64,000 nucleotides of DNA from Ectocarpus siliculosus. Taxonomy: Eukaryota > Sar > Phaeophyceae > Ectocarpales > Ectocarpaceae. The notes under the pieces are model-generated. The model was not told the DNA's origin and made no database searches. It saw only the letters and a list, made by a program, of their open reading frames with translations. The stretch covers positions 1,545,069 to 1,609,068 of the forward strand of contig FN649740.1 of assembly GCA_000310025.1 (NCBI GenBank), written 5' to 3'. Positions 1 through 64,000 of the stretch are shown piece by piece. A program made the translations under genes and the position numbers. Positions within the stretch are counted from its first letter, which is position 1, and each line of letters starts with the position of its first letter.

Positions 1-313
1 AACAACAAGAAACCCTGTTCGCGTCCAACGCGACCGCACACAGCCGTGTTGCTTCGAAAATCGCGAAACGGGGCACAACCTTCAAGACTTCAGTACTCTC
101 GGGTCTATCCCAAACGGGCATTTGGAACACGACCACAACCAATCGCCGAGAAGGATGGGGTGATCTTTGCCTCCTTCCGCCCCACCCCCACAATCCAACC
201 AATACCACCATCTTTTTCAGCAGCGGAGCGGTTTGATTTGGGCTGACGCCGAATCGAGCACTACACACCCACCCGCCAACCAAGAACCGCTTGCACGGAA
301 AGACCCCACTTAC

Positions 314-3300
314 CGAGCAACAGAAGTCACCCCTCTGGATCCCGTCGCACGTGAAGCCGGTGCCGGTGACAGACGTCGTCCCATAGGACCAGACAGACAT
401 CCTGTCGTAGCCGCCGCACGCCTCGTCCGAGGCGCCGGCGCACGCCATGTCGCACTCGGACTCGGGGGCCTCCCCGTGCTGCTCGTAGTCAACAATCTCC
501 ATGGACCCGTTCGACGGGCACCAGCACTTCGTTTGTTCATTCGGTTTCACGGGAATGATAGATGAGACGGGAGGTGACAAAAGTAGGTCAGCGAGTGGGT
601 GGCGGAATGCAGACGAATATCAACACACGCATTGTGCGATACGCTAGCGCGGCGGTGGTCCACGGCGGCTCCGCGCGGGGACACATGCTAACAAGTAAGG
701 GGTTAGCCGGGTTTGGAATGGATAAAGCGGAGAGAACAGGTACAGTCCAAAACAGAGTTCTTGTGCACGAATGAAGAGCAGGGCTCGATGTTCTAGCACT
801 CCATTAATTTTCACAGCGCCTCCATCTTGTTGGCTTGAGACGAGGCATGTATCGATCGATCCCCTCCCCACGCGAAAGAAGATTTGGGCTTGTCCGAAGC
901 TGTTGCGGTTTGGAATTTGAAGCGTCGTCGTCGTCGTCGCTGCCGTCCTCGTGAGCATGATCGACAGTTGGCACTGTGGACCACCTATCATGGCCACGAC
1001 GCCGTGGGTACGCATTGATGTCGTGTGCTAAGCATACGGCGCTGAGCGAGGAGCGGCGGTAAAGGTTTTGCTGAGCGTTCGTCGGGCGACGAAAACTTGA
1101 TCTCGGTTCGGAGGCGCCTCAGATCCGAAAAACAAGGAAAATCAACTCATTGAGTGTGGTTCAGTTCCCTCACCTCCTTTCCCCACTGCGTCCCGAAGTA
1201 CGGGGAGCCTTCGCACTCTTGCATGCACCGCTGTGTACGGGTTTGGTTTGGCGTCAACAGAGGAGGGAGGCGAAGAGTAGTAGCCACGCAAAAGACAACA
1301 CAGTTGTACGCGTCGTCGTGAAAGAAGGCATAACGCGAGGGTAGGGGAGATTAGTCTCTGTGAACCATCCACAGCGGTGGTTCAAACGGCGAAATCAGTG
1401 CTTCGGCTGTGCTCGATCCGCCCTAGTAACTTTATCGCACTTTCCCTCCCTGGAACAAGGATGGCGGTGTACCTACGATTTCACAGCCACCAGCGTCCTT
1501 CAGTGCTCAGGAAGGGCCAGGGTTCTGAGTTCTAAGCAGCGTTTAGATTTCTCAGGTAAAGCAGCGGTGTGCCCCTAGGGTCCGCGTCGCGGACCCGTTT
1601 TTGGTCACGGAACTCTCCCTTTCTCTCGAGGGAACGTGTACTTCGTCGGGATCCATGATAAGTCGTCCTGTAGCGGACGGCCCCGCTCGGCGATACGTGC
1701 ATGTGCCGTTTCGTTGTGTCTGGGAGTTTTTTTTTTTGTCTTGACTTCAAATCAGTGCTCACAGCGCTATATCTGAGTATATGGAGCCTCCACAAAAACG
1801 TTAACTTCAAAAATTTGAAACGTCGTGAATTTTTCTCATATGCTCGCACATTTCACGCGGTCACTCGTCGCACCCCTTTGCATTCACCTTCCCCTTGCCC
1901 CCTCACGGGCTCCCTCCCTGCAGCTGCTAAAACGTGCTCACTTTATCTTGCCCCCCACTTACACGTGCCGGCCTTTCCACGTTCTCTATGCCAACTAACC
2001 TCATTGGTCATGTAGTTCCTGTCAGTGATGCGCTCGCTGAAGATCCGACCAGAGTCCTTCACATCGATGTAGCACCCGAGGTAGGTCGCCCCGGGCAGCA
2101 CCGACGAGGTGGGAGTCGGAGTTGGGTTCGTTGGAGCGGGGGTGAGAGGAGTCGTGGACTGCACCGGCGAGGTGGGAGTCGGAGTGGGGTTCGTTGGAGC
2201 GGGGGTGAGAGGAGTCGTGGACAGCGCCGGCGAGGTGGGAGTCGGAGTGGGGTTCGTTGGAGCGGGGGTGAGAGGAGTCGTGGACTGCACCGGCGAGGTG
2301 GGAGTCGGAGTGGGGGCCGTTGGAGTGGGGGTGGGGGGAGTCAGGGTCGGCGTGCCCAAGTCGTCGATGAAAGGGACGGAAGGTAAGCTTGACGGGCACT
2401 CCTGGTCCCAAGAGTCTTCGATCTCCTCGTCATCCCTGGAAACGAGAAAAAGAGCGGAAAGGGGGTGGAGGGAGGGGTGGCTCTTGGAGAAGACGGCCAC
2501 AGATCCTTATGCACCAGACAGGTTATAGGAAGAATACAAATTTCCACCTTCTTGTTCACAACCTGCTTCCATGCGTTTGTGCGAGCTAGTCTTCGGAAAT
2601 GAGATTGAGGTGCCGGCGCCTCCCGCAGTACGGTTTGCCTACTCGCGCAACCTTCTTTTCCCGTTGGCCGTACGCACCCTTCCTCGCTGACATCACAGTC
2701 ACCGTCCTCGCACGAGTTTTCGCAGATGACCCCCTGGGGGTCCCTCCTCGCCTTGATCGATCCGTCACCGGTCTCTCTGAACGAGTTCCCATAGACCTGT
2801 TTGGACGGTGTTTGTTTGATCGGGGTCGGGAAACTCGGGTGTGTGAGCAACTAGCATCTGCTTGATTTTGAAATTTCGAATTGGATCAGGTGCCGGGGAA
2901 CGCGGGTTCTACCATCCATATGAACACATATACTGCGTGAAACCAATTGCGTAGTTGTTAAATAAGAAACAAGACCAGCACGAGCGCCAGCGCCAGCGCC
3001 AGCACCAGCACCAGCGGCAGCAGCAGATGATGATGATGGCAATGATCCCCCTTAGGCAGTAGTACCACAAGCATACGCACGCACAGACCAACCCCAATCT
3101 ACACTTTCCGTCGCCTTCAAGAGAACGGCCTCGTTCGCGTAGAGGGAGCGGACAAAGATGAGAACCATTGGATTTGAGAGGATTCTCCGGGGTCCGAACA
3201 TGTCTACCGCTACGACTCGCGTGTGTGTGGAGGGGGTGCCGCAAATTCAACAGGGCAGAGAGGTGCTGGCACTCACGTGGTTGTCGACACCGTAAGTGAT

Positions 3301-6009
3301 GCCATCGATTTCGTGACCTCCCAGACGGATTCCACCGCCAAGGCAATTCTCGGCCGTGTTGTACCTGGCACCAAATTCAGACATGAGAGCGGCGGAAGCA
3401 GTCTTTGGCTGTTGTTTCGGTAGGAGGTGTTTCTGTCGGCCGTTGGTTGTCGTTGTCGACAACTTCGTACTCAATAGAAACGATCCTCATGTATGTGTCC
3501 TCCACCCGCACTTTCCTACGATAGAGAAGGACGTTGTAACCTGCCCCGTTCGAGTCCAAACACCAATCCAACGAAACGTGAGTACCTGAAGGTGTTCTCG
3601 TTTCCCCTGGAGTCGTAGCACCCTGACTCCACGTCCCGCTGGTCCTCGCAGTCGTTGTACTCGACGACGTTCATGGTTGCGCCTTCCTTGATGTCCACGC
3701 ACTCGTTACCGCGAGGCACGAGCTTGTTCCCGGTCACCCTGTCGGTAAAGCCAATTTTACATCGTTGTCAGGTCATTACTCTCTCCTCAGCCCCGGTTCT
3801 CTAGTCACTCGCTGACTGCATGTGTATGTCCACCCCGGCCATTTCAAAGTGTAGCGCATGGTCAGGTGTGGAACGCGTCCCATAGTCTTTAGTCATCGCC
3901 GACCACACGTGCTGAACCCATCGTTATCTTCGGACCATCATGATGAGTGGTTCTCAAAGGACTATCACAACGACGCCCACTCGGAGCGTCTGGTGATATG
4001 CACACCACGAGGGTAGAGACTAAAAGAAATGTCTTGCTGATCTGAGCACACACACATGACACAGGACAAGGAGGAAACCGAAAAAATCAAGAAAAAATGA
4101 CCTCCAACGAGAGTCACTCGCATAGGTCACTCACAGGTTGTAGTTGCATCCGTCAGGGCCATGCGTCACCCTCCCGTCTGCACCGTCGGCCCACTGGTTG
4201 CTGGACGTTCCGATGTAGATTGCTTCGCCGACTTTTCCATCGAACGTGTACCGGTAGTCGTAGATGCCGCAGTCTTCTATGTCGTTGTCGATGATCACAG
4301 TGTTGGTGACGAAGTTCCTCATGCGGATGCACTCCATCCTGCAAGATGGTTGGTGTGGTTACTGGGTACGTAGCTCACGTTTCGCAAGTCATCCAACCGA
4401 GAGCATGCCAAAAAGAACAAACGCGCACACACAGCCGCCGCAGTAACGGAAGGAGGGCAAGAACAAGAACAACAAGCACGAAGGCTTCACTACCCACGAG
4501 TATTGCACTGGTCATGTTTGTAAAATTACCGGTGAGTGCCAACCCCCCTCTGAGTGCAATACGCACGCAAGCACGCACCCGCAGTTCTGGATTTTCATGC
4601 TGTCGATCACCGTGCCAATCAAGGCGGTCTCAACAGTGCGACCGTCGTACTCGACGTCCTCGGGCGCGGCCTGACCCTCCACGAAGATACACTTGTCCAC
4701 GAACGAATCTTCGTGATCGGCGTCGTCTATCTGACCGTCGATGGTAAACCCCTGGTTGGAAGGGGCAACAAGATACGCACCCCACGTGATATGAGCTCTT
4801 TGCTTGAATTTCGAGCATTGGTGTGAGGAATGGAAGCATGATCTGCCCGCTCTTACGATGCGAAGCGGGAAAAATCGCTGCATCGTATGTACATCATGAA
4901 CGCTGTACTGGTATTCGCCAAATGTCGAAAACCACCACAAGCCACCAAATGTATCGACATGAAGACAGTGCGGTAAGTGCTCGTGAAACAATTACGTATT
5001 CGGTACGTATGCGATAGACATCTGCTCGATGCTATGCTGGTGCCATCATGCCATGCACTGCGCCGTAACAGAGCTAAATGGGTATGTCTTCTCCCCCGCA
5101 AAACAAGGAAGAGTACGAACAGATCGTTATGTCCTTTCTCCAAGAACTTACAGGAATTGTCTCAAAGGCGGAATTCCAAGTTTGCTGGGGGGCTATCGAT
5201 TTCGGCGGCGGGTCCGCTTTTTGTGGGCGTTTGCGTTGGCCTAACAAACAGAACAAAAACATGCGTGCACCCAACCCCGAGCGATTCCTGAGAGTTACTG
5301 GTATCGTTGGGACGAGCACCTATTCAGGTGGAGGATCATGGAACCCTTCGCGTTTGCGCGCCAAGACCTCCGACGGAAATTGTTCCAATACGGGTGTTTC
5401 TTCCTGAACACCTCCTACCGGAGAACCAGTCGATTCCCGCAGAGGAATTGAAACGGCTGCGGCCAGGCTACGACCTAGCCTTGGAAGACGTTCTGGCAGC
5501 AGGTGTGCTGAACATCGTGCGGTCCACAACACGCATGCCCTCACCCACACGTCCTGTCTCTATTCTTCTCTACTATTATTTATGTCTTTGCCTCTCACCC
5601 GCAGAGTGACCCACGAGTGGCGAATGTCGACGACCTTCTGGGACCACATGATACTCTTATCGCCGGTGTAGTAGTTGACGACCGCGTCTCTGCCACCCTC
5701 GATCACGAGAGGATTACCCTCCACACCGGCCTTCATGGTCACGAGCGGCTCGCGGTAGATCCCGTCCCCCAATGATATGGTGTCGCCTGCACCGGCCACC
5801 TCTAGCGCTGCGGTGAGCGTCATGGGATCGCCATCAGGAGACACCTCGTAGGTGGCCGCGCTAGCGGCGGTGAGGGCGAGGGCTGCCGTGGCAAGGCGCG
5901 CGGCGGTGGCCGCGGCGGCGCCGGTGACGGGGGAGTTTTTACTGACCGGTTTCGCTGTCTCCTGGTATGGCTGCTGTTGCTGACGTCGAAGGTTAGCCGT
6001 AACCGCCAT
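314..6009 (-). CDS. Secreted or surface right-handed beta-helix protein with WSC domain, copy 1 (3' end outside window)
   Basis: Spliced minus-strand gene. Exons by splice sites and phase: 5599-6009, 4579-4751, 4135-4338, 3586-3738, 3277-3364, 2678-2796, 2000-2435, 1174-1230, 314-526; the terminal exon seen in copy 2 (46 residues plus stop) lies before position 1. All phases join, giving 618 residues. The ATG at 6009 (AACATGG) is the start shared by both copies. Residues 29-52 are Ala-rich and hydrophobic, ending ASAA before TYEV, and look like a signal peptide. Residues 53-380 read as a parallel beta-helix (pectin-lyase fold): VTLRGFTIDG across the first splice, NTFRYNTAENC across another. 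A Pro/Thr linker (about 400-495) precedes a WSC domain (about 499-596: LGCYID, CMQEC, SPYFGTQWGKECWC, CGGYDRMSVWSYG), then Cys-rich sequence. WSC domains are putative carbohydrate binders. A wall-polysaccharide role (lyase, epimerase or pure binding) is inference; no catalytic residues were identified. Confidence 0.85.
2109..2338. repeat. 63-bp coding minisatellite in the Pro/Thr linker (copy 1)
   Basis: A 63-bp unit repeats from 2109, 2172, 2235 and partly 2298, about 3.6 copies, with very few differences. On the minus strand each unit encodes 21 residues rich in Pro and Thr (core TPTPTSPVQSTTPLTPAPTN). The length is a multiple of three, so changes in copy number alter the spacer between the beta-helix and the WSC domain without changing frame. 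Confidence 0.9.
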
Positions 6010-9000
6010 GTTGCCGTGGCCGATGTTGGTTGGTTGCGTCGTCGTCTCGGCGAGTAGGACCTTGTTTTTCAGTTTTGGGTGTGGGGGCAAGGGCGAATGA
6101 TGAAGTTGGCAGTGGTCGGGGGGTCGAATGAGTCGTGCTCTCAACGTAGTAGGCAGTGTTTCCTCCCGCATTGTCATCACCAGCTAACCTTTCCGCTAGC
6201 CGGTTACCGGGTACTCATGGAGGCAAAGAGTGGGCCAGGTGAAGGCGAAGGGGACAAACAAACCGTTGTTCATTGCATCATTCGAAGGTGCTATGATGGC
6301 GTTTTTTTTTATGCAGGGAAGCGTGTAACGTACAGTAGTACTGGCCCCCCGAGCGAGAAAAGAGTTGAAGTCGACCACTCTGTCGAAGTTTTGTATTCAA
6401 GCAGAGAGTCTAACGTGCCCGAGAGAGCTGCGCAAACACAAGGAGCTCGGTGATGCACAAGAGGCTTCTCGTGGTTGGCCGGGGTCACGAGACGCCGCTT
6501 GAGGGTCTTTTGATTCATTTGCTGTGCGGTGTCACTTAGAACCTGATCTATGCTGAGAACCCGGGGTCCTATCCCATGAGGAATCGCCTCGGGCATGGCC
6601 AGCGGGCAGATGGGAGAAGAGAGACGTCAGGCGTACCATATCGTGGGCACGTCACTGAGTGGTACGTATATATGTGCGCAACTATGAACGTATGTCGATG
6701 ACAACGTGTGGGAGAGGCCAAAATCCGCATTTGCACGCCTGTGCGTCTGAGGAGAGAGAATCACGGTCGCTAGGTCGAAAAATCTTGATCGGTGAGCGGG
6801 GCACCCGTCGCGTGCACGGTCTTCTCCGCGGACCGGAGGTGACCGCGGAATCGACAGTGCAGTCATCACCGACCGAGTTTCGCCGAAACGAGGTAATCGA
6901 CTACACTTGCCCGACGCGATCGCGAACCGGGATGGCGCCACCCAACAGCTGCAGCCGGTGATCGACGGCATCAATACTCACCAGGGCGTGGATTCACCTG
7001 GGCCGAAGCAGGGCGCTTCTGGTGCGCACGCCGATATGGAGGGCGGCGAGGTGGGCGAAACGGAGATGGTAGATACGTGTAGACGACGGCGCTGCCGAAC
7101 GCGCAGATTGCCAACATCCAGCAGGTCGCCTTGAATTGGAGGAGATATCAAGGCCTGGCGCAACCCCGACATCATCCAGCCAACCGTGGCTCATCACCAC
7201 GTCGAAGACGAACATGCAGGCCGTTGTGCGAGATGCGGCTCATACTTCAACCTCTCAGTCTGCGAAATGATTATGAGCAACGTGTCCGGTTTCGAACTGT
7301 ATATGTCCACAGCGAACGGTGATGACACTACAGGAACCTCGTTACCGGGATACCTTCTGATCGAGACACTACTCTAATGACCTTCCTGTCGAAGGGCGTT
7401 ACGTGGAATTTCGGGTGTAATAGACGATTGATTGTATTCACAAACCATGGGCACTGTAAATAAGCGGCCTAGGACGGCAAGAGCAACACCTCGTTTCTCT
7501 CGCTCGCGACGTGGTAGTATGCGACATATCTACTGGGGATCGTGGTGTCTTTCGACCCTCGTTTTTTAGTTCACTAATCAAGCGATGGAGGAAGTAGAAG
7601 ACGAACAAGTGGGCTGAAAACTCGTGGTATGATGTTCGTGAGAATCTTTCGGGTCGTTGCAGCAGAGTCCTACATAGTCTGCATGTGGACGTCTTGACTG
7701 AGGTTCGCAAGAGAAGTGGACCCGTTCGGATTGATTGGGGCGAGGATATTTTGTAGCCACTCCCTCAGCGTTCCGAAACAAGGCATATCATACCTAGAAG
7801 CAAGAGAGAGTTGAACGGTTTCTTCATAATTAAGTCTAGGTCGCCATGATAAGAATATCTGACCTGTCGATAGAGAAAAGTTGTTATATTATCGTGTTTT
7901 TCTCTGTATGTATGTGTATATATGTATGTAACATCATTAATACAATACAAGTGATGATGAGCACGGATATTTCTGGATTATTAAAAAAATTCAAGAAAAG
8001 GGGGTTGTCCTGCTGGTACAGACTATGTTTGTTTGTTACGGCTTGGCTGCTATATACTGCTAAAAAAATGTTCTCCGAGCAGCACAGCTTGAGCCTGCCA
8101 TTATAGCTAGATACACAGTCTACAAGCAGCAGCAACCAGTCTTGATAATAGCTAATTAGAACACACGTAATCAATCCCACAGAAAGACTACCCGTCCGCG
8201 CCCGTTCGAGTGTTTTAGAAAGTAAACATGGCCAAGACTATATATACCCGTTCGAGATATAACCTCAGTCGACAGGGATGTGGTGAAGTCTTTCCAGTAA
8301 GTTTTTTGTCCTCTCTAAAACGATGAAATCTTTCGAGAAATACGAAGTGCACGGGCTGACGTCACATAATATACGCTCATCATTTCAAGGAGGAGACAGA
8401 CCCCGGTCGTAGTTGTATTAATACCCGGGGAGGAAGCGGTCTTCTTTCGTGAGATTTGGCAAGGAGGAGGAAGAAGAAAGTGTGTGCCACCGACGGGCGA
8501 GCTGCGTGAATTGTTGGGTATATATGTAGTCGAAAGAAGATAGATATATATCGTAGATATATATCCCGTTGGGCACTGTGCTTACAACTGGTCTCTTAGC
8601 GGGTGCATTTGTTGGAAGAGTCATCATCGGCTGCTGCTGCATATACTTACTTTTGTTTTTTTCTGTTTTTTTCGTCCCATCTCTGGCGCCGCCTGCTTTC
8701 TCTCCTCGTCGATGCACACTACACGTTCGCCGCGTATGTGCAGCACTTACACTTCTCAGCCTACAATTAGCTAGACGTACCGTGCGGGGTCACACAGGAG
8801 GGGGTACCCACCACGCCGGGTTTTTTTCTTCTCTTTTCTTCTTTTGTCCCCACCTACTACCTCCTGCGGTATGTAGTACATCAAACCACAGGTTGGTTCA
8901 TCTTCATCATCATCGCAGCGAGGACCTAGAGTACATCGACATGGCATTTATGTAGTACATACATACATGTATAATACGTTTAAACTTTTACACCTACTAC

Positions 9001-12000
9001 TCCGAGTACTATCTATCTGTTCGGCACTCGGCACCGACGTCCGTCCGTGTAGTGCGAAAGCTTGCACCCCGAGGAGCGGGATGTATGTCTAAACGCTGAA
9101 ACAACGTTCCCCGGTGTCAGATAAATAAGTAAATAGCCAGTGTTGTACAGGGTGATCTGACATCCGGTGTCAGTCCTGGAAAATAGACAAAAATAGCGGA
9201 TGAAGATATTTATAACAATGTTTAGATGCGGACCGTGATTCATTCTGCAGTGAGTGCTGCATGCAGTGGGTGGATGGTGTGCCTTAACGCACACGTATGC
9301 ATAATATGTGTGGTCGATTTTTTTTTTCTTCCACCGCACAACGTCAATAAAAAATCGAACTTTTGTCGTCACGCTGTGTCGTTCTGCGACAAAACGGCGT
9401 GGTATAGTACTAGCTGTCTGTGTCGTCTCAATCAAGTGGTGGTACCCGTTGAGAAACTCAGTTAGTTATCGCAGGCGGAAAGTAAGTGCGAACATTTCAC
9501 GACAATGAATGATTGTTGGAATGCAATCCTATCAACGTATATCTATCTGTGAAATGGATCGATTATTTATTGCCTGATGATGATGACGAAATGCTGCCGA
9601 CTTCTTCCCGTTGGCCTCGTCGGTCCAGCGTCCATGCCTTTTCCTTCAGCCTTTCCACAGACCGACAGGCCCGTTCGTCGACCCGTGTACATAATATATA
9701 TCTCGAACGGGCACATACACAGCAATATGTGTATAGTCTGTGTTTGTATATGTTTTTCCTACCACACGTGTTGCAGCAAAAACTCTTTGTGCATGGATGG
9801 GATCACGATTATATTTTTCTGGAGGCGCTCGTGGTCTGGACTGACTGCTGCTGCTGTGTTGTTGCGTCTCGCCACCTGATATATAATAGAGAGTACCTGC
9901 ATCAGTTTTTACCTCCAGAAAACTTCGTTCGTTCCTTCTGTTCTTTTTTGATGAAATACAGAGAGAGAGAGGCGGACCACTGCTACAGATCAACCGTTTC
10001 TTTGCGTGTGCTGACAAAAAATATTAGACTATGTACCCTCATTCAGGGAATCGCTGCCGCGGCGTGGCTGTGCGTGGCTGTGCTTCCTGAGAATCGCTGC
10101 CGCGGCGCGGCTGTGCGTCACTGTGCAACTTTGTCTTGTTATGCAGCCCCCCCCCTGCGTCTGGACAGACGTCGTCTTTGGAATTACAAAGAAATCCCCG
10201 TCCGGCGTAACCCTTCTTGTTCATGATTGAAAACGATGATCAGCATCTCTGCGACGGAACGTATTCCTTGCCGAAAACGTGTAACCAATCTATCACATAC
10301 CGCGCGCCGTTCGTGCACATTCTCTGGGATGAACATGCACACAAAACCTCTTAAACTTCCCTAAATACCAGAATTATTGCCACGTTCGTTCGCACTGTCC
10401 ACTCATCACATAGTCGTTAGGAAGGTTCCTTCCTCGTGCCTAGATAATGATACTACATGCGCACATGCATAGAACCGCGCGTATTTTACAGAACATATAG
10501 CAAGCCGTTTTTGGATATATGATGTGCATTTGATGGGTGCATTGTAGGGAAACAAAGAGGTTCTAGGCGAAGATCGACCCACTGCTGCTGTCGTTCTTGT
10601 CTCTCTCCCTCGTGCATCAGATCCTAACCCGCATGCGCTCAAGGTCATCGTCCGTGCAGTAAGCACATGTTCGTCAGGCGTGCGTGACAAGCGACCACAC
10701 GCCTTGCACCGACTTTCGAAAACGAGCAGGAGGATTCGCTGAGAAGAGATGATGATGCGCACGCGCAGCGATTCTTGACTTTTGTACGGTAGAAATCGAG
10801 CGACGCACACACACGTGCAAAGGTAGCACTTTTGATGCACCGTGCGGTACACAATGCACCGATCGATGGACTATCCAAAATCCGTGTGATGACGTTATTG
10901 TTAGTGCTGAGGTTTGTGTAGGACGCCGCTGTGTAGAAAGCAGATACAGATAAATAAATGTTGAACGTGGGCACTCTCTGTCTCTCTCCGTGGACTCACT
11001 CACCTGATGATGATGCGCTCTGTCTCGATTGGGTTCGGGGGGTGAGAAATAGTAAATGAGTAGGTGGGCGAAGTGGGCACATCTATATATGCATGTAGGG
11101 ATAGAAGAAAAAATCATGTCAACCATTTGCCATTCTGACTCGAGGTACGGGTCGAATCACAATCTAGAGGCGGAGAGTGGAGACCGGCTACAGATCGACA
11201 GGTGAATCTCCGAAGAACGCATTGTATACATTTTGACATATCCAAACTGATTTTTGCTCTCCCAGGTCGAACGGAATGCAACAAGATCCGGAGAGATGGC
11301 GCCCTAGTGACAACATCAATTTTTGTGGTGTATTTCCACAACTAGGAGGGTACAAACACCAATCGATACCTCTCAGGAAAGCCCTCGAGGAAATGCATCC
11401 ACGACTACCCGTTTCGGCAGTGGTACCCCCCTGGTTGTGGAGAAATACGCTATTATAGAAGAATGCTCTCACGGGGGTGCGCCACCTCCGACATTTATTT
11501 ACGGTAGATGGTATCCAACGCGTAGATACCCGACCTGCCAACGGATCAAACATCGGCTACATGTCAAATGGGATGCAGATATCCTGGTGGAGTGGAATTA
11601 TCAACCACACATACATCTATATAAAGAAGGAGGTGCACACACAAACACCTGGTCACCGCTCGTGTGCGTACGAAAGTCATGGTCTCGGGCCGTTGGTGGA
11701 GTACATCACCATCTGGGCGGGTATATCTTGTAGAAATACACGGACCGCCGGCCTAGAGTCTTTAGTAGTCCGAGCTGGCAAGCAAACGGACCATGCTGTT
11801 GTTGGCCACAGCAAACGCTGTACGTGTCTGTATGTAGTGTTTTCTCGTGTTGCCCGTGGGAGTGAGCGATATACCGTGATAGTCGGAGAGATGGCACTGG
11901 ATGCGATCGCTTTCTTCCACGCTTATTCCTCGGGTTTTTTATCGCACCCCGGTGCCATCTCTCCGATCGGTGCCATCTCTCCGACCCCGTTGCGGAAATG

Positions 12001-12324
12001 CAACTAAATCATTTCGTTTAGTTTTTTCAAGGTACCCCGGTGCGATCTCTACGACCGGTGCCATCCCCGATGAAATAGAATACACACAGGTGTTGTGTGC
12101 ACGCACCTCGGTGCCATCTCCCCGACCGATACTATAGTATTGATACCAGTGTAGGCTTACCCACGCACACACACGGTCTTCTGCACACGCTCGTTGACAA
12201 TGCTATTGATCAGTATAGTCTAGAACCACACGTGTGTACCGTTGTTGCTGATTGGAAGCACACCGGTAACGGCAACGTAGGCTGATTCACGCGTGTCAGC
12301 TTCCTTCCGTGTTCTCCGCCGCTA
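6010..12324. other. Upstream non-coding flank of the beta-helix/WSC gene, copy 1
   Basis: No gene can be supported here. Reading frames of up to about 237 codons occur, but they are not preserved in the other copy, where indels shift them. The DNA is AT-richer than the gene, with runs of TATATA, CATACATA and poly-T. Between about 11285 and 12125 a 16-base word close to GGTGCCATCTCTCCGA recurs in both orientations. The flank is collinear with 26997-35046 apart from the 1.6 kb insertion there. Confidence 0.6.
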
Positions 12325-14039
12325 GCTGCAGATTGTCCGTTTACCAACGGAATGCCATCTTGAGAGAACGCCTCTGCAAAACGTCAGCAATATACTTGAC
12401 ATAGAGACTGCGAGGTGGGGGGGTTGTTCATTGTTTTGTGTCCCCTACTGAGGTATAACCACCTAGCAGCGGAGTTCGTCGAGACCGTGACGCAAGAGCC
12501 GCCTGTGGTGCTAGCCAGTTTTTCGAGGGGGTCGTATTCGGTCCATGGATTGCTGCTCTGGAAGTCGTGCAATGGTGTGCTTCTCAACCTTCGAGTACAA
12601 GCAGACCAATGGGCATCCCGTCCTTATCCACTGGGGCGTCAAATTAGAATGGCATCGACCTTTTCCTCCACCAAAGAGTTAAGCCTACAATCACGCGAGG
12701 ACAGCGGTTTCGTGCCCGGGGGCACTTCCGAACGAAAAATTTTCACTGTACAACAACCGAAATCGGACGGTGACCGCAAAAACCCATCACGAAAGCCACA
12801 CAGCACATCCACCAAGCTGTTAATGGCTTCCGGAGTCCAACCCAAGTCATGTAAATATAAAATAACAAGTGCAGGCGAAGGTTTCCACAACTCGCGAAAA
12901 CCGACTCGTTGCGGTTCCGAAAGGGGTTCAATCAATTCCGGCGGCGGCGGTTTCGGCGGCAATGCTGCCGCGAGAGAGTCCGAGATCTCTGGATCCGCAA
13001 CCAGGATGTTACAATGCAAAGAATTCACGCGGGACGGCTACCCAGCCTCGGAATGGGCTGGCGGCGTAGGGTCACCCAACCCAACACCCGCGGCCGTCCG
13101 CTGCGCAGGCTCAATCGACGCTAGCGGAATTTGCACCAGCGGGGCAGTCGCCACTCCACGCACGTCACCAGGCTCCAACTCGGCGGGTCCGGTCAGAGGG
13201 ATGTGTTGAGGCCCGTCCGAAACAAACGTGTCCCACGCCGATAGAGCGCCGTGTTTTGGTAAAAACGTGACAAGAAAATTCCCGGTGAGAGCGGGAGTGC
13301 CAGACGTGCGAACGAGGTTCACCCTCGTCAAAGTGGGTATATCGGAAAGGAAAACATCCTTCCTGCCGGCGTACGCAGGAGGTATCTTGTCCCCGGAGGC
13401 AGCGGGTCCAGCGACATACGCAGAATCCCCCACCGGAAAATCCGACGACAGCATAATGTGTCCACTCGCAGACCGCGTAGGCAAAGCAGTGGACAAACGA
13501 GAGATAAAACGCACCCAACAATCACGCCCAAGAAGAAGGGCGTGACCCATGGTGGCAGCGGGGACAACATACGCCCACACAACTGTCGAGGCGGTGATGC
13601 TATCGCCGTACAAAAACTGACCGAACAGCCGCACGGAGGAAGTGGTTTCACGAGGCGTGACAGAGCCAAAACCACCCTACAGTCGAATGGGCACCGAACG
13701 ACGACTGTGGACAGATGCAGCTCCTGACGCCTCCATGGCTTCAAGAACAGCATCGCTGTTGAAAGACGATGGTGAACCCGAGTCCAAACCGTTCACACCG
13801 TTCGGGTACCACCAAGCACACGGACTCGCGTCGTGGAGGTATCGCAATCCACTAAAACTTCATCGCTCACCAAGTCTGGGCCGTGTTCCGCCAACAACGG
13901 CGGCGGGGAAGCGGCGGCTTCGCGAAAAGCGGCAGAGGCAACGTGCAGCACCTGCTTCAACCGTCCGCGGGCATGTTCGTCGACACATCCAACGGGCTAC
14001 GTGCATCCTCGGAGGAAGAATAATCGGCTGGAGAATCAT

Positions 14040-14590
14040 CACCCGGGGGCGCCATTTCGTGGATAGTGGGACACGGGGGCAGGTACCCCCGAATGCTCAG
14101 GGCGTAAAAGCTTGTCGGGTTCGACCGGGCGCACACGCAGAAGCGTGCGCGTCGCAACGAACGCTTTGTCCAAGATGGTCTGACCAGGCCATTTGGAGGG
14201 CGACGTCGCACGCGGATCGAAGGCATCAACACCAATGCCCCACAATCCGTAAAAAGGACTAGCCTCCGCAATCTGTCTGTCTCCCGTAGCCAACAAACGT
14301 TCGCGCGCGTCAGTATTTTTTGGGGCGAAATTTGCATACAAAAGCGGAACAACAACATCCTCGCATCTGAGCTCCCAGAGTACGTGGTCAAAACCGCGCA
14401 CCTTGCGACCAAGAGACTTGTGTTCTCTCGGGTCGGAGGTAGCCATGATTTTGGCACAACAAGCGGCATCATTTCCGAAAATCGGGGGTTTTTCGCCATC
14501 ATGAACTGTTCGCCGCACACATCGCGAATGCCGTGAACTGAGAACGCACAGGGCGTCCAGTTGGACAGAAAGGACATCGGTTTCCAAAAG
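14040..14590 (-). other. NADAR-like domain inside the retroelement
   Basis: Minus-strand translations contain the landmarks of the NADAR (YbiA/DUF1768) family in order: an SNW-P start, GEQFMM, DPREHKSLGRKVRGFD followed by W, then LLATGDRQIAEASPFYG followed by LWGIG. Family members act on ADP-ribosyl or N-glycosidic bonds of NAD-related and guanine-linked substrates. The domain sits between the gag-like and protease-like parts of the same strand and borders the assembly gap, so it looks like part of the element rather than a free host gene, though a host gene trapped there cannot be excluded. It is not intact here. Confidence 0.55.
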
Positions 14591-14606
14591 AGGAAAACTT
14601 CACCGT

Positions 14607-15522
14607 NNNNNNNNNNNNNNNNNNNNNNNNNNNNNNNNNNNNNNNNNNNNNNNNNNNNNNNNNNNNNNNNNNNNNNNNNNNNNNNNNNNNNNNNNNNNNN
14701 NNNNNNNNNNNNNNNNNNNNNNNNNNNNNNNNNNNNNNNNNNNNNNNNNNNNNNNNNNNNNNNNNNNNNNNNNNNNNNNNNNNNNNNNNNNNNNNNNNNN
14801 NNNNNNNNNNNNNNNNNNNNNNNNNNNNNNNNNNNNNNNNNNNNNNNNNNNNNNNNNNNNNNNNNNNNNNNNNNNNNNNNNNNNNNNNNNNNNNNNNNNN
14901 NNNNNNNNNNNNNNNNNNNNNNNNNNNNNNNNNNNNNNNNNNNNNNNNNNNNNNNNNNNNNNNNNNNNNNNNNNNNNNNNNNNNNNNNNNNNNNNNNNNN
15001 NNNNNNNNNNNNNNNNNNNNNNNNNNNNNNNNNNNNNNNNNNNNNNNNNNNNNNNNNNNNNNNNNNNNNNNNNNNNNNNNNNNNNNNNNNNNNNNNNNNN
15101 NNNNNNNNNNNNNNNNNNNNNNNNNNNNNNNNNNNNNNNNNNNNNNNNNNNNNNNNNNNNNNNNNNNNNNNNNNNNNNNNNNNNNNNNNNNNNNNNNNNN
15201 NNNNNNNNNNNNNNNNNNNNNNNNNNNNNNNNNNNNNNNNNNNNNNNNNNNNNNNNNNNNNNNNNNNNNNNNNNNNNNNNNNNNNNNNNNNNNNNNNNNN
15301 NNNNNNNNNNNNNNNNNNNNNNNNNNNNNNNNNNNNNNNNNNNNNNNNNNNNNNNNNNNNNNNNNNNNNNNNNNNNNNNNNNNNNNNNNNNNNNNNNNNN
15401 NNNNNNNNNNNNNNNNNNNNNNNNNNNNNNNNNNNNNNNNNNNNNNNNNNNNNNNNNNNNNNNNNNNNNNNNNNNNNNNNNNNNNNNNNNNNNNNNNNNN
15501 NNNNNNNNNNNNNNNNNNNNNN
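14607..15522. other. Assembly gap (916 N)
   Basis: A run of N inside the retroelement, between the NADAR-like and gag-like parts. Nothing can be said about its content. Confidence 1.
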
Positions 15523-18500
15523 TCAGTCAGCAGGGGTCAACAGCGGTGTGAACAAAGGGGGATCCATCTTAGCCATACTCGCCACAACGCTGTACACGTA
15601 GCCGTAGCGGCCACGTAACGGCAAGCAGTCGCAATCCTGCTCGAAAGGACATGAGTTATCGGACGGCACAGGGTCGATGGCCATCACGAGAAAGCGTGGC
15701 CCCGGCGACCATGCGGACGGCTGCAGCGGCGGCGGCGGTGGTGGCCGCTACTGCCCCACGGTCGCGGTCATGGCTCGTGTGGGCGACGATGAAAATCCAG
15801 AAGTGATAGTAGTAACGTAGCGTTCGCCATTGCAGGCGGGCGAGTGTTTTAGTGCTTCCTCCGACGACAAAGCACCCCAAAGCTCATCCTGATCACTAAA
15901 TACCACGTTGTTGAGAAACTTATCCTTCAACGGCAAAGACGAGACAACATTCGGGTACTGCTCCAACAAAGCGTCCCTAAGCGCACGCTGTACCATGCGG
16001 AGATCCGGCGCGAAAGCCCTATGCGAGGCCAACTCCGACGTTTCCAACGCCTTGAACTTCGTAACAAAACTGCTGTACGGCGTGCCGTTGGGCACACCAA
16101 ATTCCTGCAGCTTTTCTATGCCTTGGTTGAAACCTTTCGGTTCCCACTCGTCCGCGAGCAGCTTGAGCAGCCTACGGTATGCCGGGGGGCCCGACTTGTC
16201 CTTCGTCTCCAGAAAACGCTTCGCTTGAGAAAACGAAGAATCCACCAGTTGGTGGGTTGCGGCCTTGGCGCCTTGAGGGTTTGAAATGGCCATGAGGACA
16301 CGCTTGTGGAAAGGGGCATACCATCCGGCCACCCATGTGGGCGATTTTATGGTCTGCTTGCCAGAGGGATCAGCGTTTAGTCAGCACACTTTCGGCCAAA
16401 CGAACGAAAGCAGAAAACTCTACCGGGGGAAGCGAAACAACCGCATGCAATTCGGGCACTTTAAGCTTGCTCTATCCTTTGCCCACACTGAGAGCGTACG
16501 CCTCTGCGACGGCAACGGCGGTCGGGTCCAGCTGTGTCTGTGCTATGCGTGCACCGGCAGACTACAGGGGCAAGGCCCGGTCATCAGCGAAATCGCTTGC
16601 GGCCGCCTGTATGGCCGTCAGCGGCGGCCTCGCTATCGACACCGCGATAGCCGAGACCTGTGGTTCCTGTGGCAAAACACGTTGTGAGGGAGTCGGTACC
16701 GCCCCGGAAACCGACGTTGTCTCCGTTTTCACAACGGGAGCGGGGGGCGGTGCCTCCGGTTTCACGAAGGCAAATGGTGTGTGCGTTGGCAAAGCGGCGA
16801 CTAATGACGGTGGCTCTGTCTTACGAACGGCACCAACTGTGGCGACACCAGCGGCGGCACCAGCGGGCGGCGACGGCACCGGCGGCAGCGGCATCGTTGG
16901 CGACGGCACCGACAGCGGCGACACCGGCGATGGCAGTCTCGATGACGGCACGTCGAAGGTCGCAACCGACGGCGAAGCCGTCACCGGCAGGTGTCACTGC
17001 TGGGAAAAACTCGACAGAGACATGATATTCAATAGCTGTCGTGCACGTTCTAAGTCAGGCTCAGGGTGGTCGATGACAGGTTGGGTCTCTTTGACCGGCG
17101 TCGCAGCTTGTGAGGCGGCAAAGTACTAGGCGGTGGCATGGTGGCATCAGTCATGTGAGCGGAAGCGACGGTGATCGGGTCCTGCGGCAGCGTCATCGGC
17201 CACTGCTGGCTCCCAGGACCCATGAATGGCGGCTGCAACGGGTACGGATTTCCAAGCGCATCTACAGCCCACGGCTGCACTGAAAAAGGGCATGTCATGT
17301 CCTCTATATACCGTACTGTACAAGGCTTCCTTCCGCCGGCATCCCGGTGACAACCCGTGCGACCGCGAGAGTCGTATCCCGTCGAACGGCCAGCATCCCG
17401 CGAGTGGTAGTTCTGTGTCTGCGAGCGGTCGTGGGCGCGAGAGGAATGGCGGCACCCGGTGGAGGCCTAAAGTGGAGCCCCACCCAGAAGCGTCCGAAGA
17501 TTGGAAGGCCCCCGCCTGAGAGCGGCGACCCCCCGAACCAGACCCCGAACGTCCAGCGATGTCTACATGCATGCGTGAACTTGTCCCCCTCCTGCATATC
17601 ACGCAGAGCGACCACAAGCCTCTCAAACAGCCTACGCAGCTTGGATGGCAGAGTGTCGGTCGCCGAGCAGTCTTCCTACGTGTTGTTTCTGCGCCGGCTT
17701 GAGATCGGAGGAGAGGTCGATGGCCAACTGGAGGCAGGCACTCTTGGATGCTGTCGACTGAAACGTACCGGCGTCGACGAACTTGGTTAGAGCGTCGAAG
17801 TCAAAACCTAAGAGCCTATCGTCTTGACGATCGACACGATAATCACCTGAGTCGGAAGACGACGTTGAGGAGCAGGACGAGTCACACGAAGCATCGCTGG
17901 AGAGAGACGAGCCGGACGACAGTGAGTACTTCCTACGGTACCTTCTAGACTTCTTCTTGCTGGCCAATCTGTCACTGTCGGAGATCCACTTGCTTGAAAC
18001 ACTCCTTGCGACTTTTAGTCGCAGAATATCCCTCCTCAGTGGGCCTCACGTCAGTCACGGCAGTTGCCGAAGCAGCAACCGCACCATCAGCTGCAGTAAC
18101 CGAGGCAACCTCGGGGTCAACGGCGTCCGAAGCAGCGGTCACCGCAGACACGGCAGGCATCGCAGCAGTAGCAGCAGCGGCCGTAGAAACAGCAATTTCC
18201 GGAGTGGTAGCCGCAGGAGCAGGGGCAACGGCAGTAGGAGCCGCAGCCGCAGCAGCAGAGGCTACTGCAGCATGAGCAGCCGGGGCCACGGCAGCAAAAG
18301 CCGCAGTAACAGCAGGAGCAGCGGCAGCTGCAGCAGGAGTCGCACCACAGCAGCAGCAGGGGCTACTGCAGCAGGGGCGGCCGGGGCCGCTGCAGCGGGA
18401 GCCGCAGCCACAGAAGCAGCAGGGGCAACTGTAGCAGGAGCTGCAGTGGCAGCAGCAGGGGCAGCTGCAGTCGGACTGCCGACGACGCCACAATGTTATG

Positions 18501-18910
18501 GGGGAACAGAGAAACAAAAAGGGAAGGGAGCAAGTCCGTTGCTCCCAGCTTCGGGTACTCCCAGTTGTTGTTCGATTTCTTGTTTTTGCCTTCTTAAGAC
18601 CAGGTCCGCTCAGCGCTCACTCGGAGAGTGAGGGAGTGGGGCTGGGAATTTCATTCTCCTTCAAGCTACTTCAATACCCCTCAACGACGCCAAATATCCA
18701 TATCCAACGAAGAATCAAAATAATACCCAAGAAGCGCTCATTCAACGCTCATGTAACGCTCATATGCATACAACGCTCATACTTGCTCCATTCTACCGTC
18801 GTCCTACTTCTGTAGACGAAAAGAAGGGCAAGTGCGTCTTGTGCATGTCTCGATTTTCATTTACGTCACCTGACGCGCGGGACATGGTGTACTGTATTCG
18901 TTACTACTGG

Positions 18911-19005
18911 ACGTCCCATGGTGTGTCCCATGGGAGGTCCCACGCGTCCCACGCCTGGGACGCCCCATGGGACAGCCCTGGAACGTCCCATGTGTCCCAT
19001 CGGAC
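18911..19005. repeat. Cluster of GTCCCATG/CATGGGAC words, first copy
   Basis: Within 95 bp the word GTCCCA(T/C)G occurs six times on the plus strand, and its complement CATGGGAC also occurs, so several positions form perfect short dyads such as GTCCCATGGGA. A similar cluster lies about 1 kb away at 19925-19987. Confidence 0.75.
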
Positions 19006-19830
19006 AAATTCCATGGTGTTCAAGTGGACGGAAGCCGCGAAAGTGGAGGGGGGAGTACCCTGGCATGCGGCGGTGCTGCAGGGAGCTGAGAGGTTCATGA
19101 CCTCCTGGCACGAGAAAGAAGAAGAGGCCAGCCGACAACGAGCACTCAAACGAAACCACAAGCCAACAACCAATGGGGCGGGAGGGGGGCAGGAGACGGA
19201 CGAGACAGCGAGGGAAGAAAGCAAACGAGAAGAGACGGATCGAGTGGCGCGATACGTGCCGGATTGAATTTCTTCTAGCCAATTCCCCCCCCCGAACGCT
19301 GCTCCCATATTGCACCAACCCCCCACTAGTGATGACGTACCATTACAATGTACCGCTGGTTGGTGGCCATGGCGTGTTTGCTTGTTTGTTAGTGGTCTCT
19401 CCACCGTGTGCCTTTTTCTGCCTCTTATTATATTATTTCTTGTTGTTTTCGGCCTGGTCCCTTTTAGTCCTCGCTCTTTTTCATTTTATTTTCATTTTAT
19501 TTTCTCTTCCTATCTATACTGTTTCCTTTTTTTTTTTCTCTTTTTCTCTGTTTTCTCTCTTTTTCTGTGCCAGATGGCCTTGTCTGTGCTTGAGAAGTAC
19601 CAAGATTGAACCAAGGGGGTGTATCTCTTTCTCTCCGGCCCGTGATCGTGACTCCAGGTCTCAGTTGATACCTCGCATAGCGCGCAAAGGGAGTGGAGGA
19701 CTCCAGAATATCTGTCGTTGATTTCCATTGACTTGCCGACCCCTCGGGGCCAGTGTATTTGAGGGTACTTTTTAGGGTAAGTTAACCTACCTGTGACCAC
19801 GGGAATCGACCGCGTCTAGTGTTGGATCAG

Positions 19831-19886
19831 TACGGACATACGAAGGTACTGGGTAGAGAGAGATCGGAACAGTTTTTAATGTGAAG

Positions 19887-19921
<35 letters not shown>
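19831..19921. repeat. Dispersed short repeat ending in (CAA)n, copy A
   Basis: The stretch TACGGACATACGAAGGTACT, then GGGTAGAGAGAGATCGGAAC, then a (CAA)n run matches 30703-30776 nearly base for base. It looks like a small interspersed repeat or a mobile-element end; no coding content. Confidence 0.75.
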
Positions 19922-19922
<1 letters not shown>

Positions 19923-19924
19923 GA

Positions 19925-19987
19925 CATGGTCCCATGGGGCGTCCCACGTGTCCCATGGTGTCCCATGGGACGGCCCACATGGGCTCC
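19925..19987. repeat. Cluster of GTCCCATG/CATGGGAC words, second copy
   Basis: Four GTCCCA(T/C)G words plus CCATGGGAC and CACATGGG within 63 bp, directly after a CAA repeat. It resembles the cluster at 18911-19005 in word and spacing but is not a simple extended repeat of it. Confidence 0.7.
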
Positions 19988-20758
19988 CAATAACGAAAGT
20001 ACCCCACCAAAATAAATAATAATCGAGCAAACAACTCATTACCAAGCAAGAACAATCATAGTAACAAGCAATAATTCACCACGAAGCAGATCGTCAGCCA
20101 TAATAAATCATAATCGAGCGAAACAATTCGTAGTCAAGCTGTAGAGAAATCACAGTAACAAGCAATAGAATTCACCACAGAAGCAGATCGTCAACCAAAA
20201 TAATCATAATTGAGCAAAACAGTTCATAATCAAGGTACAGAAATAATAATTACAAGAAACACGATTCATCCGGAAGTCCGGGTGCTCCACACGGGCTACT
20301 ACGCTGCGTACAGGGGCTCCATATTCTGATTGGTACTCGGCAACAAGCTGAAGAGTACATGGCTAGTCAACATTGGAAGCAAGAAGTAGCGTAATAATAC
20401 CAACAAAGTCACCAACAAATCATCAGCCATCACATTGGTTGTACTACCCCCCCCCGATAACAACAAACATAGAGCCAATGGTGATGTGTGCCGGACCAGC
20501 TGTTGGTTGCGTGGGGTTGTCCATCACAACGATCACCATGACGCGCGAGGCAGAGCCGCTCCTGCTCTCCGAACATGTACAGCGCGGTTGCCTCCCACCC
20601 TACCTACCCCTTCTCGCCGTATTGTGGCGACAACCCTGTTCCTCTAGGTCCACGTAATGCTCTTGTCGCGAGCAAACAATCAACGCCGTTCCACCGTGTG
20701 ACACGGCGGGGAGAGCAGTTGCAGAACGACGCCAGACACGAAGTTAACGCTTAGTTTC

Positions 20759-23700
20759 TTAGTCGATCATGCAAGGAGCCTTGCCGGTGACGGAGCACAT
20801 GTTCCCGTTGTCCTTGATGTCGCTCTGGCAGCAGTCGTCTCCGTCCAAACCCTCTCCGCGGTTGCTGCAGCCATCGCCGCCGCACTCGCCGCACCCGGCC
20901 TGTCGCATGGCGAACAGTGGCGGAGTGGATTTAGCAGGTGTCCAAGGTTCACGTACAAAAGTAGCACAGCAAGGTGTGTACGAGAACAGGCATCCAACAA
21001 CAAGAAACCCTGTTCGCGTCCAACGCGACCGCACACAGCCGTGTTGCTTCGAAAATCGGGAAAAGGGGCACAACACCCAAAACTAGTGTCCGGTCTATCC
21101 CAAACGGGCATTTGGAACACGACCACAACCAATCGCCGAGAAGGATGGGGTGATCGGTGCCTCTTTCCGCCCCACCCCCACAATCCAACCAATACCACCA
21201 TCTTTTTCAGCAGCGGAGCGGTTTGATTTGGGCTGACGCCGAATCGAGCACTACACACCCACCCGCCAACCAAGAACCGCTTGCACGGAAAGACCCCACT
21301 TACCGAGCAACAGAAGTCACCCCTCTGGATCCCGTCGCACGTGAAGCCGGTGCCGGTGACAGACGTCGTCCCATAGGACCAGACAGACATCCTATCGTAG
21401 CCGCCGCACGTCTGGTCTGAGGCGCCGGCGCACGCCATGTCGCACTCGGACTCGGGGGCCTCCCCGTGCTGCTCGTAGTCAACCATCTCCATGGACCCGT
21501 TCGACGGGCACCAGCACTTCGTTCGTTCATTCGGTTTCACGAGAATGGTAGATGAGTCGGGAGGTGACAAAAGTAGGTCAGCGAGTGGGTGGCGGAATGC
21601 AGACGAATATCAACACACGCATTGTGCGATACGCTAGCGCGGCGGTGGTCCGGCGGCTCCGCGCGGGGACACATGCTAACAAGTAAGGGGTTAGCCGGGT
21701 TTGGAATGGATAAAGCGGAGAGAAGAGGTACAGTCCAAAACAGAGCTCTTGTGCACGGAAGGAAGAGCAGGGCTCGATGTTCTAGCACGCCTTTAATTTT
21801 CACAGCGCCTCCATCTTGTTGGCTTGAGACGAGGCATGTATCGATCAACCCCCTCCCCATGCGAAAGCAGATTTGGGCTTGTCCGAAGCTGTTGCGGTTT
21901 TGAACTTGATGTACGTCTGTATCGTCGTCGTCGTCGCTGCCGTCCTCGTGAGCATGATCGACAGTTGGCACTGTGGACCGACTACCATGGCCACGACGCC
22001 GTGGGTACGCATTGATGTCGTGTGCTACGGCGCTGAGCGAGGAGCGGCGGTAAAAGGTTTTGGTGAGCGTTCGTCGGGCGACGAAAACTGGATTTCGGTT
22101 CGGGGGCGCCTCAGATCCGAAAAACAAGGAAAATCAACTCATTGAGTGTGGTTCACTTCCCTCACCTCCTTTCCCCACTGCGTCCCGAAGTACGGGGAGC
22201 CTTCGCACTCTTGCATGCACCGCTGTGTACGGGTTTGGTTTGGCGTCAACAGAGGAGGGAGGCGAAGAGTAGTAGCCACGCAAAAGACAACACAGTTGTA
22301 CGCGTCGTCGTCAAAGAAGGCATAACGCGAGGGTAGGGGAGATTAGTCTCTGTGAACCATCCACAGCGGTGGTTCAAACGGCGAAATCAGTGCTTCGGCT
22401 GTGCTCGATCCGCCCTAGTAACTTTATCGCACTTTCCCTCCCTGGAACAAGGATGGCGGTGTACCTACGATTTCACAGCCACCAGCGTCCTTCAGTGCTC
22501 AGGAAGGGCCAGGGTTCTGAGTTCTAAGCAGCGTTTAGATTTCTCAGGTAAAGCAGCGGTGTGCCCCTAGGGTCCGCGTCGCGGACCCGTTTATGGTCAC
22601 GGAACTCTCCCTTTCTCTCGAGGGAACGTGTACTTCGTCGGGATCCATGATAAGTCGTCCTGTAGCGGACGGCCCCGCTCGGCGATACGTGCATGTGCCG
22701 TTTCGTTGTGTCTGGGAGTTTTTTTTTTTGTCTTGACTTCAAATCAGTGCTCACAGCGCTATATCTGAGTATATGGAGCCTCCACAAAAACGTTAACTTC
22801 AAAAATTTGAAACGTCGTGAATTTTTCTCATATGCTCGCACATTTCACGCGGTCACTCGTCGCACCCCTGTGCATGCACCTTCCCCTTGCCCCCTCACGG
22901 GCTCCCTCCCTGCAGCTGCTAAAACGTGCTCACTTTATCTTGCCCCCCACTTACACGTGCCGGCCTTTCCACGTTCTCTATGCCAACTAACCTCATTGGT
23001 CATGTAGTGCCTGTCAGTGATGCGCTCGCTGAAGATCCGACCAGAGTCCTTCACATCGATGTAGCACCCAAGGTAGGTCGCCCCGGGCAGCACCGACGAG
23101 GTGGGAGTCGGAGTTGGGTTCGCTGGAGCGGGGGTGAGAGGAGTCGTGGACTGCACCGGCGAGGTGGGAGTCGGAGTGGGGTTCGTTGGAGCGGGGGTGA
23201 GAGGAGTCGTGGACAGCGCCGGCGAGGTGGGAGTCGGAGTGGGGTTCGTTGGAGCGGGGGTGAGAGGAGTCGTGGACTGCACCGGCGAGGTGGGAGTCGG
23301 AGTGGGGGCCGTTGGAGTGGGGGTGGGGGGAGTCAGGGTCGGCGTGCCCAAGTCGTCGATGAAAGGGACGGAAGGTAAGCTTGACGGGCACTCCTGGTCC
23401 CAAGAGTCTTCGATCTCCTCGTCATCCCTGGAAACGAGAAAAAGAGCGGAAAGGGGGTGGAGGGAGGGGTGGCTCTTGGAGAAGACGGCCACAGATCCTT
23501 ATGCACCAGACAGGTTATAGGAAGAATACAAATTTCCACCTTCTTGTTCACAACCTGCTTCCATGCGTTTGTGCGAGCTAGTCTTCGGAAATGAGATTGA
23601 GGTTCCGGCGCCTCCCGCAATACGGTTTACCTACTCGCGCAACCTTCTTTTCCCGTTGGCCGTACGCACCCTTCCTCGCTGACATCGCAGTCACCGTCCT

Positions 23701-26700
23701 CGCACGAGTTTTCGCAGATGACCCCCTGGGGGTCCCTCCTCGCCTTGATCGATCCGTCACCGGTCTCTCTGAACGAGTTCCCATAGACCTGTTTGGACGG
23801 TGTTTTTTTTATCGGGGTCGGGAAACTCGGGTGGTGTGAGCGACTACATAACATCTGCTTGATTTTGAAATTTCGAATTGGATCAGGTGCCGGGGAACGC
23901 GGGTTCTACCATCCATATAAACACATAACTGCGTGAAACCAATTGCGTAGTTGTTAAATAAGAAACAAGACCAGCACGAGCACCAGAACCAGCACGAGCA
24001 CCAGCAGATGATGATGATGGCGATGATCCTCCTTAGGCAGTAGTACCACAAGCGTACGCACGCACAGACCAACCCCCGTCTACAGTTTCCGTCGCCTTCA
24101 AGAGAATGGCCTCGTTCGAGTAGAGGGAGCGGACAAAGATGAGAACCATTGGATTTGCGAGGATTCTCCGGGGTCCGAACATATCTACCGCTATGAGTCG
24201 CGGGTGTGTGTGGCGGGGGTGCCGCAAATTCAACAGGGCAAAGAGGTGCTGGCACTCACGTGGTTGTCGACCCCGTAAGTAATGCCATCGATTTCGTGAC
24301 CACCCAGACGGATTCCACCGCCAAGGCAATTCTCGGCCGTGTTGTACCTGGCACCAAATTCAGACATGAGAGCGGCGGAAGCAGTCTTTGGCTGTTGTTT
24401 CGGTAGGAGGTGTTTCTGTCGGCCGTTGGTTGTCGTTGTCGACAACTTCGTACTCAATAGAAACGATCCTCATGGATGTGTCCTCCGCCCGTACTTTCCT
24501 ACGGTAGAGAAGGACGTTGTAACCTGCCCCGTTCGAGTCCAAACACCAATCCAACGAAACGTAAGTCTTTTACCGCAAGTACCTGAAGGTGTTCTCGTTT
24601 CCCCTGGAGTCGTAGCACCCTGACTCCACGTCCCGCTGGTCCTCGCAATCGTTGTACTCGACGACGTTCATGGTTGCGCCTTCCTTGATGTCCACGCACT
24701 CGTTACCGCGAGGCACGAGCTTGTTCCCGGTCACCCTGTCGGTAAAGCCAATTTTTCATCGTTGTCAGGTCATTACTCTCTTCTCAGCCCCGGTTCTCTA
24801 GTCACTCGCTGACTGCATGTGTATGTCCACCCCGGCCATTTCAAAGTGTAGCGCATGGTCAGGTGTGGAACGCGTCCCATAGTCTTTAGTCATCGCCGAC
24901 CACACGTGCTGAACCCATCGTTATCTTCGGACTATCATGATGAGTGGTTCTCAAAGGACTATCACAACGACGCCCACGAGGCGCGTCTGGTGATATGCAC
25001 ACCACGAGGGTAGAGACTAAAAGAAATGTCTTGCTGATCTGAGCACACACACATGACACAGGACAAGGAGGAAACCGAATAAACCAAGAAAAAATGACCT
25101 CCAACGAGAGTCACTCGCATAGGTCACTCACAGGTTGTAGTTGCATCCGTCAGGGCCATTCGTCACCCTCCCGTCTGCACCATCGGCCCACTGGTTGCTG
25201 GACGTTCCGATGTAGATTGCTTCGCCGACCTTTCCGTCGAACGTGTACCGGTAGTCGTAGATGCCGCAGTCCTCTATGTCGTTGTCGATGATCACAGTGT
25301 TGGTGACGAAGTTCCTCATGCGGATGCACTCCATCCTGCAAGATGGTTGGTGTGGTTATTGGTACGCAGCTCACGTTTCGGTAATGATCCAACCGGAGGA
25401 TGCCAAAAAAGAACAAACGCGCACACACAGCCGCCGCAGTAACGGAAGGAGGGCAAGAACAAGAAAAATCACGAAGGCTTCACTACCCACGAGTATGGTA
25501 CTGGTTATGTTTGGAAAATTACCGGTGAGTGCCAACCCCCCTCTGAGTGCAATACGCACGCAAGCACGCACCCGCAGTTCTGGATTTTCATGCTGTCGAT
25601 CACCGTGCCAATCAAGGCGGTCTCAACAGTGCGACCGTCGTACTCGACGTCCTCAGGCGCGGCCTGACCCTCCACGAAGATACACTTGTCCACGAACGAA
25701 TCTTCGTGATCGGCGTCGTCTATCTGACCGTCGATGGTAAACCCCTGGTTGGAAGGGGCAACAAGATACGCACCCCACGTGATATGAGCTCTTTGCTTGT
25801 ATTTCGAGCATTGGTGTGAAGAATGGAAGCATGATCTGCCCGCTCTTACGATGCGAAGCGGGAAAAATCGCTGCATCGTATGTACATCATGAACGCTGTA
25901 CTGGTATTCGCCGAATGTCGAAAACCACCACAAGCCACCAAATGTATCGACATGAAGACAGTGCGGTAAGTGGTCGTGAAACAATTACGTATTCGGTACG
26001 TATGCGATAGACATCTGCTCGATGCTATTCTGGTGCCATCATGTCATGCACTGCGCCGTAACAGAGCTAAATGGGTTTGTCTTCTCCCCCGCAAAACAAG
26101 GAAGAGTATGAACAGATCGTTATGTCCGTTCTCCAAGAACTTACAGGAATTGTCTCATAGGTGGAACTCCAAGTTTTTGGGGGGCTATCGATTTCGGCGG
26201 CGGGTCCGCTTTTTGTTGGCGTTTGCGTTGGCCTAACAAACAGAACAAAAACATGCGTGCACCCAACCCCGAGCGATTCCTGAGAGTTACTGGTATCGTT
26301 GGGACGAGCACCTATTCAGGTGGAGGATCATGGAACCCGTAGCGTTTGCGCGCCAAGACCTCCGACGGAAATTGTTCCAATACGGGCGTTTCTTCCTGAA
26401 CACCTCCTACCGGAGAACCAGTCGATTCCTGCAGAGGAATTGAAACGGCTGCGGCCAGGCTACGACCTAGCCTTGGAATACGTTCTGGCAGCAGGTGTGC
26501 TGAACATCGTGCGATCCACAACACGCACGCCCTCACCCACACGTCTTGTCTCTATTCTTCTCTACCATATATCTTTGCCTCTCACCCGCAGAGTGACCCA
26601 CGAGTGGCGAATATCGACGACCTTCTGGGACCACATGATACTCTTATCGCCGGTGTAGTAGTTGACGACCGCGTCTCTGCCACCCTCGATCACGAGCGGA

Positions 26701-26996
26701 TTGCCCTCCACACCGGCTTTCATGGTCACGAGCGGCTCGCGGTAGATCCCGTCCCCCAAAGATATGGTGTCGCCTGCACCGGCCACCTCTAGCGCTGCGG
26801 CGAGCGTCATGGGATCGCCATCAGGAGACACCTCGTAGGTGGCCGCGCTAGCGGCGGTGAGGGCGAGGGCTGCCGTGGCAAGGCGCGCGGCGGTGGCCGC
26901 GGCGGCGCCGGTGACGGTGGAGTTTTTACTGACTGGTTTCGCTGTCTCCTGGTATGGCTGCTGTTGCTGACGTCGAAGGTTAGCCGTAACCGCCAT
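20759..26996 (-). CDS. Secreted or surface right-handed beta-helix protein with WSC domain, copy 2 (complete)
   Basis: Complete ten-exon minus-strand gene: 26586-26996, 25572-25744, 25132-25335, 24583-24735, 24260-24347, 23670-23788, 22992-23427, 22166-22222, 21304-21516, 20759-20899. Every junction has GT-AG and matching phase; total 1995 nt, 664 residues plus TAA at 20759-20761. Layout: Ala-rich signal or anchor segment (29-52), beta-helix (about 53-380), Pro/Thr linker with 21-residue repeats, WSC domain (about 499-596), then a Cys-rich C-terminus (CGECGGDGCSNRGEGLDGDD, CCQSDIKDNGNMCSVTGKAP). Compared with copy 1 over 618 shared residues I count about eight differences, for example P27T, and no disabling change, so both copies look maintained. 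The missing lyase or epimerase signature makes the enzymatic role open. Intron 1 is the longest (about 840 nt). Confidence 0.88.
23101..23330. repeat. 63-bp coding minisatellite in the Pro/Thr linker (copy 2)
   Basis: Same 63-bp unit and same copy number (about 3.6) as at 2109-2338, in exon 22992-23427. Equal copy number suggests no slippage since the segmental duplication. Confidence 0.9.
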
Positions 26997-29831
26997 GTTG
27001 CCGTGGCCGATGTTGGTTGGTTGCGTCGTCGTCTCGGCGAGTAGGACCTTGTTTTTCAGTTTTGGGTGTGGGGTCAAGGGCGAATGATGAAGTTAACAGT
27101 GGTCGGGGGGTCGAATGAGTCGTGCTCTCAACGTAGTAGGCAGTGTTTCCTCCCGCATTGTCATCACCAGCTCACCTTTCCGCTAGCCGGATACCGGGTA
27201 ATCATGGAGGCAAAGAGTGGGCCAGGTGAAGGCGAAGGAGACAAACAAACCGTTGTTCATTGCATCATTCGAAGGTGCCATGATGGTGGTTTTTTATGCA
27301 GGGAAGCGTGTAACGTACAGTAGTACTGGCCCCCCGAGCGAGAAAAGAGTTGAAGTCGACCACTCTGTCGAAGTTTTGTATTCCAGCAGAGAGTCTAACG
27401 TGCCCGAGAGAGCTGTGCAAACACAAGGAGCTCGGTGATGCACAAGAGGCTTCTCGTGGTTGGTCAGGGTCACGAGACGCCGCTTGAGAGTCGTTTGAAT
27501 AATTTCTTGTGCGGAGTCACTTAGAACCCGATCTATGCTGAGAAACCGGGGTCCTATCCCATGAGGAATCGCCTCGGGAATGGCCAGCGGGCAGATGGGA
27601 GAGAAGGGACGTCAGGCGTGCCATATCGTAGCCACGTCACTGGTATTTACATGTGTGCGCAACTACGAACGTATGTCGATGACAACGTGCGGGAGGGGCC
27701 AAAATCCGCATTTGCACGCCTGTGCGTCTGAGGAGAGAGAATCACGGGCGCTAGCTCGTACGCCTGATCGGTGAGTGGGGCGCCCGTCGCGTGCACGGTC
27801 TTCTCCGCGGACCGGAGGTGGCCCGGGAATCGACAGTGCAGTCATCACCGACCGAGTTTCGCCGAAACGAGGTAATCGACTACACTTGCCCGACGCGATA
27901 GCGAACCGAGATGGCGCCACCCAACAGCTGCAGCCGGTGATCGACGGCATCAATACTCACCAGGGCGTGGATTCACCTGGGCCAAAGCAGGGCGCTTCTG
28001 GTGCGCACGCCAATATGGAAGGCGGCGAGGTGGGCAAAACGGAGATGGTAGGTGGGTGTAGACGACGGCGCTGCCGAACGCGCAGATTGCCAACATTCAG
28101 CAAGTCGCCTTGAATTGGAGGAGATATCAAGACCTGGCGCAACACCGACGTCATCCAGCCAACCGTGGCTCATCACCACGTCGAAGACGAACATACAGAC
28201 CGTTGTACTTGTACCTCTCAGTCTGCGAAATGATTATGAGCAACGTGTCCGGTTTCGAACTGTATATATATACCCACGGCGAACGGTGATGACACTACTG
28301 TAGCACTGCAGGAATCTCGTTACCGGGATACCTTCTGATCGAGACACTACTCTAATGACCTTCCTGTCGAAGGGCGTTACGTGGAATTCTGGTGTAATAA
28401 ATAGACGATTGTATTCACAAACCATGGGCACTGTAAATAAGCGGCCTAGGACGGCAAGAGCAACACCTCGTTTCTCTTGCTCGCGACGTGGTAGCATGCG
28501 ACACATCTACTGGGGACCTTGGTGTCTTTCGACCCTCGTTTTTTAGTGCACTAATCAAGCGATGGAGGAAGTAGAAGACGAACAAGTGGGCTGAAAACTC
28601 GTGTTATGATGTTCGTGAGAATCTTTCGGGTCTGTGTTTTTCCGTACAAGAATGATATCCAAGACCGTTGCAGCAGAGTCCTACATAGTCTACATGTGGA
28701 CGTCTGGACTGAGGTTCGTAAGAGAACTGGACCCGTTCGGATTGATTGGGGCGAGGATATATTGTAGCCACTCCCTCAGCGTTCCGAAACAAGGCATATC
28801 ATACCTAGAAGCAAGAGAGACTGAACGGTTTCTTCATAATTTACGTCTAGGTCGCCATGATAAGAGGTTCTGACCTGTCGATAGAGAAGAGTCATTATTT
28901 TCGTATTTTTCTCTGTATGTGTACGCATGAATATATATGTAACATCAATAATACAAGTGATGATGAGCATGGATATTTCTGGATTTAAAAAAAATCAAGA
29001 AAAGTTTTGTCCTGCTGGTATAGACTATGTTGTTTGTTACGGCTTGGCTGCAATATATTGCTAAAAAAATGTTCTCCGAGCAGCACAGCTTGAGCCTGCC
29101 ATTTTAGATACACAGTCTACAAGCAGCAGCAACCAGTCTTGACTATTAATTAGAAAATACACCTAATCAATCTCACAGAAAGACTACCCGTCCGTCCGTC
29201 CGTTCGAGAGTTATTTAGAAAGTAAACATAGCCTTACAGAAAGACTACCCGTTCGAGATATAACCTCAGTCGAAAGGGATGTGGTGAAGTTTTTTCAGTA
29301 AGTTTTTTGTCCTCTCTAATGAAATATTTCGAGAAATACAAAGTGCACGGGCTGACGTCAAAGAATATACGCTCATCATTTCAAGGATGAGACCCCGGTC
29401 GTAGTTGTATTAAAATACCCGGGGAAGCGGTCTTCATTCGTGAGATTTGGCAAGGAGGAGGAAGAAGATAGTGTGTGCCACCGATGGGCGAGCTGCGTGA
29501 ATTGTTGGGTATGTATGTATGAAGTCGAAAGAAGATAGATATATCATAGATATCCCGTTGGGCACTGTACCTACAAGTGGTCTCTTGGCGGGTGCATTTC
29601 GTTGGAAGAGTCATCATCTACTGCTGTATTTTTGTTTTTTTTTCGTCCCGTCTCTGGCGCCGCCTGCTTTCTCTCCTCTTCGGTGCACACTACGCGTTTG
29701 CCGCATATGTGCACTTACACTTCTTAGCGTACTTGATACACTACAACTAGCTAGACGCACCGTACACGCCGGGTTTTTTCTTCTCTTTTCTTCTTTTGTC
29801 CCCACCTACCTCCTGCGGTATGTACAGTAGC

Positions 29832-29980
29832 ACATCCAACCACAGGTAGGTTGTTTCATCTTCATCATCGCAGCGAGGACCTACAATACATAGACAATGG
29901 TATTTACATCCAACCACAGGTAGGTTGTTTCATCTTCATCATCGCAGCGAGGACCTAGAGTACATTGACATGGTATTTAT
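29832..29980. repeat. Tandem duplication of about 75 bp, copy 2 only
   Basis: The stretch containing CATCCAACCACAGGTAGG and the following CATCTTCATCATCGCAGCG occurs twice in a row here and once in copy 1 (about 8880-8945). It is a change that arose after the segmental duplication. Confidence 0.85.
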
Positions 29981-30029
29981 GTACATGTAGTATTTTTAAA
30001 CTTTTACACCTACTTCGAGTACTATCTAC

Positions 30030-31645
30030 TAGGGTTAAGGATTGGCCCCCCGTCCCCCAATGGGGCTGGGTGCCAACATCCAGGACGGATGGTGGTGAGT
30101 GTCCGGGAGGAAGGGAAGAAGAAGAAGGGGAGAGGATTTGTAGGGGCGGGAAGAAGGGACGGTGTTGGGAGAGGCAAGGAAGTGGTGAAGAATTTCGGCA
30201 CTCGATGATGAGCGCGTGGTCCCGTCGGGGGTGAAAGGGACATGTCAGTCCGTAGTTTTATCTATCGGAATCGAAAAGCCGAAAAATCGAGGTATACATT
30301 ATGTACACAACGATGGAGGAGGCCGACCAGGAAGGTACGAAGAGAGGCAAATGCACCCCACGTTCGAAGTTCGAAGTCGGTGTGAAAACCGCGGCAAGGA
30401 AGGAGTGCGAAGGAAAAAGAAAAGAAAAAGGAGACGTCGACGTTTGCGTCGTGGAACGATCTTCCGTATAACGCAGGTACTCACCAATGCAAGACGGAGA
30501 GGAGGTAAAATACCCATCGTGAAAGTCAAAGCGCAGGTCATAACTGTATATGACTCATGCGCGTAGAAGTTACCCACGGAGACTTACCAACAAGAATTTT
30601 GAAGGCCGGCTGAGAAGGTTTGAAGACACAAATACTTAAGCGACGATGGCAAGCGCAACGTCAAAACTTCACAAGAAGAAAAGTGCATAGGTAATCCACA
30701 AGTACGGACCTATGAAGGTACTGGGTAGAGAGAGATCGGAACGGTTTTTAATATGAAGACACAACAACAACAACAATGATGAAGGTCGACCCGTCCTGCG
30801 TCGTTCGGTGTAAAATGATAAATGCGAAAGATGGACTGCGTAAAGATCCAGCGGTCTTTTTCGGCAGTGGCAAAGAAATATGCAACCACATGTCGCAAAA
30901 AAAAAGTTGAGCGGGATACCGTAGGACATAGAACACCGCCTTCTCTGTTGCTGCAGGCAGGTTTGCTTCCACAACCCGGGAACCCAACCCACTCTTGTAT
31001 TTCGGCCTACAAGACTCCAATCGACGCAAGCACCGGTAGGAGAGTGCGTGGAAGATGCCGTACAGCACAACTCCACTCTCCTACGACATCTATGTACAGT
31101 AGTACTGCTGTCGTTGTAGCACGATGTGGAAGATCTCCGAGGGGTCCTGCGCGGTAACGACAACATGGCGAGAGTTCTACGTGTACCTGTCGTCGACACA
31201 TGTGGCAGCCGCACGACACACGAACGGATGTTTGCATCGCATTGTACTATGGCTCGCCGTGACAGGAATCATCCAGTTAGATCGTTTGCCGCAGACGCGG
31301 ATGTCGTTCAGCGTCTAGTCCATACTGCTGTAGCAAAAACACAGCAGTAATCGTGCTCTGCATGAATTTTTTTGCTCTGGTTCACTTTTGGCTCCACAAC
31401 CCGAGAATCTCACGGCTGTATCTCAACCTACAAGACTCCAATCAACAAACCAGCACTGGCAGAAGTGCGTGGAAGATGCTGTGACAGCATAACTAAGTCG
31501 ACACTCGTACGACTTCTATGTACAAGTCGGCGTCCGGTCCATACTGCTGTAGAAATACAAAAATCGAGCCATCTTTTTTTTTTTTCCCATACTAATAACA
31601 AGAAATATATCACGTCACGACGACCATCCTGTGAGTATATATATA
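30030..31645. mobile_element. Insertion present only in duplication copy 2, type unresolved
   Basis: Copy 1 reads straight through ACTATCTATCTGTTCGGCAC near 9005-9030, while copy 2 has about 1.6 kb of extra DNA between ACTATCTAC and CTATTCGGTGC. The insert has a G-rich part (30030-30240), a purine-rich AAAGAAAA part (30400-30440), a copy of the dispersed CAA repeat (30703-30776), and two related direct repeats (about 30960-31110 and 31385-31560) sharing CCTACAAGACTCCAATC and GTGCGTGGAAGATGC. It ends in a T run (about 31577) and AT-rich sequence. No transposase or RT frame and no clear TIR were seen, so it may be a non-autonomous element or nested elements. Confidence 0.6.
30703..30776. repeat. 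Dispersed short repeat ending in (CAA)n, copy B
   Basis: Near-identical to 19831-19921 (TACGGACCTATGAAGGTACT, then GGGTAGAGAGAGATCGGAAC, then CAA repeat). Lies inside the insertion at 30030-31645. Confidence 0.75.
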
Positions 31646-33996
31646 ACATGATCTATTCGGTGCTCGGCACCATCGGCGTCCGTGTAGTGCGAAAGCTTGC
31701 ACCGAGGAGCGGGATGTACGTATGAATGTCTAAACGCTGCAACAACGTTCCCCGGTGTTGGATAAAATAAGAGTTGTGTGCAGACAGGGTAATCTGACAT
31801 CTGGTGTCAGTCCTGGAAAATTGACAGTAGCGGATGAAGATTTGTAGATGCGGACCGCTATTCATTCTGCAGTGCTGCATGAAGTGGGTGGATGTGCTGT
31901 GACGCAAGCGTAATAATACGTATGCTACGTGTAGTCGATTTTTTCTTCCGCCGCACAACGTCAATACAAAGCGAACTTTTGTCGTCACCATGTCTGTGTC
32001 ATTCTGCGACAAAACGGCGTTGTACTGTCTGTTGTCTCAATCATGTACCCTCGTTAAGAAACTCAGTTATCGCGGGCAGAAAGTGCGAACATTTCCACGA
32101 CATTGATTGTTGGATTGCAATCCCATGTAATGTATATGTATGTGTGAAATGAGTCGGTCGCCTGATGATGACGCAAAATGCTGCCGACTTCTTCCCGTTG
32201 GCCTCGTCGGTTCAACGTTTATTAAATAGTCTAGTGCATGCATCCCTCTTCCTTCAGCCTTTCCACAGACAGACAGGCCCGTTCGACCCGTGGATATGTC
32301 TCGAACGGGAAGTACATGTGTAGTCTGTGTTTGTTACTTGTTTTTCCTACTATGTGTTGCAGCAAAAGTCCTTTGTGCATGGGATCACAATATTTTTCTG
32401 GACTCCAGCACGGAGGCGCTCATCGTCTGGACTGACTTGCTGCTGCTGTTGCGTTTCGCTATCTGATTCACTATGCCTGTTTTTTAGGGAGTGCATGCAA
32501 CAGTTTTTTTCCCAACAAACTTCGTTCGTCCCTTCGGTTCTTTTTTGATGAATAGACTATGATGTGAAGACAACAACAACAGAGAGAGACGCGGACCACC
32601 GCTCTGTACACAACAGCCACCGCATCTCGTTGTATATATGTATATGTGCCCACAGATCCACAGATCAACCGTTTCTTCTTTTCTTCTGCGTGCTGACAAG
32701 AGACAATATAATATGTTCCCCCTCATCCAGGGAGGAATCGCTGCCGCGGCGTGGCTGTGCGTCGCTGTACATCGTGGGAATCGCTGCCGCGGCGTGGCTG
32801 TGCGCGCTGTGCAACTTCGTCTTTTTATGCAGCCCCCCCCTACGTCTGAAGACAGACGTCGTCGTCGGAATTACAAAGAAATCCCCGTCCGGCGCAACCC
32901 TTTTCATTCATCACTGAAAACAATCATCATCATCTGTCTACCTGCGACGGAACGTATTCCTTGCCAAAAACGTGAAACGTTTACCCCTTACATAACTAAC
33001 CTATCACAACCGCGCGCCGTTCTGTCGTACACATTCTCTGGGATGAACACATGCATGATGCGCGCAAAACCTCTTAAACTTCCCTAATTTCCAATATTAT
33101 TGCCACGTTCGTTCGCAATGTCCACTCATCACATACAATACATGGAATGAGAGATTCATTCCTCGTGCCTAGATATGCATACAGTAGAACCGCCCATATT
33201 TACATAACATAGCCCAAGCCAGCCGTTTTTTTGAGAATTTTTCATTGATAGGTGGACAGGGAAACAAAGAGGTTCGAGGCGAAGATCGACCCACTGCTGC
33301 TGTCGCTCCTGTCTCTCTCCCTCGTGCATCAGATCCTTACCTGCATGCGCTCAAGGTCGTCGCCCGTGTAATAAGCACACGTTCGTATATGCGTGCGTGA
33401 CAGGCGACCACACGTCTTGCAGTGCACCGACTTTCGAAAACGAGCAGGAGGATTCGCTGAGGAGAGACGATGATGCGCACGCGCAGCGATTCTTGACTTT
33501 TGTACGGTAGAAATCGAGCGACGCACACACACGTGCAAAGAGTACGCACTTTTGATGCACCGTACGATACACAATGCACCGATCGATGCACTATCCAAAA
33601 TCCATGTGATGACATTGCTGTTAGTGCTGAGGTTTGTTGGGACGCCGCTGTGTAGAAAGCAGATACAGATAGATGTCGAACGTGGGCACTCTCTGTCTCT
33701 CTCCGTGGACTCACTCACCTGGTGATGATGCGCTCTGTCTCGATTGGGTTGGGGGGGTGAGAAATAGTAAATGAGTAGGTGGGCGAAGTGGGCACATATA
33801 CATGCATGTAGGGAGGGATAGAAGAAAAAATCATTTCAACCATTTGCCATTCTGACTCGAGGTACGGGTCGAATTACAATCTAGAGGCGGAGAGTGGAGA
33901 CCGCCTACACATCAACAGGTGAATCTCCGAACAACCATTTGTATACGTTTCCAAAATGATTTTTACTCTCCCAGGTCGAACGGAATGTAACAAGAG

Positions 33997-34848
33997 CCGG
34001 AGAGATGGCACCCCCGTGATAACGTCCATTTTTGTGGTGTATTCCTCCACAATTAGGAGGGTGCAAAACACTAACCGATACCTCTCAGGAAAGCCCTCGA
34101 GGAAATGTGTCCACAACTACCCATTTCGGCAATGGTACCCCCCTGATTGTGGAGAAATACGCTATAGAAAAATGCTCCCACGGGGGTGCCATCTCTCCGA
34201 CGTTTATTTACGGTAGATGGTATCCATCGCGTAGATACCCGACCCACCAACGGGTCAAACATAGGCTACATGTCAAATGGGATGCAGATATCTTGGTGGA
34301 ACGAAATTATCAACCACACATACATCTATATAAAGAAGGAGGTGCACACACAAACACCTGGTCACCGCTCGTATGCGGACGAAAGTCATGGTCTCGGGCC
34401 GTTGGGTGGAGTGCATCACCATCTGGGCGGGTATATCTTGTAGAAATACACGGACCGCCGGCCTAGAGTCTTTAGTAGTCCGGGTGCAGGCAAGCAACGG
34501 ACTACTATACTGTTGTTGGCCGCAGCAAACGCTGTACGTGTATGTATGTAGTGTTTTCTCGTGTTGCCTGTGGGAGTGAGCGATATACCGTAATAGTCGG
34601 AGAGATGGCACCGGATGCAATCGCTTTTTTCCGTGTTTAGTCTTTATGTCGTTTTTTTTACGCACTCCGGTACCATCTCTCCGATCGGTGCCATCTCTCC
34701 GACCCCGGTACGGAAATGCAAGTAAATCATTTCATTTAGTTTTTTCAAGGCACCACGGTGCGATCTGTCCGACCGGTGCCATCCCCGATGAAATAGAATA
34801 CACACAGGTCAGGTGTTGTGTGCACGCACCCCGGTGCCATCTCCCCGA
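33997..34848. repeat. Cluster of eight GGTGCCATCTCTCCGA words
   Basis: The word, exact or nearly so, occurs at 34185-34200, 34669-34684, 34687-34702, 34757-34772, 34775-34788 (shortened) and 34833-34848 on the plus strand, and as its complement at 33997-34012 and 34597-34612. Spacings are irregular. The duplicate region (about 11285-12125) has the same arrangement with more mismatches. It is non-coding and could be a bank of protein-binding sites or remnants of a hairpin-rich element. Confidence 0.75.
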
Positions 34849-35046
34849 CCGGTACCATAGTATTGATACCAGTGTAGGCTTACCCACGCACACACACAGT
34901 CTTCTACACACGCTCGTTGACAATGCTATTGATCAGTATAGGCTAGAACCACACGTGTGTACCGTTGTTGCTGATTGGAAGCACACCAGTAACGGCGACG
35001 TAGGCTGATTCACGCGTGTCAGCTTCCTTCCGTGTTCTCCGCCGCC

Positions 35047-36243
35047 AGTTCTTCTTGGAGCTTCATGTGATGCTTAGTAGGTTGGGTTAAGCCTTCTTTC
35101 CTTCGGCCTCCCCTTGGTGGGTGCCTTTCCGAGGAGCTCGGGGGCCTGTGCGCGTGCCTCCCGCGGAGAGATTGAGAAGAAACCGGATGTAGTTCCCAAC
35201 CTTATCCTGGATGGAAAGGGCTTGATGCAAGGGAAACGGGCCTCTTTATTGTTGTTTCTCTTTCTGATGGCCCCATTGCTTATTATTTGGTTTCTAGGCC
35301 ACGGATTGGGGAGACAGAAGCACGGAGGACGCACATCGTCTCGCCGGCACATTGAATAGAGGCGTTAGACCGCGGTTCTCGCCCCACACAAAGATTACCC
35401 GCCGGCGGACAACAACTGCAAATGCAGGAGTCCCACAACCGACCAAGTCCCCCAATGGTGCAATCCATTCTACAACACCGACATCGAGTTCGTTTTCTGA
35501 CGACTGCCGTAAGTTCGACTTTCTGTTTACCTCCCCCCGGCTGTCTCGTGGCTGTTGTGATGCCATCTCCGTATGTTTCCAGTTTCCGCGACACCGGTCG
35601 CGACGCCACTGCTCTTTGTTCTTCTGAGCGTACGGCTTGTATGCATCCGATCTCCATCTTCCCTCTCTCTAAAGTGCTCGTTCTGCGATGTCTGCGCTTG
35701 ATTCTGAAGTCGTCGCTCCTCCAACCCTCCAACCGCAAGAAGTGGAACGCGTACTCCCGGGGTTTCGCCCCGACTTCGCAACCGCTGCACGGAGGGCAGC
35801 GCTATGCTTCTTCCTAGATTACCTTTGCTCTTCGCCATCAGGTCAACGTAGACGGCACATTTGTCGGAAGCACTTCTATCCTGCGCTGCCCGTACCGCAG
35901 TTACGGCGGGGGGGCCAGTATTGTTGTCGCGGTTGCCTTCGTGATGTACGAGACGCATCTTCACTGGCTAACGGATCTGCGTCCGGATCGGTATGGTGCG
36001 GCCTGAAGAATGTTGAGCTTGAGCCCTAATGAACAATTCCGGACAAGGTGGTCCGCATCGAGAGGACGAAGCGGATCGCCATTCATTTTCGTCCACACGA
36101 CCTGTAGTCGCCAAGCTGGGCCTCTGTTGACTTACTGCGATCCGTCGACCTACGGTCTGACCTCCTGTCACAGAATACATTGTCACCCGTGCGAGATGGT
36201 GCCCGTGTTTGTCTTTTTGCGACCAGACACTTAAACTACTACT
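35047..36243. other. Stretch without a supported gene
   Basis: Unique DNA right after the end of duplication copy 2. Several frames of 90 to 150 codons are open on both strands with biased third positions, but none shows a recognisable domain, and no splice-consistent chain was found. It may be degraded mobile-element sequence, since it abuts the retroelement fragment at 36244. Confidence 0.4.
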
Positions 36244-36530
36244 ACGTTGTCTGCTTGTGCTCAATGGTTGAGAAACACACCATTTCACGACTTCCAGAGC
36301 AGCAATCCATGGACCGAACACGATCCCCTTGAAAAACTGAATAGCACCACAGGCATATCTTGCTTAACGATCTCGACGAACTCCGCTGCTAGGTGGTTAT
36401 ACCTCAGCAGGGGACACAAAACAATGAACAACCCCCCCCCCTCGCAGTCTCTATGTCAAGTAAATTGCTGACGTTTTGCAGGGGTTCTCTCAATATGGCA
36501 TTGCCTTGGTAAACGGACAATCTTGAGGCT
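36244..36530 (+). mobile_element. Fragment of the same retroelement family, inverted
   Basis: This stretch matches the reverse complement of about 12326-12605 at roughly 85 to 90% identity by eye, covering the RT-start part (translation includes HDFQSSNPW and STNSAARWLYLSRGHKTMNN). It is a fossil fragment, old and incomplete. It lies 1.2 kb beyond the end of duplication copy 2, while its relative lies exactly at the end of copy 1, in opposite orientation. Confidence 0.75.
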
Positions 36531-38990
36531 CCAAGAAGAACCCGGCAAGAAACCTGAGGGTCGACAAGGAAACTCCCGCTACACTGGGAGCAAACGGAAT
36601 GCGAAGATGGGTACCTAAAACAACGTGGGAGTTAAGGATATACCCAAAACACATTCGGAAGCTAAGAACTTTATGGCCTTAACCACAGGTTCTCAGTTTC
36701 GACGTGGTATGAAGAATACATACAGAACGGGCCCGCAATTAAGAAACATTATGTTAGGAAAAAGGGGCTCAACCTTTCACGAAAACTAAGAAAACAGGTC
36801 TAAGAAACTCAGCTCAATCTCGCCTACAACAACATAAGAAACGTCCCAATAAGAAACATGATCGGCAATACCCCCCAGATATACGAAGCAAGGGGTTACT
36901 GGGGGAACTTGTCCAACAAGAAAGGTCCCACTGATGATGCTGCTGCTGCCACACTCCAACCCCCTTCGTAGCTCATGTAATACTTTTTGGTAGGGGGGGG
37001 AGAAGGTTATTTTCGAGGCGCCCCCCGCGCCCCAGAGCCGCCGCGGGCTGCGCAATAACCACCAGCCCCTGCTGCTGCTGTACTGGTTTGTTGTTTTCTT
37101 CGCCAGCTTCTCCTCTTCCTTCCCTACGTTCAAAAAGAGAAGAAACGGCTTGACGTGTCCGTAATCCTGCGCATAAGAGAGTACACAAAATCAAGAATAA
37201 GAGGGTCAAGCGCAAGTCCACCACTAGGTTGAATAAGCTAACAATGTTGGTGGACTGAGATATGAATATAAAATACACACAACACAGATGAAGAAAGGAC
37301 CGAATCGCCTCAAACACTCAGTCGACAAAAGCGATGCACAAATAACGCGCTTGGTCACCAGCGACCTGAGGTGGATAAGTCGTCGTCGTCGAACTCCATG
37401 TTCGTACATCTTAACCTTGTTGCCCTCCGTATCTGCCAGAGAGGATTGGCCTACCAAAAAACACCTAGCTCATACCCTATTTGCATTCAATGACACCAAA
37501 CATAGGGCAGCAGGTGCTCATTGTTGTACACTCCTGGTAGCGTTGTTAGTTCATGCTTCCTCCATGTTATATGCTATTCTGGGATAGCCTCTCCCTGACT
37601 CACCAAGTCGTAACATTCCTCACTCCCTTTCTTGTTTACGGCGCTATTTGCAGCTTTATGGTTAATAACGCGCCGACAAAAAGCAGGTGAAAACGATATT
37701 GTATACATACACACCTTTCCTGGGGATATATACTGGAACTCTGAGCCTCTTCTCTCAACCACGCGTTGGCTTGCCTCTCGCCCAACGAGAACACAAACTT
37801 TAACACTGTGCGTGGTGCTCCTTATTTCCCGGCACTCCCCGCGCCTCCGCAAAAAAACACAAAACCACAGATAGATTTAATTCTTCTTGACGACTACTAC
37901 CAGGCAGGGTGTCTACTTGTATACACGTTGGTAGTAGGCTAGATCTTTTGGACTATAGTGCTTTTGCACCCTCTGATTGGTCGGGCGTTAGTTCCTACTA
38001 CAGCTGTAGTACGATCAGCGGCAACATCCCGGGACTGGATAATTTTCGGACGGTGGTGGTTGGAGTTAGTTGGTTTTGGCGTGGTTCAACGTGGTTGGCC
38101 TTTGGCACCGCCGTGCTGCGACGCGGCGGGTTTGTTCGGAGGTGGACATGTTTTTCCGGTCGGATGCTCCTTCGTTTTTCCCCTACGAATTTACGCGCCG
38201 CTCTCATGGCATGAGTCGCACCTATTTTCAGCATGTCAGCATCTATTTCTTGTGTTGAAGCGTACCTCCACTCATTCGTACCGCAGCGGTGTGTTGTGCG
38301 CGGGGGGCGCAACTGGGCGGTCACCCTCCTCGGGCTTGTTTCGTTTTTGATACTGGACGAGCACTCATCACTCGGAGTAGCTGTGTGCCAAGTTTCATTC
38401 AAACAGGACAACAAGGTACCTCTGCGTACGTACGGCCAACCTTTGATCCTCGCATCCGCGAGCTCCTTGAGTACTTGTGTGGACGGGAGGTGTCAACTTT
38501 GTGCGGAGAGCAGCACCGGCTCGTGAGGGGCGTTTCTGTCCGGTTGGTTTCGTCCGTGCTTGTCGCGGTTTACTGGCCCGGGTCTCCGCCCTTGTTTGTC
38601 ACACTACGCTCGGTCGCGAATACATCTAATCTCCTTTGGCACCGCCTCGCCACCTTAAGGTGGCGCAAGGGTTGACGACCTCGCCGGTTGCACGTCCATA
38701 CGCCATCAAATTGAATGTTCCCTCAATCTTGCTCGCCCTTCGTTGGGTTTTGTACTACTTTACATATGATGCGAGGCATGCTGCTTTCGACCCAAATAAC
38801 CATCCGTAGCAACCCTAAGTGCCAGCATACAAACAAAAAAACACGCTCGGAGTTGCGTTGGCCGTTGCTTGCTTGTGCAGCTGTCAAGTTTTCCTGGACG
38901 GTTAGACTCGACTCTCTTACAGCATCGATTCAACGCTTATTGCGATGGCCGTACAATACAACGAGCCTACGCTCTAGGCTGCACCGCTTC
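36531..38990. other. Stretch without a supported gene
   Basis: The first 400 bp is A-rich with recurring AAGAAAC words. At 37715-37850 there is an LTR-like fragment shared with 51610-51730. A plus-strand frame of 128 codons (38289-38675) is open but matches nothing I recognise. No splice-consistent gene was found. Confidence 0.4.
37715..37850. mobile_element. LTR-like repeat fragment A
   Basis: Shares GATATATACTGGAACTCTGA, then ACGCGTTGGCTTGCCTCTCG, then GTGGTGCTCCTTATTTCCC with 51610-51730. A TATATA box about 15 to 20 bp before the conserved block suggests the promoter and R/U5 part of an LTR, but no paired LTR or coding region is visible. Fossil fragment. Confidence 0.45.
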
Positions 38991-40689
38991 ATTTGTTGCC
39001 CTCGGTCCCATACGGTGGGGGCTGCGAAGGCAGAGCATCGCGCTGGTGTGCGTCGTAATGCGCATACTGTGGGGGCGACGGCGGGGAGTTTTGCTGGGCA
39101 GGAGGTGGCGCGCCGTGGGAAACGTTGCCTCCGGCAGAGTCGGCGACGAGAGGAGTGGACGTCCTGCTGCTGTTGATGTTCACTCTGGCCATGCTCCAGG
39201 CTGTCCCCATCGTAGGAAGGAGGGGCCGGCGGGCCGGGGTTCTTGCTCTTCGCGGCCCGTCGGCGACATAGGAAGAACCCCAGTGCTGCTACAGTAACGC
39301 CAGCGCGCAGGCCACAACGCCGACTACAACGCCCACCATCGTTGCTCCGTCTTTGTCCAGACGAGCAGCGGACGAGCAGCGGACGAGCAGCGATGAGCGT
39401 TGATGGAGGCGGGACTCCGACAGGCAAAGGCTGGTAGCAGGACAACGATTTCGACATATTGACCCGAACTATTGTAGGGCCGGTGTTTGCGATCTCACCG
39501 CCGCATCTCACAAGACTTCGTTTACAAGATGTGTGTGTGTGCAACCGCCCATTTTCCTAAAACAAACACCTAGTACTTTGGAGGGTCGATGGCAACCGGG
39601 GAGGGTCATTGTATCGGCTAAACTGGAGGAATTCCGAGCATCAGGACAACACCTATACACCAGGAAGGTGGAAGGCCTCCCGCTCTCAAACGTCGCCCAG
39701 AGACTCTTACGGCCACGGTCTGACCCTGCCTACGGTAGGCGCAAGCTGAGCGCGTGTATTTTGGTCGGCCCAACAAACTATTGAACAAGCGAGCGTCCAA
39801 TCCTACGGAAGAGTACACCGCAGGGGAGTTCGACAAGGGGAACGATGAAAGGGTCGGTTTAATAACGTCAACACTGAGTCGCAAGGGAAGAAAACCCGGC
39901 TAACCGCTGTCGGCAGACAAAACGCGAACGAGACCGTAACACACACACTTCTTCATGCGGGTTTCACTGCGGGTGTACGTCGGCAAAGCCAAGCTCGTCT
40001 GCATCGTGACGCCAGGTACTCTTCCACAACGCAACCGTTCTAATCCTGACGCGACCCGTGGAAGGACGGTGACAGGGGATGGTGTGAGAAAAGGAGAATT
40101 GAGGTCGAGAGTATCCCATGCGAGACAGCAGTGCCGAGCCATTTCACCTACTTAGAACGAAAACATAGGCGCCTTTCGGTCGCTAATTCGCGGCGCCATG
40201 TCGCGTTGGCGAGATTATTCGGCGCCAGACACCACCACTGTAAACTATCCTCCCTTCCTCTTCAAGGCAACGTCATGGAGAATGCAAGATTTCGCCGAAA
40301 ACGATCATCTCCATATCAACCACGAGGTTGGGAGGTTCTTGAAAAATATGAAAAACAATTTTTTCTGAAATTATACGACCATGATCCCTACACAGCGTGT
40401 CGGTACGCACGCAAGCAAAATTGGGCGGGAAACAGCACTAGGGGAAGCTGAGACTCCTCGTTCCCTAGCGGTGATGACTGCTTGCCCCGTGATATGCAGG
40501 ATAGAATAACGTAGCTTTGAGGAGGGCGGAAGGTTTTGGCTGCGGAAATATATCACTCCGGATGTCATTGAACTTGAAGCTTGGAGCAAAACCGGGGATA
40601 TGTCAATGTTCGACGGCTTCGTTCCTGTTTTTGACGATATGGCACGCCCCAGTTGAACGGGAGATGCAGCAACTAGTTCGGAAGCTTAC

Positions 40690-40776
40690 TTTCTGAGCTC
40701 GAGCCGAGTACCCGCGTAGGTTGTGCGGCAGATCCTGACGTGGCCGCAGGTGCAGCCCCAGGTGCAAGTGTGGCCC
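40690..40776 (-). CDS. Stalk exon of the truncated receptor
   Basis: An 87-nt minus-strand exon, acceptor GGCAG|GGGCC and donor GAAA|GTAAGC, phase 1 at both ends. It encodes an Ala/Pro/Ser-rich juxtamembrane segment (ATLAPGAAPAATSGSAAQPT). Homologous exons lie at 60891-60979, 61634-61720 and 61882-61980. Confidence 0.55.
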
Positions 40777-41293
40777 CTGCCGCGAGTACCAGGTTGGTGT
40801 GTATCGAAGGATTTATTTGGGTGGGACAAGCGAGAGCTTCACCAACTACTCCTGCTTCACCCTACATACCCCTAGCCGGAGGAGCGTGAAGGCTAAGCCA
40901 TCAAGGGAAAAACGACAGACGACCTTCCTTGGCAGAATGGATGTGTGCACTCAATCAGCCCGAAGAATATTCACACCTTCCGCCCTTCACAGTGATCCGC
41001 ATTGCACGACGGGGCAAGTGATCGATGTACAGTGTCTGGACCAAGGTGCGACGCCGAACGATATGTCGCTGGACCTCTATGCCACTCACCACGAAGAGCC
41101 GCGCCGGGATGCCTCGATTCGGAAACGGAGCGCAAACGAAATCCCACGCAAAACGCTACTGGGATTCGTATCGCGACATGATCGACCCGACACCTTCTTC
41201 GTGGGGTAGACTGCGAGGCAGCAACAGCAACTTGGTACCGGCGAGTCCCTACAGTATCTCGGTACACCCTGCTCTTCTCGGAGAACCACTCAC

Positions 41294-41340
41294 CACATTC
41301 GTAAACGTTTTCATCAACGTCGAGGTCGCCATCTTCCACC
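41294..41340 (-). CDS. Small acidic exon of the truncated receptor
   Basis: A 47-nt exon between TTCGCAG and GTGAGTGG, reading VEDGDLDVDENVYECG. A relative lies near 63350-63395 (VEEDGLEVDAYCDECG), where the donor GT is followed by TAATGG. The Asp/Glu pattern with a single Cys could be part of a calcium-binding or EGF-like module, but it is too short to assign. Confidence 0.4.
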
Positions 41341-41998
41341 CTGCGAAGTATGCACAGGAGGTACGAACGATACGGTGCACAGTCTAAGCAAAAAGGCTTC
41401 GTTCAATCTATGTGATGCTAGGGATCCATGAACATGCTCCGTGGGCAAAGCACAATCTCCTTTCTGTAACTTCAACCGAATATACCATGCAGTGTTTTGT
41501 CGTGCTATGAGCCCACGCGTGCTCGATCAAAACTCGTTGTGGGCCCGAACAATATGGCCAATGCGATATCTCAAGCGGCTGAACGATTCATTCTTGTTCT
41601 ACGAATCACGGTTTGGTCAACATTCTAAGAATGCTACAGTAAGACGCATTCGTCCGATATCACGAGCAGCAGCGAACAACAAATGGTGTGCCGGTTGGCC
41701 TCGAATCTACGAGATGCTGGCCAGAACCCCAAACTCGTAATACTGCCCAAATTGTTCAATTGATCTGGATTTCAAAGCGATCGATCGGTGCGTATTTAGC
41801 GTTCCTCACTGTGGTGTTGAGGGCACGCACTCCAGAGAGTTTCCTTCCAGGTCCCTGAAGTTCGAACCCCGAACGAGATTCATTCATTCGCCGGCGCAAG
41901 ACCGGACGAGAACGGGAGATGCAACAACGGATCAAGCGTTGTGGAAGGAACAACAAGATAAGCATGGTTGCAAAAAAAGATACAAATAGATAGTTGTA

Positions 41999-43323
41999 TA
42001 CTTCCTCTGTCTCGTAAGTCTGGGAACTTGTGTTGGGAGAGACCGTTAACCGTCTCGGATGTCTAGGGCGATAATTTTTTCGAGATCTTGAGCGTTAGAC
42101 TAATTGGGTTGAAACACATTATTTTTTTTTTTCTTCCGCACTACCCTGCATGGGCCAGCGGCTACTAAAAAAGTAGTAGGGCCTAAAATGGCCGTATTTG
42201 ACCCTTTTCCAGAGGGGGGGGGGCGGGGGCACTATGGAAAAACAAACAAAAAAAAAACAAGAATTATCCCCACCCTAAACCTAGCCCCTCCCTCCTCAAC
42301 GACCCATGTCCCGTCCCCCTATACTAAAACCAGTATAATAATGAACATACACTAATAAAACCAAGACGCTTTTAGGTCCCACACTAAAACCAAGATGTTA
42401 TGGTATTTGGAACCTTGGACTAAGATACCATCTGGGCGGGTATATCTTTCCGGAATATCCCGACCACCTGCCCAGGTTCCCAGTATTCCGACTTTAGGCA
42501 GGTAGCAGTACAATGGTTACTAGCAGTAGCAAGCGAGTGCAAGCGTTCCACCTTGCTCAGTGTCTTGCCTGGGAGTGAGCGATAGCGAGCGACTGAGAGA
42601 GAAAGGAAGGATAAGGAAGGAAACAGACTGAAGAAGCGAAGCGGCTCCAACCTGCACACAGTGGTCGGACTAGCTCCACACTAAACCCGCGTCACATCTC
42701 GTCACATCTCGTCACAAAGACACTTGCGGGGCAAACCAAACAACGGTACAGGGCCCTATCCCAACCCCCGCGTATCCATGTGGCTTCCCCCTGTACTAAA
42801 ATCAGTATAATATCGACCCCACACTAAAACCAATATACTTGGGGGGACCACACTAAAACCAAGACACTTGGGACCAACACCGTACTTTTCGCAGATCGGG
42901 CCCATCGAGCCCTTGGGCACCCGCACGTTGCCCAACGGAATAACCAGCGCAACCTCCACCGCAATTGCAATGCGGCGGCCCTCTGATAGCTCTCCACCCT
43001 TACAGCGGGAAGGGGGGGTACTCGGGGGCGAGTCGATCGTCGTCTGTGGTCTGTGGGCTTGGTTTAGGGGTGGTAAACACGAATTCTCATGGAAATTCGA
43101 AAAAAACTCCCTTAAATATTCCGAAAAATAATTCTCAAAAATGGGCCAAAATGCGCATATTTTGACTTCATTTTAGGATGGACAGCGAAGTTTTTTTTTT
43201 TTGCATCAGCTTTGTTGGCGCTTCGTCTTTCCAACGAACCCAACTATACGATGACCGGAGTAGTGTGCACACCCTAACAATTAAAAGTCCATAAGTTCCC
43301 AGACTTACGATACAGAGGAAGTA
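41999..43323. mobile_element. Non-autonomous TIR transposon, Tc1/mariner-like (MITE type)
   Basis: The ends are terminal inverted repeats of about 31 bp starting TACTTCCTCTGT, with one mismatch between arms, and flanked by a TA duplication (41997-41998 and 43324-43325). The 1325 bp interior holds poly-T stretches near both ends (about 42122 and 43190), a cluster of ACTAAAACCA words, and a block (about 42427-42600) related to 11709-11890 and 34417-34600. No transposase frame is present. TA duplication and TIR form fit the Tc1/mariner superfamily; the element interrupts the truncated LRR receptor. Confidence 0.85.
42320..42870. repeat. Recurring CACACTAAAACCARNAYRCT words inside the TIR element
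   Basis: Six related words (ACTAAAACCAGTATAATA or CACACTAAAACCAAGAC) occur near 42325, 42350, 42380, 42795, 42817 and 42848 in two groups of three. They are subterminal-type repeats, as often seen in DNA transposons. Confidence 0.7.
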
Positions 43324-43401
43324 TACGTGAGGAGCCGTCGCCAAACACAGCAACAAGTCATGACCACAGCACCACGCCGATGAGGGTCGAGGAGAGCGAA
43401 A

Positions 43402-43866
43402 ATGCTATTAATAGTACAAGAACAGGACGGCATTCCACCATTCACACTGTCTTGCTCGGGGGGGAATCTATGGACTCCTCCTGAGATAGAAGACAACCTT
43501 GCCTGGGAAAGGGAGAACTTTGAGTACAATTGGAGGGACTTGAGAAAGGAGTTTTGTAAGAGGGGCACCCAAAAGGCGGGCCATGTTGGGAAACTGAGCA
43601 TTTTTCCCCGTAACCTTGAATCAACGTGTATCATGATTCCCGACTCGTGTTTACTACGACCACATTTCCTGGATATGCGGGTGTTCGTTTTTTACTGGCG
43701 TAAGCAACAAAGGATCTACCAGAGAACCGGCAGATTGGGGACAGCTGCCAGTGACACCGATAAAACTATAGACACAAGTGGGGGTGTGATGTCATGCCCA
43801 ATGCAGGCAGGCCTCAGTGTATTTGGCAGGTACGCCGTAAGCTGCAACGACGAGGATACAACATGA
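43402..43866 (+). CDS. Open reading frame of unknown function
   Basis: A 154-codon frame reading PPFTLSCSGGNLWTPPEIED and NWRDLRKEFCKRG. I do not recognise it. It is on the opposite strand to the LRR exons, between the TIR element and the first LRR unit, and could be chance or a transposon remnant. No splice or start context supports it. Confidence 0.2.
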   Translation: MLLIVQEQDGIPPFTLSCSGGNLWTPPEIEDNLAWERENFEYNWRDLRKEFCKRGTQKAGHVGKLSIFPRNLESTCIMIPDSCLLRPHFLDMRVFVFYWRKQQRIYQRTGRLGTAASDTDKTIDTSGGVMSCPMQAGLSVFGRYAVSCNDEDTT

Positions 43867-44486
43867 CCCGGGTACAAACGTACCAATCATCCATCATTCT
43901 CGCTACAGCTGAGGCGAGCGAGTTGGCCGTCGTAACCCGGTTCAGGTTGCATGGCGTATGCCGCGGATCGGATAGGAGATTAGGATATGAGGCAAGTGAG
44001 GGCACCACCATGTGAACGGTCTACTGTCAACTCGAGGAAGGGACAACCTATCCCGTTAGGCAATGCGATACGATATACTTGGGTACTCGCGTTTTTAGCC
44101 ACGCCGAGATCGCCTCCTTCTCTCGATCACCTCAACAAACGCATACATCCGGTGGATGTACCCGCAAATGGCCGAATGAACGCACATTCAAATCGAAACT
44201 GTCCAACTCTTATGTATGACAATCATCCCAACGCAAGCTTGGAGACAGTGCAGCGGCTGGGGGTAGACGTGATAGCTGCAGCGAAACTGCGGTGCTTAGG
44301 TTGGAGCTGGTCTTGGGGCTCCCTGACCTGTGTTACATCGAAATTCCTACCACCTGCGCTCCAGCGCGCTCGTTGGGGTGTAATAGTTCATGGGCACGAT
44401 TGGTCTACGGTGTTTGTGTTCCCCATCGCAGGTTCACCCCATGCGGAAAAGCGCCCTTCCGACAACCATGTCGAACAACTACTTAC

Positions 44487-44558
44487 AGATATTCCAAGGC
44501 CGTAAGATCCCCGAAGATTCCCTCGGGGAGGGCGGTGAGGTTGTTGTTGCCCAGGTAC
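44487..44558 (-). CDS. Single-LRR exon 4 of the array
   Basis: 72 nt, acceptor TAAG|GTACC and donor ATCT|GTAAGT, phase 2 to phase 2. Encodes YLGNNNLTALPEGIFGDLTA then LEYL, one complete 24-residue LRR with Leu, Asn and IF positions intact. Confidence 0.85.
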
Positions 44559-45293
44559 CTTACGGTGTCGAGGGAAGGCCACGAGCGGAGCAGAGAACAC
44601 GCGTTAGCTAGGAATAAGTGTTTGCTGTCGCACATGGTGATCTACAAGGCGCGGCGATCCCACCAACGTGCACCGAAGTTGTTCTGTGCCGCTAGCAAAG
44701 TCACGATCTCTACGCCGCCGCGTGGTGATCTGGGCACGATCTTACCAATATACACGTAACCCGTTCCAGGGCTGCAATGCGTACACCGTCGATCGGAAAA
44801 GAGGTTGGCGTACTTGCACGAAGCAAGTGAGGGCACCACCATGTGAGAGGTCTACCGTCAACTCGAGGAAACGACAACCTATGCCGTTAAGCAATGCGAA
44901 CTTGGGTACTCGCGTTTCTAGCCATGCCGAGATCGCTGCCTTCTCTTGATAAGCTCGACAAATGTACACGCACAAGGCCGGATGAAACCACGCTCAAATC
45001 GAAGTTGACCGAATAGTGTGCTTGGCAAGCAAAATGACCCCAGCGCCCAAGCTTCGAGACAGCGCAGCAATGGGGAATAGACGCGACAACCGCAGCGAGA
45101 CTACGGTGCGGAGGTTGGTCTTGGCGCGCCCCGACCTGTTCTACAACGAAATCCTACAACCTGCACTCCAGGGCGCTCGTTGGGGCTTAGTTGTTAATGC
45201 GCGCGATTGGTCTGTGGTATTTTTGTTCTTCATCGCAGGCTCATTCCATGCAGAGGAGCACCCTACCGGCAACCATGTCGAACAACTACTTAC

Positions 45294-45365
45294 AGTCCTT
45301 TAAGGGCCGTAAGACCCCCGAAGATTCCCTCAGGCAGGCTGGTGAGCTCGTTGTCATACAGGTAC
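45294..45365 (-). CDS. Single-LRR exon 3 of the array
   Basis: 72 nt, acceptor CGAAG|GTACC, donor GACT|GTAAGT, phase 2 to phase 2. Encodes YLYDNELTSLPEGIFGGLTA then LKGL. Differences from its neighbours fall mainly at exposed positions of the LRR (after YL, before LP, last triplet). Confidence 0.85.
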
Positions 45366-46131
45366 CTTCGGGTGCAGAGGGCGAGGACACGAGCGGACAG
45401 AGAACACACATCAGCTAGGAATCAGTACTTGCTGCCGTACACGGTGATCTATGAGGCGCGGCCTGCCCGCCAAAATGCACAGGCGACGTTCTGTGGCACT
45501 AGCAAAGCTGCTGCTTGGTGACCGGGGTACAATCATAATCATACCAATCATACCTTATTCCAACTACAAGCGACTGAGTGGCCGTCGCAACCCGTTCCAG
45601 GGTGAACTGCGTAAACCGCGGATCGCATCAGAGGTTGGAATATGAGGCCTGTGAGGGCATCACCACGTGAGAGGTCTACCGCCAATTCCAGGAAACGACA
45701 CCTATCCCGTTACGTGATGCGATGCTTGGGTACGAGCGTTTCTAGCCACGCCGAGATTGCCTCCTTCTCTCGATCACCTCAACAAATGCTTACATCCGAC
45801 GGACGTACTCGAAAACGGTCGATTGAAAGCACATTGAAATCGAAAGTGACCCAATTGTGTATATAACAATCATCCCAACGCAGGCTTCGGCAGTGCCGCA
45901 GTGGGGGGTACACGCGATAACCGTAGCGAGACTTCGGTGCATAGGTTGGAGCTGGTCCTGGGCCACCTCTACATGTTGCACACCGAATTTCTTACCGCCT
46001 GCATTCTGGCGCGCTCATTGGGGCTGAATGGTTCATGGTCACGATTGGTCTGTGGTATTTGTGTTCTCCATCGCAGACTGGCCCCATGCGGAGGAGCACC
46101 CTACCGACAACGATGTGGAACAAATACTTAC

Positions 46132-46203
46132 AGCCATTCCAAGGTCGTAAGACCCTCGAAGATCCCCTCAGGCAGGGTGGTGATACCGTTGGAATAAAGT
46201 TGC
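46132..46203 (-). CDS. Single-LRR exon 2 of the array
   Basis: 72 nt, acceptor CAAAG|GCAAC, donor GGCT|GTAAGT, phase 2 to phase 2. Encodes QLYSNGITTLPEGIFEGLTT then LEWL. Confidence 0.85.
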
Positions 46204-47008
46204 CTTTGGGTGTCGAGGGAAGGCCACGAGTGGAGCAGAGAACACGCGTTAGCTAGGAATCAGTGCTTGCTGCCGCACATGGTGGCCTAAAAGGCACGGC
46301 CAGCTCATAAACATGCACAGACGACACAGACGACGTTCAGTGCAGTGGCATTAGCAAAATCACGGACTCTAAGCTGCCCCGTGATAACCTCGGTACTGTA
46401 TAATCATACCAATCATACATCCTTCCCGCTGCAACTGAGGCGACTGAGTTGGCCATGGTAACCCGTTCCAGGGTGAATTGCGTACTGCGGACCGGATAAG
46501 AGATTGGAATATGAGGCAAGTGAGGGCACCAACATGTGGAAGATCTACCGCCAATTCCATGACGGGACAACCTATCCCGTTACGTAATGCGATGCTTGGG
46601 AACTCGCGTTTCTAGACACGCCGAGATCGCCGATTCTCTCGATCACGTCCACAAATGCTTACATCCGATGGATGCACGCGAAACACGGCCGAATGAGCGC
46701 ACATTCAAATCGAAGTTGACCGAATCGTGTGTTTGACAATCATCCCAACGCAGGCTTCGACAATGCCGCAGTGGGGGGTAGACGCGATGTCGGAAGCGAG
46801 ACTTTGGTGCGTAGGTTGGAGCTGGTCCTGGGCCACCTCCACATGTTGCACACCGAAATCTTACCACCTGCATTCTGGCGCGTTCGTTGGGGCATAGTCT
46901 AATGGTTCATAGTCACGATTGGTCTGTGGTATTTGTGTTCTCCATCGCAGGCTCACCCCATGCACTGGAGGAGCATCCTACCGACAACCATGTGGAACAA
47001 CTACTTAC

Positions 47009-47080
47009 AGGGTTTCCAAGGCCGTAAGACCCCCGAAGATTCCCTCAGGCAGGGTGGTGAGCTCGTTTTCGCGCAGGCCC
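47009..47080 (-). CDS. Single-LRR exon 1 of the array
   Basis: 72 nt, acceptor CGAAG|GGGCC, donor CCCT|GTAAGT, phase 2 to phase 2. Encodes GLRENELTTLPEGIFGGLTA then LETL. It is the first array exon after the N-terminal exon ending at 47941, whose phase it matches. Confidence 0.85.
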
Positions 47081-47940
47081 CTTCGTGTGTCGAGGGAAGG
47101 CCACGAGCGGAGCAGAGAACCCACATGAGCTAGGAACCAGGGCTTGCTACCGCACATGGTGATCTACTAAGCGCGACCAGCCTACCAACATGCACAGGCG
47201 ACGTTCTGTGGCACTAGCAAAGTCACGGCCTCTTACGACGCGTGGTGATCTGGATCAGTCCTACCAATCATACTCCACTCCCACTACAGCAGTTGGGGCG
47301 ACTAAGTTGGCTGTCGCAACCCGTTCCAGGGTTGCATTGCACACACCGCGGATCGGATAAATATTAGAATATGAGGCCAGTGGGGACACCACCATGTGAA
47401 AGACCTACTGTACCGCCAACTCGACGAAACGACAATTTATCTCGTTACGCGATGCTTTGGTACTCGCGTTTCTAGCCACGCCGAGATCGCTCCTTCTCTC
47501 GATCACCTCAACAAATGCTTACATCTACCGTAAATGCCTGAATGTACGCACAATCAACAAATCAAAATTGACCGACTCGTACGTTAGACAGACAAAACCA
47601 TCGAAGCGTAAGCGTCGAGACTATGCAGCGGTTGGGGATAGACGCGATAACCGCAGCGAGACTACGGTGCGTAGGTTGGAGCTGGTCCTGGGCCACCCCC
47701 ACCTGTTCTACAACAAAATTCCTATCAGCTGCTTTCTGGCGTGCTCGTTGGGGCTTAATGGTTCATGGGCACGATTGGTGTCTCGTGGTTGTTGTTCAGG
47801 TGAGAATAATGCACCTTGCAGTTCGAGTCTATCCCTCGCTCAAGCTGGGGGGTATCAATGCAGCACCTTGCAAAGGCCACTTCGATCAAATGTGCCAAGC
47901 ATCTGGCCATAATAATAAGGCTTGGCACATTAGCACTCAC

Positions 47941-48210
47941 AGATGTGTGATTGTTTCTGGTCCGGCAGCTTCCAAGCATGACGCTATGTCGTCGAAATCG
48001 GCATCTGTTACGCCGCAACCGTGAACGATCCTGGGATAAATGAGATCGCACACACCAAACGGCGGCGGGTCAAGTCTTGCTCTATGTGAGGTGCGGCGGC
48101 ATCGTGCACAGTAAGAGCGCGAACATGCGTGGATGAAATAGCATGCCAAGTGCTCCGAACTCAAAATACCGCCGTTTCTCGACCAACGCGTATCGGAGGA
48201 TTAGATTGAA
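47941..48210 (-). CDS. N-terminal exon of the LRR gene (5' boundary uncertain)
   Basis: The minus-strand frame is open from about 48210 to a donor CATCT|GTGAGT at 47941. It reads FGVCDLIYPRIVHGCGVTDA, then DFDDIASCLEAAGPETITHL, which resembles the start of an RNI-type LRR (VTDADFDDIA, ITHL). It ends in phase 2 with CT, exactly as the LRR exons do, so it can join the array directly. Its own acceptor was not identified, so the upper limit is approximate. Confidence 0.5.
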
Positions 48211-49290
48211 ACGCCGCTCATTTAGGAGCGAGCTTTGCCGAAGAAATTGCACAAATCTACCCTGCAAGGTAACTCAATCGTCCTGCAACGAGCCACGCCG
48301 AACATGAACGGGTGCCCTGTCAGCCACCATCACAAACTAAACATGTTTGGGGTCTTGGAGGAGGAAACACAATACGATGTAGTATTCTTTTTGGGGGCTC
48401 ACCATGCACCAGTCCTACTGGTCTGACATCGGTCGGTGTCGGTGGAGTCCAGGCATTCATTAACTGCAACCGACGGCGCACGTGGGACAGACGGCAGACG
48501 GGATGAAATGAGGGGACGCACTGTGAGATTGGCACAGAACGATCTATGCTAATGGAGCAGTAGAATAAGAATTGAATATTGTCGAATCGACCAGTCGACT
48601 ACGGTAGGTCAACGCACTAGGATGTTCCACGACAGAGAAGAGATACCCGAGTACGAGGTATACCAAGAGGCGAGCTCGAAAAAACTGGCATCGATGCGAC
48701 AGGCTCTATGTGCGATGCGACAGGCTCTATGTGTACAAGAAATGAGGGAGAACTGCCAACTTATCCAGTCCATCAACGATGGATCGCAGCCTCCACAACC
48801 AATACCGGCGTGGAGGTTCGAGGCATAGAACAAAACCCGATGACGTCAGTACGCGAAAACAGATATCGAGCTGACAATCTCCCCGAACAACGATGGGACA
48901 GTGTTTCCATTTCTTGGAAATCAAGGTTCTGAAGAGGCTACAGCGTTCTCGCCCCATGCGCTACAGTAAACCTTCCTTTACACACGTGGAACCTTCGACA
49001 TGGCGTAGATCCCAAATTTCAAATTTTAACCCTTTTGAGCCGTCACGCGTACTGACGTACTGGGCAAATATTCGAAACATGAGAAATGCGCTAAATGCTA
49101 ACGTGAATCTCTTTTTACACGTCTAGACTATGCTGTCACAGAGACACACATCACAGCGCCACACATACCCTCGCCCGAACCTACGAAGCCACTGACGCAA
49201 AGACTGGAGGGCAGCAAAAAGGGTATTACAAGCCCAGCCGAAGCTCGGATATCGTGGTAGTGTATGCTGCATCTCCCAAAACGTTGAAAA
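48211..49290. other. Stretch without a supported gene
   Basis: A short plus-strand frame (48622-48828) contains a perfect 21-bp tandem pair (GATGCGACAGGCTCTATGTG at about 48694 and 48715) and otherwise shows no domain. Nothing else was recognised. Confidence 0.4.
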
Positions 49291-50030
49291 TCAATGGTAT
49301 TTATTCCCAAGATCCAGCAGTCACCATGTCAGCAGCTAGGTCAAACAATTGCAACATCTACACATCATAGCTCCCACACATACCCTCGCCCGACCTAGAA
49401 AGACACTACTGTAGGTGTGTGTGTGCTGGTATGCTCGTGTGCTCGTGTGCTTGTGGGAAAAACGCAGGAGCTCTATAATAGTGAGTCGGCAGGGCAACAG
49501 AGTACTACAGTACAAACACCAGCTAAATTCATCTGGCCCTTCAAGCCCTCTCGTTGATCATTTCCATTGATCATCGTATAATACTAAAAGTAGAGTCGTT
49601 GAGGCAGCCNNNNNNNNNNNNNNNNNNNNNNNNNNNNNNNNNNNNNNNNNNNNNNNNNNNNNNNNNNNNNNNNNNNNNNNNNNNNNNNNNNNNNNNNNNN
49701 NNNNNNNNNTCAATGGTATTTATTCTCAGGATCCAGCAGTCAGCAAGTCTGCAGGTAGGTCAAACAAATGCAACATCTACACATCATCGCTCCCACACAT
49801 ACCCTCGCCCGTCCTAGAACGACGATAAGGGAATTGTGATTCCTCTGATTTGCGGGCGAATTGGGCTCTTTGGAGGCAAGCTCCAGCGGCCGTCTGATTG
49901 CGAGTAGGCGTAGCATCCGACGTGTACCGTACAAACGCCAGCTAATTTCATTTGTCCATTCAAGCGCTCTGGTCGCTCACTTTCATTGATCCTCGTCTCA
50001 TAGTAGAAGCAGAGCCGTTGAGGCTGCCAG
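49291..50030. repeat. Tandem repeat of about 420 bp, two copies around an assembly gap
   Basis: Unit 1 (49291-49609) and unit 2 (49710-50030) share TCAATGGTATTTATTC, CAACATCTACACATCAT, CCCACACATACCCTCGCCCG, ACCAGCTAA(A/T)TTCAT and GTTGAGGC(A/T)GCC. The 100-N gap lies between them, directly after GTTGAGGCAGCC of unit 1. A partial CCACACATACCCTCGCCCGA also occurs near 49160. Confidence 0.85.
49610..49709. other. Assembly gap (100 N, size probably nominal)
   Basis: Exactly 100 N between two tandem repeat units; a round number usually marks a gap of unknown length. Confidence 1.
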
Positions 50031-50085
50031 ACACCTCATCACAATGATGAGGTGTCTGGCTGCCTCAACTGCTCTGCTACTACCA
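49997..50085. repeat. Foldback inverted repeat (stem of about 44 bp, loop of 3)
   Basis: The arms 50017-50041 and 50045-50069 pair over 25 bp with one mismatch around a CAA loop (core GCCAGACACCTCATCA). Pairing continues outward with a few mismatches to about 49997 and 50085 (AGTAGAAGCAGAG against CTCTGCTACTACC). It lies at the end of the second 420-bp unit and could be a transposon-end foldback or an inverted-duplication junction. Confidence 0.85.
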
Positions 50086-50478
50086 TGTGTGGCGGAACAA
50101 GGAAAGTTTGAGAGCTGTGCTATGGTTTTGACCACCGAGACGAGTTGGCCCTTGGTGGGAACACGTGGTACAGTACTTCAGCAGTACACCCATCGATGGC
50201 GTTCCCCAATGTTGCTCGAACCCACCCACCCACCTGCGGAGGTAACCGACAACGATGAGAGTCCCAGCAGAACGACCAAGAGCATCTCCAACATTCTCCC
50301 ACGCCGTGTCCATGATGACAGAAAATATGAGCTGCACGTTTCGGGAAAGGACGGCGTGGACGGATTGAACAAGGAACTTCTTCCGCATCGTATGATATTC
50401 GCCGGCCACACAGCGAATCCGACAACAGCATTTATTTTGACACTCCACCGGGGGAACAGATGCACCAACCAGTCTTGA
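50044..50478 (+). CDS. Open reading frame, signal-peptide-like start, function unknown
   Basis: A 144-codon frame starting MMRCLAASTALLLPCVAEQG. The signal-peptide look comes from the right arm of the foldback repeat, so it may be coincidence. The complementary strand also has long open frames. No domain recognised. Confidence 0.2.
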   Translation: MMRCLAASTALLLPCVAEQGKFESCAMVLTTETSWPLVGTRGTVLQQYTHRWRSPMLLEPTHPPAEVTDNDESPSRTTKSISNILPRRVHDDRKYELHVSGKDGVDGLNKELLPHRMIFAGHTANPTTAFILTLHRGNRCTNQS

Positions 50479-52757
50479 AGATCATCTTGAAATACGTATT
50501 CCGGATACATGTATGCGTATGTACCGAGGAATAGATTAGGATCGAATAGAGCAGCGGCCCCACACTCCGCAAATTGGACCTAAATTGGACTACATACGTA
50601 GCTGCCGCCATTACCACTGCTGCTGACGGCCAGCAGTTCCGGAGTTCCGGAGATCCAGGTCCGTGGGTGGCTGTTACAAAGTCGTGTGTCGGTCCAATAC
50701 GACAACGTGTGTCGGTCCAACACGACCGTAATGATATGCTGCCGAGCGCCGAATCTATTATTCACAAAGAACAACATTTTTTTACCCCGAGGTGCAGGTG
50801 AGATTGCAGGTGAGGTGAGATTCGAATGTACCCTCGACAGCAGTAGATCTGAACGTGCCATCACAAATTTCACCTCTGCATGTTGTCCTTGGAAGATAGA
50901 AAGGTGCTTTTCGTGTTGGTGGGACATATTATCTATCTGTGTGAGTGGCGAAGAGAGTTGGGTTTTTTCCCTACAGAACACGCCGGGAGCACCGGGAGCG
51001 CCGAGAGCGCCGAGAGCGCCGTTGTGTGTTGTCCATACTGCTGCAGGAGGCGGCTTTGAAACTTGAAATCCAAATCAGGGTTGGCATTGGTCATGCTCTG
51101 GTCTTGAAGACAAATCCCTAGCTAGGCAAATTGGCGCAAGGCCCAAGCGGCGTTTTCAGTCTTCCGTGACGGACTCGACAAACAACAACGGCGGTGGTCC
51201 GTGAAATCAAAACGACACAAGCACCCAAAGAGGACTGGTACCTCATCATGGTGACGCGATCGATCCCGCTGGGGAGGGGATTCAGAGACAGACCAGACCT
51301 GGCCCCTCACGGTTCCTCGCTAGGAACTGACTGTTTTCGACTGGCTGATCTTGATCCTGTGGGGAGCTCGAACGACGGGATGAGAGGTCGGATGAGAGGA
51401 TATACTGCTGGTTGCATGCAGCTGGTTATGTGTTGTGCGGGGCAGCTGGTCGAAAGTTGTGGTCTCCATGTCAGAATGTATATTTCTTGGGTCATTCTTT
51501 GGGAATTGCAACGAATTCTTGGGGAATTGGGAAGCTCTCATCTCTCATCCCTCATCCCTCTTCGCCCCGGCCGAGGGCATACTGTAGTCTAGCCTACATA
51601 CAAGGCTTGCACCTTACCTCGGTATATATACTGGAACTCTGAGCCTCTCTAGCACGCGTTGGCTTGCCTCTCGGAGAGCACAAACTTGACACCGTGGTGC
51701 TCCTTATTTCCCCGCATCCTTCACGCCTAGGTAGCAAGAATACATGCTGTGTATCGTACCATCAACATTTTTCTGCAAGCAACGAAAAAAAACGAGACAC
51801 CTGAAACAAAGTGAGAGCGAAGTTAAAGCGCCTTCTTGCTCCCAATGTGTCTTTTATCGGACCGCTACTACCTTAGTAACCTGCCTGGATTGCCCTACTA
51901 ATATTCTTCTTGTATGTTCGGACCCTTTACGGACCCTTTACGAAGGTGATCTCCATCTGGCCCAAACAGAACTTATGCACTTTTATTTATATAGACGATG
52001 ATCTTCTTACCGGAATTCTTACTCCGTAACCAATACAAAGTCTAGTCTAGTTCCTCGGGTTCAGTGAGGCCCGTGACACGAGCCTCATGCCATCCGCCCA
52101 GGATCTGAAGTTGCGACCTTAGCAACTCCCACCCTGCTTACATCTTGTTAAACCGTTTTTTTACTGGATAGATATATACCCGACCCGTGAATCGTCTGGG
52201 TCTGGGTCTTGTGTACGAAACACCGACGGGCCATGAGCGCTGACAGCATTTCCCCGCCGCATTATCTATCCCGTCTCTCTCTCGCAGCCACGGGCTCAAA
52301 CACTCTTGCGCTCGTGCAGTCCTCCAAGTATGTGTTCCACATTTTGGGTACACTTTGTTGGTACCACTGCCTAATGACCCGAACGTGAGGGTGTCAGCCA
52401 ACCGCCTTCCCTCTTCGCTCGTGTTGGCCCGGCCGTCCTTCTCTTGTGTACCTGATATTATTTCATTGAGTACAATACAGAAATACACGAAGCTTACGGC
52501 GGGAACACAAATTCGAGGGACCTCCTCTGAACGCGCAAAATATCCACGCATGCATGCCGTTGAATAGCCCCAGAATAGGCGAGAGGGGTAAGAGAATCGG
52601 TCGTCCGAACCGTATCATCTTCCCAAGGCCAAAGACATTCCATCAAGACGTGTCAAGTCAGTGAGTGGTTGTGGGGGCGTGCCCACCGCTCCCTCTTTCT
52701 CGGGACTATGATTCGTTGACCAGTTATGTGCAGTAGTTCGTTTTAAAGGAAGAATAA
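50479..52757. other. Stretch without a supported gene
   Basis: Contains an LTR-like fragment (51610-51730). Just after it a plus-strand frame reads CSQCVFYRTATTLVTCLDC, a CxxC pair spaced like a small zinc-binding motif, possibly transposon-derived, but it is too short to call. A minus-strand frame of 137 codons (52138-52551) is open without a recognised domain. Confidence 0.4.
51610..51730. mobile_element. LTR-like repeat fragment B
   Basis: Matches 37715-37850 (TATATACTGGAACTCTGAGC, GCGTTGGCTTGCCTCTCG, TGGTGCTCCTTATTTCCC). Direct orientation, moderate divergence, no partner LTR seen nearby. Fossil fragment. Confidence 0.45.
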
Positions 52758-52759
52758 CA

Positions 52760-53269
52760 TCAGCCAATTGCAGTACAATCTTTCACGTCCGCGCATTCAA
52801 ATGGCGTTTTACCATACACGGGAGGTGATATAGGGCTAACTCGCAATGAAGCACACTCGGAGTTTTCCCCCGCAGCTCCTGGAGAAGCAAGTTGTACCTC
52901 ATACCGAACATCCTTTCCCTCGCTAACCGTGATGCTCACTTGAACTTGCACCCGTGTCAGCGGCCACGGTCGGGATCGAAGACGAGGACACATTTCCATA
53001 ACGAAGTGTAATTGGTGGGCCGTGTCTGTGTCTGTCCCTGCGGGCCCGAAGAAATCGGTCCTCGCGATATCGTTCGGGTGAATGTCGGCCGGGTTGCCAG
53101 CGACGACTTGCATCACCCCCGCTCTAGCAGCGTCCATGAACGTCACCGAAGATACTTCGATCACGTTCGCCGCGGCGGCTTCGGTGGCGGTATGATGAGT
53201 TCGCTGACCAAAGAAGGCATGGCTACGGCTAGTAGGGCTACCACAGATAGAGCCGGGGAGGAAAGACAA
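52760..53269 (-). CDS. Open reading frame of 169 codons, unknown function
   Basis: Single uninterrupted minus-strand frame with residue composition that looks coding: NVIEVSSVTFMDAARAGVMQ, then HPNDIARTDFFGPAGTDTDT, then a valine-alternating VQVQVSITVSEGKDVRYEVQ stretch, ending CADVKDCTAIG. The alternation suggests beta strands, and two late Cys suggest an extracellular protein. I do not recognise a family. It lies downstream of the kinase gene on the same strand; a separate gene, a 3' exon of something larger, or chance are all possible. Confidence 0.35.
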   Translation of the reverse strand: MSFLPGSICGSPTSRSHAFFGQRTHHTATEAAAANVIEVSSVTFMDAARAGVMQVVAGNPADIHPNDIARTDFFGPAGTDTDTAHQLHFVMEMCPRLRSRPWPLTRVQVQVSITVSEGKDVRYEVQLASPGAAGENSECASLRVSPISPPVYGKTPFECADVKDCTAIG

Positions 53270-54109
53270 GGGTGGCAGCAGGCGTCTCGTTAATAATAGC
53301 TAGCTAAAGTTGGGTGCTCATCGTATTGCTTGTCGTTCATTTCCCTGCGACCCGTGAAGGGGGCCTTTCTTCCTTACCGATCGTATCTTCGCCGACCCTT
53401 GCCGTTGATAGTTTCGGTCCCCCCGTAGTCTCTGTTCTTCTACGGTTAGTTACACAAAAGAGATGCTGCTGCAAGCGTGCCCGGTCGTCCCTGGTCGCCC
53501 CCACGGACTTCACGTCGCCGAGCCGTCGGGGGTGATACTGCACCTGTCACCACTCGTTCTGACAAACCGGGGGGCCTGATCAAGCTGTTCAAAGCGACGC
53601 CTGTCTAGCCTCCTGGAAAGTGAGAGCTACAGTAGAGCGGAGACTACTTCCCTCGCCGCACCTTCTCCCCCAGGGAGAATTGACTGCCGATCTCGTTCGC
53701 TCCCTCTAGGTCTTACAAGATCGTGGCCTCCTAGAACACGGACTATACCAGCGAAAACTCCCCGATCGACACACCATCTTCTCACGTGCAGCACCATCGG
53801 CTCTCCGACAGCCCGCGGCATTAACTCTGCTTTTGGGATTGGCCATGCCGGAACCAGGGAGGTTGTGCCTATGATGGCCGGCACCTGGCCGAGGCCAATG
53901 ATACTGGAGGAAGGAGGCGCCTACACACAACCCAAACGCAGAACTGTAGTCGCTGTGCCAACAGTTCAACCCCTGATCCATGTACGATACCGAAAACATC
54001 AAAATAACGATACAGATCACGGTTGGGTGTATCGTCTCAATGGAAACTAGAAGATGATACGTATCAGGGTCATCCCCGAAGTTTTACATGCGTTTTTCGA
54101 AATCAAGAG
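53270..54109. other. Stretch without a supported gene
   Basis: Lies between the unknown frame ending at 53269 and the kinase stop codon. Short open frames occur on both strands; none has a recognised motif. It should include the kinase 3' untranslated region. Confidence 0.4.
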
Positions 54110-56110
54110 CTATTTCTTCTTCAAAGCCGTCGGTCGGACTTTCCCCCCATTGCAAAACACTGAAAACGTAGGGCGGTCCATGGGCGCCTGGGCCCAGCAG
54201 CTGCGCACCATCTCTGCGATATCTAGGGGGGCGTCCGCGGGAATTGCGGGGCGTTCCTCGCGCATGACAACACGGAGGTAGATGTCTCGAGGCCGAATTT
54301 CGTTCGCCCAAGGTATCTGTCTTGTCAATACCTCCTACACCACCATCCCAAAGCTGTAGACGTCGCTCGCCTTGGAGGTTTTACTGGACTCCAGCACCTT
54401 CTCGCGCGCAGATGGAAGAAGCGAATGTCAGACGCGCAATCACAACGCCGAAGGGGGTGGCATGCACAGTGCAATTTACATCCGAATCGCAACATAGCCC
54501 AGTACACGTTTGCAACTACTAGTGTTGAAGGCCTTCCTATGTTTGTTTTCCTTCTAGGATCGCTGGATCGCCGGAGCGCAATCGACGAGAGAGCAGCACC
54601 GTCAATTTCCCAATTGGCCCATTTCGGATGGATGCCCGCCCGACTAAGCACCGCCCACATAAAGCACCAAGAGCACCGGGAATCTGCCTCAGTGCTCTCG
54701 TGCAGCCGGTATTGACACGGCAGAGGCACTGTCTATTGCTTTGAAGCAGAACGCGTGATTCTAGAGGGCTCTGGTGATGCGTGCTTTGCACCGTTTCCGG
54801 AAACAAGTCAGCGACATGTGCTCCGGTTACAACCATCGACATCCACTCAGCAACGCCCATCTAGTTTCGCACTTGGGTGTGGCTAAGGTCTCTCATAGTA
54901 GAGTATTGTAGTCCTGCTGGAGTCAAGCTGATCTTGTTTTGAAATTCGTTTGAAATCCCTCAAACCGTCGTGACGTACACACACTAGCCGGCGCGGAGCA
55001 GCGCCAAGAATGTTGACATTTTCATCTACAGAGTGCAGGGACCTATAGATGATGGGGCACGGACGCACAGCAGCACCAACATTTTCTTGGGAATCGCACA
55101 ATTTGAGCGGGGGTGCGCCAGCACCAACGGCCCTTGGTACATATTTTTTCTTGTTCGCAATGGCACCACAAGAGACAACAATCGCCACAATATAGTTCTC
55201 CGTTGGAGAAGAAGTAACAGCTGGGGGACAATTTCAAAGGCACAGAGACGACGTCGAGCTTCCAAGACCAAATTGTTGCACGAAACGCCAACGTACGCAA
55301 ATGGCTGACAATATGCAGCGGATAGTTTCGAGAGCACGTCATTCCGTCTTGATTCTCTGCATGTATCACATGACCTTCACACCTTCAAGCCGTGCGGGAA
55401 TTCAGCACAAAGTGCATCTCAACCGCAATGAATTTGAGCGCGTGCATTCGTTCGGTTCACAGGCGTATTTGGTATTTTTCCAGATCAACAGAGGCTCATA
55501 CCCCGCACCTCGTCCTTGTTGGTACCAACCGTCCGTAAAAGCCCATCAGGGAAAACGATAGAATCACAGGCCGTCTCCTCACCTCTGGGGCAGTCCATGC
55601 AAAGCTGACGTGGGCACTTGGTCCCGGATTTGTGGTGGAGGTGGCAAGGCCTGTGGATCTCTCGGTGTTCTGAGCCCACCTCGACTTGCCGAAGTCCCCA
55701 ATCTGGAGGGACAACATGACGCATCAGCAGGATATGAAACTATGTATTGATATGTAATTTGTGGTCCATAGTTTGGGTTTGAACTTCACTTACTGTACAC
55801 AACCGAACCCATTTGCAAATGTATGGAATATGAGGAACTGGGTAGAGCCGGCTCTTTCTTCCGTATGATTTAACACCACCACAACCACCAGCTCCACCAC
55901 AGACAACAACAACAACCACTACATGACAGCCATCCTGTAGCGACAGATGTAGACAAAGGGGGTGTATGTTTCTCGTCAGAGCCGCGGCGACAGGAACGCG
56001 GGGTACGTCCACAACCCTTCGAAAGAAAGGCGGGGACCAAAACCAGCGCGGAAATACGACAAGATCTACAGCACTTGTGGCACAAGACAACCCCCAGACG
56101 CCCAACATGC

Positions 56111-56900
56111 CTTTGCCCTTCCGCGGCCATCCAGAAGAACGTTGGCAGACTTAAGGTCGCCATGCACCGTCGCCTTGCTGTGCAGGAAGGCCATCCCCGC
56201 GCATACATCCTGGATGATCTTCCGGCACTTATCCTCGGGAAGCGGGTGCTCAAAGTTCTTCAGCATGGCCCGAAGTCACCGCCCGCGAGCAGCTCCATGA
56301 CCAGAACCAGGCGGCCCGGCAGCGAGGTGATCGCCCCGTAGACGTTGACGGTATGAGGGTTTCTCAGGCGAATCATGGCGTCCAGTTCGCGCAGGAATGC
56401 CTTGCGCTCGGCCTTCTCCCGCAGTGCGTTAGACTCGCCCATCCTTGGCCCACTCAGTGGTATGTCGCTCTCTCCCGGCTTCCCGAGACCGTGGGTGATG
56501 TGCTGTACCTGTATCGTCCAGCCATACCACCGTTGATAAGAAACCGAACAAGAATCAGACAGAGCACGACAGCGGGAAACAAACAAGGGGTGGAAAATGA
56601 CTCCTGCGGGTGGTTGGGTGTTGGTGCTTCCGCTCCCCAGGCATGCCCTACTCGGTCGCTCGGCGGTACTTATTACTCCCAGCTGCTTTGGTCTACCAGT
56701 CGAGCATGGCTTACGCACACCTTCGCCGCGTTGTGGCCGTTGTAGTCGGCCAGGTACACCACGCCAAATCCCCCCTTTCCCAGCATCTCGTTTGTGATCG
56801 ACACGTGGTCCTCGGGGATTTCGATCTGATCAAGCTTTCGCTGCCGCCTCGACCTGCGGGCTTCAGCCAGAGATTCCGCCTGAGCCTCCGCCGTGGACCT
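56111..56900 (-). CDS. Kinase N-lobe and catalytic-loop exons
   Basis: Exon 56721-56900 carries the glycine loop and ends at the catalytic lysine (NAAK). Exon 56111-56508 starts VQHITHGLGKPG and carries the helix-C glutamate (FLRELDAM), hinge (LVLVMELLAGGD) and catalytic loop HGDLKSANVLLDG. The frame changes after GGD, consistent with one missing base; the rest then reads in the new frame to RAK before a GC donor (AAAG|GCATGT). Confidence 0.7.
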
Positions 56901-57681
56901 CTGTAATATAGAGACGAACGTCAAGTCATCAAGAGGCACATGTCCAAACACAAATCGTTAAACGCTGCTTGACTGAACCCTCCCGACCCATAGGAAGGGA
57001 TTCGGTCTAAAGGTGAGGCGAGTCGGCGAAGAAGGTGGAAACGGGGTGTCCTCGAAAGGGCCCTGTACATGGCTTATCCCGTGGTTAGTACAAGCCACCG
57101 AGGCGCAACCTGCGGCGGGCTATGCATACAGCAGCAACCGCGTTGGAATTCGAAGGATTCTGCATAGAGTTCGCTTCATCTCCGTGGCACGTCCTCACCT
57201 CGACAAGGTGCGCCACGTCGTGTCGAACCTGCCCAACGTCGTGCCCCACCTGCGCAACGTTGTGTCCCACCTGCACCTGCAGGCCCAACTGGGCGACACC
57301 AAGCAGCCAATATGGAAACCGGCAGGCGGTAACGCGACAACCGAGGTCAGAACACCCTGTACAAGTCGGTCGACGTGAGAAGCGCCATGAGGCAACCTTA
57401 CATTCGTCCGATGGAAACCGTTCCAGACCCCTCTACGAGGAATTCCCACTACGTGTACCCCGCGTTGCCAAAAGCAAAATCGTGATTTCTGAAACGGGAT
57501 TACAAGTCCCCAAAACCCCGCATAGACGTTTCTTTTCAATGAACGACGTGCACAGAGCGAGCCCTTAGAAGAAGCTAGACATGAGAGAGACAACAACGCA
57601 TGTTTTAGCGCAGCTGGCTGCGCAGTCGAGGAAAAATCCATACTCAATATAGCGCATTGCTTTGTGGTACACGGCACTCAC

Positions 57682-57873
57682 GTGCAGGCCCCAGATGGCC
57701 CTGTCCATAACCGCGTTCAGCTCGTCCTGGCGCCGCTTGAACAGGGACGATGTCAACACCTGGGCGAGTTTGCTCTTGTTTTGGAAAGTTTTGATCAGCT
57801 CCACGAGATCGGAGACGGCGTCGTGCACTTCTTCGATCAAAACGCGCTCATCCTCTTCGCTCGTGTCGCCACC
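57682..57873 (-). CDS. Exon of the MLKL-like four-helix region
   Basis: 192 nt, acceptor CATGTAG|GGTGG, donor CTGCAC|GTGAGT, phase 0. Encodes VLIEEVHDAVSDLVELIKTF, then QNKSKLAQVLTSSLFKRRQD and ELNAVMDRAIWGLH: amphipathic helices with Leu/Val/Ile at three- to four-residue spacing, typical of the N-terminal helical bundle in front of fungal, plant and algal TKL kinases. Assignment is by pattern only. Confidence 0.65.
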
Positions 57874-60800
57874 CTACATGTAGATAGCAGTAGTCGAGCG
57901 CTAAGGATTGCACAACGGAGAAATCAATGTGTTCGCCGTCGCACACAACGCACCGCTTTCGCAAAGCAGCAGAGAGGCTGGCCGTGGGGGTCGTGTGGGC
58001 GTCGCCTCAGCAAACACTCAACGACCAAAGCACCAGCCGCCAAAAATCAGGCGTTCCTACGCCTACACACAACGTTTTGTCATTCATGAATCCAATCTAA
58101 TCGTAACAAGAGAACGACTACAAACGCTGGCAACCTGATCAAAGCATGTGCTCCTTGTATATTGTGCAATTTATGAAACAGCTAGATTCCATGATACGAA
58201 ACAGCACAAACATTAGACCACGTACGACTACAGAACACGTACTGGCGCAACCTCTCGGACCCGTGGCAAAAAATGTAGGTTTCCGTGCCGGACAAAGACG
58301 GCAAAATCTTCCATGAGGCACAAACCGCAGGTTATGGCCCCTAAGGCTTAAACAAAAGCCAAGCGAAACCCGGGAACATGAGGCAGTGAAATGCCTGATC
58401 GTGTCATTGTGGCGGAGACAACTGCGCGATTCTGCAGGAACAGCCGAACGACACCACGTGATAGATCTTTGACCGTACTTGTACCTGAAAATTCAGTGTG
58501 TACGCCAAGAAGAAAGCTTGTCTCCAACATCCTCCGACGTCTCCAAATTAGGCAGGACACGCATGGTGTACACACACACACAAACACGAGTAATGTAGCT
58601 CACCTTGCCGAGCACTTTGGCCTCCCGTTCAAGCATCATCACGATCGACCGGCACTGCTTAACCCCGGCTTCCGCCCGACTCGTCAAGTCCCGACTGTCC
58701 AAGACCAAGTGTATCAGAATCGACACCGCCGTCGCTGCCTCACTGACGCCGGGGATCTGGCAATGATGTGCCAGCTCCTCTGCAGCCGCCAGTACTGCCT
58801 GGCCGTACCCGACGCCGCTGGACGTCCGTCGGCGGCCGCTAGCAGGAGCAGCAGCAGCAGCAACCGCAGCAGCCGCCGAAGGAGAGCCGTCCGTCCTTTC
58901 CTCCGCCGAAAATCCGAACCCGGCAACCTCGACGGCCCGTTTTTCCGTCGACACATCGGCGGTGGAGTTCGTAGTCGATAATGATAGCAACGACTGCTCG
59001 GCTGCTGCCACGCAGTCGCCGCCGTCTTCCGCCGCATCGCCCCCGGCCCGGCCCCGGCCTGCACCCGCCGCCCTAGTGCCAACACCGCTTTCGTTGTTGT
59101 CGCGTGTGCGCTTGGGTTTTTCCTCGGAGCTGGGCTCCGGCAGGGTGTCCACGGGTGGAGCTGGGAGCAACGATTGGATGGGCGTGCCATCTTCGCCGAA
59201 TTTTGTCTCAGCGACGACCGCCGCGGGCTGCTGACCGGCGGCGGGTAGCCAACTATCGCGCTGGTGAGCATCATCATGCGCATGCGGTGGGGGCGGCGGC
59301 GGGGAGTCTTGCCGGGCAGGAGGCGGTGGGCCGCGGGTAACGTTGTCCCCGGCAGAGCCGGCGACGATCGGCGAAGAGGAGTGAATGTCCTGCTGCAGTT
59401 GCTGGTGTTGTTCCCCCCGGCCATGCTCCAGGCTGTCCCCACCGAAAAAAGGAGGGGCCGGCGGGTCGGGGTCCGTGCTCTTCGCGGCCCGTCGGCGACG
59501 TAGGAAGAACCCCAGTGCTGCTAAAGCCAGCGCGCGGCCACAACGCCGACTACAACGCCCACCGTCGATGCGCCTTCTTTGTCCAGACGAGCAGCGGAGG
59601 AGCAGCGATGAGCGTTGATGGAGGCGGCACTCCGATAGGCAATAGCTGGTACCAGGACAACGACATTTCGACGTATCAACCCGAAGTATTTCAGGGCCAG
59701 TCTTTGCGATCTCACCGCCGCATCAAACAATCATGTGCGGGTGTGCAACTGCCCGTGTCCCCAAACAATTACCTGGTACTTTGGAGGTGCAATGGCAACC
59801 GGGGAGGGTCATCGTATCGGCAATAGTGAGGGTATTCTGGACATCAGGACAGTAGCTATCCACCATGAAGGTGGAAAGCCACCCGCTCTCAAACATTGCC
59901 CAGAAACTCTTGCGGCGGCGGGTTGACCCTGCCTATCGGTAGGCGCAAGCTGAGCGCAGGTATTTTGGTAGACACAAAAACTAATGAACAAGCGAGCGTC
60001 GAATCCTACAGAAAAGTACACCGCAGGGGAGTTCGAAGAGGGAACCGACAAGGGGTTGGCTTAATAAAGCCAAACACTGAATCGCCAGGGAAAAAAAACG
60101 GCTAACAGTGGACAGAAAAACACGAACGAGAGCATAGACATGTACTTCTTCATGGGGGTTTCAAAACGGGCTTACATCGGCAAAGCCAAGCTCGTCTGAG
60201 TCGTGACGCCATGCCCTCTTCAACAAGGCAACCGTTCCCCTCCTGAGGCGACCCGTGGAGGGACGGTGACAGGGGATGGTGTGAGAAAAGGAGAATTGAG
60301 GCAGAGAGAAACCCATGCGAGACAGCAGTGTCGAGGTATTTCACCTGGAGAAAACGAAAAAATAGGCGCCTATGGGTCACTAGTTGGCGGCGCCACGTCG
60401 CGATCGCGTGAGCATTGCGCATAAGATCACCACTGTATACCCTCCTCCTATCATTTGCAGTACGTTGTCAGGGAGAATGCTAGATTCCGCCGAACACGAT
60501 CACGTCGACATCAACCACGAGGTATTGTAGGGAGTTATTCGCCAACAATGAAAAGCAAAGTACCCCGCAAATAAACGACCATGATCCCTACACAGCGTGT
60601 AGGAAGCACACCAGCAACAACGGTCGGAAAACAGCTCTACGAGAAGCTGAGACCCTTCATTCACTAGCGGTGATGGTCACTAGCCCCGTGACCTGCCGGA
60701 TAGAATAACGTAGCCTTGAAGAGGGCGGAAGGTTTTGGGTGCGGACAAATACCACTCCGGATGGTAGTGGACTGGCGATGTTTGGAGCAAAGCCACGGAT

Positions 60801-61633
60801 ATGTCAATGCTCGACAGCTTAGTTCAGCATGTAGTCAATACGGCATGCCCCAGTTGAACGGGAGATGCGGCATCAGGTTCGGAAGCTTACCTTCTGAGCT
60901 CGAGCCAGGTGCCAGTGTAGATTGTGGGGCAGATTCCGGCGCGGTCGCGCAGGTGCAGGCGCAGGCGTAAGTGTGGCCGCTGCCTCTAGATACCAGGTTG
61001 ACGTGAAGGATTTATGTGGGTTGGACAAGCAAGAGGTTCGCCGGTACTCATGCTTCACCCTACCTCCTGCCGAAGGAGCGGGAAAGCCAAGCCAGCAAGC
61101 CAAATACGACATGCGACCTTCCTTGGTGGCATGGATGCGTGCACTCAATCAGCTGGAAGAACAATCACACTTTCGGAAGACTCACTTTGCTTGAGAGAGT
61201 TCTTCAAAGAATGTTATGGGTTTGGAGACAAACGACGGTCGCACATGTAACCTACGGCATTCCTGCAGGCACAGCGGTTCAGGCACTCTCGTTAGGGGTT
61301 ATCACACCATAGACCATGACCCTTACACAGCGGGTAGAAAGCACACAAGGAACGGAGGTCGGAAACGAGCACTAGGAGAAACTGACACCCTTCGGTCACT
61401 AGCGGTGTAGTCTCCTAGCCCCGACATAGGCAGGATAGAACAACGTAGCTTTGAGAACGGCGCGAAGGCGGAAGGTTTTGAGTGCGGCAAAGTACCACTC
61501 CAGATGGTAGTGAACTGCGAATGTTTGGAGCAAAGCCGCGGATATGTCAATGTTCGACGGCTTAGGTCCTGCTTTTACCAGCACGGCATGCCCCAGTTGA
61601 ACGGGAGATGCGGCATCAAGTTAGGAAGCTTAC

Positions 61634-61720
61634 CTTCTAAGCTCGAGCCGGGGGCCGGCGTGAGTTGTGGGACAGACTCCGGGCCGGCGGCAGGTGCAAG
61701 CGCAGGCACAAGTGTGGCAA
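61634..61720 (-). CDS. Receptor stalk exon (middle copy)
   Basis: 87 nt, acceptor GGCAG|TTGCC, donor GAAG|GTAAGC, phase 1 at both ends; encodes ATLVPALAPAAGPESVPQLT then PAPGSSLE. Pro/Ala/Ser-rich sequence of this kind is usual for an extended juxtamembrane stalk. Confidence 0.5.
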
Positions 61721-61881
61721 CTGCCGAGCGATACCAGGTTGCACTCCGGATGGTAGTAAACTGGCAATGTTTGGAGCAAAAGCCGGGGATATGTCAATGG
61801 TCGACGACTTGGTTCTCTGCTTGTGACAATACGGCATGTCCCAGTTGAACGGGAGATGCGGCATCAGGTTCGGAAGCTTAC

Positions 61882-61980
61882 CTTCTGAGCTCGAGCCGGG
61901 TGCCGGCGTAGGTTGTACGGCAGATTCCGGCACGGCCGTGCCCAGTGCAGGTGCAGGCACAGGCGCAAGTGTGGCCGCTG
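61882..61980 (-). CDS. Receptor stalk exon (distal copy)
   Basis: 99 nt, acceptor TCGCAG|CAGCG, donor GAAG|GTAAGC, phase 1 at both ends; encodes ATLAPVPAPALGTAVPESAV then QPTPAPGSSSE. Same role as its neighbours; whether one or several copies are spliced in cannot be told. Confidence 0.5.
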
Positions 61981-62010
61981 CTGCGAGATAGCAAATTGGT
62001 GGGAGTTCGA

Positions 62011-64000
62011 GGATTTATTTCGGTTGGACACACGAGGGGTTCACCAGGTACTCATGCTTCACCCTAACCCCCGCCGGGGGGCGGGAAAGCCAAGCCAAGA
62101 AGGGAAACCGACAGTGGTACAATAATCACACTTTCACAAGACATCACTGCTTCAGAGAGTTTTTTATGGTATATATTGAATGGGTTCGGAGAAAAACGGC
62201 GGTTGCAACTGCAACCTAAGGGATTCGTGCCGGCACATCGGTTCAGGCGCTCGTTAGGCGGTATTTGCAACTGGAAGGTTGCGATGCATGTTTGCTTGGT
62301 GCAGATCACACTGCCTTTGTAGGCCATCAGATTAGGGGGCGTCAACAGCTGAAACGTCAAACAACGATCTTATTCGTAGCAGATGGCGTCTTGGTGCAAC
62401 CTGAGCATGTAAATCAATATCTAGTTCCTAAACATGGAGAAGAGAAGCAATTGTTTCGGGATGAACAGCATCATTTGGTCGACTGCCCAGGACCCTCGAT
62501 GAAGAGGATGGACCAGAACGGTAATTTACTATTGGCATGCTTTTCGGGCCGATATTCTTCTCTCACCACAAGAGTACCCTTAATCTCCGGGAGTGCACGT
62601 TTCTTGACCGCACACGTTGTCGGTCACGCCCTCAATAGAACACCCTGAAAACGCTCGAAGCATATCAGTGCACGGGCGGGCGCGCATCGCAAAAAAATGC
62701 TCGTGAAGGTACAAACCCTAGCGCTGCTTGGGGAGAAGGGTGACAACACATCTCGCCCAAAAATAAGCATGCCAACATCCATCCCTCGCCCGATTGTGAC
62801 TTTCGAAATCAGTCTCGCGCAGAGGATTGGAGATGCGGATTTGCACAGAGTAACAGACCTCATATAGAACGGAACAGCCGCGTTTGGGTTCAAACAGATA
62901 GAACTGTAGCTCGTTTCGATCATTGTTTTGACTTCAAGCGATGCCCGGGACTGAATCAATTTGCAGACCCATCTTCGGCGGTTTCGCCGTGCGTTCTCTT
63001 CATGGTGTAGTCTGGGCGTGGTACAGCTGACCGCCATTCACAGCGATCCGGATTGCACGAGGGTGAGGGAGCAAGTGATCGATGTACTGTAAAGTAGCTG
63101 GACCAAGGGGCGACGCAGAACGACATTTCGCCGGACCTCTGTGCCGCTCACCACCAGAAGCCCCGGCCGGATGCCTCGGTTGGGAAGTGGAGCGCAAAAC
63201 AAAATCACAGTACTGGACACCCGCATCGAAGAAGGACATGACCGACCCGATGCCTTCGTGGGGAGGACTGCGAGGCAGCAACAGCAACTGGGCACCGGTG
63301 AGAGTCCCTATCTCGGTACATCCTTCTCTTCTCGGCGAACCATTAACCACATTCGTCACAGTATGCATCAACTTCGAGCCCGTCTTCTTCCACCCTGCGA
63401 TGATGCACAGGAGTTATGTAAGACAGATGCGGTGCACAGTCTAAACAACAAAGGCTATGTTCTATCCATGGGCAAAGCACAAGCAAGGCGCATGCCGGGA
63501 ACAACTCGACGTTCTGTAGGTTTAACCGAAGATGCAATGTATTATTTAGGCGTGCTACGAGCCCACGCGTGCTCGATAAATACTCGCCGTGGGCCCGAAC
63601 AATGATTACCAACGCGATTGCTCAAGCGGCTCGACGATTTCCACGTTCTACGAATCACGTTTCGGTGAATACTCTGAGAAGCAACGCTACTGTAAGACAC
63701 GTCTAATATCACGAGCAGCAGCGAACAGCAATTGGTGCGCCGACTTCGTATCTACGTCATGCTGGCCAGATCCCCAACCGCGTTTTACGGTCCACGTTGT
63801 TCTATCGATCTGGATTTCAAAGCGATCGATCGATTCTTATTTCGAGTTCCTCACAGTGTTGTTGAGGGCAAGCACTCCAGAGAGTTTCCCTGCAGCCACC
63901 TGAAATTCAGACCCCGAACGAGATTCATTCATTCGCCGGCGCAAGACAGGACGAGAACGGCAGATGCAATAACGAATCAAACGTTGTGGAATAAACCACA
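62011..64000. other. Upstream part of the kinase receptor locus, exons not resolved
   Basis: Small exon-like pieces on the minus strand include GVTDNVCGQETCTPGD near 62580-62645 (Cys-rich, after TTTTCAG), a segment at about 63120-63270 after CCTCGCAG (HEGIGSVMSFFDAGVQYCDF), and VEEDGLEVDAYCDECG near 63350-63395. They could be ectodomain exons, but phases and donors do not all fit and no family is recognised. LRR exons would be expected beyond 64000. Confidence 0.35.

Follow-up and report, generated by a model that had tools for sequence, protein, structure and literature searches.

The LRR exon array in this window (the whole 64,000-nt stretch of DNA that was analyzed) is most likely part of an LRR receptor that has decayed and is at best secreted, a member of a birth-and-death family, and not an array that is currently expanding. 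We consider the account as a whole probable, namely that an old array under past selection served as ectodomain in a gene of the LRR receptor-kinase type, that a paralog carries a kinase, and that decay came later. The gene, probably from a brown alga, would start near 50.3 kb on the minus strand and run to about 39.0 kb, and its central part consists of the following features.

47009..47080, minus strand: LRR exon L1, 72 nt, phase 2/2 (window scan and profiles)
46132..46203, minus strand: LRR exon L2, 72 nt, phase 2/2 (window scan and profiles)
45294..45365, minus strand: LRR exon L3, 72 nt, phase 2/2 (window scan and profiles)
44487..44558, minus strand: LRR exon L4, 72 nt, phase 2/2 (window scan and profiles)
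43864..47797, minus strand: repeat array of 4 exons and 5 homologous introns (intron comparison)

The preliminary description of this DNA had proposed four symmetric 72-nt exons of phase 2/2 with a single LRR each, and the window scan, splice signals, and profiles all bear this out. The pattern AG-72nt-GTRAG with an open phase-2 frame occurs 14 times on the two strands of the 64-kb window, and only L1 to L4, all on the minus strand, code for LRRs; each of the four encodes one LRR and is directly followed by GTAAGT. No fifth LRR exon copy was found in the window with either a nucleotide or a protein profile of L1 to L4; each gave four matches, and the next best candidates stood at E 2.8 and E 1.7, respectively. 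The start-to-start spacing of 877, 838, and 807 nt agrees with the proposed unit size of 0.80 to 0.87 kb. Since the first array intron lacks its 5′ part, with homology beginning at 47797, and the last lacks its 3′ part, with homology stopping near 43864, a fifth unit looks truncated before its exon, as had been suggested; the first array intron is this partial unit. The joined ectodomain matches Pfam LRR_8 at E 1.8e-30, and PDB matches place its LRR type, at the sequence level, with LGR4, LRRC15, and the lamprey VLRs.

The array had also been described as caught in the act of duplication, which we could not uphold. Pairwise identity of the five array introns is 0.72-0.85, and divergence inside 300 nt of the LRR exons is 10-23%. 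Because the unit introns share just 72-85% identity, the array does not appear to be duplicating now, and its duplications, judged by sequence divergence, are old. It would have grown long ago, most likely via unequal exchange between homologous introns. From the exon anatomy, each exchange should gain or lose one 24-residue repeat and leave the frame unchanged, supporting the earlier proposal that the array can change length without frame damage.

Comparison of exposed and core codons between units showed that residue differences are concentrated at exposed LRR positions, as previously noted: summed over 6 exon pairs, Nd/Ns was 0.49 in variable codons vs 0.036 in scaffold codons, a scaffold chosen from the data. 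We discarded an earlier neutral simulation in which the majority ancestor held a stop and the scaffold was likewise data-chosen. In the simulation retained, each of the four exons served in turn as ancestor, and canonical positions were not derived from the exons. None of 32 canonical LRR residues is lost across the four exons, an outcome that, free of stops as well, arose in 24 to 41 of 10,000 neutral simulations across the four ancestors with intron-derived branch lengths, and in 3 to 9 of 10,000 at 1.3 times those lengths. For the variable positions, we used four sites fixed beforehand from PMC11378527 (Teng et al. 2024), where sites 14, 16, 18, and 19 of ROCO exons are given as selected; these correspond to positions 23, 1, 3, and 4 in the array exons. 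Here, 10 of 12 possible changes have occurred, which was equalled in 1 to 3 of 10,000 neutral simulations, or in 10 to 23 when branch lengths were made 1.3 times as long. An alternative set of four strand positions showed 9 changes, equalled in 19-41 of 10,000 (79-153 at 1.3 times). The excess is limited to strand positions, and pooling all 15 non-canonical positions (18 changes) gave no significant enrichment, being equalled in 697-962 of 10,000 simulations and in 2,993-3,710 at 1.3 times. Because the scaffold was kept and the four ROCO-selected sites changed far beyond neutral expectation, the array probably once functioned. The neutral simulations thus support a past in which selection would have preserved the LRR scaffold and favored change at strand positions expected to face a ligand, pushing these contact positions to vary.

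Several predicted exons flank the array, along with an element in the intron after L4.

50230..50294, minus strand: putative first exon with start codon and signal peptide, MLEMLLVVLLGLSSLSVTSA followed by GG, ending in phase 2 (predicted)
47941..48030, minus strand: LRR N-cap exon of 90 nt, phase 2/2, with two cysteines, ending in ...PETITHL (predicted)
41996..43326, no strand assigned: element with 37-nt terminal inverted repeats (95% complementary), in the intron after L4
41810..41854, minus strand: LRR C-cap exon a, 45 nt, phase 2/2, (L)DLEGNSLECVPSTP (predicted; counterpart at 63899-63855)
41294..41340, minus strand: LRR C-cap exon b, 47 nt, phase 2 in and 1 out, VEDGDLDVDENVYEC (predicted; counterpart of equal length at 63394-63348)
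40690..40776, minus strand: stalk exon, 87 nt, phase 1/1, rich in Ala, Pro, and Ser (predicted; three tandem counterparts in the second copy)

The terminal sequence of the element in the intron is presumably Tc1/mariner-like. The candidate first exon was picked by eye from 10 hydrophobic N-termini in a scan of 52000-48040, 5 of them with a phase-2 donor, and its signal peptide was likewise assigned by eye. It joins the downstream exons in frame, and a 100-N gap (49610-49709) lies within the intron that follows it. The N-cap exon has a predicted CATTTATCCCAG acceptor and GTGAGT donor, and its phase-2 end at 47941 confirms that the array is preceded by an exon in matching phase. Joined at splice sites that are all predicted, the nine exons give a single open frame of 207 aa in the order signal peptide, LRRNT, four LRRs, LRRCT, and stalk, so that the gene would have the signal peptide (assigned by eye) and LRR ectodomain of an LRR receptor kinase.

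The assignment to the receptor kinases comes from a second, paralogous copy about 20-22 kb away, which shares the C-cap, stalk, and membrane exons and then continues into a TKL-like kinase.

59646..64000, minus strand: 5′ part of the second copy, with three stalk exons and both LRR C-cap exons (homology)
54100..59645, minus strand: 3′ part of the second copy, with the membrane/juxtamembrane exon and TKL-like kinase exons (homology, Pfam)

The block 39037-41955 is 77-80% identical to 59255-64000, excluding ~1.9 kb exclusive to the second copy, and both C-cap exons are identical in length and phase between copies. Identity in the membrane/juxtamembrane exon is 0.88-0.91 vs 0.80-0.83 in introns, and the C-cap and stalk exons, at 0.79-0.82, are no more conserved than introns. 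Synonymous (0.133) and nonsynonymous (0.131) divergence of the juxtamembrane exon are equal. TKL-like kinase exons lie near 56.86, 56.43, 55.7, and 54.4 kb; 3 of 5 kinase pieces reach a Pfam kinase model, and a stretch at 57.87 kb has no significant Pfam match. Any LRR exons of this copy would fall past 64000, outside the window, so it presumably has the same array. A weak, single 123-nt match (51610-51716 / 37712-37834) might mark the 3′ flanks of both copies. As the array gene is paralogous, beyond its LRRs, to a copy that continues into a TKL-like kinase, we interpret it as encoding the ectodomain in a gene of LRR receptor-kinase type.

Downstream of the stalk, the array copy is damaged.

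39037..39430, minus strand: broken membrane/juxtamembrane exon (homology to the kinase copy, with lesions)

This exon carries an 11-nt length difference, a frame break within the hydrophobic segment, and an 8-nt deletion, and homology to the kinase copy stops at about 39037. An intact in-frame transmembrane segment is absent, the hydrophobic segment being frame-broken in both copies; small introns as a cause of these breaks were dismissed on inspection by eye. If a further exon lies unseen between 40690 and 39430, the frame into the membrane exon could differ. Nine open pieces taken from the exons at 54-58 kb in the second copy, two of them read off-frame, gave no match better than E 0.43 in 30-44 kb. 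Of the stalk and membrane segment first described downstream of the array, the stalk therefore stands and the membrane segment is frame-broken; the receptor-kinase type likewise holds for the stalk and the kinase-bearing paralog, but not for the membrane frame or for a recognizable kinase in the array copy.

Loss of the membrane segment and kinase might have left a secreted LRR protein that works as a soluble decoy or co-receptor. The signal peptide, the two caps with their cysteines, and the four intact LRRs, all in a single frame, would suit this role, and when the stalk is read on into the membrane exon at 39430, the resulting protein of 242 aa ends ahead of the hydrophobic stretch; the tail of this reading, however, resembles a shifted frame, and we find such a protein unlikely. 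It is distinctly improbable that errors of sequence or assembly explain the breaks and that the receptor genes are whole. Past constraint is visible in the LRR exons and the membrane exon, some breaks involve one or few bases, and the scaffold carries two N gaps, but the lesions over both copies are of several kinds: the changes of 8 and 11 nt, a stop at 54337-54335 in the second copy's kinase (which also has a frame break near 56.27 kb), a changed donor, and one copy without a recognizable kinase. Moreover, in a recent 1-9 / 21-30 kb duplication, 3 of 4 compared ORF pairs, all of putative coding status, have no frame-breaking indel; the fourth, its second member placed by rough coordinates, has indels of 1, 2, and 15 nt. 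We favor later decay, in which the array copy would have lost its membrane frame and recognizable kinase and the second copy's kinase would have gained lesions too.

In brown algae, ROCO (LRR-ROC-COR) genes whose exons hold one LRR each were reportedly described by Zambounis et al. in 2012, and the ROCO exon-shuffling system had been suggested as the source of the array gene. According to PMC11378527, the array resembles those exons in being 72 nt, symmetric, tandem, and of one LRR each, and in having diversified at the same four strand positions, whereas the 23 full codons of ROCO exons occupy nt 3-71 and those of the array nt 2-70, with the exon boundary elsewhere in the repeat, here inside the first leucine of LxLxxN. 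With these boundaries, a ROCO exon as described would suit neither frame nor register here. Because phase and register both differ, relative to that published description rather than to ROCO sequences, a shared exon pool is unlikely and the array looks like a parallel system. The gene also differs from ROCO genes in its secreted-type ectodomain with caps and stalk; no ROC or COR was seen in Pfam searches of 15 chosen pieces, and the downstream sequence is homologous to a gene with stalk, membrane, and kinase parts. That the ROCO/LRR pool itself supplied the gene, with an active array and a working receptor, thus receives little of our credence: the common exon design, the change at the four strand sites selected in ROCO exons, and the intact ectodomain frame (from predicted exons) speak for it, as do 15 non-ROCO sequences with 72-nt one-LRR exons in Saccharina, given in the same source, but the codon positions, the age of the units, the broken membrane region, and the lack of a recognizable kinase in the array copy speak against it. 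The joined LRR protein matched 2 loci at 41% identity among 18 stretches in viral contigs, the kinase piece 0 of 12, and the exon-core DNA pattern had no exact match in the genome contig or viral contig collections.

More tentatively, and with somewhat less than even confidence, brown algae may run a second modular LRR exon system, apart from ROCO in phase and register, that builds receptor-kinase ectodomains, diversifies the same ligand-facing sites, turns over fast, and sheds kinase-less secreted forms. In this tentative reading, the three tandem stalk exons of the second copy hint that the ectodomain as a whole, beyond the LRRs, may be put together from symmetric exons. If two independent symmetric-exon systems do exist, serving intracellular ROCO candidates and surface receptor kinases respectively, one repeat per exon would be a general brown-algal way to variable receptors, and the two systems could be examined side by side for the same selection pressure. 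Phase and register would then indicate the source pool of an LRR exon.

Receptor kinases with LRR ectodomains arose independently in brown algae (PMC8307928), and Ectocarpus has 2 LRR-RK genes (PMC3268121), in a source whose available text does not contain "exon," "intron," or "phase" and gives no exon layout for comparison. Among the literature matches listed, as judged by title or abstract start, none dealt with brown-algal receptor kinases that have LRR exons of 72 nt. In its LRR C-cap, stalk, membrane exon, and TKL-like kinase, the second copy is like the brown-algal LRR receptor kinases, from which the array locus differs in being degenerate. Among animals, the glycoprotein hormone receptor and LGR genes have LRR exons of similar size, all in phase 2. 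The exons and phase 2 introns of the LH receptor are also mentioned in PMC11378527. The array shares with LGR genes both its LRR type and its similar-sized phase-2 exons, for which we claim no common origin, and its family combines a single membrane span with a kinase, in contrast to the seven-helix domain of the LGRs.

A scan of the whole window for the pattern AG-72nt-GTRAG, requiring an open frame in phase 2, returned 14 matches, and the four that encode an LRR (L1 to L4) are consecutive. Each is followed directly by GTAAGT, their starts are spaced 877, 838 and 807 nt apart, and their LRRs are of the type LxLxxNxLTxLPxGIFxxLTxLxxL. Profile searches of the window with DNA and with protein recovered L1 to L4 only, the next matches having E values of 2.8 and 1.7, respectively. 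The array of 72-nt single-LRR exons claimed in the preliminary description is thus real and well seen, with four exons in a row. The array-bearing receptor-type gene, called the first copy here, was modeled around it.

Exons of the first copy
50294-50230, minus strand, predicted first exon with start and signal peptide MLEMLLVVLLGLSSLSVTSA, ends in phase 2
48030-47941, minus strand, predicted N-cap exon with two cysteines, good acceptor and GTGAGT donor, ends in phase 2
47080-47009, minus strand, L1, LRR-encoding, AG-72nt-GTRAG scan
46203-46132, minus strand, L2, LRR-encoding, AG-72nt-GTRAG scan
45365-45294, minus strand, L3, LRR-encoding, AG-72nt-GTRAG scan
44558-44487, minus strand, L4, LRR-encoding, AG-72nt-GTRAG scan
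41854-41810, minus strand, predicted C-cap exon 1, 45 nt, phase 2/2
41340-41294, minus strand, predicted C-cap exon 2, 47 nt, phase 2 to 1
40776-40690, minus strand, predicted stalk exon, 87 nt, phase 1/1

Joined, these nine predicted exons form a single open frame of 207 aa. The signal-peptide exon was selected by eye among 10 listed candidates, five with a phase-2 donor, and is therefore the least certain of the model. The joined ectodomain matched LRR_8 of Pfam (E 1.8e-30), and LRRC15, LGR4 and lamprey VLRs were among the best 60 of its 398 PDB matches. The exon design, the GC content of 52.8% and a weak WSC match (E 0.0066), which fell below Pfam's cut-off, would fit a brown algal source without being proof of one. 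Close to a 100-N gap, the model's first intron contains a near-palindrome (49979-50107, 82% identical to its own reverse complement), and an element with 37-nt terminal inverted repeats, 95% complementary, occupies 41996-43326 in the intron after L4.

The array holds four exons and five introns; those preceding L1, separating L1 to L4 and succeeding L4 are all homologous, with pairwise identities of 0.72 to 0.85 (the first compared from 47926, 14 nt inside the donor, and the last ended at 43800). The introns after L1 and after L2 are the closest pair. The extra homologous unit previously described as a fifth unit is present, and it is the first intron of the array, its homology to the other unit introns beginning at 47797. 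Between any two units, the sequence up to 300 nt from the LRR exons has diverged by 10 to 23%, and each side shows 2 to 9 indels. Differences among the exons themselves amount to 18 to 29% without length change, and 78 of the 792 72-column windows in the four-unit alignment are free of gaps. Judged from this flank divergence and intron identity, the units are old duplicates, and the array has not been "caught in the act of duplication."

Canonical LRR positions for the selection test were those of the general LRR consensus. Neutral evolution was simulated on a tree from the flanking introns, with 10,000 runs per ancestor, also at 1.3 times the branch lengths. No residue was lost at canonical positions (0/32), and zero loss with zero stops arose in 24 to 41 of 10,000 neutral runs per ancestor (3 to 9 at 1.3 times) in what is a small test, with four exons and a reference of introns that may not be wholly neutral. 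Sites 14, 16, 18 and 19 are described as positively selected in the one-LRR exons of the brown algal ROCO (LRR-ROC-COR) genes (PMC11378527). At these four sites, L1 to L4 carry 10 of 12 possible changes, a level reached by 1 to 3 of 10,000 neutral runs (10 to 23 at 1.3 times); for an alternative four strand positions the values were 19 to 41 and 79 to 153. The 15 non-canonical positions pooled gave no significant enrichment (697 to 962 of 10,000, and 2,993 to 3,710 at 1.3 times).

The region 39037-41955 matches 59255-64000 in the same orientation at 77 to 80% identity, the latter belonging to a paralogous second copy. Its C-cap exons, of 45 and 47 nt, match those of the first copy in length, and about 1.9 kb unique to it (61174-63031) contains two extra stalk exons, giving three in tandem versus one in the first copy. 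They measure 96 or 99, 87 and 89 nt, the last being out of frame; with the stalk exon tripled (60891-61980), this receptor gene family has another array whose exons are mostly symmetric. A membrane exon is present, and kinase exons, to which it would be joined, lie farther along the same strand. Three of the five kinase pieces passed at least one curated cut-off of a Pfam kinase model, and the last piece was closest, among the best 60 of 474 matches, to TKL and tyrosine kinases of plants and animals. Because kinase exons lie beyond the membrane exon of the paralogous copy, we read the array, by sequence homology, as the outer half of a gene of the receptor-kinase type. The second copy presumably has LRR exons too, beyond the window. 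Nine open pieces from its kinase-region exons (two off-frame) found no better match in 30-44 kb than E 0.43. A short 80% match (51610-51716 and 37712-37834) may mark the 3′ flanks of both copies.

The later exons of the array-bearing gene are broken. The hydrophobic segment changes frame midway in both copies, and the first copy has an 11-nt length difference ahead of it and an 8-nt deletion behind; a frame carried on past the stalk and entering the membrane exon at 39430 meets a stop after 242 aa, upstream of the hydrophobic stretch. In the second copy, the kinase frame breaks near 56.27 kb and meets a stop at 54337-54335, where aligned solved kinases go on; GTTAAT stands after its second C-cap exon, versus GTGAGT in the first copy. 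Sequence error would be the other explanation for the frame lesions. We used as a control four ORF pairs, candidate coding only, of the recent 1-9 / 21-30 kb duplication; three are free of frame-breaking indels, so decay is more likely than error, though not proven. The fourth pair, whose second member was located by approximate coordinates, shows indels of 1, 2 and 15 nt. The duplication itself (1-8950 versus 20996-29906) is 93.7% identical across about 9 kb, with further matches of 73-87% beside it (9015-12325 and 31651-35048). Identity between the receptor copies is higher in the membrane and juxtamembrane exons (0.91 and 0.88) than in introns (0.80 to 0.83), suggesting that constraint acted for part of the time since their duplication. 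At 0.79 to 0.82, the C-cap and stalk exons are not above the introns, and juxtamembrane synonymous (0.133) and nonsynonymous (0.131) differences can be called equal.

Shuffling LRR exons outside ROCO genes are less new, as 15 non-ROCO sequences with such exons, most of them LRR-only, are described for Saccharina japonica (PMC11378527). The preliminary description had proposed the ROCO exon-shuffling pool as the source of the array. In the wording of that paper, on which this comparison is based rather than on ROCO sequences, the ROCO LRR exon is 72 bp, 'in phase 2', with 23 residues at nucleotides 3-71; the exon data came from GFF files, and nucleotides 3-71 would be phase 2 as GFF defines it, or intron phase 1. 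The selected ROCO sites fit the x of x-L-x-L-x-x-N, therefore the exon boundary so described falls after N-x-L-x. In contrast, L1 to L4 have full codons at 2-70, and their boundary splits the initial leucine of LxLxxN. Read this way, exons of the two kinds are not interchangeable, and the array probably does not belong to the ROCO exon pool.
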